A stretch of DNA of 64,000 nt, taken from NCBI GenBank assembly GCA_026913215.1, contig JAPTYK010000001.1, positions 1,488,001-1,552,000 of the forward strand. Reading direction: 5' to 3'. This document shows positions 1 through 64,000 of the stretch, in pieces. The translations under genes and the position numbers were made by a program. The notes below the pieces were generated by a model that saw only the letters and a list, made by a program, of their open reading frames with translations, did not search any database and was not told where the DNA came from. This DNA is from Streptomyces diastatochromogenes (GTDB lineage: Bacteria > Actinomycetota > Actinomycetes > Streptomycetales > Streptomycetaceae). Position 1 is the stretch's first letter, and the number at the start of each line of letters is the position of its first letter.

Positions 1-817
1 AGAAGAGGCCCACGCGCCACATGATCGAGTTGATCGCCCTCGGCATGATCTTCTCGGGGTTCTCGGTCTCGCCGGCGGCGACGCCGCAGAGCTCGACGGA
101 GGCGTAGGCGAAGACGACGCCCTGGATGAGGAGCAGCATCGGCATCATGCCGTGGGGGAAGATGCCGCCGTTGTCGGTGATGTTGGCGAGGCCGGGGGTG
201 TGACCGCCGACCTCGTGCCGGGTGACGACGAGGAAGATGCCGACGAGCATGAAGGCGACCAGGGCGGCGACCTTGATGATCGCGAACCAGAACTCCATCT
301 CGCCGAAGTACTTCACGGAGATGAGGTTTGCGGTGAGGACGACCGCGAGGGCGATCAGGGCGAGGATCCACTGCGGGACGTCGCTGAACATGGCCCAGAA
401 GTGGGCGTAGGTGGCGGCCGCGGTGATGTCGGCGACGGCGGTGGTCGACCAGTTGAGGAAGTACAGCCAGCCGGCCGTGTAGGCGCCCTTCTCGCCCATG
501 AACTCGCGGGCGTAGGAGACGAAGGCGCCGGAGGAGGGGCGGTAGAGCACCAGCTCGCCGAGGGCCCGCACGACGAAGAAGGCGAAGACGCCGCAGACGG
601 CGTACGCGATGAAGAGGGACGGGCCCGCCTGGGACATGCGGCCGCCGGCGCCGAGGAAGAGGCCGGTGCCGATGGCGCCGCCGATGGCGATCATGTTGAT
701 GTGCCGGGACTTGAGGTCCTTGCGGTAGCCGGCGTCGCCTGCGTCGACGTGGGGGGAGGCGGCCGGGTTCGCCGGTGCGGCGGACAGCGGCTCGGCCGCG
801 GTGACGCGGTCAGTCAT
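1..817 (-). CDS. Amino acid permease (APC superfamily), 3' end outside window
   Basis: Inner-membrane proton-coupled amino acid uptake protein of the AnsP/GabP/ProY branch. The minus strand reads open from ATG at 817 to the window edge (272 residues) with no frame break. A 35-residue Ala/Pro-rich cytoplasmic tail leads into the first membrane segment, which carries the family signature IAIGGAIGTGLFLGAG (residues 43-58). GELVLYRPSSGAF follows at 87-99, and several further hydrophobic segments. The last visible part, GVAAGETENPEK, is the conserved loop after transmembrane segment 6. The exact substrate cannot be read from sequence; asparagine or GABA are the usual assignments. It is transcribed away from the gluconate regulator and has its own upstream region (818-1010). 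Confidence 0.85.
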   Translation of the reverse strand, partial: MTDRVTAAEPLSAAPANPAASPHVDAGDAGYRKDLKSRHINMIAIGGAIGTGLFLGAGGRMSQAGPSLFIAYAVCGVFAFFVVRALGELVLYRPSSGAFVSYAREFMGEKGAYTAGWLYFLNWSTTAVADITAAATYAHFWAMFSDVPQWILALIALAVVLTANLISVKYFGEMEFWFAIIKVAALVAFMLVGIFLVVTRHEVGGHTPGLANITDNGGIFPHGMMPMLLLIQGVVFAYASVELCGVAAGETENPEKIMPRAINSIMWRVGLF

Positions 818-928
818 GGAGTTGTTCGCCTTCGTGAGGTGGGTGGTGCGGTACCCGGCCGCGCCCGAACGGGGGGTGTCCCCGGCGCGGCCAGCGCACA
901 TCCTCACGGCAACGGCGCCCGACTGACT

Positions 929-942
929 GTGACGCATGTCAC
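929..942. promoter_or_regulatory. GTGAC-N4-GTCAC inverted repeat upstream of permease
   Basis: GTGACGCATGTCAC has perfect 5-base arms around 4 bases, in the 193-base gap between the permease start and the end of the next gene. It is a candidate operator or promoter element of the permease. No cognate regulator is evident in the window. Confidence 0.3.
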
Positions 943-1010
943 TGAACACCCTTATTTGAGCTAGTTCAGAGGTTACGGCCGGGTAAACGGCCGGGTGACA
1001 GACAGGTGAA

Positions 1011-1711
1011 CTACGGGGCGAGGACGTCCAGCTCCTGGAGGGCGCCGACCGCGATCTGGCGGGTGAGTTCCTCGGCGCGGACCGCGTCCCGTTCCCGTAC
1101 GGCCTCGGCGACCTGGACGTGGAGGGTGACGGCGGCCGGGTCGGGGTCCTCGAACATCACGTGGTGGTGGGTGCGGCCGGTGAGGACCTCGGCGACGACG
1201 TCCCCGAGGCGGGCGAACATCTCGTTCCCGGAGGCGTTGAGCACGACCCGGTGGAAGGCGATGTCGTGGACGAGGTACTCCTCCAGGCGCCGGCCGCGCG
1301 AGGTGGCGACCATGCCGAGGGCCTGCTCGGTGAGCTCGCGGCACTGCTCGGGGTGGCGTTCAGCGCGGCCAGGCCGGCGGCGACGGGCTCGACGGCCGAG
1401 CGGAGCACGGTGAGCGAGCGGAGCTGGCGGGGCCGGTCGGCACCGGCGAGCCGCCAGCGGATGACCTGGGGGTCGTACACGTTCCAACTGGCCGTGGGGA
1501 GCACGGTCACGCCGACGCGGCGGCGGGACTCGACGAGGTACATGGACTCCAGGACCCGGACGACCTCGCGGACGACGGTCCGGGAGACGTCGAAGCGCTG
1601 GGCCAGCTCGTCGGTGCGCAGGACGGTGCCCGGCGGGTACTCCCCGGCGGTGATCGCGAGGCCCAGGGTGGCCAGGACGTGTGAGTGGAGCCCCTGGGCC
1701 GGTGTCGTCAT
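1011..1711 (-). CDS. gntR: GntR/FadR-family gluconate operon repressor (frame break)
   Basis: Cytoplasmic repressor with an N-terminal winged helix (residues about 8-70; LAQRFDVSRTVVREVVRVLESMYLVE is the recognition region) and a C-terminal FCD all-helical ligand domain (EYLVHDIAFHRVVLNASGNEMFARL, metal/ligand His and Asp visible). I chose the start MTTPAQGLHSHV at 1711, because the ORF extension upstream has no family similarity. The span is one base short of a whole number of codons; the break is near 1349, where CCGG reads CCG. It is divergent from gluconokinase, with a FadR-type operator between. This matches the known gntR-gntK-gntP arrangement, so gluconate or gluconate-6-phosphate is the likely effector (inferred from context). 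Confidence 0.8.
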
Positions 1712-1757
1712 GCCGATCAGCCTATGCGCGCGGGCCCGCGTGATCACACTCGGGAAT

Positions 1758-1774
1758 TAAAAGTACGACTTTTA
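1758..1774. promoter_or_regulatory. Probable GntR operator
   Basis: TAAAAGTACGACTTTTA is a perfect 7-base inverted repeat around 3 bases. Its core GT-N3-AC is the signature of FadR-subfamily GntR operators. It lies in the gntR/gntK divergent region, 47 bases upstream of the gntR start. Confidence 0.6.
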
Positions 1775-1868
1775 TGTCACAGTCTCTTGAATACGTCGTA
1801 CCCAATGGGTTTCATGAGCGCGACGGATTCACCGAATCGATGTCGAAGAAGACAGCGAGGCACCCCCC

Positions 1869-2392
1869 ATGAGCACCACCCCCTCACCGCTCCCCCGGTC
1901 GTCGTCGTGATGGGCGTCGCCGGGACCGGCAAGACCACCGTCGGTCCGCTGGTCGCGGAGGCGCTCGGCCTGCCGTACGCCGAGGGCGACGACTTCCACC
2001 CGGCGGCCAACGTCGCCAAGATGTCGGCCGGCGTCCCGCTGGACGACACCGACCGGGAGCCGTGGCTCGACGCCATCGGGGAGTGGGCGCACGGCCGGGC
2101 CGGGCTCGGCGGGGTCGTGAGCAGCTCCGCGCTCAAGCGGGTCTACCGGGACCGGCTGCGTGCCGCCGCGCCCGGGGTGGTCTTCCTGCATCTGACCGGT
2201 GACCGGGAGCTGATCGAGGGGCGGATGGCCGCGCGCAAGGGCCATTTCATGCCCACCGCGCTCCTCGACTCCCAGTTCGCCACCCTGCAGCCGCTGCAGG
2301 ACGACGAGGCCGGCGTCTCCGTCGACGTCTCCGGCACCCCGGAGGAGATCACCGCCCGCGCCGTCGCCGCGCTGCGCGGCCTGGCCGGCTGA
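1869..2392 (+). CDS. gntK: Gluconokinase (frame break near start)
   Basis: Phosphorylates D-gluconate with ATP to 6-phosphogluconate, the entry to the pentose phosphate pathway. Walker A GVAGTGKTT lies about 15 residues from the start; GDDFHPAANVAKMSAGVPLDDTDR is the gluconate-binding segment and RMAARKGHFMP the lid. The natural start is ATG 1869 (MSTTP..), but a run of six C is read as five near 1880, so the open frame begins upstream and the ATG frame stops after 13 codons. With one C restored the protein is 174 residues, normal for the GntK family. gntP follows 55 bases downstream. Confidence 0.88.
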
Positions 2393-2447
2393 TCCTCCCT
2401 CCCCGCCCCCCGTCCCCCGAATTCCTGCCCGTACGAAGGACACCACC

Positions 2448-3845
2448 GTGACCAGTCTCAGCGTCGAGATCCTGGCAGCGGACGCCGCCGAACCGATCAC
2501 CTCGGCAGGCAACGCCCAGCTCGGGATCGCCGTGCTCGCCGGCATCGCCGTCATCGTCCTGCTCATCACCAAGTTCAAGATGCACGCGTTCCTGGCGCTG
2601 ACCATCGGGTCGCTCGCGCTCGGCGCGTTCGCCGGGGCGCCGCTCGCGGACGCCATTAAGTCGTTCAGCACGGGCCTCGGCAACACCGTCGCCGGCGTGG
2701 GCGTGCTCATCGCGCTCGGCGCGATCCTCGGCAAGCTGCTCGCCGACTCCGGCGGCGCCGACCAGATCGTGGACACGATCCTGGCGAAGGCGGGCAAGCG
2801 GTCCATGCCGTGGGCGATGGTCCTCATCGCCTCCGTGATCGGCCTGCCGCTCTTCTTCGAGGTCGGCATCGTGCTGCTGATCCCGGTGGTGCTGCTCGTC
2901 GCCAAGCGCGGCAACTACTCCCTGATGCGGATCGGCATCCCCGCCCTGGCCGGCCTCTCCGTGATGCACGGGCTCATCCCGCCGCACCCCGGCCCGCTCG
3001 TCGCGATCGACGCGGTCGGCGCCAACCTGGGCGTGACCCTCGCGCTCGGCCTGGTCGTCGCCGTCCCCACCGTGATCATCGCCGGTCCGGTCTTCTCCCG
3101 GTACGCCGCCCGCTGGGTGGACATCCAGGCCCCGGAGAGGATGATCCCGACGCGTCCGTCCGAGGACCTGGAGAAGCGCCCCGGCTTCGGCGTCACCGTC
3201 GCGACCATCCTGCTGCCGGTCGCCATGATGCTGGTCAAGGCGCTCGTCGACATCGTCGTCGACGACCCGGCCAACGGCGTCCAGAAGGTCACCGACGTCA
3301 TCGGCTCGCCGCTGATCGCGCTGCTCGCCGCCGTCATAGTGGGCATGTTCACCCTGGGCCGGGCGGCCGGCTTCACCAAGGAACGGCTGTCCTCGACCGT
3401 CGAGAAGTCCCTCGCCCCCATCGCCGGCATCCTGCTGATCGTCGGCGCGGGCGGCGGCTTCAAGCAGACCCTGATCGACATCGGCGTCGGCCAGATGATC
3501 CTGGACTTCTCCAAGGACTGGTCGATCCCGGCCCTGCTGCTCGCCTGGCTGATCGCGGTCGCGATCCGTCTGGCGACGGGCTCGGCCACGGTGGCGACGA
3601 TCTCGGCGGCGGGCCTCGTGGCGCCGCTCGCGGAGGGCATGTCGACCAGCCACACGGCGCTGCTCGTCCTCGCCATCGGTGCCGGTTCGCTCTTCTTCAG
3701 CCACGTCAACGACGCCGGCTTCTGGCTGGTGAAGGAGTACTTCGGCATGAACGTCGGCCAGACGATCAAGACCTGGTCGGTGATGGAGACGATCATCTCG
3801 GTCGTCGGCATCGTGTTCGTGCTGCTGCTGTCGCTGGTGTTGTGA
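2448..3845 (+). CDS. gntP: Gluconate:H+ symporter, GntP family
   Basis: Membrane permease of the GntP family, 465 residues, intact. GTG start at 2448, preceded by GAAGGA 8 bases upstream. About 12-14 hydrophobic segments are visible. Family motifs include LFFEVGIVLLIPVV (about 133-146), GLIPPHPGPLVA (about 175-186) and the C-terminal HVNDAGFWLVKEYFGM. It forms a unit with gntK and presumably shares the GntR operator. A strong hairpin follows the stop. Confidence 0.92.
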   Translation: MTSLSVEILAADAAEPITSAGNAQLGIAVLAGIAVIVLLITKFKMHAFLALTIGSLALGAFAGAPLADAIKSFSTGLGNTVAGVGVLIALGAILGKLLADSGGADQIVDTILAKAGKRSMPWAMVLIASVIGLPLFFEVGIVLLIPVVLLVAKRGNYSLMRIGIPALAGLSVMHGLIPPHPGPLVAIDAVGANLGVTLALGLVVAVPTVIIAGPVFSRYAARWVDIQAPERMIPTRPSEDLEKRPGFGVTVATILLPVAMMLVKALVDIVVDDPANGVQKVTDVIGSPLIALLAAVIVGMFTLGRAAGFTKERLSSTVEKSLAPIAGILLIVGAGGGFKQTLIDIGVGQMILDFSKDWSIPALLLAWLIAVAIRLATGSATVATISAAGLVAPLAEGMSTSHTALLVLAIGAGSLFFSHVNDAGFWLVKEYFGMNVGQTIKTWSVMETIISVVGIVFVLLLSLVL

Positions 3846-3861
3846 CCGGTCTCGTACGCGG

Positions 3862-3890
3862 GAAGGGGCCCCGGTTCTTCGGGGCCCTTC
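3862..3890. terminator. Bidirectional terminator hairpin after gntP
   Basis: GGGCCCCG pairs with CGGGGCCC around a 6-base loop, with additional GAAG/CTTC pairing outside one bulged G. It separates gntP from the convergent LLM oxidoreductase gene. Confidence 0.7.
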
Positions 3891-3897
3891 GTCGTGC

Positions 3898-4781
3898 TCA
3901 GCCCCGCAGCAGGTCCAGGGCCTTGATCCCGAGCTCCAGGGCCTCGTCGGGCGAGTCGACCGCCTGCTGGAGGTCCACGAAGCAGCCGTCGGCGCCGGTC
4001 TCGCGCACGCCCGCGAACACGGCGGCGATCGCGTCCGCCGTGGTGCCGGGGGTGACGTTGTGGCGGATCTGGCGGCGCAGCGCCTCCGGGTCGCGGCCCG
4101 CCTCCTCGGCGGCGCGCCGGGCCACGTCCCACAGGCCCCGGGCCGCCTCGGGCGGCAGGACCCCGCCGACCCAGCCGTCGGCCCGGCGGCCGACCCGGCG
4201 CAGGGCGGCCGGGCTGAAGCCGCCGAGGTAGACGGGCGGTCCGGCGGGCTGGACGGGGCGGAGTCCGACGTGCGAGGTCGGGATCGTCCAGCGGGGCCCC
4301 TCGTGGCCGAACTCCTCCTGGGTCCAGATGCCGTGGAGGACGTCGAGCAGCTCGTCGAGGAGGGCGCCGCGCCGGCCGAAGTCGGCGCCGACGGCGGTGT
4401 ACTCGTCCCGCATCCAGCCGATGCCCAGACCGACGTCGAGGCGTCCGCCGCTGACCTGGTCGAGCGAGGTCAGGAGCGGGCGAGGAGGGCCGGCGGGTAC
4501 CAGGGGCCGTTGAGGGTGCTCATGCCGAGCCGGGCGCGGTGGGTCGCGCCGGCGGCGACGGTGAGCACGGTCAGCGGGTCGAGGAAGGTCGTGAACTGGC
4601 GGGGGTACGGGTTCTCCCGGGTGTACCCGGGATAGATGTCGCTGGGGGCGACCGGCGTCAGCGCGCGGTCACCCACCCAGAACGAGTCGAACCCGGCGTC
4701 CTCCGCGTCCCGCGCGAAGGCCGCGATGCGGTCGGCGCGGGCGTGGGTGCCGTACTGGGGCAGTGCGATGCCTATCTGCAT
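3898..4781 (-). CDS. LLM-class F420-dependent oxidoreductase (frame break)
   Basis: Luciferase-like (beta/alpha)8-barrel oxidoreductase, normally using reduced coenzyme F420 in actinobacteria. N-terminus MQIGIALPQYG; barrel motifs FDSFWVGDRALTP (about 35-47), GRLDVGLGIGWMRDEY (about 125-140) and PVYLGGFSPAALRRVGRRADGWVG (about 195-218). ATG 4781 is chosen because upstream sequence is not conserved. Corrected length is 294 residues. CCC reads CC near 4474, splitting the gene. Substrate unknown; it stands alone, converging on gntP. Confidence 0.8.
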
Positions 4782-4866
4782 GGACCCCATCCTGAGCTGC
4801 GGAGTGGCCCGCGACACGAGGGGCGGACGTGTGAGCCGCACCACATGCCCGCCGGACCGTCGGCCC

Positions 4867-4984
4867 ACCGCCCGCGCACCGTGCCCGGCCGGGCCGTCAG
4901 CCGTCCGCCCGTGCCCCCTGCCCGGTCGGGCTCCGTCAGCCCACCGCCCGCGCCCCTGCCCGGTCGGGCCCCGTCAGCCCACCG
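4867..4984. repeat. Three degenerate ~39-base tandem copies at the dehydrogenase 3' end
   Basis: Three imperfect direct repeats carry the shared words CCCGGTCGGGC and CCGTCAGCCCACCGCCCG. The innermost copy contains the last codons and stop of the FAD dehydrogenase. It looks like tandem duplication of the gene end. Confidence 0.6.
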
Positions 4985-6627
4985 CCCGTGCCGCCGCCCG
5001 GCCCGCCGCGCGGCCCGAGAAGAGGCAGCCGCCGAGGAAGGTGCCTTCGAGGGAGCGGTAGCCGTGGACGCCGCCGCCGCCGAAGCCGGCCGCCTCGCCC
5101 GCCGCGTACAGGCCGTCCAGGGGCTCGCCGCCCTCCGTGAGGACGCGGGAGTCGAGGTCGGTCTCCAGGCCGCCGAGGGACTTGCGGGTGAGGATGTTGA
5201 GGCGGACGGCGATCAGCGGGCCCGCCTTCGGGTCGAGGATGCGGTGCGGGGCGGCCGTGCGGATCAGCTTGTCGCCCAGGTACTTGCGGGCCCCTCGGAT
5301 CGCCGTGACCTGGAGGTCCTTGGTGAAGGGGTTGGCGATCTCGCGGTCGCGGGCGGTGATCTCGCGGCGCAGCGCGGCCTCGTCGATCAGGGGTTCGTCG
5401 GTGAGGGCGTTCATGCCGCGGACGAGGGCGGAGAGGTCGTTCTCGACGACGAAGTCGACGCCGTGGTCCATGAAGGCGCGGACGGGGGCCGGTACGTCGG
5501 CGCGGGCGCGGCCGAGGACGTCGCGGACGGACTTGCCGGTCAGGTCGGGGTTCTGCTCGGAGCCGGAGAGCGCGAACTCCTTGCCGATGATGCGCTTGTC
5601 GAGGACGAACCAGGTGTGGTCGTGGCCGGTCCGCATGATGTGTTCGAGGGTGCCCAGGGTGTCGAAGCCGGGGAAGAGCGGGACGGGGAGCCGCTTGCCG
5701 GTGGCGTCGAGCCAGAGGGAGGACGGGCCGGGCAGGATGCGGATGCCGTGGCGGGCCCAGATGGGGTTCCAGTTCTCGATGCCCTCGGTGTAGTGCCACA
5801 TGCGGTCGCGGTTGACGTGGTGGGCGCCGGCCTTCTCGGCGATGCCGAGCATCAGTCCGTCGACGTGGGCGGGGACGCCGGACAGGAGCTTGGCGGGCGG
5901 GGTGCCGAGCCGGGCGGGCCACTGCGCGCGGACGAGGTCGTGGTTGCCGCCGATGCCGCCGGAGGTGACGATCACGGCCTGGGCGCGCAGTGCGAAGGCG
6001 CCCGTGACCTCGCGGCTCGACGCGGTGCCGCGGGCGGCCGTGGAGGGGCCAGGACCTCGCCCGTGACCGTGTCGACGGCGCCGGCCGTGCGGCCGAGTCC
6101 GGTGACGCGGTGGCGGAAGCGGAGGTCGACGAGGCCGCGGGCGGCGCCCTCGCGGACCCGGCGCTCGAAGGGGGCGACGAGACCGGGTCCCGTACCCCAG
6201 GTGATGTGGAAGCGGGGGACGGAGTTGCCGTGGCCGTTCGCGTCGTAGCCGCCGCGCTCGGCCCAGCCGACGACGGGGAAGAAGCGCACCCCGCGCGCGT
6301 GGAGCCAGGCGCGCTTCTCGCCCGCCGCGAAGTCGACGTACGCCTCGGCCCACTTCCTCGGCCAGTGGTCCTCCGCGCGGTCGAAGCCCGCGGTGCCGAA
6401 CCAGTCCTGGAGGGCCAGGGCGCGGCTGTCCTTGACGCGCATCCTGCGCTGTTCGGGGAGTCGACGAGGAACAGACCGCCGAAGGACCAGTGGGCCTGGC
6501 CGCCGAGGGACTGCTCGGGCTCCTGGTCGAGGAGGATCACCGTGCGCCCGGCGTCGACCAGCTCGGCGGTGGCGACGAGCCCGGCGAGGCCCGCCCCGAT
6601 CACGATCACGTCAGCGTCGTAGGACAT
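4974..6627 (-). CDS. FAD-binding dehydrogenase, KstD-like (two frame breaks)
   Basis: Flavoprotein of the fumarate reductase/3-ketosteroid dehydrogenase superfamily, about 551 residues after correction. The N-terminal dinucleotide fold is DVIVIGAGLAGLVATAELVDAG (residues 6-27), followed by LLDQEPEQSLGGQAHWSFGGLFLVDSPEQ. AVIVTSGGIGGN lies in the middle, and the C-terminal FAD motif is GLYAAGEAAGFGGGGVHGYRSLEGTFLGGCLFSGR. Breaks fall near 6453 (CCGG to CCG) and near 6050 (C run shortened). Start MSYDADVIV at 6627. It is divergent from a TetR gene and next to a hydroxysteroid dehydrogenase, suggesting a steroid or similar ring substrate (inference). Confidence 0.8.
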
Positions 6628-6640
6628 GGACCGCATCTTG

Positions 6641-6656
6641 GATACACGGATGTATC
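6641..6656. promoter_or_regulatory. Palindrome GATACA-N4-TGTATC, candidate TetR operator
   Basis: GATACACGGATGTATC has perfect 6-base arms. It lies 14 bases upstream of the FAD dehydrogenase start, where a repressor would block its transcription. Confidence 0.5.
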
Positions 6657-6697
6657 GAGTCAACCGTCCGGCCCCTCCTTCCCTCCTTTCCCTTTTC

Positions 6698-6712
6698 TAA
6701 TGTCGAGCATTA
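6698..6712. promoter_or_regulatory. Palindrome TAATG-N5-CATTA, candidate TetR operator
   Basis: TAATGTCGAGCATTA sits just upstream of the TetR start at 6723, in an AT-rich stretch unusual for this window. Autoregulation is likely. Confidence 0.45.
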
Positions 6713-6722
6713 ATATGGGGGC

Positions 6723-7351
6723 ATGGCAAGGACGTCAGGGCCCGAGACCCGGGAGAAACTGATCCGCGCGGCGGAGGAGGTCTTCGCCGCCCAGGGCGTC
6801 GACGGCGCACAGCTGCGGGACGTCGTGAGGCTCGCGGGCCAGGCCAATCCCTCCGCCGTGCAGTACCACTTCGGCTCGCGCGGCGGACTGCTCGACGCCG
6901 TCATGGCCGGCCGCCAGGCCCGTACGGAACAGGTGCTCGCCCCCCTCCTCGACCGCACCGGCGACGACCTGAGGCAGCTGGTCGCCGCGCTCGTCACCGC
7001 CGAGTCCGGCGAGCTGCGCACCGACCGGGGCCGCCGCTGCCTGCGGATCTCCGCGCAGCTCAGCCACGAGAGCGGCGTCCGCACCCGCACCCCCACCCCA
7101 CGCTCGCCGGCACCGCCTACTGGCGCCTGATCGAGCGCGTCGCCGACCGGCTGGCCGCCGGCGGGCTCCCTGAGCCGCTGATCCTGGAGCGCCTCGACCT
7201 GGCGCTGACCGTGGTGGGCGCGGCCATGGCCGACCGGGCCCGGCAGTACCTCGACGGCACCGAGCCCCTCACGGACGAGCCGCTCTTCCTCGCCGACCTC
7301 GTCGAGACCACCACCGCGCTTCTCCGGGCCGCACAGCCCCGGAGCGTCTGA
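6723..7351 (+). CDS. TetR-family regulator (frame break)
   Basis: DNA-binding repressor, about 209 residues when corrected. The HTH region is ETREKLIRAAEEVFAAQGVDGAQLRDVVRLAGQANPSAVQYHFGSRGGLLDAV (residues 8-60). The C-terminal part continues as WRLIERVADRLAAGGLPEPLILERLDLALTVVGAAMADRARQYLDG in the next frame. A run of six C is read as five near 7090. It is divergent from the FAD dehydrogenase and only 22 bases from the hydroxysteroid dehydrogenase, so it probably controls both. Confidence 0.8.
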
Positions 7352-8137
<786 letters not shown>

Positions 8138-8167
8138 CGTCCCACGACGCGGTGATTTCATGGGCGC

Positions 8168-8683
8168 ATGAGCGCTGAAGAGATCGTGGACGTCGTCGAC
8201 GACAACGACCGGGTGATCGGCCGGGCCCCGCGCGGTGAGGTGCACGCGCGGGGCCTGACCCATCGCTGCGTCTTCATCCGGGTCCGGGACGCCGAGGGCC
8301 GGACCTTCGTCCACCGCAGGACGGCGACGAAGCTGTCGTACCCCTCCCTGTACGACATGTTCGTCGGCGGTGTCGTCGGCGCGGGCGAGTCCTACGACGA
8401 GGCCGCGCTGCGCGAGGCCGAGGAGGAGCTCGGGGTCTCCGGACTGCCCCGGCCCGAGCCGGTCCTGACGTTCCTGTTCGACGCCGGGGACGGGAACGGG
8501 AAGTGGTGGTCGGCGGTCTACGAGGTCCGCTGCGACCTGCCGGTCGACCCGCAGGTGGAGGAGGTCGCCTGGCACGCCTTCCTGACGGACGCGGAGCTGG
8601 AGGAACGCCTCGGCACCTGGGAGTGGGTGCCGGACGGCCTGGCCGCGTACGAGAGGCTGCGGAACGAGCACCGGGCGGTCTGA
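8168..8683 (+). CDS. NUDIX hydrolase
   Basis: Intact 171-residue NUDIX protein of the YfcD/IPP-isomerase-like type. The Nudix box GGVVGAGESYDEAALREAEEELGV (about 67-90) has the full G-x5-E-x7-REUxEExGU pattern. The N-terminal VDDNDRVIGRAPRGEVHARGLTHRCVFI is typical of this subgroup. Substrate (a nucleoside-diphosphate-linked metabolite) is not predictable. It stands 30 bases after the HSD gene, but with no obvious functional link. Confidence 0.85.
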   Translation: MSAEEIVDVVDDNDRVIGRAPRGEVHARGLTHRCVFIRVRDAEGRTFVHRRTATKLSYPSLYDMFVGGVVGAGESYDEAALREAEEELGVSGLPRPEPVLTFLFDAGDGNGKWWSAVYEVRCDLPVDPQVEEVAWHAFLTDAELEERLGTWEWVPDGLAAYERLRNEHRAV

Positions 8684-8707
8684 TCATCCGACCGCTAGGG
8701 TGCACGA

Positions 8708-9102
8708 GTGAGCGATTTCGTGCAGAGCCTGCGGCTGTGGTTCGCACCTCAGAAGATCCGGGACGAGGGCGAGACCCCCGACTACCGTTTCTCCCTCGCC
8801 AACGAGCGGACCTTCCTGGCCTGGATCCGCACCTCGCTCGCCCTGGTCGGCGGTGGTTTCGCCGTCGACCAGTTCCTGCCGGACCTGCGCTGGGGCGTGC
8901 GCGTCGGGCTCGCGCTCGCGCTGCTCGTCGCCGGGGTGCTGTGCGCGCTGCGGGCGGTGAACCACTGGGTGCGCTGCGAGCGCGCGATGCGCCGCGGCGA
9001 GGACCTGCCCGCCTCCCGCTTCCCGCGGTGCTCAGCCTCTCGGTGGCGGTGGTGGCGCTCGCGATGGTGGTGCTCGTCGTCTTCGGCTGGGCCGGGCGGT
9101 GA
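8708..9102 (+). CDS. DUF202 membrane protein, YidH-like (frame break)
   Basis: Small inner-membrane protein of the YidH/DUF202 family, about 131 residues corrected. PDYRFSLANERTFLAWIRTSLALVGGGFAVDQF (about 26-58) is the family hallmark. Two more hydrophobic helices follow (GVRVGLALALLVAGVLCAL; VLSLSVAVVALAMVVLVVFGWAG). GTG start at 8708. CCCGG reads CCCG near 9026, splitting the last helix off. It overlaps the next DUF202 gene by 4 bases (GTGA), so they are translationally coupled. Function unknown. Confidence 0.8.
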
Positions 9103-9416
9103 GCGCGGCCGGCGAGGCCCGGGACCCGGGGCTCCAGCCGGAGCGGACCCGGCTCGCGTGGCGGCGTACGACCCTGTCGTGCACGGTCGTCGCGGTGCTC
9201 GCCGTGAAGCTGACCGTCAGCGCCGAGATCACGGCGAAGGAGCTGACCGGGCTGGCGCTCTCCTCCTTGGTGTGGGTCGCCTTCCTGGCCGTGGCGCACC
9301 GCAGGATCCGTTCCCTGGGCGCGGCGCGGCCGGCCCCGCTCTCCCACCGGGGCGCGCTGCTCGCGGCGGGGTGCACGATCGCGCTCGCGGTCCTCGGGGC
9401 GGCCGTGATCTGGTGA
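9099..9416 (+). CDS. DUF202 membrane protein
   Basis: Second, shorter DUF202 protein (105 residues, intact), starting with GTG inside the stop of its partner. RDPGLQPERTRLAWRRTTLSCTVVAVLAVKLTV holds the family ER-L-W-R motif; three hydrophobic segments. Paired DUF202 genes of unequal length are common in actinobacteria and may form a heteromer (inference). Confidence 0.8.
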   Translation: MSAAGEARDPGLQPERTRLAWRRTTLSCTVVAVLAVKLTVSAEITAKELTGLALSSLVWVAFLAVAHRRIRSLGAARPAPLSHRGALLAAGCTIALAVLGAAVIW

Positions 9417-9435
9417 GGCCCGGGGCGGGCGGGTC

Positions 9436-10368
9436 CTAGGGGACCGTCACCACGACCTTGCCGTTCAGGCCGCCCGCCGCGTTGGCGCGCTGGGCGTCGG
9501 CCGCCCGTTCCAGCGGGAACGTCCTGGCCACCCGTACGGTGACGACGCCCGCGTCGGCCAGGTCGGCGAGGGCCGCGAGGTCGGCGGCGTCGGGGCGGAC
9601 CCAGAAGTAGCGGCCGCCGAGGGCGAGGACCTCGCCGTCCGCGATGGAGGCCAGGCGGCCCGCGGGCGAGGAGCTCGGCGGAGAGCTTGAGGAACGGGCC
9701 CCGATCGTGTCGAGGACGGCGTCGACGCCCTGCGGGGCGAGGGCGCGGACCTGGTCGGCGAAGGTCTCCTCGTCGTAGCGGACGGGTTCGGCGCCCAGCT
9801 CGGCGACCCGCGCCAGGCCCGCGTCCCTGGCCGCGCCGATGACCCGGCAGCCGAGGTGGCGGGCGATCTGCACGGCCATCGAGCCGACCCCGCCGGCCGC
9901 CGCGTGCACGAGGACGGTGTCGCCGCTGCGGACGGCGAGCGCCTGGGGCCGGTGGAGCACCTGGTACGCGGTGAGGCCGACGAGCGGAAGGGCCGCGGCC
10001 TCCTCGAATCCGAGCGCGCGGGGCTTGCGGGCGAGGGTGCGGACGGGGGCGGAGACGTACTCGGCGAAGGTGCCGTGCGCGAGGAAGTCCTCCCGCACGT
10101 ACCCCATGACCTCGTCGCCGACGGCGTACTCGGGGACGGAGACCCCGAGCCGGACGACGACGCCGGAGACGTCCCAGCCGGGGACCACCGGGAACACGGC
10201 GTCGAGCATGCCGTCGAGGTAGCCGGCCTGCGCCTTCCAGTCGACGGGGTTGACGGAGGCCGCCCGCACCCTGATCAGGACCTCGTCGGGGCCGACCTTC
10301 GGATCGGGCAGCTCGCCGTACTCCAGGACCTCGGGGCCGCCGTACTTCCTGTAGCTGATCGCCTTCAT
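9436..10368 (-). CDS. Zinc-free MDR alcohol dehydrogenase / NADPH:quinone reductase (hidden frame shift)
   Basis: Medium-chain reductase of the quinone oxidoreductase type, about 311 residues: MKAISYRKYGGPEVLEYGELPDPKVGPDEVLIRV, ASVNPVDWKAQAG and the nucleotide fold DTVLVHAAAGGVGSMAVQIARHLGCRVIG. No structural zinc cysteines. The ORF is open throughout, but residues encoded by 9660-9700 are nonsense (SSSSPPSSSP). The adjacent frame gives the expected GPFLKLSAELLARGG. One base is missing near 9700 and two near 9660, together restoring frame. Start at 10368 (MKAIS) rather than the upstream ORF start. Confidence 0.82.
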   Translation of the reverse strand: MKAISYRKYGGPEVLEYGELPDPKVGPDEVLIRVRAASVNPVDWKAQAGYLDGMLDAVFPVVPGWDVSGVVVRLGVSVPEYAVGDEVMGYVREDFLAHGTFAEYVSAPVRTLARKPRALGFEEAAALPLVGLTAYQVLHRPQALAVRSGDTVLVHAAAGGVGSMAVQIARHLGCRVIGAARDAGLARVAELGAEPVRYDEETFADQVRALAPQGVDAVLDTIGARSSSSPPSSSPAGRLASIADGEVLALGGRYFWVRPDAADLAALADLADAGVVTVRVARTFPLERAADAQRANAAGGLNGKVVVTVP

Positions 10369-10539
10369 ACCCCCGACCCTCGGTGCGACCGGGCCGGCCC
10401 GCAAGCCGGGGCGTCCGCCGCCGGGTGCCGCCGGGGCGGTCGCTCCCGGCCGTGCCGGAGTGATCCGTTCCGACTTCCCGGGGCGCGGCCTGCTGGCAGT
10501 CTTCCCTGTCCAGTCGGGCTCTCATCCGGGGGAATCCCT

Positions 10540-11450
10540 TTGTCTGCCACCGATCCCTATGTGGTCACGCTCGCTCCGCAGGTGCACGCCTTCGTCCAGC
10601 CCGACGGCGGCTGGTGCCTGAACAACGCCGGGTTCCTCGGCGACGCGGACGAGTCCCTGCTCGTCGACACCGCCGCCACCGAGCGGCGGGCGCGGCTGCT
10701 GCGCGAGGCGGTGCTCGCCGAGGGGCTGCCGCTGCCGCGGACCGTCGTCTCCACCCACCACCACGGCGACCACACCTACGGCAACGGGGTGTTCCAGCCG
10801 GAGGCGCGGATCGTGGGGCACGAGAACTGCCGGACCGAGCAGCTGGAGGCCGGTCACCAGCTCCATCTGCTGTGGCCGCAGACCGACTTCGGGCGGGTCG
10901 ACATCCTGCCGCCCTCCGTCACGTACGCCGAGCGGCTCACGCTGTACGTCGGCGGGATCGAGGTGCGGCTGCTCCACCCGGGCCCCGCGCACACCACGGG
11001 CGACTCGATCGTCCACCTCCCGGAGCAGGGCGTGGTCTTCACCGGCGACCTGGTCTTCCACGGCGGGACGCCGTTCCTGCCGATGGGTTCGCTCTCCGGT
11101 TCGCTGCGCGCGCTCGACCTGCTGCGGTCCCTCGACGCGCCGACGGTGGTGCCGGGGCACGGGCGGGTGACCGACCCCACGGCGTACGACGCCACGGAGC
11201 GGTACCTGCGGTGGGTGCGGGAGCTGGCCGCCGAGGGGCACGCGAAGGGGAGACCCCGCTGGAGACGGCGCGGCGGGCGGAGCTCGGCGAGTTCGCCGCG
11301 TGGCGGGAGAGCGAGCGGCTCGTGGCGAACCTGCACCGGGCGTACGCGGAGCTGGAGGGGCTGCCGGAGGGCTCGCCGCTCGACCCGGTGGCGGTCTTCG
11401 GCGACATGGCGGCGATGAACGGCGGGGTGCCGGTGGCCTGCCACGCGTAG
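10540..11450 (+). CDS. MBL-fold metallo-hydrolase (TTG start, frame break)
   Basis: Metallo-beta-lactamase-fold hydrolase, about 303 residues. Metal ligands are visible: THHHGDHTYGN (HxHxDH), GPAHTTGDSIVHL, GDLVFHGGTPF and the final histidine in VVPGHGRVT. The probable start is TTG 10540 with GGGGGA 7 bases upstream; no ATG or GTG fits. GGGGG reads GGGG near 11250, moving the C-terminus (TPLETARRAELGEFAAWRESERLVANLHRAY..) to the next frame. Similar proteins are annotated as cyclase or SoxH-like hydrolases; substrate unknown. Confidence 0.75.
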
Positions 11451-11504
11451 CGCCCGTACGGGGCCCGCTCGTACGGGGCGGGCCCCGCACCCTCTGGACG
11501 ACAT

Positions 11505-11518
11505 ACCGACTGGTCGGT
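11505..11518. promoter_or_regulatory. ACCGAC-TG-GTCGGT operator upstream of APH/ACAD operon
   Basis: Perfect 6-base arms around 2 bases, 42 bases upstream of the next gene start. A near copy lies upstream of the SDR gene at 15309. Likely bound by the TetR protein encoded at 13808-14401. Confidence 0.6.
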
Positions 11519-11559
11519 CATCATGAACGCCGAACCAGCCGATCCGGAGGTACGCCCCC

Positions 11560-12581
11560 ATGAGTTCCGCCCCGCCGCCAGGGCTCGACCCCGAGCAGCT
11601 GCGCCGATTCCTCGACCGCGAGCGGCCGGGCCTGGTGTCCGGCCCCTCGACGCCCGGCTGATCGAGGGCGGCCGGTCGAACCTGACGTACGTCGTGAGCG
11701 ACGGCGCCCACCGCTGGGTGGTCCGCCGGCCCCCGCTCGGCCACGTCCTCGCCACCGCCCACGACATGCGGCGCGAGCACCGCGTCATCAGCGCCCTGGC
11801 CGGGACCGGCGTGCCCGTCCCCGGGACCGTGCTGCTCTGCGAGGACGAGTCGGTGCTCGGGGCGCCGTTCTACGTCATGGAGTTCGTCGACGGGACGCCG
11901 TACCGCTCGGCCGCCGAGCTCGCCCCGCTCGGCCCCGAGCGCACCCGCGCCGCCGTCCTCGGCCTGGTCGACACCCTCGTCGACCTGCACGCCGTCGACC
12001 CGGCCGCGGCGGGGCTCGGCGACTTCGGGCGCCCTGAGGGCTTCCTCGACCGGCAGCTGCGCCGCTGGGGCAAGCAGCTCGACGCCTCGCGCGGCCGCGA
12101 GCTGCCGGGAATCGACGAGCTGCACGCGGCCCTCGGGCGCGCGCTGCCCGCCTCTCCCCCGCCCACCGTGATCCACGGCGACTACCGGCTCGACAACGTC
12201 CTCGTCGGCCCGGACGACCGGATCCGGGCCGTCCTCGACTGGGAGATGTCCACCCTCGGCGACCCGCTCACCGACCTCGGCCTCCTGGTCATGTACAGCA
12301 CGCCGCTCGACCTGCCGGACTCCCCCATCTCCACGACCGCCACGGCCCCCGGGCATCCGGCCGCCGCCGAGCTGGTCGAGCGCTACGCGGCCCGCTCGGG
12401 CCGCGACGCCTCAGGACTCCCCTGGTACACGGCCTTCGCCTGGTTCAAGCTCGCCGTGATCCTGGAGGGCATCCACTACCGGTGGACCCTCGGGCAGACG
12501 GTCGGCGCCGGATTCGACCGCATCGGCGAACTCGTCCCCGTCTTCATCGAGCACGGCCTCACCACCCTCCAGGAAGGCTGA
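11560..12581 (+). CDS. APH-family phosphotransferase, ACAD10/11 kinase-like (frame break)
   Basis: Aminoglycoside-phosphotransferase-fold kinase, about 340 residues. The N-terminal lobe is EGGRSNLTYVVSDGAHRWVVRRPP; catalytic loop VIHGDYRLDNVLV (HGD-x4-N) and metal motif AVLDWEMSTLGDP are both intact. Start ATG 11560 with GGAGG 9 bases upstream; a C is missing near 11644. The next gene is an acyl-CoA dehydrogenase 6 bases downstream. In human ACAD10/11 the same two domains are fused and break down 4-hydroxyacyl-CoA through a phosphorylated intermediate. That role is inferred here, not antibiotic resistance. Confidence 0.78.
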
Positions 12582-12587
12582 TCCCCC

Positions 12588-13801
12588 ATGGACTTCTCGT
12601 ACGACGCCCGCACCGAGGAACTGCGGGCGAAACTCCTCGCCTTCATGGACGAGCACGTCTACCCGGCCGAGGCCGTCGCCGAGGAGCAGCGCGCGCTGCT
12701 CGTCTCCCCCTGGGACACCCCGCCGGTCGTCGAGGAGCTCAAGGCCGAGGCCAAGCGGCAGGGGCTGTGGAACCTCTTCCTGCCCGACGCCGCGTACGGG
12801 GCGGGGCTGACCAACCTCCAGTACGCGCCGCTCGCCGAGATCACCGGCCGCAGTCCGCAGCTCGCCCCGACCGCGCTCAACTGCGCCGCCCCGGACACCG
12901 GGAACATGGAGCTGCTCGCCCAGTTCGGCGACGAGGCGCAGAAGAAGCAGTGGCTGGAGCCGCTCCTCGCGGGCGAGATCCGCTCGGCCTTCGCGATGAC
13001 CGAGCCCGAGGTCGCCTCCTCCGACGCGAGCAACATCGAGACCCGGATCCGGCGGGAGGGCGACGAGTACGTCGTCGACGGACGCAAGTGGTACATCTCC
13101 GGGGCGATGAACCCCGACTGCCGGATCTTCATCGTCATGGGCAAGACGGACCCGGACGGGCCGGACCCGCGCCGCCGGCAGTCGATGGTCCTCGTGCCGC
13201 GCGACACCCCGGGCGTCGAGGTCCGGCGCGCGATGCGGGTGTACGGGTACGAGGACCACTACCACGGCGGCCACGCCGAGGTGGTCTTCGACGGGGTCCG
13301 GGTCCCGGCCGCGAACGTCGTCGGCGAGGAGGGCGGCGGCTTCGCCATCGCGCAGGCCCGGCTCGGCCCCGGCCGCATCCACCACTGCATGCGGCTCATC
13401 GGCATGGCGGAGCGGGCGGTCGAGCTGATGTGCCGGCGCGCGGCCTCCCGCACGGCCTTCGGCAAGACGCTCGCCCAGCAGGGCGTCGTGCAGAACTGGA
13501 TCGCCGACGCGCGCGTCACCATCGAGCAGCTGCGGCTCCTCGTCCTCAAGACGGCCTGGCTCATGGACACCGTCGGCAACCGGGGCGCGCACACCGAGAT
13601 CCAGGCCATCAAGATCGCGACCCGCGCGCGGTCGTCGACATCATCGACAAGGCCGTGCAGCTGCACGGGGCGGGCGGGGTCTCGCAGGACTTCCCGCTGG
13701 CCGAGCTGTGGGCGGCGGCGCGGACGCTGAAGCTGGCGGACGGACCGGACGAGGTGCACCAGCGGTCGCTGGCGCGGCGGGAGCTGAAGAAGTACCTGTA
13801 G
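12588..13801 (+). CDS. Acyl-CoA dehydrogenase, ACAD11-like (frame break)
   Basis: FAD-dependent acyl-CoA dehydrogenase, about 404 residues: MDFSYDARTEELRAKLLAFMDEHVYPAE, FAMTEPEVASSDASNIET (flavin loop), RKWYISGAMNPDCRIFIVMGKTD and ARLGPGRIHHCMRLIGMAERAVELMCRRA. The C-terminus QLHGAGGVSQDFPLAELWAAARTLKLADGPDEVHQRSLARRELKKYL is typical of ACAD10/11 relatives. One C is missing near 13622. Cotranscribed with the APH kinase; together they likely process hydroxylated fatty acyl-CoA. Confidence 0.85.
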
Positions 13802-13807
13802 GCCCGG

Positions 13808-14401
13808 TCAGGGACGCAGGGCCCGCAGGAGGAGGTCGGCCAGGTGGCCGGCCACCTCCTCCGGGGTGAGCGGGCCGTCCGGGCGGTACCAGGTCGACAG
13901 GTGGTGCACCGAGCCGAAGTGGTAGTCGACGACGAGGTCGGCGGGGGTCGCGGAGGAGAACACCCCGGCCCGCTGGCCCTCCTCGACCAGGGCCCGGAAG
14001 CGCTCGTGGTAGCGGCGGCGCTCGGACCGCACCTGCTTGTTCTTCTCGGGGCTCAGGTGGTGCATGGAGCGGAAGAAGATGGCGGCGTCGTCGAGGTTCT
14101 CGATGGTGGTGACGACGACGTCGGCGGCGGCGGCGCGCAGCCGGTCCTCGATGGGCTCGTCGGCGTCCGCGAAGGCGTCGAGCCGTTCCTGCTGGAGGCG
14201 CAGGACCCGGGAGTAGACCTCCTGGAGGAGGTCCTCCTTGGAGCCGAAGTAGTGGTAGAGGGCGCCCTTGGTGACCCCGGCGGCCTCGACGATCTCCTGG
14301 ACGGAGGTGCGGTCGTAGCCCTGCTCCGCGAAGAGCCGGGTGGCGGCGGCGAGGAGCCTCTGGGGGACGGGGGCGCCGCTCCCGTCCGTCGTCCTGGCCA
14401 T
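13808..14401 (-). CDS. TetR-family regulator of acyl-CoA module
   Basis: Intact TetR repressor of about 197 residues (start MARTTDGSG at 14401; an in-frame upstream ATG at 14437 is possible). HTH: PQRLLAAATRLFAEQGYDRTSVQEIVEAAGVTKGALYHYFGSKEDLLQEVYSR. It converges on the acyl-CoA dehydrogenase with 6 bases between stops. It lies between two genes whose promoters share an ACCGAC/GTCGGT palindrome, so it is the obvious candidate to bind it. Acyl-CoA effector likely by analogy with related actinobacterial TetR proteins. Confidence 0.85.
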   Translation of the reverse strand: MARTTDGSGAPVPQRLLAAATRLFAEQGYDRTSVQEIVEAAGVTKGALYHYFGSKEDLLQEVYSRVLRLQQERLDAFADADEPIEDRLRAAAADVVVTTIENLDDAAIFFRSMHHLSPEKNKQVRSERRRYHERFRALVEEGQRAGVFSSATPADLVVDYHFGSVHHLSTWYRPDGPLTPEEVAGHLADLLLRALRP

Positions 14402-14479
14402 GCTCCGCCGCCTTCCGTGGTGATCGTTTTCGGTCACGGGAACACGATCCCGCCGGTAGATCTTCCCATCCGGCCGGGG

Positions 14480-15262
14480 CTACGGCCGACGGGTGCCCGT
14501 CTCCCAGGTCCGCTGGACGTGGTTCATGGTGCCGAGCCAGCGCTCGGGGTCGGTGGCGCGGTTGCGGTAGTAGCCGGCGACCTCGGGGTGGGGCAGGACG
14601 AGGAAGCGGTCGGCCGCGATGGCGTCGATCAGGGCGTCGGCGACGTCCTCGGGCTCGATGGCGGTGGGGGCGAGGACGAGCTCGCCGGCCGATCCGGCGG
14701 CGGTGAGCATGTCCGTGCGGACGCCCTGCGGGCAGATGGCGTGGACCTTCAGGCCGCGGTGGCGGTAGGTGAGGGAGAGCCATTCGGCGAAGGCGTACGC
14801 GCCGTGCTTGGAGACGCTGTACGGCGCCGCGCCGATCATGGTGAGCAGTCCGGCGGCGGAGACGGTGGAGACGAAGCGGCCGCCGCCGCGCTCCAGCCAC
14901 TCCGGGAGGAGGGCGCGGGCCGCGCGGACGTGGGCCATGACGTTGACGTCCCAGGCGGCGGCCCAGACCTCCTCCTCGGCGAAGGCGTCGCCGGGCGAGG
15001 AGAGGCCGGCGTTGGCGCACCAGACGTCGACGGTGCCGCCGAGGGCCTCGCGGGCCTCCTCGACGACGGCGGAGGCGTCGCCGGGGACGGCGAGGGCGCC
15101 GATCTCCTCGGCGACGGCCTTGGTGCGCCCGGGGTCGAGGTCGTTGACGACGACCCTGGCGCCCTCGGCGGCGAAGCGGCGGGCGAGGGCGGCGCCGATG
15201 CCGCCGCCCGCTCCGGTGACGACGACCCCGGCTCCCCGGAGCCCGTTCGTGTCCGCGGTCAT
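14480..15262 (-). CDS. Short-chain dehydrogenase/reductase
   Basis: Intact SDR, 260 residues from ATG 15262 (RBS GAGAGGTGGG). GAGVVVTGAGGGIGAALARRFAAEGARVVVNDLD is the NAD(P) motif; NAG motif as WCANAGLSSPGDAF; catalytic STVSAAGLLTMIGAAPYSVSKHGAYAFAEWLS with YSVSK. Substrate unknown; in this context a hydroxyacyl-CoA or related alcohol is plausible. It reads away from the next gene and has the shared operator in its promoter. Confidence 0.88.
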   Translation of the reverse strand: MTADTNGLRGAGVVVTGAGGGIGAALARRFAAEGARVVVNDLDPGRTKAVAEEIGALAVPGDASAVVEEAREALGGTVDVWCANAGLSSPGDAFAEEEVWAAAWDVNVMAHVRAARALLPEWLERGGGRFVSTVSAAGLLTMIGAAPYSVSKHGAYAFAEWLSLTYRHRGLKVHAICPQGVRTDMLTAAGSAGELVLAPTAIEPEDVADALIDAIAADRFLVLPHPEVAGYYRNRATDPERWLGTMNHVQRTWETGTRRP

Positions 15263-15308
15263 GGACCCACCTCTCGGCTGTGACGGCGCGCTGCGAAGAC
15301 CGGGACAG

Positions 15309-15322
15309 ACTAACCGGTCGGT
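15309..15322. promoter_or_regulatory. ACTAACCGGTCGGT, second copy of the TetR operator
   Basis: Imperfect palindrome matching ACCGACYGGTCGGT at 12 of 14 positions, 47 bases upstream of the SDR start. Confidence 0.5.
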
Positions 15323-15436
15323 ATGGAGCGGCGGAAGGGTGACGAGGGACGTGTTCCGCACGCCTCGTTCCCCGGGGCGGTCAGGAGCGCTAGCGTGCGT
15401 GCCCATGTCACTCCCGTCCCTCCGTGGAGGTCCCGC

Positions 15437-16673
15437 ATGAGCCTGTCGCGACGGAGTCTGCTGGCCGCCGGGGGCGCCCTGGGGCCCTGACGGCCACCGC
15501 CCCCGCCTCGGCCGCCCCGGTCACGGCCGCGTCCGCACCGGCTTCGAGCGGCTGGCGGCCGACGGGTACGCGCTCCTCGCCGGCGAGCGGATCGGCGTCG
15601 TCACCAACCCCACCGGCGTCACCCCGGACGCGCGCCACGTCGTGGACGTCATGCACGCCGACGAGCGGGTGGACCTGGTCGCCGTCTTCGGCCCCGAGCA
15701 CGGTTTCCGGGGCACCGCCCAGGCGGGCGGCTCCGAGGGCCGGTACGACGATCCGGCGACCGGACTGCCCGTCTACGACACGTACCTGAAGAGCGGACAG
15801 CCGCTCGCGGACGTCTTCACCGCCTCCGGGGTGGACACGGTCGTCTTCGACATCCAGGACGTCGGCGCCCGCTTCTACACGTACATCTGGACGCTGTACG
15901 ACTGCATGGCGGCCGCCGCCCTCGCCGGGAAGCGGTTCGTGGTGCTCGACCGGCCGAACCCGGTGACCGGGCGGGCGGCGCTCGGGCCCGTCCTGGACCG
16001 GGCGTTCGCGACCTTCGTCGGGCGGGAGCCGATCGCCCAGGCCCACGGCATGACGGTGGCCGAGCTGGCCGGGCTGTTCAACGGCGAGTTCCTGGCGAGG
16101 CCCGTCGCCCTGGAGACCGTACGGACGACGGGGTGGCGGCGGTCGGAGTTCTTCGACGCGACCGGACTGCCGTGGGTGCCGCCCAGCCCGAACATGCCGA
16201 CGCCCGAGACCGCGCTCGTCTACTCCGGCACGTGCCTCTTCGAGGGCACGAACCTCTCCGAGGGGCGGGGCACCACCCGCCCCTTCGAACTCCTCGGCGC
16301 CGAGGGGATCGACCGGCGGTGGGCGGAGGCGGCGAACGCCCTCGGTCTGCCCGGGGTCCGGTTCCGCGAGGCGTACTTCGCCCCGACCTTCTCCAAGTTC
16401 CAGGGGAGGACGGTCGGCGGGGTGCAGCTGCACGTCCACGACCGGGACGCCTTCGACCCGGTGCGGACCGGGATCGGCCTGCTCGTCACCGCCCGGAGCT
16501 CCTGGTCCGGCTTCGCCTGGCGCGCGGACCACTGGATCGACAAGCTGACCGGTTCGGCCCGGGTGCGGACCCTGATCGACGCGGGCGCGGGCGTCGACGA
16601 GGTCGTCGGGGCGTGGGAGGCGGACCTGGCGGCCTTCCGGACGGTCCGCGAGGAGTACCTGCTCTACCGGTGA
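15437..16673 (+). CDS. Secreted NamZ-like exo-beta-N-acetylmuramidase, DUF1343 (two frame breaks)
   Basis: Exported cell-wall hydrolase of the DUF1343 family (Bacillus NamZ releases N-acetylmuramic acid from peptidoglycan fragments). A Tat-type signal SLSRRSLLAAGGALGALTA begins at residue 2. The mature domain has VVTNPTGVTPDARHVVDVM, LVAVFGPEHGFRGTAQAGG, VFDIQDVGARFYTYIWTL, VLDRPNPVTGRAALGPV and SPNMPTPETALVYSGTCLFEGTNLSEGRGTTRPFE. Breaks fall near 15492 (G run) and near 15530; corrected length about 412. GGAGG precedes ATG 15437. Probably peptidoglycan recycling. Confidence 0.82.
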
Positions 16674-16744
16674 GGGGTTGGCCCCGTACGGGACGGGGGC
16701 GGACGGGATGTCCTCCCGGGCGCCCCACCGGCCACGCTTGCCCC

Positions 16745-18085
16745 ATGAACCTCTCGTTACGCCGCCGGCACCTCCGCCTGCCGCTCGTCGGTCTGCTCCT
16801 CGCCGCCTGCCTGGGCTCCCTGGCGCCCGCCGCGACCGCCGCCGGGACCCCGGCCGCCCCGGTCCCGTACGCGAACTCGCCCGCTCCGCCCGGCCGCTGA
16901 CCGATCTGCGCCCGCTCGACCGGATGATCGGCTCCGCCACGGTCGTCGGCATCGGCGAGGCCACCCACAGCTCGGCGGACTTCTTCGAGGCCAAGCACCG
17001 GATCTTCGAACACCTCGTGGAGTCCCGGGGCTTCACCACCTTCGCCCTGGAGGCCCCCTGGTCCACCGGGCTCCTCGTCGACGAGTGGGTCCGCACCGGC
17101 AAGGGCGACATCCGGGCGATCATGCGGGACGAGTTCCAGGAGTCGTACCGGCTCTGGAACACCGAGGAGTACCTCGACCTCTTCCGGTGGATGCGCGCGT
17201 ACAACCAGCGCCACCCCGACCACCGGGTCCGCTTCGTGGGCAACGACCTCGGCTACGCCGGACCCAACCTCTTCGACACCGTCACCGCGTACGTCGCCCG
17301 CGTCCACCCGGAACTCCTCCCCCGCTTCCGCGCGCTGTACCGGGACTCGCGGCCCACGGGCGGGGTGGAGGCCTGGATGAAGGGCTACATGGAGAAGACG
17401 CCGGCCGAGCGGCAGCGGATGGCCGGTGACGTGAACCGGGCCCTCGCCCTCCTGGAGCGGCAGAGCCCCGGCAAGGGCCCCGGGGCGCGGGAGGCGCGGA
17501 CGTGGGCGGTGCAGCACGCACGCGCGATCGCCCAGGTCGGCACCGAGTACGCACACGACCTGACGACCCCGAGGGGTCGCCGCGGCGATGCTCTACCGCG
17601 ACCGGACCATGGCCGAGAACACCGTGTGGTGGCAGCGGACGACCGGCGCCCGGATCGTGCTCTCCGCGCACAACGGGCACGTCGGCTACGAGACGCCGAC
17701 GCCGGACCAGTACCCGCGGCTCCAGGGCGCCTTCCTGCGGGACGCCCTCGGCCGGGACTACGTGAGCGTGGGCGCCTCCTTCGGACAGGGTTCCTTCAAC
17801 GCGCACGACACCGGGGCCCCCGGCGAGCCGATCCGGACCTTCACCGTCCCCCCGCTCGGCCCCGACAGCGCCGCCCACACCCTGGACCGGGTCGCGTCCG
17901 GCCCCTTCTACCTGGACCTGAGGCACACGGCTCCGGCGGCACGCGACTGGCTGGGCGTGCCCCGGCCGGTCCGCCACATCGGCACGGCCTTCCCCTGGCC
18001 GGGCGACGTCCCGGCCGTGCGGTACTCCACCGCGTACGACCTGCTGGTCCACTTCCCCCGGATCTCGGCGGCGCGGCTGCGCTGA
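16745..18085 (+). CDS. Exported erythromycin-esterase-family protein (three frame breaks)
   Basis: Homologue of the EreA/succinoglycan-biosynthesis-protein family, about 447 residues. The leader LRLPLVGLLLAACLGSLAPAATA contains a lipobox-like LAAC, so it may be a lipoprotein. Family active-site elements: VVGIGEATHSSADFFEAKHRIFEHLVE (Glu/His pair), FALEAPWSTGLLVDEWV, VRFVGNDLGYAG, and RIVLSAHNGHVGYETP with the second His. Bases are missing near 16865, 17563 and 17576. Chromosomal Streptomyces members are not proven resistance genes; the substrate may be another ester. Confidence 0.78.
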
Positions 18086-18199
18086 CCCCCCGCCACAGGT
18101 CTGGACGGGGCCGTGCGCGGGCATGCTGGCGAAGGAGCCGCCGCCCGCGCACGGGCGCACCGGCGGTGCGGCCCCTCGACGTGGAGGGACGGGTCTGCC

Positions 18200-19427
18200 G
18201 TGACCGGGATGAGTGTGGAGCCGTACCGGGAGATCACCTTCGACAAGGACGGCGACGGGCCGCCGGGCCAGGCCTCGGAGCTCGCCGCGCTGGCCCGGCA
18301 GGGCGTCGGCGACCTGGTGGTGTTCGCGCACGGGTGGAACAGCTCCCCGTCCGGCGCCACCCGGCTCTGCTCCGACTTCTTCGAGCCCTTCCCCGGGCTG
18401 CTCGCGCCCGGGGTGGAGGCGGGGTACGCGGGGCTGATCTGGCCCTCGATGATGTTCTCGGACGAGCCGGTGCCCGACTTCCGGGCCCTGGTGACGGTCC
18501 TCCCGGAGAAGGAGCCGGTCATCGGGCGGCTCACGGAACTGCTCGCCGCGGCGCCGGAGTCGGAGGCCGCGTTCACCGAGTTCGGGGCGCTGCTGCGGGA
18601 GCTGACGGACGTGGACGCGGACGCGGAGTCGGTGGCGGCCCGGGAGCCGGTGCCGGAGTTCCTGGTCGCGGACCCGGTGGCGGTGTGCGTCCGGTTCACC
18701 GAGGCCCTGGAGTCCTGCGGAGCGGTCCCGGTGGAGAGCTTCGGGGCGGGCCTGAAGAAGTACTGGAAGGGCGCGAAGGAGGCGCTGCGGCAGGCCACGT
18801 ACTACGTGATGAAGAAGCGGGCCGGGCAGGTCGGCGAGCACGGCCTCGGGCCGCTGCTCACCGAGGTCGCGCGCGCCGCGCCCGGACTCCGCGTCCACCT
18901 CGTGGGCCACAGCATGGGCGCCCGGCTCGTCGCGTACGCGCTGCGGGGCTGCCCGCCGGGGTCCGGCCGGTCGCCTCCGTGACGCTGCTCCAGGGCGCCT
19001 TCTCGCACTACGCGTTCGCGGCGCGGCTGCCGCACGACCTCGGGCGGGCCGGTTCGCTGCGGGACCTGCAGAACCGGGTGCGGGGGCCGGTGGTGGCCTG
19101 CTACTCGCGCTACGACTCGGCGCTCGGGGTCATGTACCCGCTGGCGTCCCGGCTCGCGAACGACTCCGAGTCGCTGGCGGGCGTCGGGGCGGGGCTGCTC
19201 GGCACGGACGATCCGCGCTGGGGCGCGATCGGGCACGACGGGGTGCGGGCGGTGCCCGGGGCGGTGCGGCTGGGTCTCGCGGAGGCCCTGCGCCAGGGGT
19301 GCCGGGCTCGGGGTGCGTGAGCGTGGACGCGGCCGAGGTGGTCCGTTCGCACAGCGACGTCTGCCGTCCCGAGCTGGCCCGGGTGGTGGTCTCGGCCGCC
19401 GGGACGGGCCGGCGGGACATGCGCTGA
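18200..19427 (+). CDS. Alpha/beta-hydrolase, serine hydrolase (two frame breaks)
   Basis: Cytoplasmic serine hydrolase of about 409 residues. DLVVFAHGWNSSPSGATRLCSDFFEPF holds the HGW oxyanion motif; RVHLVGHSMGARLVAYALRGL is the GxSxG nucleophile elbow; the C-terminal VVACYSRYDSALGVMYPLA probably carries the acid, and VRSHSDVCRPELARVVV the His. GTG 18200 is preceded by GGAGGG at 10 bases. Breaks near 18947 and 19308; the last 35 codons lie in a third frame ending at 19427. Substrate unknown. Confidence 0.7.
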
Positions 19428-19529
19428 ACCCTCCGGACGCCCTGGTTCCGCATCTCGGCGGAACACGGCGGGGCTCCCGTTCGTCCCTCTGATAGCGCGG
19501 AGAAGGACCAGCGGCGGAGGTGGCGAGGT

Positions 19530-20075
19530 ATGGCCGGTTTCCGGAGTCTCGCGAGACAGGTGCGCGATCCGGGGTGCGACACGGCACTGCGCAGGTACTC
19601 ACTGCGCAAGTGCCTGGAGAGGTTCGCGCCGTACGGACACCGTGCGACCTGGGACCATCTGTGCCGCCGGCACAGGTTCGGTCCCGAGGACCGGGAGCTC
19701 GACCCGGGGCGGCTCGTGGCCGCGCTCGACGAGCTGGAGGAGGCGCGGGCCGTGTGGCTCGCGTACGAGGAGCGGTTCGCCGCCCGGCGGCGGCGCGAGA
19801 AGCAGGAGGGCTGCGCGGGCTCGGCGCGCTCGACGACTGGCACCGGCGCGTCTGGGGTGGCAACGGCGTCCTCCGCTGCGCCGACCCTGCCCTCCACCCC
19901 TCGGAGCCCCTTCCCGAGGTGCTCCGCCGCCTCATCTCCACCCTGGAGCGCGGCCCCGGCGAATCCTGCCCCGTCTGCGCGGGGCCCCAGCTCGAAGGGG
20001 CCGCCCGCGCTCGGCCCGGTCTGCGGGGACTGCGGCGTCGCCGTCCCCGCGCCGCCCTCACCACGGGCGCCCTGA
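19530..20075 (+). CDS. Hypothetical protein with possible zinc ribbon (frame breaks)
   Basis: Streptomyces-type hypothetical. N-terminus [50 protein letters not shown] is basic. After a lost G near 19808 the sense frame continues as [58 protein letters not shown]. Frame returns near 20000 to [11 protein letters not shown], giving CxxC plus CxxC, a plausible zinc ribbon. If that second shift is not real, the protein would end at 20122 instead. No function assigned. Confidence 0.5.
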
Positions 20076-20128
20076 GCCGGGCCCGCGACGCCCGCCACCG
20101 GTCACTGGCCTCGGCGGCGTGAGCGGCC

Positions 20129-20149
20129 GCCGCCCCGTGGCGGGGCGGC
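20129..20149. terminator. Terminator hairpin between convergent genes
   Basis: GCCGCCCC pairs with GGGGCGGC around GTGGC, between the hypothetical gene and the end of soxR. Confidence 0.55.
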
Positions 20150-20157
20150 CACCTTCG

Positions 20158-20636
20158 CTAGTCGGCGTCCTTCGCCACGTCCCGGCGGACGGGGAGCAGG
20201 CGGGAGCCCGACATGCGTTCGCCCAGGCGGTCGTCGGGGTTGGAGAGGACGCAGGTCTCCAGGAGAGGCAGCCGCAGCCGATGCAGTCGGTGAGGTGGTC
20301 ACGGAGGCGGCCGAGCTGCTTGATGCGCTCGTCGAGTTCGGTGCGCCAGGCCCCGGAGAGCCGGGCCCAGTCCTCGTTCGTGGGCGTGCGTTCCTCGGGG
20401 AGCTGGGCCAGCGCCTCGCGGATGGTGGCCAGGGGGATCCCGACGCGCTGCGCGGCGCGGACGAAGGCGACCCGGCGGAGCGTGTCGCGGGTGTAGCGGC
20501 GCTGGTTGCCGCTGGTGCGGCGGCTCCTGATGAGCCCCTTCGCCTCGTAGAAGTGCAGGGCGGAGACGGCTGCGCCGCTACGGGCGGAGAGCTGGCCGAC
20601 GGTGAGTTCGTGGATCTTCTCTGGAATCTGCGGCAC
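20158..20636 (-). CDS. soxR: Redox-sensing regulator SoxR (frame break)
   Basis: MerR-family homodimeric activator with a [2Fe-2S] sensor; in Streptomyces it responds to redox-active secondary metabolites rather than superoxide alone. GTG start at 20636 ([20 protein letters not shown]). [41 protein letters not shown]. Cluster cysteines [12 protein letters not shown] match the SoxR C-x2-C-x-C-x5-C pattern. CCC reads CC near 20262, right inside that motif, and the correct C-terminus ([30 protein letters not shown]) is in the next frame. Corrected length about 159. Confidence 0.88.
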
Positions 20637-20698
20637 CCGCCGAACCCTACTGGTCCCTCCCCGGCGGCCGTTGACAGCGGACCCCGCACCCCACATGC

Positions 20699-20714
20699 TG
20701 AGCAAGCGCTTAGA
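20699..20714. promoter_or_regulatory. TGAGCAAGCGCTTAGA operator upstream of maoC-like gene
   Basis: 16 bases identical to 21883-21898, with palindromic core AAGCGCTT. It lies 43 bases upstream of the MaoC-like start. Candidate site for the TetR protein at 21208-21833. Confidence 0.6.
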
Positions 20715-20756
20715 TACCGACCATCAGGTATGCCGTACGAGAAGGGACGGGCGAAC

Positions 20757-21217
20757 ATGGCCGAGCCGAGGATCTTCACCTCCGCCGAGGAGCTGCGCGC
20801 GGGGGTCGGCGAGCAGCTGGGGCACAGCGACTGGGTGGAGATCGACCAGAAGCGGATCGACCTCTTCGCGGAGGCGACCGGGGACCACCAGTGGATCCAC
20901 GTGGACCCCGAGCGCGCCGCCGCCGGTCCGTTCGGCACGACGATCGCGCACGGCTATCTGACGCTGTCGCTGCTGCCGCTGTTCGTCCCGCAGGTGATGC
21001 GGGTCGAGGGCATGAGGATGGGCCTCAACTACGGGACGGAGAAGGTGCGTTTCCCGCTCCGGTCCCGGTCGGCTCGCGGCTGCGCGCCACCGCCGTCCTG
21101 ACGAAGGTCGAGGAGGCGGGCGGCGGCGTACAGGTGACGGCGGCGGTGACCGTGGAACGCGAGGGCTCCGAGAAGCCGGTCTGCGTCGCCGAGTCGGTCT
21201 CCCGCTACTACTTCTGA
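20757..21217 (+). CDS. MaoC-like enoyl-CoA hydratase (frame break)
   Basis: Single hot-dog-domain R-specific enoyl-CoA hydratase/dehydratase, about 153 residues. The signature is complete: DLFAEATGDHQWIHVDPERAAAGPFGTTIAHGYLTLSLLP contains catalytic Asp and His (D-x4-H) and the FGTTIAHG loop. C-terminus VGSRLRATAVLTKVEEAGGGVQVTAAVTVEREGSEKPVCVAESVSRYYF in the next frame, because one G is missing near 21057. Fatty acid or aromatic acyl-CoA breakdown is likely, fitting the acyl-CoA dehydrogenase nearby. Stop overlaps that of the convergent TetR gene by 10 bases. Confidence 0.88.
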
Positions 21218-21833
21218 GCGCCGGCCATCCGCAGGACGAGGTCGGCGTAGAGCGCGCCGACCTCGTCGGCCGTCCGGCGGCCCTGGGTGTTGAACCAGCG
21301 GGAGACGTCGATGCAGAGGGAGAGCACGGCGACGGTGGTGCCGGGCACGTCGGGCACCTCGAACTCGCCCGCCGCGACGCCCTCGTGGAGGATGCGCCGG
21401 ATCACGGCCTCGGACTCGCGGCGCAGCTCCACGATCTCGGCGCGGTGCTCGGGGCCGAGGGCGTCGAGCTCGTACTGGACGACGCGCGCGGTCGTGTGGC
21501 GCTCGGCGTGCCAGCGGACGAAGGAGCGCACGGCGTCGGCGAGGCGCTCGGCGGCGGTGCCGTCGGCGTCGGCCGCGCCCGGAGGATCTCCAGGGCCTTG
21601 TCGTGACCGATGCGGCTGATCCGGTGGAGCAGCTCTTCCTTGGTCTTGTAGTGGATGTAGAGCGCGGCGGGGCTCATCCCGGCGCGGCCCGCGATGTCGC
21701 GGGTGGTGGTGGCGTGGTAGCCGCGCTCGGCGAACGCCTCGACGGCGGCCACGAGCAGCCGCCGGGCCGCCTCGGGCGTGACCTCGCCCCAGGCCACGTC
21801 CTCGACCCCGGGCGTCTCCTCCGCCGCGCTCAT
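21208..21833 (-). CDS. TetR-family regulator of fatty acid genes (frame break)
   Basis: Repressor of about 208 residues. HTH TPEAARRLLVAAVEAFAERGYHATTTRDIAGRAGMSPAALYIHYKTKEELLHRIS; C-terminal domain LADAVRSFVRWHAERHTTARVVQYELDALGPEHRAEIVELRRESEAVIRRILHEGV. Start MSAAEETPG at 21833. A base is missing near 21583. Its own promoter and that of the maoC-like gene carry an identical 16-base palindromic element, so it probably represses both. Confidence 0.82.
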
Positions 21834-21882
21834 CCCACACTCCTTCTCGGACCCCGTCAGGACGAACACCATACAACGAGGG

Positions 21883-21898
21883 TGAGCAAGCGCTTAGA
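21883..21898. promoter_or_regulatory. TGAGCAAGCGCTTAGA operator, second copy
   Basis: Identical to 20699-20714, 50 bases upstream of the TetR start. Unusually, it contains the TAA stop (21894-21896) of the YiaA-like gene upstream. Confidence 0.6.
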
Positions 21899-22181
21899 GC
21901 TTCTGGAAGGGGTCGTGCTCGGCGAGGAGCTTCTCCAGGCGGGCCTGGTCGACCCGGCTGACGATCTGGCCGGCCTCCTGGCGGTCGCGGACGACCTTGG
22001 CGAGGGTGAAGGCCGAGGTCGTGAGGTAGAGGACCGAGATCGCGAGGAAGGCCCGCACCCAGGCGCCGGCGTCCAGCTGGAAGATCCCGATGCCCACGGC
22101 GGCGATCGCGATCCCGAAGGAGAGGACCGCCTGCGTGTAGTAGGCGGCGGTGTTCTGCTGCTTGACCGGTGTGTCGCTCAT
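21894..22181 (-). CDS. YiaA/YiaB-family inner membrane protein
   Basis: Intact 95-residue protein, MSDTPVKQQNTAAYYTQAVLSFGIAIAAVGIGIFQLDAGAWVRAFLAISVLYLTTSAFTLAKVVRDRQEAGQIVSR.., with two membrane helices and the conserved charged C-terminal tail of the YiaA/YiaB family. Function unknown. As sequenced, the upstream acyl-CoA dehydrogenase frame reads straight into it, but that apparent fusion is caused by a deletion. A hairpin separates the two genes. Confidence 0.82.
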   Translation of the reverse strand: MSDTPVKQQNTAAYYTQAVLSFGIAIAAVGIGIFQLDAGAWVRAFLAISVLYLTTSAFTLAKVVRDRQEAGQIVSRVDQARLEKLLAEHDPFQKL

Positions 22182-22193
22182 GCCGCACAGCAT

Positions 22194-22225
22194 CGGACGG
22201 ATGTGGCCGGCGCCACATCCGTCCG
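22194..22225 (-). terminator. Terminator after acyl-CoA dehydrogenase
   Basis: Perfect 13-base stem (CGGACGGATGTGG with its complement) around a 6-base loop, between the acyl-CoA dehydrogenase stop and the YiaA-like start. Confidence 0.7.
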
Positions 22226-22251
22226 CGTACTCAGCCACGCGCGGGGCGTAC

Positions 22252-23402
22252 TCAGAAGGCCGAGACCCCGTCAGCGCCCGGCCGATGATGAGCTTCTGGA
22301 TCTGGCTGGTGCCCTCGTACAGGGTCATGACGCGGGCGTCGCGCACCAGCTTCCCGACCGGGTACTCGTCGATGTAGCCGTAGCCGCCGAAGACCTGGAG
22401 GGCGTTGTTCGCGGCGCGGACGGCGGCCTCGGAGGCGTACAGCTTGGCCTTGGAGGCGGCGGTGGCGAAGTCCTTCCCCCGGTCGATCAGGTCGGCGACC
22501 CGCCAGGTGAGCAGCCGGGCGGCGTCCACGTCGACGGCGATGTCGCTGAGGAGCTCCTGGACCAGCTGGTACGAGGCGATGGGCTTTCCGAACTGCTCGC
22601 GCTCCCCCGCGTACCGCACGGCGGCGTCGAGGGCGGCCTGCGCGATGCCGACGCATCCGGCGGCGACCGACATGCGCCCCTTGGCGAGGGCGGACATGGC
22701 GACGGCGAAGCCCTTGCCCTCGGGGCCGAGCATCGCGGCGGCGGGGACGCGGACGCCCTCCAGGACCAGTTCGGCGGTGGCCTGGCCGCGCAGACCGAGC
22801 TTGCCGTGGACGGGGCGGCGGGTGAGGCCGGGGGTGTCGGTGGGGACGAGGAAGGCGGAGACGCCCTTGTGGCCGGGGGTGTCGTTCGTGCGGGCGAAGA
22901 GGAGCACGACGTCGGCCCAGGTGCCGTTGGTGATGAACATCTTGCCGCCGTCGACGACGTACGCGTCCCCGTCGCGCACGGCGCGGGTGGCCAGGTTCCC
23001 GGCGTCGGAGCCGGTGCCGGGCTCGGTGAGGCCGAAGCAGCCGAGCGCCTCGCCGGAGGCGAGCCGGGGCAGCCACTCCCGCTTCTGCTCCTCGGTGCCC
23101 CAGGAGGCGATGGTCTTGGCGACCAGACCGAGGGAGACGGAGACGATGCCGCGCACGGAGGAGTCGCCGCGCCCCAGCTCCTCGGTGACGAGGCAGTACG
23201 CGAGGTGGTCGCCGCCCGAACCGCCGTACTCCTCCGGGATCGTGAGCCCGAGGAAGCCGACGGCGCCGAGCTTCTTCACGATGCCCCGGTCCACCTCCTC
23301 GGCGCGGTCCCACGCGGCCGCGTGCGGGGTGACCTCGCGGGCGACGAAGTCCTCGGCGAGCCGCCGTACGGCCTCCTGCTCCTCGCTCAGTTCCAGATTC
23401 AT
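22252..23402 (-). CDS. Acyl-CoA dehydrogenase (frame break at 3' end)
   Basis: FAD-dependent acyl-CoA dehydrogenase of 383 residues: MNLELSEEQEAVRRLAEDFVAREVTPHA, CFGLTEPGTGSDAGNLAT, YVVDGGKMFITNGTWADVVLLFARTND, AKGRMSVAAGCVGIAQAALDAAVRYAGEREQFGKPI, and catalytic base region VFGGYGYIDEYPVGKLVRDARVMTLYEGTSQIQKLIIGRALTG. A G is missing near 22272, so the true end (GVSAF, stop at 22252) is in another frame. Divergent from a TetR gene with a palindrome between. Confidence 0.9.
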
Positions 23403-23433
23403 GCGGTGCCACCCCACTCGGCCATTTAATTAC

Positions 23434-23453
23434 CACTGCTAGTTTTAGCGGTG
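23434..23453. promoter_or_regulatory. CACTGCTA-N4-TAGCGGTG operator candidate
   Basis: 8-base arms with one mismatch around GTTT, in the 70-base gap between the divergent acyl-CoA dehydrogenase and TetR genes. AT-rich relative to surroundings. Confidence 0.5.
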
Positions 23454-23472
23454 CGGGCCTACTATGTGCGCC

Positions 23473-24152
23473 ATGGCCCGACCGCGCAAGCCCCTGCTCA
23501 GCCGAGAACGCATCGTCGGGACGGCCGGCGCGCTCGTGGACGCGGAGGGCCTCGCGGCGCTCTCCACCCGGCGGCTCGCCGCCGAGCTCGGGGTCAGCGG
23601 GCCCTCGCTCTACAACCACTTCCGCACGAAGGACGAGATCCTCGACGCGGTGGCGGACGCGGTGAGCGCGAAGATCGACCTGTCGATGTTCGCGGAGGAC
23701 GACGGCCGCGACTGGCGCACGGCGCTGCACGACTGGGCGGTCTCCTACCGCGCCGCCCTCGCCGACCACCCGCACATCGTCCCCGTCCTCGCCCAGGGCC
23801 CCGGCCGCCGCCCGGCGGGCCTCAAGGTCGCCGACGCCGTCTTCGGCGCGATGGTCCAGGCCGGCTGGCCCCCGCGCAGGCCACCTCCATCGGCGCGCTG
23901 ATGCGGTACTTCATCACCGGCTCCGCCCTCGGCTCCTTCGCGCGCGGCTTCGTCGACGACGAGACGGCCTACGACCCGGCCGACTACCCCCACCTCGGCC
24001 AGGCCCACCGCCTCGCGGAACACCGCCAGAAGGTCGACGAGGGCGCCTTCGAGACGGGCCTGCGGGCGCTGCTCGACGGGCTGCGGCTCCAGTACGAGGC
24101 GATGCCGGCCGACCGGCGGGCGGTGCGCGCTTCGGCCGCCGCCGAAGGGTGA
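23473..24152 (+). CDS. TetR-family regulator (frame break)
   Basis: About 226 residues, start MARPRKPLLSRERIVGTAGALVDAEG. HTH LAALSTRRLAAELGVSGPSLYNHFRTKDEILDAVAD; the C-terminal half resembles the tetracycline-repressor-class C domain (RYFITGSALGSFARGFVDDETAYDPADYPHLGQ). Six C read as five near 23876. Divergent from an acyl-CoA dehydrogenase, its likely target. Confidence 0.82.
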
Positions 24153-24170
24153 GTGCGGCAGGCTTGCCCC

Positions 24171-24863
24171 ATGGCAGCCAGTGACCTCGCCGCGCTCGCG
24201 GCGCTCTTCGCGGACGAGAGCCGCGCCGCGTTCCTGCTCGCCCTGCTCGACGGGCGGGCCTGGACCGCCGGGGAGCTCGCCCGGCACGCCGGGGTGGCGC
24301 CGTCCACCGCCAGCGAGCACCTCGGGAAACTGGTCGCGGGCGGGGTGCTCGCCGAGGAACGGCAGGGCAGGCACCGGTACGTACGCCTCGCCGACCCCGG
24401 GATCGCGCACCTCGTCGAGGACCTGGCCGCCCGGTCCGAGCCCGAGGTGCCCGCGCCGCCGCGCTCCCTGCGGGCCGCGAGCGCGGGGCGGCGATGGCGC
24501 GCGGCCGGACCTGCTACGACCACCTCGCGGGCCGGCTCGGCATCACGATCACCGATGCGATGACCGAACGGGGCCTGCTGCGCCAGGACACCGGCTTCGC
24601 CCTCACGGACCGCGGCCTGGCCTGGTTCGACGAGCAGGGCATCCCCTCGTACGGCAGGGGCGCCGGCCCGTCGCCCGCGGCTGCCTCGACTGGACCGAGC
24701 GCCGCCCCACCTCGCCGGACTCGCGGGCGCCGCCCTGTGCGGGCACGCCCTGGACGCCGGATGGTGCGTACGGATCGGGTCGGAGCGGGCCGTGAAGGTG
24801 ACTCCGGCGGGCGAGACGGCCCTTCGGGAGACCCTCGGACTCCCGGCGGCGGCCCTGCGCTGA
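24171..24863 (+). CDS. ArsR-family transcriptional regulator (three frame breaks)
   Basis: Winged-helix regulator of about 231 residues. SDLAALAALFADESRAAFLLALLDGRAWTAGELARHAGVAPSTASEHLGKLVAGGVLAEERQGRHRYVRL is a standard ArsR HTH. A second half follows with RTCYDHLAGRLGITITDAMTERGLL, RGCLDWTERRPHLAGLAGAALCGHALDAGWCVRIGSERAVKV, a layout known in larger actinobacterial ArsR/YdfF-type proteins. No metal cysteine pair in the HTH. Breaks near 24487, 24657 and 24703. It may govern the EamA exporter downstream. Confidence 0.75.
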
Positions 24864-25003
24864 GACGGGGGCGGGGCCGGGCGGTCGCGGGCGGGATCCG
24901 GCGGTCGCGGGCACGGTCCGGCGGGCGTGGGTGTCCGGTTCGTGTCCGGCCGCCGGGCGATATTACGGTGAGCGCCGAAGGGTCCGCGTCCTACCGTCGG
25001 AGC

Positions 25004-25914
25004 ATGCAGAAGCAATCCTCGCGGCTCGCGCTCGCGGCCGCCGGTGTCACCGTCGTCCTCTGGGCCTCCGCCTTCGTCTCCATCCGCAGCGCGGGGCGGC
25101 CTACTCCCCGGCGCGCTCGCGCTCGGCCGGCTGCTCGCGGGGGCGCTGGTCCTCGGGGCCGTGCTCCTGGTGCGGCGGGAGGGCTGCTGCCGCGGGCCGC
25201 CTGGCCGGGGATCCTGGTCTCGGGGCTGCTCTGGTTCGGGGTGTACATGGTGGTGCTGAACTGGGGCGAGCAGGAGGTCGACGCGGGCACGGCGGCGATG
25301 GTGGTGAACATCGGACCGATCCTGATCGCCCTGCTCGGCGCGCGGTTCCTCGGGAGTCGCTGCCGCCCCGGCTGCTCGCGGGCATGGCGGTCTCCTTCGC
25401 GGGCGCGGTGACCGTCGGCCTGTCGATGTCCGCCGGGGGCTCCGGCGGGCACGCCTCGGTGCTCGGGGTGGTCCTCTGCCTGCTCGCGGCGGTGGCGTAC
25501 GCGGGCGGGGTGGTGGCCCAGAAGCCGGCGCTCGCCCACGGCAGCGCGCTCCAGGTGACGACCTTCGGCTGCCTGGTGGGGGCGGCGGCCTGTCTGCCCT
25601 TCGCGGGGCGGCTGGTCGAGGAGGCGGGCCGGGCCCCGCTGTCGGCGACCCTGAACATGGTCTACCTGGGGGTCTTCCCGACCGCGCTCGCGTTCACGAC
25701 CTGGGCCTACGCCCTGGCCCGTACGACCGCGGGACGGATGGGCGCGACGACGTACGCCGTGCCCGCCCTCGTCGTGGTCCTCGCCTGGGTGTTCCTGGGC
25801 GAGCTGCCGGGCGTCCTCACGCTCGCCGGGGGTGCGCTGTGCCTCGCGGGCGTGGCCGTATCCCGCTCCCGCCCGCGGGCTTCCGGGGCCGCCGGAACGG
25901 CTCGATCCACCTGA
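25004..25914 (+). CDS. EamA/DMT-family transporter (four frame breaks)
   Basis: Ten-helix drug/metabolite transporter of about 304 residues. N-terminal EamA repeat: LALAAAGVTVVLWASAFVSIRSAG.., ILVSGLLWFGVYMVVLNWGEQEVDAGTAAMVVNIGPILIALLGARFLGE. C-terminal repeat: VLCLLAAVAYAGGVVAQKPAL.., LNMVYLGVFPTALAFTTWAYALARTTAGRMGATTYAVPALVVVLAWVFLGE. Four G/C-run deletions (near 25097, 25111, 25187, 25353) rotate the frame through all three registers, one of the densest error patterns in the window. Substrate unknown. Confidence 0.8.
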
Positions 25915-25930
25915 CAGGCCATACCCCTGG

Positions 25931-25982
25931 TTCCAGTCACTTCGCGGGGGTTTCGGGGGGTCGGGGCCCCCGCCACCTGGAA
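25931..25982. terminator. Terminator-like nested hairpin after EamA gene
   Basis: GCGGGGG pairs with CCCCCGC, and outside it TTCCAG pairs with CTGGAA. Confidence 0.5.
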
Positions 25983-26127
25983 GGGAGAAGCCCGTCAAGC
26001 CCCAGTTCCGGCCGCGCGGCCGACGGGCCACGTTTCGCCGCCCTCCGGCCGGATAGTTTCGAGTCGGTCACATGTGCGGCCGGAACACGACGCTCCGGCG
26101 CCTTCTCGCGAGTCCACGGGGGATCTC

Positions 26128-26935
26128 ATGGCGATTCAGCAGCGGGCCGAGCGGACGAGGCAGGAGATCTTGTCGTCGGCCGCGCGGGTCTTCGACAGAA
26201 TGGGCTACGAGCGGGCGTCCCTGGCCCGGATCGCCGGCGAGGCCCAAGTGACCACCGGCGCCCTCGTCTTCCACTTCGCGACCAAGCCGGAGCTGGCGAC
26301 CGCGGTGCGCGGGCGGGCCCGCGCGGTCACCCGGATCACGGTCGAGTCTGCCTGTCTGTCCACGGAGGGCGTGGGCGGCACCGCGATCGACAAGCTGGTC
26401 ATCACGACCCACGCGCTGATCCGGCTCTTCGAGACCGACCCGGTGGCGCGGGCGGGCGAGCGTCTCGCCCGCGAGCTCCAGCCGACGGCCCCGGGCTCGG
26501 GCAGGACTGCCCTGGCGGCGCGAGGTGTGCCGGCTGGCGCGCTACGCGGTGGCGGAGAAGGCCCTGCGGCCCGGCGTGGACGCGACGGCGGTCGCGGCCC
26601 TGATCGGCTATGTGATCACCGGGGTCGAGCTGGAGATGCGGCGCCCGAGCATGCCCGTCGACGAGTTCTGGGCCGCCGAGAGCGGCGCGCTGCACGAGTC
26701 GGCCGAGGAACGGCTGCGCAGCATCTGGGAGTTGATCCTGCCGGGCCTGGTCCGCCCGACGCCGCCCGCCCGACGCCGCCCGGCCGGTCCCGGCCCCGCC
26801 GAAGGGCCGGTCAGCGACCGCCTCCTGACCGCAGCAGCTGGCGCGCGAAGGCCGCCAGTGAACGTCCCACGCGCTCGCTCGACAGACCGAGTTCGTGCCG
26901 CTGGAACTGGAAGAGCTCGGGCGACAGCGGACTGA
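26128..26935 (+). CDS. ScbR/ArpA-like TetR regulator, butyrolactone-receptor family (frame breaks)
   Basis: TetR-type regulator resembling gamma-butyrolactone receptors: MAIQQRAERTRQEILSSAARVFDRMGYERASLARIAGEAQVTTGALVFHFATKPELATAV closely follows the ScbR N-terminus, and VVARAGxRL is mirrored by DPVARAGERLARELQP. Two C/G deletions near 26499 and 26509 shift the frame; the ligand domain continues as EVCRLARYAVAEKALRPGVDATAVAALIGYVITGVELEMRRPSMPVDEFW. The true C-terminus is uncertain, since the open frame runs 125 bases into the convergent TetR gene and looks unlike protein after about 26760. No butyrolactone synthase (afsA/scbA) is adjacent, so it would be an orphan receptor. Confidence 0.68.
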
Positions 26936-27478
26936 GCGCGATGTCGATCAGCGGGTCCGGGTCCTCGACCCCGTGGTCGATCAGCAGGGTCCGGACGTGG
27001 ACGCGCCAGAACCCGTACGCGCCCGTCCGGAACCTCGCGGGGCCCGTCTCCGCCCCCAGCGCCAGTGGCAGGTGCCGTTCGAGCAGATCGAGCATCGCCA
27101 GGTAGAACGCCGCGAGCCGCTCCCCGCCGGCGCGCCGGGGCCGAGCGGCGGCGGCCCGTAGATGAGCTGCCCCTGGAGCCGGCGCTCGTGCTCGTCGAGC
27201 AGCGCCACCGCCACCGAGGACGGATCGGGGAAGCTCCGGTACAGCGTGGCGCGGCCCACGCCCGCGGCCTTGGCGATCTCGCCCATGGTGACCGTCCGCG
27301 GATCCTGCTCCGCGAAGAGCCGCTCGGCCGCGGCCAGGATCTGGGCGCGGTTGCGTTCCGCGTCCGCACGTCTGCGCGGGGCGACCGGCTGCTCGTCCGC
27401 CGCCTGGAGATCGCCGAGGAGCCCGCCGACCCGGTGCACGGGGGCGGCTCCACGAGCTCGCTGCTCTTCCTCGCTCAT
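26811..27478 (-). CDS. TetR-family regulator (frame break)
   Basis: About 222 residues. HTH DAERNRAQILAAAERLFAEQDPRTVTMGEIAKAAGVGRATLYRSFPDPSSVAVALLDEHERRLQGQL; C-terminal GERLAAFYLAMLDLLERHLPLALGAETGPARFRTGAYGFWRVHVRTLLIDHGVEDPDPLIDIALSPLSPELFQFQRHELGLS. One base is missing near 27135. Divergent from the YdcZ-type transporter operon, with GGACA/TGTCC operators between. Confidence 0.82.
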
Positions 27479-27508
27479 GTACCGACCTTACTTCCCTCGG
27501 GGCTAAGT

Positions 27509-27562
27509 GGACAGCTTGTCCGCTTGCCATGTTCCATGGCATGCTAAACGGACTCAGTGTCC
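27509..27562. promoter_or_regulatory. Operator cluster between TetR and transporter operon
   Basis: GGACA-GCT-TGTCC (27509-27521) and GGAC-N5-GTCC (27550-27562) have centres 41 bases apart, about four helical turns. The perfect palindrome GCCATG-TTC-CATGGC (27526-27540) lies between them, and one more TGTCC half-site follows at 27566-27570. Probably bound by the divergent TetR protein. Confidence 0.5.
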
Positions 27563-27599
27563 ACTTGTCCGCTCGCCATCCCGTCCCAGGGAGATCCAG

Positions 27600-28538
27600 A
27601 TGCACACCGCGCTTCTCGCCGCGGCCCTGCTGGTCGGCTGCCTCCTCGCCGTCCAGGCCTCGGTCAACCTCCAGCTCAACTCGGCCGTCGGCACCCCGTA
27701 CGGCGCCTCGACCATCCAGCTCGGCGTGGCCACCACGCTGCTCGTCGTGCTCGCGGTCGCCGCCGGCGCGCTCGGCGCGCTCGGCAAACTGCCCGACGTG
27801 GAGTGGTGGCAGCTGCTCGGCGGGCTCGCCAGCCCCCTCTACATCACCAGCGGCATCCTGCTGTTCCCACGGCTCGGCGCCCTCGCCGCCGTCGGACTCT
27901 TCGTGACCGGCCAGATGTTCTCCTCGCTCGCCCTCGACCTCTTCGGCCTCCTCGGCCTGAAGCAGAAGGACCTGAGCGTCGGCATCGTCCTCGGCGCCCT
28001 CGCCGTCCTCGCGGGCATCGTCGTGATCATCCGGGGCATGAAGGCCGCGGCCCCTCCCGGCGCCCCCAAGATGTCCGCCGCCGGCCGCGTCGGCTGGCTC
28101 GTCCTCGGCATCGTCGCCGGTGGTGTCCTGCCGGTGCAGGGCGCGGTCAACGCCCAGCTGCGCGCCCAGCTCAAGGAGCCCATCACCGTCGCCGTGATCA
28201 GCTTCGCCGTCGCGACCCTCACCATCGCGATCGTCCTGCTCGTCCTGTACTTCACCCGCAAGACCCCGAAGCCCAAGATCGCCCCGCTGAAGAAGATGCC
28301 CTGGTGGGGCTGGCTCGGTGGCGCCTGCGCCGCCGCGTACGTCACCGGCACCTTCCTGCTCATCCCGACCATCGGCGCGGCCGTGACCATCGCCCTGACC
28401 GTGACCGGCCAGCAGCTGACCTCGGCGCTGATCGACCACAAGGGCCTGTTCAAGCTCCCGCAGCGCTCCCTGACCAAGCCGCGCGCCCTGGGCCTCGCCC
28501 TGCTGATCGCCGGCTCCCTGACCATCCAGCTCGTCTGA
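27600..28538 (+). CDS. YdcZ-type DMT transporter (DUF606, duplicated)
   Basis: Intact 312-residue membrane protein made of two homologous YdcZ/DUF606 repeats of five helices each. The first begins LLAAALLVGCLLAVQASVNLQLNSAVGTPYGASTIQLGVAT, the second WLVLGIVAGGVLPVQGAVNAQLRAQLKEPITVAVISFAVAT, an obvious internal duplication. A lysine-rich cytoplasmic stretch (TRKTPKPKIAPLKKMP) sits in the second half. Start MHTALL at 27600 after GGGAGA. Probably an exporter of a small molecule; first gene of an operon with an MBL and a DsbA-like protein. Confidence 0.85.
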   Translation: MHTALLAAALLVGCLLAVQASVNLQLNSAVGTPYGASTIQLGVATTLLVVLAVAAGALGALGKLPDVEWWQLLGGLASPLYITSGILLFPRLGALAAVGLFVTGQMFSSLALDLFGLLGLKQKDLSVGIVLGALAVLAGIVVIIRGMKAAAPPGAPKMSAAGRVGWLVLGIVAGGVLPVQGAVNAQLRAQLKEPITVAVISFAVATLTIAIVLLVLYFTRKTPKPKIAPLKKMPWWGWLGGACAAAYVTGTFLLIPTIGAAVTIALTVTGQQLTSALIDHKGLFKLPQRSLTKPRALGLALLIAGSLTIQLV

Positions 28539-28610
28539 CCGAGGCCGGCACCTCCCCCGGGCTCCGGCCCGGGGGCCCCGGCCCGATCGGCGCCTCACGA
28601 AAGGCTGCTC

Positions 28611-29411
28611 ATGAAGACGTCCTACACCGCCGGGCCGGACATCCACGTCCTCCCCTCGGCCCTGCCCATCCCGGGCCTCGGCGACCAGCCGGTGAACGCC
28701 TTCCTCGTACGGTCCGGACAGCCGCTCCTCGTGGACACCGGCATGCCCGTCGACCGGGAGGGCTTCCTGGACTCCCTCTGGTCGCTGATCGACCCGGCCG
28801 ATCTGCGCTGGGTCGTCGTCACCCACGACGACCGCGACCACACCGGCGCACTCGCCGGAATCCTCGAGGCGGCGCCGCACGCGAAGGTGCTCGCCAACGC
28901 GATATCACTGACGCGAATATCAGAAGAGTTCAGCATTCCCGAGGAGCGGGTAGTAACTGCGAACCCGGGTAGTCGAGTGAAAGTCGGAGACCGTGAGCTG
29001 AGTTTTCACCGGCCGCCCACCTTCGATTCACCCGGGACCCTTGCCGTGTTCGACCACTCCGATGGGACCCTCTACAGCTCCGACAGCTTCGGCACCGTCG
29101 TCGAAGAAATTCGCCAGGACTTCACCGACCTTTCCGAGGAGGAATTCTTTCACGGTTTCGAAGTGCTGAACCGTGCCATTGCCCCGTGGACCGCCCTGGT
29201 CGACGAGGCGAAGTTCCTCCGCCCCGTGCACGAGCTGGCCGCCCTGCGCCCCGCACGGCTGCTCAGCGCCCACGGGCCGACCGTCGAGGAGGCCGCCGTG
29301 CCCCGCCTCTTCGACGCGATGGCCCGCATCCCGTCCCTGCCCGCCTGGCTGCCCGGCGCCGACCTCGACCTCGAGGCCGCGCTGGACGCCCACGAGTCCA
29401 CCGCCGGCTGA
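28611..29411 (+). CDS. MBL-fold protein, flavodiiron/ODP-like
   Basis: Intact 266-residue metallo-beta-lactamase-fold protein. NAFLVRSGQPLLVDTGMPVD, VVVTHDDRDHTGALAGILEAAPHAKVLAN (HxDxDH variant THDDRDH, resembling flavodiiron domains where the first His is altered), FDHSDGTLYSSDSFG and LLSAHGPTVEEA with the last His. About 28880-29165 is distinctly AT-richer with codons rare in this window (ATA, GTA, AAA, GAA), hinting at recent transfer or a mosaic gene. Substrate unknown; oxygen- or redox-linked chemistry possible. Confidence 0.78.
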   Translation: MKTSYTAGPDIHVLPSALPIPGLGDQPVNAFLVRSGQPLLVDTGMPVDREGFLDSLWSLIDPADLRWVVVTHDDRDHTGALAGILEAAPHAKVLANAISLTRISEEFSIPEERVVTANPGSRVKVGDRELSFHRPPTFDSPGTLAVFDHSDGTLYSSDSFGTVVEEIRQDFTDLSEEEFFHGFEVLNRAIAPWTALVDEAKFLRPVHELAALRPARLLSAHGPTVEEAAVPRLFDAMARIPSLPAWLPGADLDLEAALDAHESTAG

Positions 29412-29449
29412 GCACCGCTCCCGCCCGCGCACCCGAACCGAGGAGAACC

Positions 29450-30151
29450 ATGTCCGACCCGACCACCGCCGACCTGACCCCGCCGCGCGGAGTCGTCACC
29501 GTCTTCTCCGACATCTGGTGTTCCTTCGCGCACATCGCCATCCACCGGCTGCACGCCACCCGGGCCCGCCTCGGCCTGGAGGAGCAGGTCGCCTTCGACC
29601 TGCGCGCCTTCCCCCTGGAACTGCTGAACGACGCCCCGAGCCCGCGCCCCGGCACGGACAGCGAGGTCGCCCGGATGGCCAGCCTGGAGCCGGCCGCCGG
29701 CTGGCAGCTGTGGCAGGCCAAGGACTGGCTGTACCCCTCGACGACGCTGCCCGCCCTGGAGGCGGTGCTCGCCGCCAAGGAGCAGAGCCTGAACGCCTCC
29801 GAGCAGCTCGACCTCGGGCTGCGCCGGGCCTTCTGGGCCGAGTCCCGCTGCATCAGCCACCGCAAGGTGATCCTGGACGTGGCCGCGGAGACGGGCGCCG
29901 TCGACGTCGACGCCCTGACCGAGGCCCTGGACGACGGACGGGCCCGCCGGGCCCTCTCCGACCAGGCCGCGCTGTCCAAGAGCGACCGCGTGAACTGCAG
30001 CCCCCACCTGTTCCTGCCCGACGGCTCCGAGTACGCCAACCCCGGCATCGACGTGGGCTGGGAGGGTGCCTACGGCATCGGCTGGCCGGTCATCGCCTCG
30101 GACGACCCGAAGGTGTACGAGGACATTCTGCTGCGGGCCGCCACGGAATAG
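29450..30151 (+). CDS. DsbA-family oxidoreductase (2-hydroxychromene-2-carboxylate isomerase/FrnE type)
   Basis: Intact 233-residue thioredoxin-fold protein of the DsbA/GST-kappa class. VVTVFSDIWCSFAHIAIHRLHATRARLG places a single Cys (WCSFA) where FrnE proteins have CPWC. LRAFPLELLN, SCISHRKVILDVA-like and VNCSPHLFLPDGSEYANPG are family elements. Start ATG 29450 with AGGAGA. Last gene of the operon; a strong intrinsic terminator begins 34 bases after the stop. Exact reaction unknown, probably thiol-dependent isomerisation or reduction. Confidence 0.78.
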   Translation: MSDPTTADLTPPRGVVTVFSDIWCSFAHIAIHRLHATRARLGLEEQVAFDLRAFPLELLNDAPSPRPGTDSEVARMASLEPAAGWQLWQAKDWLYPSTTLPALEAVLAAKEQSLNASEQLDLGLRRAFWAESRCISHRKVILDVAAETGAVDVDALTEALDDGRARRALSDQAALSKSDRVNCSPHLFLPDGSEYANPGIDVGWEGAYGIGWPVIASDDPKVYEDILLRAATE

Positions 30152-30184
30152 AGCAACAAGCCGCCGCCGGCGGACGAATATCGA

Positions 30185-30239
30185 GAACGACGTTCAGGCA
30201 TTCCCATCAGCGGAATGCCTGGACGTCGTTCCTTTTTTT
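30185..30239 (+). terminator. Intrinsic terminator with U-tract
   Basis: 20-base stem (30185-30204 with 30212-30231, one G-U pair), 7-base loop, followed by C and seven T. Such a classical Rho-independent signal is rare in Streptomyces. It isolates the transporter operon from the next operon. Confidence 0.92.
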
Positions 30240-30287
30240 ATCCCCGAGAACATCGCAGTGATTATTAATTGTGTGACCCCGCTGTTA

Positions 30288-30316
30288 TTCGCAAGGCCGC
30301 CCGAAGCTCCTACAGT
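30288..30316 (+). promoter_or_regulatory. Possible promoter of the azomycin-like operon
   Basis: TTCGCA (30288-30293), 17-base spacer, then TACAGT (30311-30316), within a low-GC stretch, about 55 bases upstream of the first start codon. Match to TTGACA is only 4 of 6. Confidence 0.35.
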
Positions 30317-30369
30317 TTTTTATGCCGCCGGAATTCCGGTGGAGTTTCGTATCGACAGCAGGAGTTCTC

Positions 30370-31548
30370 ATGTCGTTGACCGACAAGGCAGACGTCAGCA
30401 CCTTCGTCGACCTCACCCAGCACGAGATCGAGGCCCTGAAGACCCGGTTCAACCTGGCCGACGCCCACACCCACCAGCGTCAGTCCGTCTCGCAGGAGCG
30501 GATCGTCTCGCGGCTCCCCGAGCTCTGGCACGAGTCCGAGTCGAAGCAGCAGGCCCACTTCGAGCGCCAGTTCGTCGACGCCTTCTTCCGCCTGCACCAG
30601 CAGCCCACCGCACGGGCGATGGACCGGACGCTGCTCTCGTACTCCGCCAGCGTCTCCACGATGGTGGCCGGCATGTTCCTCAAGCAGCGCGGGATGTCCG
30701 TGCAGCTGGTCGAGCCCTGCTTCGACAACCTGGTCGACCTGCTGCGCAACATGCAGGTGCCGCTCGGTCCGGTCGACGAGTCGGTGCTGCACGACAAGGA
30801 CGCCATCTACGACCGTCTGGTCGAGTCGATCGACGCGGACGCGATCTACCTGGTCGACCCGAACAACCCGACCGGCTTCACCCTGCTCGCCGAGAAGCTG
30901 GAGGGCTTCGCCGAGGTCGTGCGCTACTGCGTGGACCACGACAAGGTCCTGGTGATGGACTTCTGCTTCGCCTCCTTCGCGCTCTGCGACGAGGGCATCG
31001 GCCGGGTGGACATCTACAAGCTCCTGGAGGAGTCCGGCGTGACCTACATGGTCATGGAGGACACCGGCAAGACCTGGCCGATCCAGGACGCCAAGTGCGC
31101 CATGATCACCGCCAGCCGGGACATCCAGGAGGAGGTCTACAACCTCCACACCAGCGTCCTGCTGAACGTGTCGCCCTTCGTCCTCAACATGGTCACGCAG
31201 TACATCGAGGACTCCATCGAAGACGGCTTCGCCTCCGTCCGCGACATCATCAAGACCAACGGCGAGGCCGCCCGCACCGCCCTCGACGGCAGCATCCTGG
31301 AGTTCCAGGAGCCGGTCGTCGGCACCAGCGTCGCCTGGTTCCGCATCAAGCCGGAGCACCTGACCGCCACCCAGCTCCAGGCCGTCCTCTTCGACGAGGA
31401 GGTGTACGTCCTGCCGGGCACCTTCTTCTACTGGAACACCAAGGAGAAGGGCGAGCGCTTCGTCCGCCTCGCCCTGGCCCGCGAGCCCGAGGTCTTCGCC
31501 GGCGCGATGGAGCGGATGCGGAAGGTGCTCGAGCGCTATGAGGGCTGA
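30370..31548 (+). CDS. rohP: PLP-dependent L-arginine oxidase/hydroxylase, RohP/MppP-like
   Basis: Fold-type I aminotransferase-like enzyme, 392 residues, intact. MppP and RohP use PLP and O2 to turn L-arginine into 4-hydroxy-2-ketoarginine. Landmarks fit that family rather than ordinary transaminases: N-terminal LTQHE (Glu19) and LADAH (His33, matching the catalytic His29 of MppP), [28 protein letters not shown] (164-169), and EDTGKTWP with the PLP lysine at 234. ATG 30370 after AGGAG. First gene of a run of overlapping genes; its stop overlaps the next start. Family membership is read from sequence; arginine as substrate follows from the family and neighbours. Confidence 0.85.
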
Positions 31549-32076
31549 CACCATCCCCGAGGCGGCCGAGCACTCCCCACGGTGTTCATCGACGCCACCC
31601 TCTTCATGGGCATGCACAGCGCGGACGACGCGGTCCGGACCGGCGCCAAGGCCTTCTTCGCCGGCCGGCTGGCCGCCGGGGACGCCGGCCGGGTCGTCAT
31701 GAACTGGGAGCAGGTCGGCCGCTGCGACGACCTGGTCTGGGGCTACGAGCGGCTGGTGCAGGACGAGTACTACCCCTTCATGGACGTCCTCCACACCGAC
31801 CTGGCCATCGACCGGATCCCGTACGACGAGGACGACGTCCGGCGGGCCTTCACCGCCCCCGAGCTCGACGGCCTGCCCACGCACGAACGCCTGCTGCTCG
31901 CCCAGGTCATCGGCCGGGGCGGTGTGCTGCACACGGCGAGTCCCCGGCTGCTGAAGGCGGCCGACGGCCTGCCCGTCGTGCCGGTCGACGCCGGCGCCGA
32001 GCCCGCGTTCCCCGCCTATCTGGAGGACCTCTACCAGCGCTCGCTGGTGCTGAAGGTCGACTCCGACTCCTTCTGA
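31538..32076 (+). CDS. rohQ: DUF6190 protein, RohQ-like candidate cyclase (frame break)
   Basis: PIN-like DUF6190 protein. The likely start is ATG 31538, overlapping the previous stop, giving [36 protein letters not shown]; a C is missing near 31579, so the open frame now begins at GTG 31582 ([10 protein letters not shown]). Other features: [69 protein letters not shown]. The acidic VFIDAT strand is PIN-like. In the azomycin pathway an equivalent small protein promotes ring closure of guanidinoacetaldehyde to 2-aminoimidazole. Assignment as RohQ rests on position and my memory of that cluster. Confidence 0.62.
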
Positions 32077-32113
32077 CACACCTTCTGAACACCTTGCGAA
32101 GGGCACCCCACTC

Positions 32114-32919
32114 ATGCCTGACACCTACTCCGGGACCGTCGTCCCCCTGATCACCCCGCTCGACGAGCACGGCACCGTCGACGAGCAGAGCGTGGTCCGC
32201 CTCCTGGACCACATCCGGACCGAGGTCACGGGCCTCATGCCGGCCCTGACCTCCGGCGAGGGCTGGAAGCTCGACGCCCGCCAGTGGCAGGACGTCGTCA
32301 CGTACACCGTCAAGCACGCCGCCGGCCTGCCCGTGCTCGCCGGCATCCAGCTCCCCGACACCGCCTCGGTGATCGACCGGCCCGCACGGCGGCCGAGATC
32401 GGCGCCGACGCCGTCGTCGTCACCACGCCGTTCGGCGCCGACGTGACGCAGGACCAGATCGTCGACCACTACCGGGCGATCCGCGCGGCCCTCGACATAC
32501 CGATCTTCCTCTACAACGAGGAGGCGCTGTCGGGCAACCGCATCGAGTTCGACACCCTGATCCGGATCTGCAAGGAGATCCCCGGGATCGTCGGCATCAA
32601 GGAGTCGAGCGGCGACGCCGCCTTCACCCGCAGGATGGCCGAGGCCGGCACCGGCATCCCGGTCTTCGAGGGCTGGGAGAACCTCCTCGTCGACGCCCGC
32701 GGCATCCAGGGCTTCATCGGCCCGCTGGCCAACCTGGAGCCCGGTCTGTGCAACGCGATGCTGGTCGACCCGACCCCGGACCGGCAGGCCGAGATCAACA
32801 CCGTGTGCGAGAAGTACGGCGTCTTCCTCGACGACTGGTACCGCTGGGTCAAGAAGGAACTCCACGCGCGCGGCGTCATCAGCTCCCCCACCACGCACGA
32901 GGAGGCGAAGGCGGCATGA
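32114..32919 (+). CDS. rohR: DHDPS-family aldolase, RohR-like (frame break)
   Basis: Class I (Schiff-base) aldolase/lyase of the dihydrodipicolinate synthase family, 268 residues corrected. Substrate loop ALTSGEGW (44-51), catalytic Tyr in IPIFLYNEEALSGN and Schiff-base Lys in GIVGIKESSGD are all present. The loop reads TSGEG rather than the GTTGE of DapA, so it is not lysine biosynthesis. RohR splits 4-hydroxy-2-ketoarginine into pyruvate and guanidinoacetaldehyde. One G is missing near 32380. ATGA overlap with the next gene. Start ATG 32114 after GAAGGG. Confidence 0.78.
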
Positions 32920-33785
32920 GCACCGTCCCCGCCTCCGCGGTTCCGGTGGCCGCGCACTCGGTCGCGGCCCCGGCCGCGACCTCCCAGCGCGAACTCCACA
33001 CCCTCTACCGGCGGGTGCCCAACCTCGGCGACTACGGTTCGATGACCGCGATCGAGGAGCGGTGGATCCTGCCCAAGGCGCGGGCCTACGAGGCCTCCGC
33101 CCCGAAGTTCGGCTCGGCCGCCGAACTGCTCCAGGCGCTCAAGGAGTTCCTCGCCGAGGAGGAGGCCGCGCTCCCCGAGAGCGCGACCTTCCTCGCCGAA
33201 CACGCCACGCTCGACCAGTTCAAGGTGGTCGTCCGGCAGTTCGCGCTCGACGGGCTCACCGAGTCCGAGTCGCTGCTGCCGGTCGTCCCCCGGCTGCCGT
33301 ACCGCTCGGCGATGGCGGTCTTCCGGGTCCTCATCGACGAACTCGGCTGCGGCAACGAGGAGAAGGCGCACTCCCAGCTCTACCGGGACCTGCTCACCGA
33401 GCTCGGTCTGAGCCTGGAGCTCGACGACTACCTCGACGAGACGGCCCCGGAGTGTTACGCGTACGTCAACATGTTCCACTGGCTGGCGAGCCGGGCCTCG
33501 TCTCCCCAGTACTTCCTGGGGGCGTACGCCTACTTCGAGACCAGCGTCCTGTACGCCTTCCAGAGCTTCGCCCGCGCGGCGCGGCGCCTGGGGATCTCCA
33601 AGGACGCCTACTACACCGAGCACCTGTACATCGACTCCTACCACAGCAACCACATGCGCACGGCGATCCGGTCGCTCGACGAGCCGGACTTCGCGAAGAT
33701 CTGGGCGGGCGTGCGGCTGGCCTCCGACATCGTCGGCGAGGCGACGGAGACGGCCATCGCGCGGGCGCGGGAGACCGTCGCATGA
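32916..33785 (+). CDS. rohS: Heme-oxygenase-like diiron N-oxygenase, RohS-like
   Basis: Intact 289-residue iron-containing redox enzyme of the heme-oxygenase-like diiron (HDO) superfamily (SznF, BesC, UndA, PolF, RohS). Seven-helix pattern, with candidate metal ligands E116/E118, E149 and H152 (NEEKAHSQLYRDLL), E208 (YAYFETSVLYAFQSF), and D240 with H243 or H246 (YIDSYHSNHM). RohS oxidises the amino group of 2-aminoimidazole to the nitro group. The N-terminal 25 residues are Ala/Val-rich and probably disordered. Start and stop both overlap neighbours (ATGA). N-oxygenation is inferred from family and cluster. Confidence 0.78.
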   Translation: MSTVPASAVPVAAHSVAAPAATSQRELHTLYRRVPNLGDYGSMTAIEERWILPKARAYEASAPKFGSAAELLQALKEFLAEEEAALPESATFLAEHATLDQFKVVVRQFALDGLTESESLLPVVPRLPYRSAMAVFRVLIDELGCGNEEKAHSQLYRDLLTELGLSLELDDYLDETAPECYAYVNMFHWLASRASSPQYFLGAYAYFETSVLYAFQSFARAARRLGISKDAYYTEHLYIDSYHSNHMRTAIRSLDEPDFAKIWAGVRLASDIVGEATETAIARARETVA

Positions 33786-34093
33786 CGGCCGTGCCCGCCG
33801 GGCGGCGGGGCTCCGACGAGCCCGTCGTCCGCCAGGTGACCGAGGACCTGGTCCTGGTCGAGGTCGGCGGCCGCAAGGTCCTCGCGGCCGCCCTCTGCCC
33901 CCACCGCGGGGCCGGCTCAGGTACGGCAGGGTCGACGGGGACAGGCTGCGGATCACCTGCCCCTGCACCACACGACCTTCGACCTGGCCAGCGGCGAACG
34001 CCTCACGGGGCGGCCTGTGCCGCCCTCCGGGTGGTCGACGTGCTGCCCGGTCAGGACGAGCGTCCCGAGGCCCTCTCCGGGGGCGCCTCATGA
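33782..34093 (+). CDS. Small Rieske [2Fe-2S] protein (three compensating frame breaks)
   Basis: About 104 residues. As read, the middle is nonsense, but restoring single bases near 33911, 33954 and 34009 gives ALCPHRGARLRYGRVDG.. and LRITCPLHHTTFDLASGERLTG. That is a complete Rieske motif (C-x-H ... C-x2-H). Start and end frames coincide because three bases are missing. Overlaps the diiron gene (ATGA) and the permease gene (4 bases). Probably carries electrons from the reductase encoded two genes downstream to the diiron enzyme (inference). Confidence 0.72.
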   Translation: MTAVPAGRRGSDEPVVRQVTEDLVLVEVGGRKVLAAALCPHRGAGSGTAGSTGTGCGSPAPAPHDLRPGQRRTPHGAACAALRVVDVLPGQDERPEALSGGAS

Positions 34094-35541
34094 CCACCAC
34101 ACCGACCGGGGCGGCGTCCACCGTGACGCCGCCCCGTGCGGCGGTCGACCACGACGGCATCGCGCCGGTGCCCGAGGCGGAACGCACCTCGACGCCGGGC
34201 GACTTCGGCTGGATCTGGCCCTCCGCGCAGTTCTCGTTCGGCACGGTGGTGCTCGGCGCGCTGCCCGTGGTCTTCGGCCTGGGCTGGTGGGCGTCGGCCA
34301 CCGCGATCGCGGTGGGCGTCGCCGTCGGGACGGCGCTGCTGGCGCCGCTCGCCCGGTTCGGCGTCCGCACCGGCACCAACGATCCGGTGTCGAGCGGGGC
34401 GCACTTCGGGGTCCGGGGCAGGGTCGTCGGCAACACCATCACGGTGGTGACGGCGCTCGGCTTCTTCGCGATCGCCGTGTGGACCGGCGGCACGGCCGTC
34501 ATGGTCGCGGGACACCGGCTGCTCTCCACGCCGACGGGTCCGGGCGCGCTGACCGTGGCGATGTTCGTGACGGCGGCGGCGGTCGCGCTGGTCGCCGTGC
34601 GCGGCCACGAGACGCTGGTCCGCACGTACCGGATCACGGCGGTCACCGGCGGGGCGGTGCTCCTCGGCACCGCGCTCGTGCTCGCGCCGAAGTTCGACGC
34701 GGGCTACGCGGGCGGGCCGCTGGCGCTCGACAGCACCCTGCACACCTGGCTGCTCGCGGCGACCGCGTCCGCGACCGTGCCCCTGTCGTACGCCACCTTC
34801 CAGGGCGACTACACCCGCTACATGCCGGCCTCCACCCCCACGGGCCGGGTCGTGCGGGCGAGCGGGGTCTCGATGTTCCTCAGCAGTCTCGCCGCGCTGC
34901 TCACCGGCGCGTACGTGACGACGCTGTTCCCCGTGCCCGACGAGCCGTGGCTGCAGGGGCTGACGGACGCGGTGCCGGGCTGGTTCGCGGTGGCCGTGGT
35001 CGTCTTCGGCTTCGCGGGCACCCTCCCGCAGGCCGGGCTCTGCCTGTACGCGGCCGGGCTCTCCGCCAACTCGGTGTTCTGGCGCTCCTCGCGGGCGGCC
35101 GTGACCACCGTCGTGGCGCTGCTCGCGGCGGCCGTGCTGTACCTCGGGGCGGTGGTGTACGACGCGATGGACGCCATGTCGGCCTTCGTGACGCTGCTGC
35201 TCACGGTCGTGGCCCCGTGGGCTGCCGTGCTCCTCGTCGGGTACGCCTTCCACAGGGGCCGGTACGACGCGGAGGCGCTGCGCGCGTTCACCACGGGCGG
35301 CGGCGGGCGGTACTGGTACACGGGCGGGATCAACCCGAGGGCCGCCACGGCCTTCACCGTCGGCTCGTTCGTGGGGATCCTCTGGGTCAACAACCCGCTC
35401 TACACCGGTCCGCTGACCGGCCTCACGGGCGGGGTGGACCTGAGCCTGCCGGCCTCCTTCGTGGTCGCCGCCGCGCTGTACGGGGTGCTGTGCCGGGTGT
35501 GGCCGGAGCCGCTCCTTCCGCCGACCCCGACTTCGAGGTGA
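34090..35541 (+). CDS. NCS1-family (cytosine/purine permease-like) transporter
   Basis: Intact 483-residue, about 12-helix transporter. GDFGWIWPSAQFSFGTVVLGALPVVFGLGWW and GVRTGTNDPVSSGAHFGVRG are NCS1 hallmarks (substrate loop between helices 1 and 3); GDYTRYMPASTPTGRVV and FTTGGGGRYWYTGGINPRAATAFTVGSFVGILWVN also fit. NCS1 proteins move flat nitrogen heterocycles such as cytosine and hydantoin; a 2-amino- or 2-nitroimidazole is a similar-sized substrate. Embedded in the operon by 4-base overlap, so export or reuptake of the pathway product or intermediate is likely. Confidence 0.83.
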   Translation: MTTTPTGAASTVTPPRAAVDHDGIAPVPEAERTSTPGDFGWIWPSAQFSFGTVVLGALPVVFGLGWWASATAIAVGVAVGTALLAPLARFGVRTGTNDPVSSGAHFGVRGRVVGNTITVVTALGFFAIAVWTGGTAVMVAGHRLLSTPTGPGALTVAMFVTAAAVALVAVRGHETLVRTYRITAVTGGAVLLGTALVLAPKFDAGYAGGPLALDSTLHTWLLAATASATVPLSYATFQGDYTRYMPASTPTGRVVRASGVSMFLSSLAALLTGAYVTTLFPVPDEPWLQGLTDAVPGWFAVAVVVFGFAGTLPQAGLCLYAAGLSANSVFWRSSRAAVTTVVALLAAAVLYLGAVVYDAMDAMSAFVTLLLTVVAPWAAVLLVGYAFHRGRYDAEALRAFTTGGGGRYWYTGGINPRAATAFTVGSFVGILWVNNPLYTGPLTGLTGGVDLSLPASFVVAAALYGVLCRVWPEPLLPPTPTSR

Positions 35542-35545
35542 TGCC

Positions 35546-36466
35546 ATGACCACAGTCCTGCTGACCGTCCGCTCGGTCGTCGAGGAGGCGGAAGGCGTAC
35601 GGGGCCTGCTCCTGGCGGATCCCACGGGCGCCGCACTCGCGCCCTGGGAGCCCGGCGCCCATCTGGAGGTGACGCTGCCGTCCGGCGCGGTCCGGCACTA
35701 CTCGCTCTGCGGCGACCCGGCGGACCGGAGCACGTACCGGCTCGGGGTGCTGCGGGAGCCCGGGGGCCGGGGCGGCTCGGAGGAGGTCCACACCTCCGTC
35801 GGGGAGGGCACGGTCCTGGGGGTGCGGGGGCCGTTCAACCGGTTCCCGCTGGTGCCCGCCGAGCGGTACCTGTTCGTCGCGGGCGGCATCGGCATCACCC
35901 CGCTGCTGCCGATGGTCCGTTCCCTGCCGCCGGGTTCCTGGGCGCTGCTGTACGGCGGCCGGAGCCTGGCGACCATGGCGTACCGCGAGGAGCTCGCCCC
36001 GCTCCCCGGGGTCACGTTCGTCCCGCAGGACACGGCGGGGCTGCCCGACCTGGACGCCGTCCTCGGCGCGCTGCCCCCGTCGACGGCCGTGTACTGCTGC
36101 GGCCCCGAGGGGCTGTTGCGGGCGGTGGAGGAGCGGTGGGCCGGGCCGCTGCACAAGGAGCGGTTCGGTGCGGCGCCGGTGGAGAGGGCCTCCGGCGAGG
36201 GCGGTTTCGAGGTCGAGCTGCGGCGGACCGGGCGGGTTCTGCGCGTGGAGGCCGGCCGGAGCCTGCTCGACGCCGTGCGCGAGGTGGTGCCGGGTGTGGC
36301 GTACTCCTGTGAGGAGGGCTGGTGCGGCACCTGTGAGACGAAGGTGCTCGCCGGGACGCCCGAGCACCACGACTCCGTCCTCGGCGAGGACGAGAAGGCC
36401 GCGGGCACGACGATGATGATCTGCGTCGGGCGCTCGCGCGACGGCCGTCTCGTCCTGGACCTGTGA
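35546..36466 (+). CDS. Ferredoxin:NAD(P)H oxidoreductase, phthalate-dioxygenase-reductase type
   Basis: Intact 306-residue flavin reductase with fused plant-type ferredoxin. Flavin motif RHYSL (50-54), NAD motif VAGGIGITPLLPM (111-123), CCGPEG (184-189), and C-terminal cluster cysteines C255, C260, C263, C293 (SCEEGWCGTC..C). Domain order flavin-NAD-[2Fe-2S] is that of class IA oxygenase reductases. GAGGTG RBS overlaps the end of the permease gene. With the Rieske protein it forms a complete electron chain; no oxygenase large subunit is nearby, so the diiron protein is the probable acceptor. Confidence 0.85.
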   Translation: MTTVLLTVRSVVEEAEGVRGLLLADPTGAALAPWEPGAHLEVTLPSGAVRHYSLCGDPADRSTYRLGVLREPGGRGGSEEVHTSVGEGTVLGVRGPFNRFPLVPAERYLFVAGGIGITPLLPMVRSLPPGSWALLYGGRSLATMAYREELAPLPGVTFVPQDTAGLPDLDAVLGALPPSTAVYCCGPEGLLRAVEERWAGPLHKERFGAAPVERASGEGGFEVELRRTGRVLRVEAGRSLLDAVREVVPGVAYSCEEGWCGTCETKVLAGTPEHHDSVLGEDEKAAGTTMMICVGRSRDGRLVLDL

Positions 36467-36471
36467 CGTGC

Positions 36472-36509
36472 GGGAGCCCGTACCGGCGTGTGTGCCGGTA
36501 CGGGCTTCC
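36472..36509. terminator. Bidirectional terminator hairpin
   Basis: 16-base stem (GGGAGCCCGTACCGGC with its complement, one G-U) around GTGTGT, just after the reductase gene and before the convergent alcohol dehydrogenase stop. It marks the right border of the operon. Confidence 0.8.
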
Positions 36510-36528
36510 GCGCGTCGGTGCCGGGGGG

Positions 36529-37608
36529 TCAGAAGACGACGAGGGCCCGGCCGCCCTTGCCCGCGAGCATGTTCTCGAAGGCGCCCGGGATGCCGTCGAG
36601 GGTGATCCGCTCGGTGACGAGGGCGCCGAGGTCGAGCCGTCCGGCCCTGATGTGGTCGGCGAGCACCGGCAGGTCCTCGGCCGGGTTCGAGTTGCCGTAG
36701 ACGCAGCCGGCCAGGGTGCGGCCCCAGTGGAAGAGCTCCAGGGCGTTGAAGGTGACCTGCTGGTCCTTGCCGCCGATGCCGACGACCGTGGTGCGGCCGC
36801 CGCGCCGGGTGGACTCCCAGGCGGTGCGGATGGTGACGGCGCGGCCGACGCACTCGACGGCCACGTCGACGCCCTGGCCGCCGGTCAGCTTCCGGATGTC
36901 CTTGGCCGTGGTCTCGGAGGCGACGACGTACTCGGTCGCCCCGGCGGCCCGCGCGAGCGCCTCCTTCTCCGGGGAGACGTCCACGGCGACGATCGTGGAC
37001 GCGCCCGCGATCCGGGCGGCCTGGAGGGTGGCGAGGCCCACCCCGCCGACGCCGAAGACGGCGACGGTCTCGCCCTGGCGGACCCGGGCCGAGTGGTGGA
37101 CCGCGCCCCAGCCGGTGAGGACGGCGCAGCCGAGGAGGGCGGCTTCGGTGAGCGGCACGCCGTCGGGGACGGGCAGCACGCAGTTCGCGGCGACGACCGT
37201 CTCCTCGGCGAAGGCGGCGACGTTGAGCCCCGGGTGGAGCTCGGTGCCGTCCTCGGTGCGGGCGTGGACGTTCGCGGCGCCGGTCAGGGCGTTCGCGCAG
37301 AGCCAGACCTCGCCGAGCGAGCAGGGGTGGCAGGTGCCGCAGGACGGCGCCCAGTTGAGGACGACGCCGTCGCCGGGGGCGACGTGGGTGACGCCCTCGC
37401 CGACGGAGACGACGGTGCCCGCGCCCTCGTGGCCGAGGACGGCGGGGACGGGCACGCGCATGGTGCCGTTGGAGAGGGAGAGGTCGGAGTGGCAGACCCC
37501 GGCGGCGGCGAGCCGGACCCGGACCTGGCCGGGGCCGGGCTCGGGGAGTGCGATGCCCGTGATCTCCAGGGGGGAGCCTATGGCGGGCAGGACGGCGGCG
37601 CGGATCAC
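36529..37608 (-). CDS. Zinc-dependent alcohol dehydrogenase
   Basis: Intact 359-residue MDR alcohol dehydrogenase. Catalytic zinc ligands in GVCHSDLS and GHEGAG, structural zinc cysteines [15 protein letters not shown], nucleotide fold [29 protein letters not shown]. The insertion around [28 protein letters not shown] is typical of class III-like/aryl alcohol dehydrogenases. GTG start at 37608 with AAGGAG upstream, 20 bases after the aldehyde dehydrogenase stop, so the two act in sequence on an alcohol and its aldehyde. Confidence 0.88.
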
Positions 37609-37628
37609 GCTGTTCGCTCCTTCTGCGC

Positions 37629-39016
37629 TCAGAACTGGAGGGACTTGGTCTGGAGGTACTCGGAGAGGCCGTGCGCGCCGAGCTCCCGGCCGACGCCGGA
37701 CTGCTTGTAGCCGCCGAAGGGGGCCCGCGGGTTGAAGCGGCCGCCGTTGATGTCGACCTGGCCGGTGTCCATGCGGCGGGCGAAGGCGACGGCCTCGGCC
37801 TGCTCGCCCCAGACGGCCCCGGCGAGGCCGTAGACGGTGCCGTTGGCGATCGCGAGGGCCTCGTCCTCGTCCTCGTACCGCAGGAGCGAGACGACGGGGC
37901 CGAAGATCTCCTCCTGGGCGATGGTCATCTCGGGGGTGACGTCGGCGAAGACGGTCGGGGAGACGTAGTAGCCGGTCTCGCGCGGGGCCTCGGGGCCGCC
38001 GGCGACGAGCCGGGCGCCCTCCTCGACGCCCTTCTCGATGTAGCCGCGCACGCGGGCCCGCTGCTTGGCGCTGACGAGGGGCCGACGCGCTCGCCGGGGA
38101 CGTACTTGGCGACGGCCTCGGCGGCGAGCGCCACCGCTCCTCGTAGCGGTCGGCGGGGATCAGCATCCGGGTCCAGGCGCTGCACGTCTGGCCGGAGTTG
38201 GACATGACGTTGGCGATGCCGACGGCGACGGCCTTGGGCAGGTCGGCGCTCGGCAGGATCACGTTGGCGGACTTGCCGCCGAGTTCGAGGGCGACCCGCT
38301 TGACCGCGCCGCCCGCGAGGGCGCCGATCCGCTTCCCCACGGCGGTGGAGCCGGTGAAGGAGACGAGGTCCACGCCGGGGTGCTCGGCGAGTGCCTGTCC
38401 GGCGACCGGGCCGAGGCCGGTGACCAGGTTGAAGACGCCGGCGGGGATGCCCGCCTCGTGGACGGCCTCGGCGAAGAGCTGGGCGGTGAGCGGGGTGTCC
38501 TCGGCGGGCTTGAGGACCGTGGTGCAGCCGGCGGCGAGGGCCGGGGCAACCTTGGCGACGATCTGGTGGAGCGGGTAGTTCCAGGGGTGATCGCGGCGAC
38601 GACGCCGACGGGCTCGGCGTAGACGGTGGAGTTGCCGACCTTCTCCTCGAAGGGGTGGGTGGCGGCGAGTTCGGCGTACGAGCCGGCGACGGCGATCGGC
38701 AGTCCGGCGTGCACGGCGGCGGCCAGCTGCGGCGGGGCGCCGAGTTCGGCGGTGACGGTGGCGGCGATCTCCTCGGCGCGGGCGGCGAGCGCGTCGCGGA
38801 GGGCGGCGATGCGGGCTCCGCGCTCGGCGGGCGGGGTGGCGGCCCAGCCGGGAGCGCGGCGCGGGCGGCGCGCACGGCGGCGTCGACGTCCTCGGCGGTG
38901 CCGGCCGGGACGTGGGCGATGACCTGCTCGTCCTTCGGGTCGATCACCGGGATGGTGTCCGTCGAGGAGGCGGGGCGCCACTCCCCGCCGATGTACATCG
39001 CGTCGTGGGCCTTCAT
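37629..39016 (-). CDS. Aldehyde dehydrogenase (four frame breaks)
   Basis: NAD(P)-dependent aldehyde dehydrogenase, about 463 residues after restoring single bases near 38851, 38587, 38135 and 38082. [74 protein letters not shown] with general-base Glu; [15 protein letters not shown] with catalytic Cys; [64 protein letters not shown]. First gene of the pair with alcohol dehydrogenase. An inverted repeat lies 48 bases upstream. Confidence 0.87.
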
Positions 39017-39063
39017 CCGCTGGTCTCCTCGGGTCGCCGGTTCCGCGTCTTCCTCGTCGCCTC

Positions 39064-39082
39064 AAACTAGCGCTGTTAGTTT
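39064..39082. promoter_or_regulatory. AAACTA-N7-TAGTTT operator candidate
   Basis: Perfect 6-base arms, AT-rich, upstream of the aldehyde/alcohol dehydrogenase operon. The rest of the 337-base gap 39017-39353 holds only GC-rich sequence and short tandem repeats; I see no gene in it. Confidence 0.5.
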
Positions 39083-39236
39083 TCTGGCGCCAGGGTTCGC
39101 CGGAGTGCCCCAGGTCTCACCCGGCGGCGCACCACGGCGCCGCTCGATCGTGCCGCCCCGGCCCACGGGCTGTCCACGTGCGCCCCTCACAGCAGTGCGC
39201 CCGCGGAACTGGTGGATCCCTCCCGTACGGCACGGC

Positions 39237-39303
39237 GGCGCACGCCCCGGCCGGCATGACGGCGCACGCCCCGGCCGGCATGACGGCGCACGCCCCGGTC
39301 GAC
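39237..39303. repeat. 24-base tandem repeat, 2.8 copies
   Basis: Two exact 24-base units beginning GGCGCACGCCCC and a partial third, in the gap downstream of the sortase gene. Non-coding. Confidence 0.85.
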
Positions 39304-39353
39304 GGAGCGGCTGGGTTCCGTCGGTCGGGGCGTGCGCGCATGAGCTCGTTCGG

Positions 39354-40085
39354 TCAGATCTTCTGGGCGATCTCCGTGAGGTGGGCGAAGACCACGATGT
39401 TCGCCTCGTAGCCCTTGCCGCGGTCGAAGGCTCCCCCGCAGGTGAGCAGCCGCAGTTCGGGCCGCCCGGTGGCTCCGTACACCTCCTTGTCGGGGAAGTC
39501 GTTCTTCGCGTACGTCCGGACGCGGTCGACCGTGAAGACGGCGACCTTGCCGTCGGCGCGGGCGATCCGGACGGTGTTGCCGGCGCTGAGCGAGTCGAGG
39601 TTGAGGAAGATGGCGGGCCCGGTGCGGGTGTCGCGGTGGCCGACGACGACGGCGGTCCCGCGCTCGCCGGGGGCGGGCCCCTTGGCGTACCAGCCGACGA
39701 CCCGGGGGTCGTCGACGGGCGGGGTGCCGAGCCGTCCCGTGGCGTCGAGGCCCAGTTCGACGACGGGTGCCTCGATGGTGATGGCCGGGACGGCGACCGT
39801 GACAGGACGCGAACGGGCCAGCGGGGCGGGCAGGGGCGCGGGCCGTGGGGTGACCTTGGGCAGCACCCTGGTCTTCGCCTTGTGGTCCAGGGCGGCGGGC
39901 GCTCCGGCCGTCGCCCCGGTCCCGGCGTGGGCGGCGGGGCCGGCGGCGAGCGGCGGGTCGGCCGGCTCCCCGTCACCGGCCCACCAGACGCCCCCGGTCA
40001 CCAGGGCCACGGCCACCACCACGGTCCTGGCGAGCCGGAGCAGGCGCCGCTGTCTGCGCGTGAAGCGGGACCTACGCGGCGCCAT
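39354..40085 (-). CDS. Class F sortase
   Basis: Membrane-anchored transpeptidase, 243 residues, intact. One N-terminal membrane helix (LLRLARTVVVAVALVTGGVWW, 15-35), a Pro/Ala linker, then the sortase barrel with catalytic His150 (VVVGHRDT) and Cys216 (LRLLTCGG). The arginine-containing C-terminal strand is in the class F form GYEANIVVFAHL. Overlaps by 14 bases the upstream gene for a repeat-rich surface protein, its probable partner. Confidence 0.88.
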   Translation of the reverse strand: MAPRRSRFTRRQRRLLRLARTVVVAVALVTGGVWWAGDGEPADPPLAAGPAAHAGTGATAGAPAALDHKAKTRVLPKVTPRPAPLPAPLARSRPVTVAVPAITIEAPVVELGLDATGRLGTPPVDDPRVVGWYAKGPAPGERGTAVVVGHRDTRTGPAIFLNLDSLSAGNTVRIARADGKVAVFTVDRVRTYAKNDFPDKEVYGATGRPELRLLTCGGAFDRGKGYEANIVVFAHLTEIAQKI

Positions 40086-40842
40086 TGTCCCGGCGGCGCG
40101 AGCGGCGGATCAGGACCAGTCCGGCCGTGCCGGCGAGGCCGGCGGCGACGGCCGCTCCGACGCCGAAGGCGGAGGAGTCCTCGGCGGCGAGCTGCGCTGC
40201 CGCCGCCGCCCGCGCCGACCGGGCCGTGCGGGGCCTGCCGTGGCCGTGGCCGCCGCTGTAACCGCCGTTGCCGTTGCCGCCGTTCCCATTGCCGCCGTTG
40301 CCGTTGCCCCCGTTCCCGTTCCCGCCGTTGCCGTTTCCGCCGTTGCCGTTCCCGCCGTTGCCGTTTCCGCCGTTGCCGGTGCCCCCGTTGCTGGTGCCGC
40401 CGTTGCTGGTGCCCGGCGGGCAGTCGACCCGGAAGACCTTCGACTTCGCGGCGCCGTTCTGGCCCACCCACGTCCACTCGACCTTGTACATGCCGGACGG
40501 CAGGCCGGTGAGGTCGTCCGTGTGCCCGTCGCCGTTGGCGTCGACGACGATGCTGCCGTTCTTCAACGAGGGGTCCTGGTTGCCCGGCAGGCCCGGCTGC
40601 GCGTAGATGTTCCACTGGATGCTCTGCAGGCCGTCGAAGTCGAAGGCCGCGAAGCGGAAGACGCATCCGACCTGGGGCTGGTTGGCCCGGTCGGTGTCGG
40701 CGGTGCCCTGCCGGTGGACCTTGACGTCGCCGTTGTCGCCCGGGGCGGCGAAGGCCTGCGGGGCGCCCGCGAGGGTCACGGCGCCGAGCGCCAGTGTGGC
40801 GAACGCCCCGCGGAGCAGAGCGCGGGTGGGGGGTGTCGTCAT
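40072..40842 (-). CDS. Exported Gly/Asn-repeat surface protein
   Basis: 256 residues. Sec signal MTTPPTRALLRGAFATLALGAVTLAGAPQAFA; a globular domain of about 110 residues (APGDNGDVKVHRQGTADTDRANQPQVGCVFRFAAFDFD.. ending KVFRVDCPPG) with two Cys likely disulfide-bonded; about 16 NGG-type repeats; then a hydrophobic helix and RRSRRRDNGAA tail. This is the layout of a sortase substrate, but no LPxTG or LAxTG is visible before the helix (the region reads QLAAEDSSAFG). Coupled to the class F sortase by gene overlap. Confidence 0.8.
   Translation of the reverse strand: MTTPPTRALLRGAFATLALGAVTLAGAPQAFAAPGDNGDVKVHRQGTADTDRANQPQVGCVFRFAAFDFDGLQSIQWNIYAQPGLPGNQDPSLKNGSIVVDANGDGHTDDLTGLPSGMYKVEWTWVGQNGAAKSKVFRVDCPPGTSNGGTSNGGTGNGGNGNGGNGNGGNGNGGNGNGGNGNGGNGNGGNGNGGYSGGHGHGRPRTARSARAAAAAQLAAEDSSAFGVGAAVAAGLAGTAGLVLIRRSRRRDNGAA
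40259..40416. repeat. Coding tandem repeat (Gly-Asn-Gly units)
   Basis: Triplet/hexaplet repeats of CCGTTG, CCGTTCC and variants on the plus strand, encoding the NGG tract of the surface protein. Prone to length variation. Confidence 0.85.
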
Positions 40843-40915
40843 GGTGGAGCTCCTCCAGTGGTGAGCACAGCGGACGCATATTGCGATAATCCGACTATCC
40901 GTCACAACAAGGACA

Positions 40916-40947
40916 CGGAGGGTGGCGCCCCGGCGCGCCACCCTCCG
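40916..40947 (-). terminator. Terminator after citrate transporter
   Basis: 13-base perfect stem (CGGAGGGTGGCGC with complement) around a 6-base loop, 38 bases beyond the CitMHS stop. Confidence 0.75.
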
Positions 40948-40984
40948 ACTTCCACCCGTCCGGCCCACTCCGGGGCCGCTCCGG

Positions 40985-42484
40985 TCAGATGATCCCGAAC
41001 AGGATCCCCGCCGCCAGGACGACCAGCGAGGTCAGCGCGGCCCACTTCACCGTGAACCTGGTGTGGTCGCCGAACTCCACCTTCGCCATGCCGACGAGCA
41101 CATACACGGCGGGCACCAGCGGGCTCGACATGTGCAGCGCCTGGCCGACCAGCGAGGCCCGAGCGATCTCCAGGGACGAGACCCCATGCGCCGCGCCCGC
41201 CTCCGCGAGGACCGGCAGGACGCCGAAGTAGAAGCCGTCGTTCGACATGAAGTACGTGAGCGGGAGGCTCAGTACGCCGGTGACCAGGGCCATGTGCGGA
41301 CCCATGCCGGCCGGGATGGCGCCGACGAGCCAGTCGGCCATGTGCTTGACCATGCCCGTGCCGGTGAGGACACCGGTGAAGACGGCGGCGGCGAAGACCA
41401 TGCCCGCGACGTTCAGGACGTTGTCCGCGTGGGCGGCGATGCGCTCCTTCTGCTCGGTCATCTTCGGGAAGTTGACGGTGAGCGCGAGGGCGGCGCCGAG
41501 GAGGAACAGCACCGGGATCGGCAGCAGTTCGAGGATCATCGCGGCGAGCAGCGCGACCGTCAGGGCCGCGTTGAACCAGTACAGCTTCGGACGGAGCGTC
41601 GCGCGGTTCGGGTCGAGGCCCTGGAAACCGTCGGCCTCCACCGCACCGGCCGCGTCCTCGGGGGTGCCGGCGGCGGCACCCGTCGCCGCCTTCGCGACCG
41701 CGTTCCCGCCCTGGTGTCCGCCCTTGCCCGCGTTCTTGCCCGTGCCCTTGCCCGCGCCCGTGCCTTTGCCCGCGCCCGTGCCCTTGCTCGCGCCCTTGCT
41801 CCCGCCCGCCGCGACCAGCACCGCGTCGGTCTCCGGGACCAGGACCTCGTCGAGCGTCAGGTAACCGATGCGCTTGCGCTCGCGGCGCCCGAGGACGTAC
41901 GCCAGGGCGAAGACGAAGAGCAGGCCCACGCCGAGCGCGGGGATCATCGGCACGAAGATGTCGGCGGCGTCGAGCTTGAGCGCGGTCGCCGCGCGGGCGG
42001 TGGGGCCGCCCCAGGGCAGCGTGTTCATGACGCCGTTGGCCGTGGCGGCGACGCCCGTCATGACCACCAGGCTCATCTTGAGCCGCTTGTAGAGCGGATA
42101 CATCGCCGAGACGGTGATCATGAAGGTCGTGGAGCCGTCGCCGTCCAGGGAGACGATCGCGGCGAGCACCGCCGTACCCACGACCACCCGCACGGGGTCG
42201 GCCTTGCAGAAGCGCAGGATGCCCCGGACGATCGGGTCGAAGAGACCGACGTCGATCATGACGCCGAAGTAGACGATCGCGAACATCAGCATCGCGGCGG
42301 TCGGCGCCAGCTTGCCGACGCCTTCGATGACGTAGTCGCCGAGCTGGGCCCCCTGCCCGACCGCGACGCAGAACAGCGCGGGAATCAATACGAGCGCCGC
42401 GATCGGCGACATCTTCTTCATCATGATCAGGACCAGGAAGGTCGCGATCATGGCGAAGCCGAGGACGGTCAGCATGGAGGACAC
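40985..42484 (-). CDS. CitMHS-family citrate-metal:H+ symporter
   Basis: Intact 499-residue transporter with about 12 helices. LTVLGFAMIATFLVLIMMKKMSPIAALVLIPALF, SLDGDGSTTFMITVSAMYPLYKRL, NTLPWGGPTARAATAL and LSLPLTYFMSNDGFYFGVLPVLAEAG are CitMHS motifs. The central cytoplasmic loop is enlarged by a Gly/Lys repeat (SKGASKGTGAGKGTGAGKGT..) followed by an acidic Ala-rich stretch, not usual for the family. GTG 42484 or the ATG three codons later could be the start. Takes up citrate complexed with Mg or Ca; no two-component citST pair is adjacent. Confidence 0.88.
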   Translation of the reverse strand: MSSMLTVLGFAMIATFLVLIMMKKMSPIAALVLIPALFCVAVGQGAQLGDYVIEGVGKLAPTAAMLMFAIVYFGVMIDVGLFDPIVRGILRFCKADPVRVVVGTAVLAAIVSLDGDGSTTFMITVSAMYPLYKRLKMSLVVMTGVAATANGVMNTLPWGGPTARAATALKLDAADIFVPMIPALGVGLLFVFALAYVLGRRERKRIGYLTLDEVLVPETDAVLVAAGGSKGASKGTGAGKGTGAGKGTGKNAGKGGHQGGNAVAKAATGAAAGTPEDAAGAVEADGFQGLDPNRATLRPKLYWFNAALTVALLAAMILELLPIPVLFLLGAALALTVNFPKMTEQKERIAAHADNVLNVAGMVFAAAVFTGVLTGTGMVKHMADWLVGAIPAGMGPHMALVTGVLSLPLTYFMSNDGFYFGVLPVLAEAGAAHGVSSLEIARASLVGQALHMSSPLVPAVYVLVGMAKVEFGDHTRFTVKWAALTSLVVLAAGILFGII

Positions 42485-42625
42485 CTCACGTTCACCCTTG
42501 AACTGCCGCCGAGCGGCGGTGCGGATGACGGTAGGTGCCCCGTTCCGCCGTTAACAAGATGTTGACGCGTGAGCAATACGAGCAAAACCCCAGGTCACAG
42601 CGGTGTTACGCATCGACCGTGCCCC

Positions 42626-43327
42626 CTAGGGCCCGGAAGGCCGGGAGAGCGAGGGCGCCAGGTAGGCGTGGAGCAGGCACCGCGTCTCGGCGACGAGCGC
42701 CGGGTCCCCTGCGGGGTCCGCGCGGAAGGCGAGCCGGACCAGGGCGTCGGCGGTCTCGACGCCGACGAGGACCTTCCGGTGCAGCTCCTCGTCGGCGGCG
42801 CGGCCCAGATGGGTCGCCAGGAGCGCGCAGATCCGTTCGGCGACGAGGCGGTTGGGGTCCTCGGCGACGGCCTCGGCCGGCTCCTCGGTCGACTCCCCCG
42901 CCGTGCCGTCCGACGTGCTTTCCCCGGGTGCGGCGGGCGGCACGCCGAAATCGACGAGGGCGAACCCCGGGACGGTCCGCTTCATCTCGATGAACTCGTC
43001 GAGGACTCCGTCGATGGCGCCGCGCGCGTCGAGGAGCGGTTCCTCGGCGAACCGGTCCGAGATCCGCTCGGCGTACCGGTCGAGGTTCCGGAGGGCGAGG
43101 GCGGCGACCATCGCCCGCTTGTTGCCGAAGAAGCGGTAGACGGAGCCGATCGGGACGCCGGCGCGCGCGGCGACGGTCCGGGTGCTCAACTGCTCGTACC
43201 CGGTCTCGTCGAGGAGTACGGCGCAGGCGTCGAGGATCCGGGCCAACCGCTCGGCGCTGCGCTGCTGCACGGGGGCGCGGCGGAGCGCCGGCTGGGTTCG
43301 GGGGCGGGTCTGAGGCACGGGGTCCAT
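42626..43327 (-). CDS. TetR-family regulator
   Basis: Intact 233 residues. HTH QQRSAERLARILDACAVLLDETGYEQLSTRTVAARAGVPIGSVYRFFGNKRAMVAALALRNLDRYAERI. The ligand domain contains a Glu/Ala/Pro-rich insertion (PAAPGESTSDGTAGESTEEPAEAVAED). Reads toward the citrate transporter; target unknown. Confidence 0.82.
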   Translation of the reverse strand: MDPVPQTRPRTQPALRRAPVQQRSAERLARILDACAVLLDETGYEQLSTRTVAARAGVPIGSVYRFFGNKRAMVAALALRNLDRYAERISDRFAEEPLLDARGAIDGVLDEFIEMKRTVPGFALVDFGVPPAAPGESTSDGTAGESTEEPAEAVAEDPNRLVAERICALLATHLGRAADEELHRKVLVGVETADALVRLAFRADPAGDPALVAETRCLLHAYLAPSLSRPSGP

Positions 43328-43410
43328 GATGCCGTTCCGGTCCGGATGAGGCGATCAGCTGTGGGAGGAGATCAGCGGCCCGGCGCCCGGTCGGCGGGGC
43401 GTCGGGCGGC

Positions 43411-43503
43411 TCGACTCGACTCGACTCGACTCGACTCGGGTCCGGTCGGATCGGATCGGATCGGGCCGGGTCGGATCGGGCCGGGTCGGGCCGGGGCGGG
43501 TCG
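43411..43503. repeat. Simple-sequence repeats (TCGAC and GGATC/GGGTC types)
   Basis: Five exact TCGAC units at 43411-43435, then GGTCGGATCGGATCGG-type and GGGCCGGGTCGG repeats up to the stop of the next gene. Non-coding, between a TetR start and the membrane protein stop. Confidence 0.85.
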
Positions 43504-44775
43504 TCAGGCGATCAGCAGACCGATGCCGCCGAGGGTGTACGCGATCATCAGCACGAACAGCGGGAGTTGACCGGCGACGGCCCGGGCGGGCGGGAAGAGG
43601 CGCACGGACCGGTCGTGCGCGGCGACGACACCGAGGACGTGGCCGGTGACGATCGCGGTGACCTGGAGGGTGGCGAGGCCCCCGGGACCCAGGGGTGGAG
43701 CGGGCGAGGAGGCGTTGTCAGTGCCCACTGCCATCATGACTGTACGTGGTCCTTCCGTCACGAGAAGTGAGAAGTAGTGGGCCACGAGGTAGCCGAGGGC
43801 GATGGGCAGGAGCGAGTGGGCGAAGGAGGTGAGCGGGGTGGTGAGTCCGGGGTTCATCAGGCGCAGGGCGCCGGCGCAGAGGCCGTAGCAGGCGGCGACG
43901 AGGGCGACGGCGGCGAGGAGGCCGAGCGTGGCGGTGGGGACGCGCCCGAGGGGGGAGGTCTGGAGGGTGGTGATCCAGCGGGGGTTGTCGGAGATCCCGT
44001 CGTAGGCGGTGGAGCCGAGGAGGACGCAGACGGTGGCGACGAGGCCGGGGGTCTGCGGGGTGGAGTCGAGGCCGTGGAGGGGGGAGCGCAGGACCAGCCG
44101 GCCGTCGGCGCGGCGGCCGAGGGGGGAGAGCCGGGCGAGGAGGGAGGAGTACGCCTCGAAGGGGTCGGCGTGGGCGAACCAGTCGGCGCCGTAGCGGGCG
44201 GCGCCGAGGAGGTGGACGGCGGTGTGGACGGCGAGGGCGACGAGGAGGGTGGTGGTGGAGGCGTTGTCGGGGGCGACGAGCTCCAGCCAGGTGAAGAGGA
44301 GGAGTCCGGCGGCGGCGGGCCGGATGCCGAGCGCGGCGGGCAGGGGCGGGGTGCCGTGGCGGGCGGAGGGCGTGGAGGGCGCGCAGGGGTTGAGGAGGCG
44401 CCAGACGGGGCCGAGGAGGAGGGAGGCGGGGACGAGTCCGACCCACAGGAGGACGTAGAGGGCGCCGGGCGCGGGGTTGCGGTCCGGGTCGTCGGGCCCG
44501 AGGAGGAGGTGGAGGACGAGGACGAGGGCGAGGCAGGCGCCGAGGAGGCGTAGGGCGGTACGGGTGGCGGGCGCGTCGGCCGCCCGCTGGAGGACGGCGG
44601 GGAGCGGACGGCCGGAGAGGTCGCCGCGGAAGCGGGAGGAGGACCAGAGCAGTCCGAGGGCGAGGAAGGAGACGAGGAGGGCGGCGAAGGCTCCGGCGTA
44701 GGCGTAGAAGGGCGAGAGGGGGAGGTCGTGCCGGGAGCCCACGCCGTGGGCGAGCGGAAGGGGGACGGCCGTCAT
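43504..44775 (-). CDS. Polytopic membrane protein (fenitrothion-hydrolase-annotated family)
   Basis: Intact 423-residue protein with 10-12 hydrophobic helices. Conserved-looking loops: GPVWRLLNPCAPSTPSARHG, WLELVAPDNASTTTLLVALAVHTAVHLLGAARYGADWFAHADPFEAYSSLLARLSPLGRRADGRL and LLGSTAYDGISDNPRW. Homologues in actinobacterial genomes often carry the label fenitrothion hydrolase, for which a membrane topology gives little support. Last gene of a three-gene operon; its start overlaps the lipoprotein stop. Function unknown, perhaps metal or electron related given the cupredoxin partner. Confidence 0.7.
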   Translation of the reverse strand: MTAVPLPLAHGVGSRHDLPLSPFYAYAGAFAALLVSFLALGLLWSSSRFRGDLSGRPLPAVLQRAADAPATRTALRLLGACLALVLVLHLLLGPDDPDRNPAPGALYVLLWVGLVPASLLLGPVWRLLNPCAPSTPSARHGTPPLPAALGIRPAAAGLLLFTWLELVAPDNASTTTLLVALAVHTAVHLLGAARYGADWFAHADPFEAYSSLLARLSPLGRRADGRLVLRSPLHGLDSTPQTPGLVATVCVLLGSTAYDGISDNPRWITTLQTSPLGRVPTATLGLLAAVALVAACYGLCAGALRLMNPGLTTPLTSFAHSLLPIALGYLVAHYFSLLVTEGPRTVMMAVGTDNASSPAPPLGPGGLATLQVTAIVTGHVLGVVAAHDRSVRLFPPARAVAGQLPLFVLMIAYTLGGIGLLIA

Positions 44776-45734
44776 CGGACGACGAGTTGGGTCAGCACGA
44801 GTCCGGACTCGTGGGTCTCGACCTCGAAGAGTCCGGTGCGGTCCACGGTGAGGGTGAGGGTCGCGGGCGTGCCGGGAGGAAGGGGAAGTTCGCGGTCGTA
44901 GCCGTGCACGTGGAGGGTGTCGGCTCGGTCGCTGGTGACGCGGAGGGTGAGTCGCTCGCCCTTCTTCAACTCGATGCGGGAAGGGGGTGGCTGGACGGTC
45001 GTTCCGGTGATGGTGATGCTGACGGTCCGGCCGGGGTCGGCGGCCGGGGCTCGACGACGCGGAACCGGCGGAGCCGACGGAACCGCCGGACGCGGTCGAA
45101 CCGGCGGATGCGCTGGGGCCAGCGGACGCGGTCGAACCGGCGGATGCGCTGGGGTCGGCGGACGCGGTCGAGCCGCCGGACGCGGTGGCGTCGGCGGACG
45201 CGGCGGAGCCGCCGGATGCGGCGGGCGCGGCCGAGGCCGTGGAACCGGCCGATTCGGTGGGGTGTCGCCGAGGCGGACGGTGGCCTGGACGGGGGCGCCG
45301 GCGACGGCCCAGACGGTGTGGTCGTCCGCGTGGAGCCGGACGGTCAGGGTGTGGGCGCCGGGCGGTACGTAGCCCCAGGGGCCGTACAGGCGGGCGGCCT
45401 CCCGGCCGTCGACGAGGAGGCGGGCGTGGCCGCGCCCGGGAGGGCCGCGCCGCCGGTGCTCTCCGGGGTGAAGCGGAACCTCTCCACGGTGAGGTGGACG
45501 TTCCAGCCGCCCTCGGCGTCGGGGCGGGCCTCGACCCTGACGGTGGGCGCGTCCGCCGCGGGGAGCTCCCGGAGCCGGTGCCCGCTCGTCGCGGGCCGCG
45601 AGCAGGGTGCCGCTGCTGCCGGTGGCCTCCTGGTGGCTGGTGCCGGGCTTGTGGTGGGTGGTGGCCCGGCCGCCGCAGCCCGCGAGGAGGAGGGCGGCGG
45701 CGAGCAGAGTCGCGGCGGCGCGGCGGGGCGTCAT
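44772..45734 (-). CDS. Lipoprotein with cupredoxin-like C-terminal domain (scrambled frames)
   Basis: Lipobox LLAGCGG near residue 20 makes it an exported lipoprotein. The C-terminal 85 residues (TVSITITGTTVQPPPSRIELKKGERLTLRVTSDRADTLHVHGYDRELPLPPG..FEVETHESGLVLTQLVVR) look like a cupredoxin-type beta-barrel. The ORF is open, but two inner stretches are out of frame. 45445-45597 in another frame gives GHRLRELPAADAPTVRVEARPDAEGGWNVHLTVERFRFTPEST. 45060-45260 gives an Ala/Ser/Gly linker (ASGGSTASADPSASAGST-type) instead of the improbable Pro/Arg stretch. Middle gene of the operon. Confidence 0.65.
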   Translation of the reverse strand: MTPRRAAATLLAAALLLAGCGGRATTHHKPGTSHQEATGSSGTLLAARDERAPAPGAPRGGRAHRQGRGPPRRRGRLERPPHRGEVPLHPGEHRRRGPPGRGHARLLVDGREAARLYGPWGYVPPGAHTLTVRLHADDHTVWAVAGAPVQATVRLGDTPPNRPVPRPRPRPPHPAAPPRPPTPPRPAARPRPPTPAHPPVRPRPLAPAHPPVRPRPAVPSAPPVPRRRAPAADPGRTVSITITGTTVQPPPSRIELKKGERLTLRVTSDRADTLHVHGYDRELPLPPGTPATLTLTVDRTGLFEVETHESGLVLTQLVVR

Positions 45735-45738
45735 GCCG

Positions 45739-47825
45739 TCACCGCTTCCGGGCGGCCGGTCGGGGCTCGGTCGGCGGGTCGGTCGGGGACGCGGAGGAGG
45801 GTCCGGTGGGGCGGGCGGGGCGGGCTCCTGCGGCGATCACCGCCCAGAGGACCCAGACGGTGCCGAGCAGGAGGCGGAGCCAGGCCGGGCCGACGGGGAG
45901 GCCGGGGACCATGAGGACCGTCCTGTCGAAGGCGTCGAGCAGGGTGAGGGCGCCCAGGACCACGGTGGTCCAGGCGAGGACGGGGCGGGCGGGGCGCAGG
46001 GCGAGGCCGATGAGGGTCCACCACAGGCCCATGAGGAGCAGGGCGACGGCGGGGAGGGCGGTGGGGGTGAGGGCGAGGGTCGAGCCGGCCACGTCGAGGG
46101 CGAGGCCCAGGAGGCCGAGGAGGGTGGCCGCGCCGGCGAGCCGGTTGCCGCGCAGTCGGCGCCACCAGAGGACGCCGCCGGCGAGGGCGAGGACGAGGGC
46201 GGTGCCGAGGGCGAGCTGGGTCTCGACGCGCTGGAGGCCCCGGGCGCCGTACCAGTCGCAGCCGGCCGGGAGGCGGCGGGCCTGGACGTTGTAGTCGGCG
46301 CAGACGAGGAGCTGGGCGAGTTTGACGGGTTCGCCGACGAGCCGGTCGGTGGCGCCGGAGACCTCTCCGCGGCGGGCTCCGCAGGCGGGCGGGGCGCCGG
46401 GGTGGCGGCGCCGGCGTCGGGCTGCCAGCAGTTGCCGCCGCCCTGGCCGTCCCACCACACGTCGGTGCGGTTGGGGCGGGCGTTGCCCGCCTTGTCGACG
46501 CCCAGGCGGTTGCCGGCGTAGCGGTTGTGGTGGGAGGTGTCGGTCTGCTTGCCCCAGGCGGACTCGCCGCGGATGAAGGCGGGGACGGCGCTGAGGAAGA
46601 AGGCGGCGCGCTGGTGGCCGTAGACCCAGTTGTCCTCGTACAGGTTCCAGTTGCCGCCGGCGGTGATGATGCCGGTGCCGGGCGGCATGGAGATCTGGGG
46701 GCAGACGACGCCCTGTTCGTAGCCCCGGTCGACGGGCTGCTTGGCGCAGGTGCCGTCGGCGACGTAGGGGTAGTAGTTCTGGTTGTTGTCGTGGATCACA
46801 TTGCGCGCGAAGTGGGCGTGGTTCTGGGGCAGTCCGGGGTGGCCGGGGAAGGCGGAGTCCATGGAGGCGCCGCCCATGTTGTGGTCGAACTCGTTGTCGT
46901 GGACGTAGACGGAGTCCCCGGCGGTGCCGGAGTAGCCGACCATGTTGTGGTGGCTGCGGCAGCCGGTGATCTCGATGGAGTAGCGGGGGACGTCGTAGCC
47001 GCGGCCGTCGTTGATGTTCGAGGCCGAGCCGGGGTAGATGCCGGAGTCGCCGTTCCCGTAGGACTCGCAGTTCTTGTAGAGGCCGTGGTCGGAGGCGAAG
47101 GTGAGGAAGCCGTACTCGTCGTTCCAGCGGGTGAGGACGTCGTCGATGACGAAGCCGTCGGCGGCGAGCACGTACAGCGAGTTGAAGGTGGTGCGCTGGG
47201 CGGTGAAGTTGCGGAAGTAGACGCCGTCGGAGCCGTCGGCGCGGATGGCGTTGAGCTTCTGGTACTTGGCGTCGATGACGACGTCGAGGCGGGAGGCGCC
47301 GGTGCCCTCGATCTGGAGGTCCTTCTTGCCGAGGATCGCGACGAGGTTCTGGTTGTGCGGGCACTGCTTCTGCTGGGCGTAGCTGAGGATCTGGTAGCCG
47401 AGCGCGGACTTGCGGGCCTTGAGCGAGGCGCAGGCGCCGGTGGGCCGCGGCAGGGAGGGCTCCTCCTCGTAGAGGCCGGGGAGGACCGCGATGGTGAGGC
47501 CGGGCCGGTCGACGGCGTCGACGGCCTGCTGGAGGTGGCGGTACCCCTGGCGGGCGCAGCGCGCGAAGAGGGCGAGGTTGCGGGCCTTGAGGGCGGCGGG
47601 GAAGCCGGAGATCCGGCGCTCGAAGTCGGCCCGGTCGGTCTTGCAGACGAGGAGGTCGGGTTCGCCGGTGCGGAGTTTCGGCACGCTGCCGGTGCCGTCC
47701 GGGAGGGTGACGGGCCGTTCCTCGTGGGCCTGGGCGAGAGGAGCGGTGAACAGGGCCGCGGCGAGCGCCACGAGCACGACCGAGAGCACGGAGACGAATC
47801 TTCGGGTCCACGAGGTCCACGACAT
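45739..47825 (-). CDS. Exported parallel beta-helix protein with C-terminal membrane domain (frame break)
   Basis: About 695 residues. Signal peptide RRFVSVLSVVLVALAAALFTAPLAQA. A long right-handed beta-helix follows (GLTIAVLPGLYEEEPS, LVAILGKKDLQIEGTG, GVYFRNFTAQRTTFNSLYVLAADGFVIDDVLTRWND, GLYKNCESYGNGDSGIY, DSVYVHDNEFDHNMGGASMDSAFPG). After a frame break near 46375 come four or five membrane helices (LALGTALVLALAGGVLWWRRL.. to VWVLWAVIAAG). Beta-helix folds serve polysaccharide lyases or copper-site NosD proteins. Next to a cupredoxin-like lipoprotein, a NosD-like metal role is one option. Substrate unknown. Confidence 0.75.
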
Positions 47826-47905
47826 GCGCGAGAGAGTAGAGGAATGTTCACCTTTTTGAACCCCATGTGCACCCACCAATCCGAGGAAGGGGGGCCGGCG
47901 CCCCG

Positions 47906-47934
47906 TTGACGTAGGGCGCGCGGAATCCTACGGT
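47906..47934 (+). promoter_or_regulatory. Likely hgmA promoter
   Basis: TTGACG (47906-47911), 17-base spacer, TACGGT (47929-47934). Good match to the vegetative consensus, with a predicted leader of about 36 bases before ATG 47977. Confidence 0.6.
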
Positions 47935-47949
47935 CATCCATAGGATTCC
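47922..47949. promoter_or_regulatory. GGAATCCTA-N10-TAGGATTCC operator over the hgmA promoter
   Basis: Perfect 9-base inverted repeat covering the -10 region and transcription start. Placed for repression of hgmA, probably by the downstream GntR protein. Confidence 0.65.
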
Positions 47950-47976
47950 CTCGCGGGCTCAGGACAGGAGCGGTCG

Positions 47977-49287
47977 ATGACCACGGAGCAGGCCAGGAAG
48001 ACGGCCGAGGCGCTCACCTACAGCACCGGTTTCGGCAACGAGCACAGCTCGGAAGCGGTCCCCGGCGCACTGCCGGACGGCCGGAACTCCCGCAGCGCGC
48101 GCCCTCGGCCTCTACGCCGAGCAGCTCAGCGGCAGCGCCTTCACCGAGCCACGGGCCCACAACCGCCGCTCCTGGCTCTACCGGATCCGCCCCTCGGCCG
48201 CGCACCCGCCGTTCACCCGGATCGACAACGGCACCCTGGCCGGCGCGCCCTTCACCGAGACCGTGCCGGACCCCAACCGGCTGCGCTGGAACCCGCTGCC
48301 CGAGCCGGCGCCCGGCACCGACTGGCTGGCCGGCCTGTGGACCCTCGGCGGCAACGGCGACGCGACCCAGCGCACCGGCATGGCCGTGCACCTCTACCAC
48401 GCCAACGCCTCCATGGAGCGGGTCTTCGGCGACGCCGACGGCGAGCTGCTGATCGTCCCGGAGCGCGGCGGCCTCCTCCTCCGCACCGAGCTGGGCCTGC
48501 TCGCCGTCCACCCGGGCGAGGTGGCGCTGGTCCCGCGCGGCGTCCGCTTCCGCGTCGAGCTCCTGGAGGAGACGGCCCGCGGTTACGTCTGCGAGAACTA
48601 CGGCGCCCCGTTCCAGCTCCCGGACCTCGGCCCGATCGGCGCCAACGGCCTCGCCAACGCCCGCGACTTCCGCGCCCCGGTCGCCGCCTACGAGGACGTC
48701 GAGGGCCCGGTCGAGGTGGTCAACAAGTACTGCGGCAACCTCTGGTCCGCCACGTACGGCCACTCGCCGCTCGACGTCGTCGCCTGGCACGGCAACCACA
48801 CCCCGTACGTCTACGACCTGCGCCGCTTCAACGTCATCGGGACGATCTCGTACGACCACCCCGACCCGTCGATCTTCACGGTGCTCACCTCGCCCTCCGA
48901 CACCCCGGGCTCGCGGGCGTCGACTTCGTCGTCTTCGCCCCGCGCTGGCTGGTCGGCGAGGACACCTTCCGCCCGCCGTACTTCCACCGGAACGTGATGA
49001 GCGAGTACATGGGCCTCATCGAGGGCGCCTACGACGCCAAGGCGGAGGGCTTCGTGCCGGGCGGCGGCTCGCTGCACAACATGATGTCCGCGCACGGCCC
49101 CGACCGGGAGACCTTCGACAGGGCCAGCGCCGCCGAGCTGAAGCCGCAGAAGATCGACGACGGTCTCGCCTTCATGTTCGAGACCCGCTGGCCGGTGACC
49201 GCGACCCCGCAGGCCGCGACCGCCGGTCACCTCCAGAAGGGATACGACGACGTATGGCAGGGTCTTGAGCGCCACTTCCGGCCGTAA
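47977..49287 (+). CDS. hgmA: Homogentisate 1,2-dioxygenase (three frame breaks)
   Basis: Fe(II) ring-cleaving dioxygenase of tyrosine/phenylalanine catabolism, converting homogentisate to maleylacetoacetate. About 437 residues: [109 protein letters not shown]; metal-binding region [18 protein letters not shown] and [17 protein letters not shown]. Bases are missing near 48092, 48107 and 48909. ATG with AGGAG RBS. Confidence 0.92.
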
Positions 49288-49329
49288 TGTCTCGGCCGTA
49301 AGCCCGTAGCCTTTTCGTACGGAGATCCC

Positions 49330-50078
49330 GTGACCGCCTTCGCTCCCGACTCGCTGGTCCTGAACCGCAAGCTGCCGCTCTGGTACCAGGTCTCGCAGTC
49401 GCTGCGCGCCTCGATACTGGGCCGCACGCCCGACGCCTCGCTGCGGCTGCCCACCGAGGAGCAGCTCGCCGCCCACTACGGCGTGAGCGTGCTGACCATG
49501 CGCCAGGCCCTCAAGGAGCTGGAGGAGGAGGGCCTGATCAGCCGGCACCGGCGGCGCGGGACCTTCATCGAGCCGGGCGCCCGGCGGTCCGCCCCCGCCG
49601 GCTGCTCGGCTCGATCGACGCGATCGTGGCCCAGCAGTCCGGCGAGCGGACGACGGTCCTCGGCCACGGCGCGGAAGCGGTCACCGGCGAGCTCGCCGAG
49701 TACTTCCCCGACCTGCCGGAGATCGTGGCCTACCGGCGGCTCCGCAGCGACGGGGAGACCGGCGAGCCCACCAACTGGGCGGAGAACGCGGTCCGCCCCG
49801 AGCTCGCCGCCTCGCTCGACCCCGCCGACCTGGAGCGCTGGCCGATGACGAAGGTCCTGCGGGACGTCGTCGGCGTGCCGATCAGCCGCATCACCGACAC
49901 CGTCGAGGCCCGCCTCGCCGACCCGGAGACGGCGGCCCTCCTCCAGGTCCCGCTGCTCTCCCCCATCCTCCACTACACCGGCGTCACCTACGACGAGGAC
50001 GGCCGCGTCGTCGACGTCGCCCGCATCCGCTACCGCGGCGACCGCTTCTCCTTCACGGTGACGGTGGAAGCGCACTGA
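49330..50078 (+). CDS. GntR/HutC-family regulator, UTRA domain (frame break)
   Basis: About 249 residues; GTG 49330. Winged helix LPLWYQVSQSLRASILGRTPDASLRLPTEEQLAAHYGVSVLTMRQALKELEEEGLISRHRRRGTFIEPG, then a UTRA ligand domain (EYFPDLPEIVAYRRLRSDGETGEPTNW.., PILHYTGVTYDEDGRVVDVARIRYRGDRFSFTVTVE). A base is missing near 49596. 42 bases after hgmA in the same direction, so it is probably the tyrosine/homogentisate-catabolism regulator acting at the 47922 operator. Confidence 0.8.
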
Positions 50079-50127
50079 CGGCCGCGGCACGGTCGGCCCT
50101 GGCCCCGTACGGACGGCGCTCGTTAGC

Positions 50128-51344
50128 ATGCGGGGCGTGACGGAAGCCCCCCGAGCGGAAGCCCCCGGTGCCGTGGACGACGCGCCCCTCCTCGACGAGT
50201 TGATGCCGTGGTCCGTGGCTCCGCTGCGGTTCGGGCGGGCGTGGATCGTGGCGCCCGACGTCCGCACGCTGCGGAGCCGGTGGGACCGGCTGGTGGCGGC
50301 GGAGGGGACGAGCGGGAGGCGCTGTTCCGGCGGAGCAGGGCGCGGAGCCAGGTGAGCGCGGTGGGGCGCTGCCGGGGCAGCGGACGGGGACGGCGCGGTT
50401 CGCGCGGGAGTCGGGGCCGTGTCCGGAGCCGGTGCGGGTGACGCAGGGGCCGTTCGACGAGCAGTGGCTGCTGCCGGACCACCGGCTGATCGACACCGCG
50501 CGGCCGGAGCTGTGGCGGGTCGCCGGGGAGCCGCAGCTCTTCGCCGTCGAGCAGGGGTACGTGCCGGGGCGGCCGGTCCCGCGCTCCTGGTGACGGCCGC
50601 GCTGCCCGAGGGCCGTTCCCCGGCGGGCCGTCCGGGCCGCATCCGGCCGCTGTTCCGGCGTCCCGGGGCCGGGAGCCCAATCTCGCGCCCGGTCTGCTCG
50701 ACTTCCTCGGGAGGCGGTACGGGTACGAGGTCGACGCCCGTGACTGGCTGGCGTGGACGGTGGCGGCGGCCCTGCCCTCCCCGCCGGGTGCCGCGTCCCG
50801 CTCCCGGGGACCCGGAGGCGTGGGCGGCGGGCGTGGCGCTCGGCCGGGACCTCGCCGACGTGCAGCTGCGCGGCGCCCTCAGCGGGACGAGGCCCCGGCT
50901 GCCGGGCGGGCGCCGCCCCTATGTGCGGGCGGCGGTCCCGGCGCGGCCGGCCACGATGACGTACGACCCCGAGGAGGAGGTCCTCGGTCTCGACGGGGCC
51001 GGATCTCCCCGTGCCCGCGGAGGCCTGGGAGTACCGGGTCGGCGGGGTGCGGGTCCTGGAGCAGTGGTTCGCGCACTGGACGGCCCCGGCGGAGCCGGGC
51101 TCCCTGGAGGCGATCGGGCCGGCCGCCTGGCCTCAGGAGTGGACCTCGGAGCTGCTCGACCTGGTCACCGTGCTCGCGCTGCTCGGCGCGCGGGAGCCGG
51201 AGCGGGCCGCCTTCGCGGAACGCGCGGTGGGCCGGGAGGAACTGCGCGCGGCCGGGGTCCTCCCCGCCGGACCGGGCCCGCCGCCCCGCGTCCGTCCTGG
51301 ACCACCAGGAGGAGGGCCCGGAGGGGCAGTTCACGCTCGTGTGA
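50128..51344 (+). CDS. Type ISP restriction/modification C-terminal-like protein (about ten frame breaks)
   Basis: Piecing frames together gives VDDAPLLDELMPWSVAPLRFGRAWIVAPDVRTLRSRWDRLV.., RESGPCPEPVRVTQGPFDEQWLLPDHRLIDTARPELWRVAGEPQLFAVEQGYVPGRPGPALLVTAALPEGRSPAGRPGRIRPLF, EPNLAPGLLDFLGRRYGYEVDARDWLAWTVAAAL, and MPAEAWEYRVGGVRVLEQWFAH. This matches proteins annotated in Streptomyces as type ISP restriction/modification enzyme (the target-recognition C-terminal domain without helicase or nuclease parts). About 400 residues. The most broken gene of the window; whether any part is truly a pseudogene cannot be told here. Confidence 0.55.
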
Positions 51345-52059
51345 CCGGGGTGTCGAACGAGTCGAGCAGCCGGGCGATGGTCATCGCGAAGATCTCGTCC
51401 GCGTCGACGGGGGCGGCGGGCGCCTCGGCGAGCAGTCCCGCGAGGTGCGGATAGCGGCCGCCGGCCACCTGGCTCATGAGGTAGGCGCCGCGCACCGCCT
51501 GTTCCTCCGCCTCGGACCAGGGCAGTCCGCGGGCCCTCTCGGCGATGGCCTGTTCGTTGGCGACGGTGGCCATGACCGTGCCGTTGACCATGGCGATCAG
51601 CTGCATCTTCAGCCCGGCGGGTACGTCGAGCGGGGCGAGGCAGCCGAGGCACCACTCCAGGAAGCGCAGGGCGTTGGGGCTGAAGCCGTAGGCGGTGGTC
51701 ATGATGCGGGCCAGCCAGGGGTGGCGGTACATGATCGCGCGGCCCTGGTGGGCGATGGCGGTCATGTCGGCGCGCCAGTCGCCGCTGGGCTCCTCGGGGA
51801 GCTCGTACTCGCCGCTGACCGCGTCGACCATCAGCTCGTACAGGTCCTCCTTGCGGGGGACGTAGTTGTAGAGCGACATGGTGCCGCAGCCGAGTTCGGC
51901 GGCGACGCGGCGCATGGAGACCGCGTCGATGCCGTCCGCGTCGGCGATGCGGACGGCGGCGTCCACGATGTCCCGCCGGCTGTAGGCCGGTTTCGGGCCT
52001 CGGCCCGTGCGCTCGGGGCGCGCCCAGATCACTTCCGGTACGGCCGCTCGGCCCGCCAT
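51331..52059 (-). CDS. TetR-family regulator of ABC exporter
   Basis: Intact 242 residues. HTH YSRRDIVDAAVRIADADGIDAVSMRRVAAELGCGTMSLYNYVPRKEDLYELMVDAV; C-terminal tetracycline-repressor-class domain. The long N-terminal leader (MAGRAAVPEVIWARPERTGRGPKP) is typical of TetR proteins paired with DrrAB exporters. Divergent from the ABC genes, with a repeated TACGTACG element between. Confidence 0.85.
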   Translation of the reverse strand: MAGRAAVPEVIWARPERTGRGPKPAYSRRDIVDAAVRIADADGIDAVSMRRVAAELGCGTMSLYNYVPRKEDLYELMVDAVSGEYELPEEPSGDWRADMTAIAHQGRAIMYRHPWLARIMTTAYGFSPNALRFLEWCLGCLAPLDVPAGLKMQLIAMVNGTVMATVANEQAIAERARGLPWSEAEEQAVRGAYLMSQVAGGRYPHLAGLLAEAPAAPVDADEIFAMTIARLLDSFDTPVTRA

Positions 52060-52087
52060 GGATCATCACCTCGCCCACCATCGTAGT

Positions 52088-52122
52088 TACGTACGCCGTA
52101 CGCAGTGCGATATGGTCGCGCC

Positions 52123-52150
<28 letters not shown>
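52088..52150. promoter_or_regulatory. Two direct copies of a 20-base operator
   Basis: TACGTACGCCGTACGCAGTG (52088-52107) and TACGTACGCTGTACTTAGTG (52131-52150) agree at 17 of 20 positions; each contains CGTAC-N3-GTAC. Copy two lies within codons 3-10 of the ATPase gene. Confidence 0.65.
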
Positions 52151-53057
<907 letters not shown>

Positions 53058-53061
<4 letters not shown>

Positions 53062-53834
53062 GCGCCCTCGCCCACGACGGGACCGCCGTCCTCGGCCGCC
53101 ACCTTCGGCGGATCCGGCACGCGCCCGCGATCACCGTCATGACCCAGACGATGCCGATCGTCTTCCTGCTCTTCTTCGGGTACGTCTTCGGCAGCGCGCT
53201 CGCCGCCCCCGGCGCCGGGTACCGGGCCTACCTGGTGCCCGGCATCCTCGTGGCCACGGCCGCGGGCGGCCTGATGACGGGCATGCTCCAGGCCGCGCAG
53301 GACGCGCACCGGGGCGTCATGGACCGCTTCCGGACCATGCCCGTGAGCCGGGCCGCCGTCCCCCTCGGGCAGGCCCTCGCCGACCTGCTCGCGAACGCCG
53401 TCGGCACGGTCCCGCTGGTCCTCGTCGGCCTCGCCATGGGCTGGCGGATCGAGGGCACCCTCCCCGAGGCCCTGGGCGCCTTCGGCCTGCTGCTCCTCTT
53501 CCGCTTCGCGACGACCTGGATCGGCATCCTGCTCGGCCTCGCCTCGAAGAGCGAGGAGGCGGCCGGGCAGCTGGGCAGCGGCGTCTTCATGCTGCCGCTG
53601 CTCTCCAACGCGTACATCCCCACCGACAACATGCCCGGCTGGCTGCGGACGGTCGCCGAGTGGAACCCGATCTCCGCCGTCACCACGGCGGTCCGGCACC
53701 TCTTCGGGAACGCGCCGGTCCCGACGGAGGCGGCCTGGCCGGTGACCCACCCGGTCGCGGGCGCGCTGCTCTGGTCGCTCGGCCTGATCGCCGTCTTCGC
53801 CCCGCTCGCGGTGCGCCGGTACGCCCGGGGGTGA
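53058..53834 (+). CDS. ABC-2 type permease, DrrB-like
   Basis: Intact 258-residue permease with six helices and the ABC-2 fold: IRHAPAITVMTQTMPIVFLLFFGYVFGSAL, MDRFRTMPVSRAAVPLGQALADLLAN, LLSNAYIPTDNMPGWLRTVAEWNPISAVTTAVRHLFGN. GTG start overlapping drrA-like stop. Together they form an exporter, typically of a hydrophobic drug or self-made antibiotic. Confidence 0.9.
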
Positions 53835-53883
53835 CGCACCCCCTGATGACAAGGACCGGCCGGGCACGGTAGGCAGGACGGTC

Positions 53884-55071
53884 ATGAGCACCCAGCCACT
53901 CCCCTCGCCGGGATCACCGTCGTCGCCGTCGAGCAGGCCGTCGCCGCGCCCTTCGCCACCCGCCAGCTCGCCGACCTCGGGGCCCGCGTCGTCAAGATCG
54001 AGCGCCCCGACGGCGGGGACTTCGCCCGGGGTACGACACGGCCGCCCGGGGCCTCGCCTCCCACTTCGTGTGGTGCAACCGGGGCAAGGAGTCGGTGGCG
54101 GTCGACCTCAAGGACCCGCGGGCCTGGCGCTCGTCCGGAGGCTGGTGGCCGGCACCGACGTCTTCGTGCAGAACCTGGCGCAGGGCGCGGCGGCCCGCCT
54201 CGGCCTCGACGCCGCCACCCTGTGCGCGGCGCACCCGGAGCTGATCGCGGTGGACGTCTCGGGATACGGGGCGGAGGGGCCGTACGCGCACAAGCGGGCG
54301 TACGACATGCTCGTCCAGTGCGAGGCGGGGCTCGTGTCGGTGACCGGCACGCCCGGACAGCCCGTCAAGTCCGGCATCCCGGCCGCCGACATCGCGGCCG
54401 GGATGTACGCGTTCTCCGGCGTCCTCGCCGCCCTCGTCCGGCGCGGCACGACCGGCCGGGGCGGTCCGGTGGAGGTCTCCTGCTCGACTCGCTGGCCGAG
54501 TGGATGGGGCATCCGCTGCACCACGGGATGCACGGGGCACTCCCCGGCGCGCACGGGGCTCGCGCACGCGGTGATCGCCCCGTACGACGCCTACCCGACG
54601 GCGGACGGCGGTCTGGTCCTGCTCTCCGTGCAGAACGACCGGGAGTGGCGGCGGCTCGCCGAGCAGGTCCTCGGTCGCCCGAACTGGCCGACGACCCCGG
54701 CTTCGCGACGAACACGGCACGGGTGGCGGGCGCGCCGGGACGGACGCGGTGGTCGCGGCGGCGCTCGCGCCCCTGACGGCGGCGGAGGCACTGGCCCGGC
54801 TCGACGCGGCGGGCGTCGCCTGCGCCCGGCTCAACTCGGTCGCGGAGCTCGCCGACCACCCGCAGCTCACGGCCCGCGACCGCTGGCGGGACGTGGAGTC
54901 GCCGGTGGGGCCGCTGCGTTCGCTGCTGCCCCGATCGTGTTCCCGGACGCCCCGGAGCCCCGGATGGACCGCGTCCCGGCCCTCGGCCAGGACACCGACG
55001 AGGTGTTCGCCGAACTCGGGGTGCCGGAGGCGGAGCTGAAGGAGCTGCGCGGCGCCGGCGTGATCGCCTGA
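53884..55071 (+). CDS. CaiB/BaiF-family CoA transferase (about nine frame breaks)
   Basis: Class III CoA transferase of about 398 residues. Reassembled: LAGITVVAVEQAVAAPFATRQLADLGARVVKIERPDGGDFARGYD, SHFVWCNRGKESVAVDLKDPRG.., HPELIAVDVSGYGAEGPYAHKRAYDMLVQCEAGLVSVTGTPGQPVKSGIPAADIAAGMYAFSGVLAAL, then C-terminal VFPDAPEPRMDRVPALGQDTDEVFAELGVPEAELKELRGAGVIA. The catalytic Asp lies in KRAYDMLVQ. Deletions near 53900, 54031, 54121, 54484, 54543, 54675, 54735 and 54930, among others. Substrate unknown. Confidence 0.8.
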   Translation: MSTQPLPSPGSPSSPSSRPSPRPSPPASSPTSGPASSRSSAPTAGTSPGVRHGRPGPRLPLRVVQPGQGVGGGRPQGPAGLALVRRLVAGTDVFVQNLAQGAAARLGLDAATLCAAHPELIAVDVSGYGAEGPYAHKRAYDMLVQCEAGLVSVTGTPGQPVKSGIPAADIAAGMYAFSGVLAALVRRGTTGRGGPVEVSCSTRWPSGWGIRCTTGCTGHSPARTGLAHAVIAPYDAYPTADGGLVLLSVQNDREWRRLAEQVLGRPNWPTTPASRRTRHGWRARRDGRGGRGGARAPDGGGGTGPARRGGRRLRPAQLGRGARRPPAAHGPRPLAGRGVAGGAAAFAAAPIVFPDAPEPRMDRVPALGQDTDEVFAELGVPEAELKELRGAGVIA

Positions 55072-55107
55072 CGAGGAGGACGGGCAGGACCGGGAGCGGG
55101 GCGGTCA

Positions 55108-55215
55108 CGGCCGTACGGGGTGCGGACCGCCGTACGAAGGTGCGGACCGCCGTACGGGGACTCCGGCCGTCCTACAGGGGCTCGGCCGCCGTACAGGGCG
55201 GTGCGGGCCCCGTAC
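55108..55215. repeat. Short direct repeats with CCGTACGG words
   Basis: Two adjacent 20-base copies beginning GGTGCGGACCGCCGTACG and further degenerate GTAC-centred words; GC-rich spacer after the CoA transferase gene. Confidence 0.6.
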
Positions 55216-55313
55216 GGCACTCGACCGACTCGGGGTACGACGGAGCGCCGGACGGGCGGGGACACGTCCGGCGGAGTCGTGGTCGGGGCCGTACGGGCGG
55301 CCGGGACGCGGGG

Positions 55314-55585
55314 CTAGCGGCCCGTGCCGAAGAGCGAGCGGCGCAGGCGGCGGAGCGGGCGAAGAGCGAGACCCGCGCGCTGCGGCTGCGGTGGCTGTGC
55401 ACCGGCACCTCACGCGTGCGCGTCGTCAGTTCCCGCATGAGCAGGGTCGCCTCGGCCACCTCGCGCTGAGGCAGCGCGGGGCCGCCGAGCACCGCGAGAT
55501 GGCGGTCGAGCCGCGAACTGGTCGCACTGCTCCCGCAGGTGATGGCAGGCACACGCGGCCTGCTGCGCATTGCTATCTGTTCCAT
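55314..55585 (-). CDS. Small basic hypothetical protein (frame break)
   Basis: About 90 residues: MEQIAMRSRPRVPAITCGSSATSSRLDRHLAVLGGPALPQREVAEATLLMRELTTRTREVPVHSHRSRSARVSLFAPLRRLRRSLFGTGR. One C is missing near 55360, so the open frame runs past the true stop at 55314. Codon use is that of a real Streptomyces gene. The pattern (conserved middle, Arg-rich tail) is common in unassigned Streptomyces small proteins. The 321-base gap upstream (55586-55906) is a divergent promoter region; I find no gene there. Confidence 0.6.
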
Positions 55586-55906
55586 GTCACTCCCCACCCG
55601 TACAAGGGCACCCGACCCGGGCAGGTTAACCCTATCGCTCCACCGCGACACCCGTGTATCCCGGCGGCGGGATTCACCGCACTCGTACGAGGGTTGACGG
55701 TCACTGTACGAATCCATCTGATTCCAGGGCGAGTTGGACAGCGCTCGAACACCTGCCGAACCGTCACGAACCATCCTGCACCCCGGACGGCCACCGGCGG
55801 ACGGGCGGGCGGATGTGATCTCCACCACCAAGATCGTCCGGACCGGCGGGCGAGGGACCTCCGCAGGACCGGGGCCGGGCGGACGCCCCTCGGCTACCGT
55901 GGATCC

Positions 55907-56850
55907 ATGACGGTGATCGCGGGTCGTTACCGGCTGCTCGACGTCCTCGCCGAAGGGGCGACGGGCACCGTCTGGCGCGCCCTGGACGAGACGGACCGCC
56001 ACGAGGTGGCCCTGGAGGAGTTCCGGGCCCCGGCCGGACTTCCGGCGGACGAGGTGCCGTTGCTGTACGCGCGGCGGGAGCGCGAGGCGCGGGCCGCCGC
56101 GCGGATCTCCCACCCCTCCGTCGTCCGGGTCCTCGGCGTGGCCACCGAGGACGGCCGGCCCTGGGTGGTGACGGAGCTGGTCCGCGGCCTCACCCTCGCG
56201 GAGACCCTCGACGCGGACGGTCCGCTGCCCGCGCGCGAGGCCGCGCGCGTCGGCGCCGAGGTCCTGGCCGGGCTGCGGGCCGCCCGGACGGCGGGCGTCC
56301 CGCACCGGGGCGTGGGCCCCGGGCAGGTGATCCTCGCCAACGACGGGCGGATCGTCGTCACCGGCTTCTGGGGCGCGCCGGACGAGGACGCGGGCCCGCG
56401 GCGGATCTGCGCTCCCTCGGGCGCTCCTGGAGACGGCGGCCGGCGGCCGGTCCGGACCGCTGGGCGCCGTGATCGACGGACTGACGGGCGGGGAGCCCGC
56501 CCTGACGGCCGATCGGGCCGAGGACGAGCTGCGCCGGGCGGCGGCGGGCGGCGCGCGTCCGACGGCGGGGCCGGTGGAGTCTTCCGCCCCGGGCCGGACC
56601 GACCGGACCGACCGCGGCGACGGCGACGGCGGCGGGACGCGGGCCGGGACCCTGCCGGCGCCTTCCCTGCGAGCGGCGGCGCCCTGACGGGGCCCGTCCT
56701 GGTGGCCGGGATCGTCGGGCGCTGCTGCTCGCGGGTGCGTTGACGTATCAGGCGGTGCGGGACGACGGACCGGGCACCGGGCCGGGACCGGGCGGCGCGA
56801 CGAGCACCGCTCCGGCGCGTCCGGGCGGGCCGGCTACAGCGCCCCGTTGA
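55907..56850 (+). CDS. Membrane-anchored Ser/Thr pseudokinase (frame breaks)
   Basis: Hanks-type kinase fold lacking catalytic residues. Start MTVIAGRYRLLDVLAEGATGTVWRALDETD; the glycine loop is present. The VAIK lysine is Glu37 (HEVALEEF), the HRD aspartate is Gly135 (PHRGVGPGQVIL) and DFG is GFW (153-155). These substitutions lie in a clean frame, so they are not sequencing errors. After breaks near 56400 and 56415 come DLRSLGALLETAAGGRSGPLGAVIDGLTGGEPALTADRAEDEL, then a Pro/Arg linker and one membrane helix (VLVAGIVGALLLAGALTYQAV). The corrected end is probably 56850, overlapping the convergent lipase stop. Confidence 0.68.
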
Positions 56851-57640
56851 ACGAGGGCAGGTAGCCGCCGGACTGTCCGGCGGCGGTCGGGTGGTACGAC
56901 TCGCCGATGTTGAGCCAGTTGACGCTGTGCAGCCAGGCCGAGCTGGAGCAGATCTCGTGTCCGGTGAAGGCGGGGACGACGCTGGCGAAGGTGAAGCCGT
57001 GGTCGGCCGCGCGCTTGGCGGTGGCCGCGTTGAGGTAGTCGGAGGCGTTGTTGATGGCGCTGCGCTCGTTCTCGCTCAGGCCGGCGACGCAGCTGCCGTT
57101 CAGCTGGTAGAAGCGCGGGTAGCCGAGGACGACCACGCGGGCGGAGGGCGCCTTGCTGCTGATGGCGTTGTACACGGAGTCGAGCTTGCCGGGGAGCGTG
57201 CTGTCCACGTAGGCCTTGGCCTGATTCACGCGGTTGATGCAGGTGGATTCCGACTGGAGCACACAGGTCGTCATGACGTCGGCGAAACCGGCGTCATTTC
57301 CCCCGATCGTGATGGAGACCAGGTCGGTGGCGGCCGAGAGGGGTCCGAGCTGATTCGCGGTCACATCACCCGTTCGGGCGCCCGAGCAGGCGGTGAAGGC
57401 GAACGAGGAGGGGGCGTTCGCGTTCTTCCACAGGACCGGGTACGCCTTCGTGGAGCGCTTGCAGTCGCCGCTGGCGCTGTCGTAGCTCCCGGAGCCGACA
57501 CCGGAGGAGTACGAGTCCCCCAGGGCCACGTAGTCGAGTGCGGCGGTACTGGACGCCTGGGCCGCGCCCGCCCCGGTGAGGGTGAGGACGGCGCCGAGGA
57601 GCAGCGAGGACGAAAGGGCGGCGAAGCGGGGCAGTCTCAT
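56834..57640 (-). CDS. Secreted SGNH/GDSL lipase-esterase
   Basis: Intact 268 residues. Signal peptide RFAALSSSLLLGAVLTLTGAGAAQA. Block I ALGDSYSSGVGSG with nucleophile Ser, block III TIGGNDAGF, block V SYHPTAAGQ with catalytic His (Asp replaced by main-chain or nearby residue as in Streptomyces SGNH lipases). Six cysteines suggest three disulfides (C in SGDCKRS, FTACSGA, TTCVLQSESTCIN, GSCVAG, HEICSSS). The promoter region contains CTACC-A-GGTAG. Confidence 0.92.
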   Translation of the reverse strand: MRLPRFAALSSSLLLGAVLTLTGAGAAQASSTAALDYVALGDSYSSGVGSGSYDSASGDCKRSTKAYPVLWKNANAPSSFAFTACSGARTGDVTANQLGPLSAATDLVSITIGGNDAGFADVMTTCVLQSESTCINRVNQAKAYVDSTLPGKLDSVYNAISSKAPSARVVVLGYPRFYQLNGSCVAGLSENERSAINNASDYLNAATAKRAADHGFTFASVVPAFTGHEICSSSAWLHSVNWLNIGESYHPTAAGQSGGYLPSFNGAL

Positions 57641-57667
57641 GGAACCTCCTGTAGCAGGATCTCTGCG

Positions 57668-57678
57668 CTACCAGGTAG
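57668..57678. promoter_or_regulatory. CTACC-A-GGTAG palindrome upstream of lipase
   Basis: Perfect 5-base arms, 28 bases upstream of the lipase start; possible operator. Confidence 0.3.
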
Positions 57679-57842
57679 TAGCATCGGATCGACCCGACCG
57701 GAAGTGTTCATGTCAAAACTGGGAGTGGACGGCCTCCGATCCTCCGTCAGGGACCGTCGAGATCCGGCCACTCCGGAAGACGGCGCCGCCCCGCGCGCGA
57801 CGGCCGCAAAACCCGGTGCGCGGCCCCGCCCCTTGTCGGATC

Positions 57843-58972
57843 ATGGGCGACATGCCTGACACCCCCGCCGTACCGTCCCCTCCGCAGCCGGCACCCGCCG
57901 CTCCGCTGCCCGTCATCGTCAACCTCGACGACAGCGACTCGCCGGGGGACGTCCTGGACGCGCTGTTCCTCGACCGGTTCGCGACCGGGGAACAGCCGCA
58001 CGCGCACGGCACCTCCCTCGACCGGGCGAAGCCCGACGCGACGCTGCTCCCGGAGGGCGCGCGGGTGCTGCGGACGGCCGGCGAGGACGACCGCAGCTCG
58101 GTCCTCGCCGAGGGCGAGGGCTGGACGATCCTCTCCTCCCGCTGGAACCGGCGCGCGGACGTGACCGTCACGGCGACCGACCCGGAGCTGGCGAAGCGGA
58201 TCCTCGCCGAGGCCACGGACGGGGCGAAGGACGAGCCGGAGCCCGAGCCCGAGGACGTGTCGATGGGCTTCTGGTACGTGGCCCCGCAGCGCGGCCCGCG
58301 CCGGATGACCCGCCGGATCAGCGCCGGGACCTGGGACGAGGTCCGGCCCAACTACTCGGCGCCGGTGGCCGACGCGATGGACCGGCTGATGAAGGTGACC
58401 CCGCAGGACATCACCGGCCGGCTCCTGCTGCTGCACGGCCCGCCGGGCACCGGCAAGACCTCGGCGGTGCGGACGCTGGCCCGCGCGTGGCAGGACTGGT
58501 GCCAGGTGGACTGCGTGCTCGACCCGGAGCGGCTCTTCAACGACATCGGCTATCTGATGGACATCGCCATCGGCGAGGACGACGGCACCGCGAAGGAGCG
58601 CTGGCGGCTGCTGCTCCTGGAGGACTGCGACGAGCTGATCCGCGGCGGGGCCAAGCACACCGCGGGGCAGGCCCTGTCACGGCTGCTCAACCTGACGGAC
58701 GGGCTGCTCGGCCAGGGACGCAACGTCCTCGTCGGGGTCACCACCAACGAGGACCTGGAGCGGCTGCACCCGGCGGTGGTCCGGCCGGGCCGCTGCCTGG
58801 CCCGCATCGAGGTCGGGCCGCTGAGCCGGGCCGAGTCGGTCGAGTGGCTCGGCCGCGAGGAGGGCGTGCCGCGCGAGGGCGCGACGCTGGCGGAGCTGTT
58901 CGCGCTGCGCCGCGGCACGCCCTCCACGGACCTCCCGGAGCCCCGCACGGCGGGGCGGGCCTCTACCTGTAG
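57843..58972 (+). CDS. DUF5925 AAA ATPase (frame break at end)
   Basis: About 376 residues. N-terminal DUF5925 domain (PLPVIVNLDDSDSPGDVLDALFLDRFATGEQPHAHGTSLDR.., GFWYVAPQRG) then an AAA+ module: Walker A LLLLHGPPGTGKTSAVRTLA, Walker B LLLLEDCDELI, sensor region VGVTTNEDLERLHPAVVRPGRCLARIEVGPLS with the arginine finger. ATG 57843 or ATG 57852. A G is missing near 58950; true C-terminus GGAGLYL. Remodelling partner unknown. Confidence 0.85.
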
Positions 58973-58973
58973 G

Positions 58974-59347
58974 TCAGTTGTCGTACGCCGCCCGCAGGGC
59001 TCGTTCAGCGCCGCCTCCGCGGCCTCGCGGCTGAGGCCGAGACGGCGGGCCTCCTCGGCGTACTCGGCGGCGGCAGCGGCGGCCCGGCGGGTCGCCGCGT
59101 CGCCGGCGGCGGCGACGAAGGTGCCGTGGCGCCCGCGCGTCTCGATGACCCCGTCCGCCTCCAGGGCCTTGTACGCCTTGGCGACCGTGTTCGCGGCGAG
59201 GCCCAGCTGCTCCGCGAGCCCCCGTACCGTCGGCAGTTTGTATCCGACCGGCAGTCTGCCCGACCGGGCCCGCTCCGAGATCTGGGCTCGCAGTTGTTCG
59301 TAGGGAGCGGTGGTGGATCCGTGGTCCACAGCGATGGTGAGTGTCAC
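58974..59347 (-). CDS. GntR-family regulator, YtrA type (frame break)
   Basis: Short GntR protein, about 124 residues. MTLTIAVDHGSTTAPYEQLRAQISERARSGRLPVGYKLPTVRGLAEQLGLAANTVAKAYKALEADGVIETRGRHGTFV is the winged helix; the tail AAAAAAEYAEEARRLGLSREAAEAALNEALRAAYDN is the short dimerisation helix of the YtrA subgroup. A base is missing near 59000. Stop abuts that of the AAA ATPase (1 base apart). Confidence 0.85.
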
Positions 59348-59421
59348 CCCGCCGATTCTGCCCCCACCCCACCGGAAAATGGGAGGCGGTGGCGCGTCCC
59401 GCGCCCGTAGCGTGCCGCCAC

Positions 59422-60345
59422 ATGACTGTCATCGTCCGTGATGTACGGCCCGGGGACGCCGAGGGTTTCGCCCGGGTCCGCCGGGCAGCGCTGCCCTACA
59501 TGCTCGCGACCGCCGAACAGCTCGCCTTCGCCTGGGCGCACGCCCATCCCGACGGCCACCACCGCCCGCTGGTCGCCGTCACCGAGGACGGCGTGATCAT
59601 CGGAATCGCCCAGGTGGGCATCGCGCACGACGCCCTGGAGCCGGGGATCGGCTGCGCCGACGTGTACGTGGATCCCGCGCACCTGGGGCGGGGCGCGGGG
59701 ACGCTGCTGCTGCGCGCCGCCGAGGAGCACCTGGAGGAGCGGGGCGCGCGGACGCTGTACAGCTGGGTCCTGGACGAGCCGGCGAACCGCGCCTGGGCCG
59801 GGCGGCGGGGCTACGCGCCCCGCCGCAGCGCGCACTTCCTCCGGCTCGACCTGACGACGGCCGGACTGCCGCCGCTCCAGGACCCGCCGGCCGGTGTCGA
59901 GCTGCGCACGGCCGAGGACTTCGCGGCCGACCCCCGGCCGCTGTTCGAGCTGGACGCGGTGACGACGGCGGACGAGCCGACCGACGTGGGCGCGGAGCTG
60001 GACGACTACGCGCACTGGCTGGCGACCACCTGGGAGCATCCGCTGCTCGACCGGGCGCTGACGACGGTCGCGGTGGTGGACGGGGTGCCGGTGGCGTTCA
60101 GCGCGGCGCAGACGGACGGCCTGGGCCGGTACTCCTCGGGGATGACCGGCACCGCGCCCGCGTTCCGCGGCCGTGGGCTCGCGAAGTTCGTCAAGAACGC
60201 CTCGCTGCACCGGGCCAGGGCCGCGGGCTGCGTGGAGGCGTTCACGGCGAACGACGCCGGGAACGGCCCGATGCTGGCGATCAACGAGTGGTTCGGTTAC
60301 GGGATCGGCGCGACGGAGGTGCGGCATGTCCGGACGATCGGTTGA
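59422..60345 (+). CDS. Tandem GNAT acetyltransferase
   Basis: Intact 307 residues, two GNAT domains in the arrangement of mycothiol-synthase-like proteins. Domain 1: ADVYVDPAHLGRGAGTLLLRAAEEHLEERGARTLYSWV (acetyl-CoA motif GRGAGT). Domain 2: GMTGTAPAFRGRGLAKFVKNASLHRARAAGCVEAFTANDAGNGPMLAINEWFGY (GRGLAK). True MshD has a similar C-terminus, but substrate is unassigned here. Overlaps the DUF402 gene by 20 bases. Confidence 0.85.
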   Translation: MTVIVRDVRPGDAEGFARVRRAALPYMLATAEQLAFAWAHAHPDGHHRPLVAVTEDGVIIGIAQVGIAHDALEPGIGCADVYVDPAHLGRGAGTLLLRAAEEHLEERGARTLYSWVLDEPANRAWAGRRGYAPRRSAHFLRLDLTTAGLPPLQDPPAGVELRTAEDFAADPRPLFELDAVTTADEPTDVGAELDDYAHWLATTWEHPLLDRALTTVAVVDGVPVAFSAAQTDGLGRYSSGMTGTAPAFRGRGLAKFVKNASLHRARAAGCVEAFTANDAGNGPMLAINEWFGYGIGATEVRHVRTIG

Positions 60346-60803
60346 GATCACCCTGACGAAGGCGGGCCGGACGAAGATCCGCTACCCGGCCGAGGTGCTG
60401 ACGGAGGAGGGCGCCCGGCTCTCGGTGCGCGCCCCGTGGGCGGCCGAGGGGGTGCGGGACTTCGGCTTCGTGCGGTTCGAGCCGGGGACGTGTTCGTGGA
60501 GCACTACTGGCGCGACCGCTGGTTCACGGTCAAGGAGGTGTGGTCGGCCGACGGCGCCCTCAAGGGCTGGTACTGCGACATCACCCGGCCGGCCGTGTTC
60601 GACGGCTCCGGGTGGTGGTCGAGGACCTGGACCTGGACCTGTGGGTGTCGGCGGACGGCAGCGAGGTGCTGCGGCTCGACGAGGACGAGTTCGCGGCGAG
60701 CGGCCTCGCCGCCTCCGACCCGGAGGCGGCGGCCCGTGCCGTGGTGGCCCTCGACGAGCTGGAGCTGCTCGGCCGGGAGGGCCTGATCGACCTGCTGGCC
60801 TAG
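60326..60803 (+). CDS. DUF402 protein (two frame breaks)
   Basis: About 159 residues. MSGRSVEITLTKAGRTKIRYPAEVLTEEGARLSVRAPWAAEGVRDFGFVRFEPGDVFVEHYWRDRWFTVKEVWSADGALKGWYCDITRPAVFDG, then VVEDLDLDLWVSADGSEVLRLDEDEFAASGLAASDPEAAARAVVALDELELL. WYCDITRP and EDLDLDLWV are DUF402 motifs; family members are metal-dependent nucleoside-phosphate phosphatases. Breaks near 60487 and 60612. Coupled to the GNAT gene. Confidence 0.8.
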
Positions 60804-60806
60804 GCC

Positions 60807-60914
60807 CCGGCGCGGCTCGGTGTCCGCCCGGCCCCGGCGCGGTTCGAGCTCCGCCCGGACCCGGTGCGGTTCGGTGTCCGCCCGGACCCGGCGCGGTTCG
60901 AGCTCCGCCCGGGT
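60807..60914. repeat. Four tandem 27-base repeats running into a gene end
   Basis: Units at 60807, 60834, 60861 and 60888 share CGGTTCGG or CGGTTCGAG words and CCGCCCGG. Variants alternate: units 1 and 3 read GGTGTCCG, units 2 and 4 GAGCTCCG. The adjacent 3' end of the minus-strand gene (GCGCAGTTCGATGTCC) resembles a fifth copy. Confidence 0.85.
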
Positions 60915-61324
60915 CAGCGCAGTTCGATGTCCTCCTGCTCGGTGGCGAGGAAGCCCGGCAGCGGCAGGCCCGCCCCGCCGGGCGTGAGCTGTACGAGGGA
61001 GGCCTCGACGCGGGCGGCGCCCGGCCGGTAGGCGGGGTCCTTCACGACGGCGCTGTTGGTCCAGGTGTGGAGGTGTCCGTCGCAGACGGCGCGGGTGCCG
61101 CCGATGCCGGTGGACCGGCTGCCCTGCTTGAGGTTGGAGCTGACGAAGACGGGCACTTCGCTGTCGGCGAGGCAGCGGTACGTGCCGGAGACGCTGACCG
61201 TGGCGTCGGCGGCGAGGGTGCCGTACGCGTCGATGGTGAGGCCGTCGACCCCTTCCGCGTGGGCGAGAGGGGCGACGGCGGCGGTCAGCAGGGCTGCCGC
61301 GGCGAGGACGAGTCGGACGCGCAT
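60914..61324 (-). CDS. Small secreted protein (DUF6299-like)
   Basis: Intact 136 residues. Signal peptide MRVRLVLAAAALLTAAVAPLAHA, then GVDGLTIDAYGTLAADATVSVSGTYRCLADSEVPVFVSSNLKQGSRSTGIGGTRAVCDGHLHTWTNSAVVKDPAYRPGAARVEASLVQL. Two Cys probably form a disulfide in an Ig-like beta sandwich. Layout matches Streptomyces DUF6299 proteins. Role unknown. Confidence 0.72.
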   Translation of the reverse strand: MRVRLVLAAAALLTAAVAPLAHAEGVDGLTIDAYGTLAADATVSVSGTYRCLADSEVPVFVSSNLKQGSRSTGIGGTRAVCDGHLHTWTNSAVVKDPAYRPGAARVEASLVQLTPGGAGLPLPGFLATEQEDIELR

Positions 61325-61451
61325 GGGCGGGGGTCCCTTCGGGGTGGGGGGAAGGTGCTGCCCGCCAGGGATACCGGATCCGGCCGCCGACTGTCCGAAT
61401 CTCACCCCATCGGCGGCGAGTTGGAGAGCCGGTACGCATACCGTCGTACGG

Positions 61452-62942
61452 TCAGTGCGGGGCGCGCCGGGCGAGCACCCTCCTCACCAGCGGCCAGGCG
61501 AGCAGCAGCAGGACGACCGTGTAGACGGTGACCGAGAACGGGGTGTTCACCAGCCCGCCCAGCGAGCCGTCGCTGATCTGGAGGGCGCGGCGCAGCTGCT
61601 GTTCGGCGGCCGGGCCGAGGATGACGCCGATGACGGCCGGCAGCACCGGGAGGCCGTAGCGCCGCATCCCGAGGCCGATCAGCCCGATGACGAGCAGCAC
61701 GATCAGGTCGAGCGCCTCGCCGCCCACCGCGTACGCGCCGACGGCGGCGAAGAAGAGGATGCCGGCGTACAGGTACGGGCGCGGGATCCGCAGCAGCTTG
61801 GCCCAGACGGGCGCGAGCGGCAGGTTGAGCGCGAGCAGCAGGACCATGCCGACGAACAGCGAGGCGATGAGGCCCCACACCAGCTCGGGCTCCCGCTCGA
61901 AGAGCAGCGGCCCCGGCTGGATGCCGTACTGCTGGAACGCGGCCAGCATCACGGCCGCGACGGCGGTCGTCGGGAGGCCCAGGGTCAGCATGGAGACGAG
62001 CGTGCCGGCCGCGGAGGCCGAGGCGGCGGACTCGGGTCCGGCGACGCCCTCGATGGCGCCCTTGCCGAACTGCTCCCGGTGCTTCGAGAGCCGCTTCTCC
62101 GTGACGTACGAGAGGAAGGTCGGGATCTCCGCGCCGCCGGCCGGGATCGCGCCGAACGGGAAGCCGATGAGGGGACCGCGCAGCCAGGACTTCCAGGTGC
62201 GTTTCACGTCGTCCCGGCCGAGCCAGGGGCGGCCGACCGGGATGGCCTCGCCCGCCGTGCGGCGCAGGTGCGCGGCGACCCACAGGGCCTCGCCGATCGC
62301 GAAGAGGCCGACCGCGACGATGACGACGTCGATGCCGTCGGCGAGCTGGAGCGAGCCGAAGGTGAGGCGCTGCTGCCCGGTCATCTGGTCGAGGCCGACC
62401 AGTCCGATGGTGAGGCCGATGAGCAGCGAGGCGAGACCGCGGATGCGGGAGGAGCCGAGGACGGAGGTCACCGCGATGAAGGCGAGGACCATGAGGGCGA
62501 GGTAGTCGGGGGCGCCGATGTCGACGGCGAGCGCGGCGACGGTCGGGGCGAGGACGACGAGCAGGATCGTGCCGATCATGCCGCCGGCGAAGTGGCCGAT
62601 GGCGGCGGCCGCGAGGGCCTGTGCGCCGCGCCCTGACTTGGCCATCGGATTGCCCTCGATGGCGGCGACGACGGCCGCGCTCTCGCCGGGGGTGTTGAGG
62701 AGGATCGAGGTGGTGGAGCCGCCGAACATGGCTCCGTAGTAGATGCCGGCGAACATGATGAACGCGCCGGTCGGTTCGAGTCCGTAGGTCACCGGGAGCA
62801 GCAGGGCGACGGCCATGGCGGGGCCGATGCCGGGCAGGACGCCGATGGCGGTGCCGAGGAGCACGCCGATGGCGGCCCACAGCAGGTTCATCGGGGTGAG
62901 GGCGGTCCCGAAGCCGTCGATGAGGGAGTTCAGGGAATCCAC
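61452..62942 (-). CDS. tctA: Tripartite tricarboxylate transporter, large membrane subunit TctA
   Basis: Intact 496 residues, about 12 helices. Family motifs [29 protein letters not shown] ([63 protein letters not shown]) and the C-terminal repeat [40 protein letters not shown]. Works with TctB and the periplasmic-type binding protein TctC. Stop-start gap of 3 bases to tctB. Confidence 0.93.
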
Positions 62943-62945
62943 GGG

Positions 62946-63483
62946 TCAGATCACTCCCATCAGCGGGCCGCCGGGCAGCGGGACGCCGAGCAGCTTGTCG
63001 AAGACGGCGTAGGTGAGGAGCGAGAGGGCGGCCGCGATCAGCGGGTCGCGGGTGAGGTGGCGGCTGCCGAGGGCGTGTGCGGCGCCCCAGAAGAGGAGGG
63101 CGCCGGCGACGGGGAAGCCGAGGGGCCGATGAGGACGGCGAAGCCGAGGAACACCCCGGCGAGGAGCAGGACGGTGCGCCGGTCGGCGGGCTCGGTCAGG
63201 TCGACGTCCTCGCCGCCCTCGGCCTCTCCCGGCCGCCGCGCAGCACGTCGACGGTGAGAAGGACGGCGACGACGAGGAGGCCGCAGCCGACGAGGACGGG
63301 GACGGTGGCGGGGCCGACGGGGCCGCGTCCGGCGATGTCGGCGTCGAGGGTGAGGGCGTCGGTGAGGACGAGGACGCCGAGGAGGAACAGCACGGCGCCG
63401 ACGCCGAGTTCGGACCTCCCGCGCAGCACGCTCTTCGCGGTGGTCGCGGTCTTCTCGGTGGTCACGGTCTTCTCAGTGGTCAC
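62946..63483 (-). CDS. tctB: Tripartite tricarboxylate transporter, small membrane subunit TctB (two frame breaks)
   Basis: About 179 residues, four helices. GTG 63483: [83 protein letters not shown], then after breaks near 63235 and 63125 LTEPADRRTVLLLAGVFLGFAVLIGPLGFPVAGALLFWGAAHALGSRHLTRDPLIAAALSLLTYAVFDKLLGVPLPGGPLMGVI. The N-terminus repeats TTEKT. Overlaps tctC by 4 bases. Confidence 0.85.
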
Positions 63484-64000
63484 AGTCCGAGCTCCTTGAG
63501 GACGGAGCCGACCCGCCGGTCCTGCTCGGTGAGGAAGGTCCCGAACGCGGCTCCGGGCAGGAAGGCGTCGTTCCAGCCGTGGGTCTTCAGCGACTCGCGC
63601 CACTGCGGCGAGCCGTGCAGCCGGGTCACGAGGGCGACGAGCTTCTCGCGCTCGGCGTCGGAGAGGCCGGGCGGGGCGACGATGCCGCGCCAGTTGGTGA
63701 ACTCGGTGTCGAGACCGGCCTCGCGGAGCGTGGGGGCGTCGAGGCCGGGGACCCGCTTCGGGCCGGTGACGGCGAGGAGGCGCAGCTCCCCGCCTTGATC
63801 TGGTCGAGGTACTCGCCGACGCCGGAGACGCCGAAGCCGACCTTGTTCCCGAGGATGGAGGCGAGGAGTTCGCCGCCGCCGTCGAAGGGCACGTAGTTGA
63901 CGTCCTTCGGCGCGATCCCGGCGGCCTGCGCCATGAGCATCGGGGCGAGGTGGTCGGGGCCGCCGGGCGAGGAGCCGCCGCCGACGGGCAGCTTGCCGGG
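63480..64000 (-). CDS. tctC: Tripartite tricarboxylate transporter substrate-binding protein TctC, N-terminus outside window (frame break)
   Basis: C-terminal about 174 residues. [173 protein letters not shown] and [12 protein letters not shown] are family hallmarks. A base is missing near 63795. Binds a carboxylate outside the membrane and delivers it to TctAB. Confidence 0.87.

Follow-up and report, generated by a model that had tools for sequence, protein, structure and literature searches.

A probable azomycin operon in Streptomyces diastatochromogenes with a predicted Rieske electron chain for its N-oxygenase

Nitroimidazoles are important drugs, and azomycin (2-nitroimidazole) is a natural nitroimidazole antibiotic. 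Hedges and Ryan reportedly described an azomycin cluster, rohPQRST, from Streptomyces eurocidicus in 2019. A different kind of enzyme, toluene 4-monooxygenase, comprises T4moF, T4moC and T4moH, which are a flavin/[2Fe-2S] reductase, a Rieske ferredoxin and a diiron oxygenase; its oxygenase is ferritin-like and works with an effector protein. In the azomycin pathway, arginine is oxidised by RohP, a retro-aldolase (RohR) acts in the route, RohQ carries out the cyclisation that gives 2-aminoimidazole, and RohS, a heme-oxygenase-like diiron protein (HDO), N-oxygenates 2-aminoimidazole (PMC10724926). When an artificial mediator supplies the electrons in vitro, KaRohS turns over slowly, at a kcat of 0.23 per minute (PMC10724926). 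MboA/MboB have been described as what may be the first dedicated redox pair to be characterised in the HDO superfamily (PMC13185094). In the open-access papers searched we found no description of Rieske-fed wiring for any HDO, nor any that identifies the electron supply of RohS.

We analysed a window of 64,000 nucleotides from Streptomyces diastatochromogenes (contig JAPTYK010000001.1, positions 1,488,001 to 1,552,000). An earlier note had read window positions 30370-36466 as four mostly overlapping genes for azomycin. The interval holds three more: a Rieske gene whose frame is broken, then genes for an NCS1 permease and for a reductase. Among the four named genes, gaps of 33 and 37 bases separate rohP from rohQ and rohQ from rohR, and only rohR and rohS overlap, by 4 bases. 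Together the seven tightly packed genes, which include rohP, rohQ, rohR and rohS types, form an apparent operon:

30370..31548, + strand: rohP, predicted to oxidise L-arginine with O2 and PLP (6c3a match, motifs)
31582..32076, + strand: rohQ, DUF6190 protein and predicted cyclodehydratase; a frame break immediately precedes the listed start
32114..32919 (approximate), + strand: rohR, DHDPS-family protein and predicted retro-aldolase; split in the assembly between two frames
32916..33785, + strand: rohS, heme-oxygenase-like diiron protein predicted to N-oxygenate 2-aminoimidazole to 2-nitroimidazole (PbrRohS match, ligand positions)
33782..34093, + strand: Rieske [2Fe-2S] protein that may be RohT and is predicted to supply RohS with electrons; frame-broken here
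34090..35541, + strand: NCS1-family permease, predicted imidazole transport (PF02133)
35546..36466, + strand: phthalate-dioxygenase-reductase-type protein with flavin, NAD and [2Fe-2S] parts, predicted Rieske reductant (2pia, Fer2)
36467..36514, + strand: long GC-rich inverted repeat following the reductase gene; it lacks a T run but may be a terminator

The inverted repeat has a 21-pair stem (-47.5 kcal/mol); the terminator scan did not call it.

For comparison we assembled 38 loci, 22 sharing the window's arrangement (type A) and 16 of types B and C (12 of type B). Type A forms a separate RohP clade (98/99). Pfam and PDB matches recovered all four families that the earlier note had named, in the order it gave: PLP oxidase, DUF6190 protein, DHDPS aldolase and HDO. 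It had proposed comparison with the Roh proteins and MppP; RohP, RohQ and RohS each match a solved Roh protein, with 6c3a far above MppP (5dj1) for RohP, while the assignment of RohR comes solely from its family, its catalytic residues and its place in the run.

RohP matches 6c3a at E 4.3e-163; this entry, titled 'Uncharacterized protein', we take to be S. cattleya RohP. The window protein carries Glu19 in LTQHE, His33 and Lys234, as the note had stated, and the motifs LTQHE, ADAHTHQ and DTGKTWP are present in 38/38 relatives. Since 6c3a scores 546 bits, like a RohP group of 61-66% identity (532-573 bits), and the window's own group scores at least 729, the run appears to represent a lineage distinct from that to which 6c3a seems to belong. 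RohQ matches PF19689 (DUF6190, E 1.9e-64) and the solved RohQ structures 9c5w/9oq8. In RohR, PF00701 was found on both pieces, and the catalytic Tyr (codon 32512) and Lys (codon 32599) are conserved in all 38 relatives; the two residues are thus kept as the note had described, in a gene that the assembly divides. RohS matches PF14518 (E 8e-39) and PbrRohS (9pfx, E 1.8e-49). The Glu/His/Asp ligands noted for it occupy seven positions, E116, E142, H152, E208, H236, D240 and H243, all invariant (38/38).

Because its RohP-, Q-, R- and S-type genes follow the order published for rohPQRS, the operon likely makes azomycin. That order is contiguous in the window and in all 38 loci, and the gene arrangement, kept in 22/22 loci from the RohP scan, is therefore not due to chance. 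RohP, RohR and RohQ would convert L-arginine to 2-aminoimidazole, which RohS would convert to azomycin; judged by sequence, an azomycin-type product is very probable. The earlier note's reading of a roh set is supported, though it had tied the pathway to S. cattleya, the species named in the literature for RohP, with S. eurocidicus and K. azatica named for the pathway (PMC12713392, PMC10724926, PMC7497351). The best overall explanation, which we hold with good confidence, is a rohPQRS-type operon that likely makes azomycin, with a predicted reductase/Rieske chain of its own.

The genes after rohS suggest how RohS might receive electrons. The fifth place is taken by the Rieske gene, which lies directly 3' of rohS in 38/38 loci, keeps C-x-H and C-x-x-H in all of them, and is intact in the relative L002 (PF00355, E 9.3e-11). 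The reductase matches 2pia (E 2.9e-52) and Fer2 (E 8.5e-12), with C-x4-C-G-x-C in 20/20 relatives. Electrons would pass from NAD(P)H through flavin, a plant-type [2Fe-2S] cluster and the Rieske [2Fe-2S] cluster to the RohS diiron site. We lean towards this reading, in which the run's reductase and Rieske protein carry electrons from NADH to RohS. If type A operons do encode native donors, the partners are testable at once and faster enzymatic nitration becomes possible; a Rieske-fed HDO, if true, would be a new wiring in the HDO superfamily. According to a review, no HDO examined so far depends on a protein effector (PMC13108848), a statement we counted against the electron-chain reading.

Alternatively, the permease and reductase could be passengers, with RohS drawing on housekeeping reductants and the Rieske protein otherwise used, for example as a methyltransferase partner or redox sensor. 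In the sequence retrieved, which for type B/C reaches 2.2 to 7.7 kb beyond the Rieske gene, the reductase is absent from 2/22 type A loci (L016, L022) and from all 16 type B/C loci; other reductases must therefore serve there. L032 and the proteobacterial proteins P0313, P0318 and P0345 also carry fusions of the Rieske domain with a methyltransferase. Against these observations stand the invariable position of the Rieske gene right after rohS, the 4-base overlaps between genes, and the seven loci without roh, all of which also lack the permease and reductase yet retain TetR and YdcZ. We consider the passenger reading unlikely. The permease (PF02133, E 1.4e-48) is present in 22/22 type A loci and weakly matches the hydantoin permease Mhp1 (2jln, E 0.003); together with the upstream YdcZ protein, it may move imidazoles.

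Upstream of rohP lie further genes and a predicted terminator:

26811..27541 (approximate, by collinearity with L002 6443-7171), - strand: TetR-family regulator; frame broken in the assembly
27507..28538, + strand: DMT membrane protein of the YdcZ type, a predicted exporter (coordinates of the listed ORF; natural start probably further in)
28611..29411, + strand: ODP-type metallo-beta-lactamase-fold protein (PF19583, E 7.6e-13 on the L002 copy)
29450..30151, + strand: DsbA-family single-cysteine (CSFAH) protein, predicted thiol-dependent self-protection
30185..30231, + strand: intrinsic terminator predicted 3' of the DsbA-family gene, a 20-pair stem then CTTTTTTTAT

The terminator scan returned 4 terminator-like sites, with 1.4 expected in shuffles. 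The TetR gene (Pfam TetR_N on the L002 copy; one private deletion inside the window copy), the YdcZ gene (PF04657, E 2.2e-65 on the L002 copy) and the metallo-beta-lactamase-fold gene each occur in 21/22 type A loci; L005 starts 160 bases before rohP. The metallo-beta-lactamase-fold gene is also found in 2/7 roh-less loci keeping neighbours. The DsbA-family gene is tied to roh in three arrangements and is present where roh is gone, a retention that in the seven roh-less loci is by selection, since we chose them by this gene. Its protein had no PDB sequence match at E up to 0.1. It could protect the producer by thiol chemistry, which is the weakest of our proposals and a rather doubtful one, and would make the gene a candidate for producers' tolerance of their own nitroimidazole. 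We put forward only tentatively the joint proposal that RohS is three-component, with the reductase and Rieske ferredoxin feeding it NADH electrons, and that the DsbA-family protein is an unrecognised azomycin self-protection gene.

The operon might instead make 2-aminoimidazole and some derivative that is not azomycin, type A having its own permease and reductase and the separate RohP clade described above. A methyltransferase adjoins or is fused with the Rieske domain in 12/12 type B loci, and this methyltransferase, which the proteobacterial fusions also contain, is absent from type A (0/22), so the end product or its handling could differ. A review states that the SznF HDO domain halts at two hydroxylations (PMC13108848). 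However, the RohS ligand positions are identical in types A, B and C, Pseudomonas strains with rohPQRST produce azomycin (PMC12713392), K. azatica and Saccharothrix RohS produce it in vitro, and the reconstituted pathway consists of RohP, R, Q and S (PMC10724926). Another derivative is thus improbable, and azomycin remains our preferred product.

The cluster could also be decaying in this strain. The assembly breaks rohR into ORFs 32114-32446 and 32284-32919 in different frames, interrupts the Rieske gene, and breaks the DUF6190 frame just before the GTG start listed for rohQ. These breaks affect 3/7 genes, roh is absent from the same site in some relatives, and a strain in which the breaks in rohR and the Rieske gene and the lost rohQ start were real would hardly make azomycin. 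Yet the breaks are probably assembly errors, because 27 frame-changing differences from close relatives spread over about 20.4-39.1 kb, 5 of them between 30370 and 36466. They comprise 24 one-base deletions against 4/4 relatives, 2 against 3/4 and 1 one-base gain. Of the 26 private deletions, 21 lie outside the operon, some of them at positions within the EamA, TetR and aldehyde dehydrogenase genes nearby. No break interrupts rohP, rohS, the permease gene or the reductase gene, assembly completeness is 88.96%, and L002 has all seven genes open, with rohR uninterrupted across 268 codons. Real decay, with azomycin not made, is therefore very improbable.

An enduracididine (Mpp) type pathway is largely refuted and deserves almost no credence: RohP is homologous to MppP (5dj1, E 1.1e-57), but its TIGR04462 score of 182.4 bits is far under the curated cut-off of 450, so MppP equivalog identity was rejected, 6c3a matches far better than 5dj1, and the neighbouring proteins match RohQ and RohS.

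Among known systems, MppP shares the PLP-oxidase superfamily and L-arginine substrate with RohP, which is nonetheless much closer to 6c3a and below the equivalog cut-off. Unlike FrnE, kappa-class GST and HCCA isomerase folds, the DsbA-family protein has one cysteine, in a CSFAH motif. MboA/MboB of mangotoxin likewise set an HDO beside an NAD(P)H/flavin/Fe2S2 reductase in one cluster (PMC13185094), whereas here a Rieske protein would stand between the two, and substrate and reaction differ. With toluene 4-monooxygenase the operon shares a flavin/NAD/[2Fe-2S] reductase and a Rieske ferredoxin, and it may work like such a system but is not one, because RohS is heme-oxygenase-like (PF14518) rather than a ferritin-like diiron hydroxylase. 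Closest is rohPQRST of S. eurocidicus, with its counterparts in K. azatica, S. cattleya (RohP) and Pseudomonas: all four enzyme types are likewise encoded side by side, the catalytic residues agree and an extra gene directly follows rohS; type A differs in its free-standing Rieske protein without a methyltransferase, its added NCS1 permease and reductase, and its upstream TetR, YdcZ, metallo-beta-lactamase-fold and DsbA genes.

Seven plus-strand genes form an operon-like run at 30370-36466 of the window, with a terminator-like site before it and an inverted repeat after it:

30370-31548, +, rohP, PLP oxidase
31582-32076, +, rohQ, DUF6190 protein
about 32114-32919, +, rohR, DHDPS-family aldolase
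32916-33785, +, rohS, heme-oxygenase-like diiron protein (HDO)
33782-34093, +, Rieske gene
34090-35541, +, NCS1 permease
35546-36466, +, reductase
30185-30231, terminator-like site (20-pair stem and T run), dividing the run from the upstream DsbA-family gene
36467-36514, 21-pair inverted repeat, 3' of the reductase gene

The azomycin-type operon described in the earlier note is present over this interval, but it comprises seven genes rather than four, the Rieske, permease and reductase genes having gone unnamed. Nor are the four roh genes mostly overlapping: gaps of 33 and 37 bases separate rohP from rohQ and rohQ from rohR, and among these four only rohR and rohS overlap (4 bases). Further downstream, the Rieske and permease genes overlap by 4 bases and the permease and reductase genes lie 4 bases apart. 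The loci nearest to the window are in Streptomyces, at ~93-95% identity across many kilobases. The window's genome also holds two more RohS-like stretches of partial coverage, at C1:579666-580193 (33% identical) and C2:42153-42635 (26%).

The three added genes were identified by domain and structure matches. The fifth gene encodes an intact 103-residue Rieske protein in the relative L002 (PF00355, E 9.3e-11), whose top PDB matches are dioxygenase ferredoxins; the motifs C-x-H and C-x-x-H are conserved at all 38 loci. The sixth encodes an NCS1 permease (PF02133, E 1.4e-48) with a weak match to the hydantoin permease Mhp1. The seventh resembles phthalate dioxygenase reductase (2pia, E 2.9e-52), with three P450-linked proteins scoring in a similar range, and its product carries NAD and [2Fe-2S] domains.

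In the window itself, rohR is split over two frames, rohQ has a displaced start and the Rieske frame is interrupted. Comparison with four close relatives (L001, L002, L003, L021) over about 20.4-39.1 kb, with support from at least three of the four, gave 27 frame-changing differences: 24 one-base deletions against all four relatives, two against three, and a single one-base gain. Five fall inside the operon (rohQ start, one; rohR, one; Rieske gene, three) and 22 outside, by position also in the neighbouring EamA, TetR and aldehyde dehydrogenase genes. Because these changes spread well beyond the operon, assembly error fits the sequences better than decay of one cluster. The assembly is 88.96% complete in 7 contigs, and relatives retain intact copies, all seven genes of L002 being free of stops. 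Gene calls at 20400-39100, where 26 one-base deletions are private to this assembly, need caution.

A RohP scan covering one genome per species and reaching close relatives only detected 25 encoding stretches, which reduce to 22 distinct loci. All 22 share the order P-Q-R-S-Rieske-permease (type A), and most repeat the 4-base rohS/Rieske and Rieske/permease overlaps. A reductase match is present in 20 of them (partial in L014); none was found at L016 or L022. Across 392 Streptomyces genomes, RohP homologues (E <=1e-30) occur at 52 places in 47 genomes, and 32 places (30 genomes) reach at least 60% identity: 16 at 83-100%, the type A range, and 16 at 61-66%, all of which were read for locus anatomy. 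These last comprise 12 type B loci, three type C and one unplaced (L040). In type B, a PRMT-like methyltransferase follows the Rieske domain (12/12), with DsbA downstream (11/12), a TetR relative upstream (8/12) and a multicopper oxidase (6/12), whereas type C has DsbA upstream and divergent (3/3). No permease or reductase match was found in the 16 non-A loci within 2.2 to 7.7 kb past the Rieske gene. The RohP tree recovers type A as a clade (98/99), and likewise type B (100/99).

The Rieske-methyltransferase fusion is seen in the type B locus L032 (9413-10735) and in three proteins from proteobacteria (P0313, P0318, P0345); these have the two Rieske motifs, and their precomputed Pfam list omits the domain. 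Kitasatospora azatica has a methyltransferase without Rieske (P0273), and a P. aeruginosa plasmid carries part of a protein akin to the Rieske-methyltransferase between mer and conjugation genes (L061, 7965-8726). The large multicopper oxidase gene lies 3' of the Rieske-methyltransferase in L030 and L032-L036. Two Streptomyces genomes encode two RohP each at >=60% identity: G302 (L030, L039) and G321, where a RohP of 93% identity, within the range of type A, occurs alongside a type B locus (L035).

The DsbA-family gene (29450-30151) accompanies 35 of the 38 roh loci; it is missed at L005 and L036, where the contig runs out, and at L040. All 35 products have a one-cysteine active site, CSFAH, and the fold is FrnE/kappa-GST/HCCA-isomerase-like. 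Among the 392 genomes, 29 of the 30 that have roh carry the gene at E <=1e-70, as do 8 of the 362 that lack roh (Fisher p 1.8e-35, uncorrected for kinship). Across L001-L041, this single-cysteine gene is linked to roh in three arrangements; it is also found without roh.

Searching with DsbA as bait (E <=1e-20) gave 66 places in 58 of the 392 genomes, and 15 were examined; DsbA presence at their roh-less loci follows from this selection. Seven (L046-L052) have TetR and the membrane protein gene ydcZ beside DsbA, and none of the seven genes of the run was found at these loci. The permease and reductase thus go with rohPQRST, and TetR and YdcZ do not. The ODP-type metallo-beta-lactamase-fold gene (28611-29411) accompanies 21 of the 22 type A loci but two of these seven. 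At L046-L049 and L052, both flanks align with L002 and the stretch from the DsbA stop to an alcohol dehydrogenase gene lacks the operon; in L047 part of that dehydrogenase gene is gone as well. A type B cluster stands elsewhere in the L052 genome. DsbA occurs by itself at six further places (L053-L058); the other two, L059 and L060, belong to genomes with roh on another contig.

In the DsbA tree, from which the broken L014 copy was left out, roh-less copies fall at several places inside roh-linked groups (L046-L049; L052 beside L012; L050 and L051 beside L015; L053 beside type C). This scatter fits repeated loss of roh with DsbA kept, although repeated gain of roh may account for it instead. 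The reconstituted pathway needs no DsbA, the gene persists without roh, and type A loci have an exporter-like neighbour in YdcZ; on these grounds the DsbA-family protein may act in self-protection by thiol chemistry, the least secure inference of our analysis.

As described in three papers (PMC10724926, PMC7497351, PMC12713392), RohP performs O2-dependent oxidation of L-arginine, RohR acts as a retro-aldolase, RohQ cyclises to 2-aminoimidazole and RohS produces 2-nitroimidazole; PMS, NADH and iron were used in published assays of RohS. We propose that the operon probably supplies RohS with electrons through its own reductase and Rieske protein. Electrons would pass from NADH to the reductase flavin, its plant-type cluster, the Rieske cluster and finally RohS. 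The proposal draws on the adjacency of rohS and Rieske in 38 of 38 loci, on the gene overlaps, on the tie of permease and reductase to roh, and on the MboB precedent. Against it, no reductase was found at two of 22 type A loci or, within the stretches covered, in types B and C, and HDOs so far studied need no protein effector, according to a review (PMC13108848). No relevant paper in the open-access literature searched connects a Rieske protein with azomycin or RohS; subscription literature may discuss the role of RohT, the last member of the rohPQRST set.

The azomycin pathway itself is already known. What the window adds is a new member from a separate lineage, a variant through its permease and reductase. 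The precedent for the electron supply is MboA, an HDO that needs the reductase MboB (NAD(P)H, flavin, Fe2S2), for which PMS does not substitute (PMC13185094).
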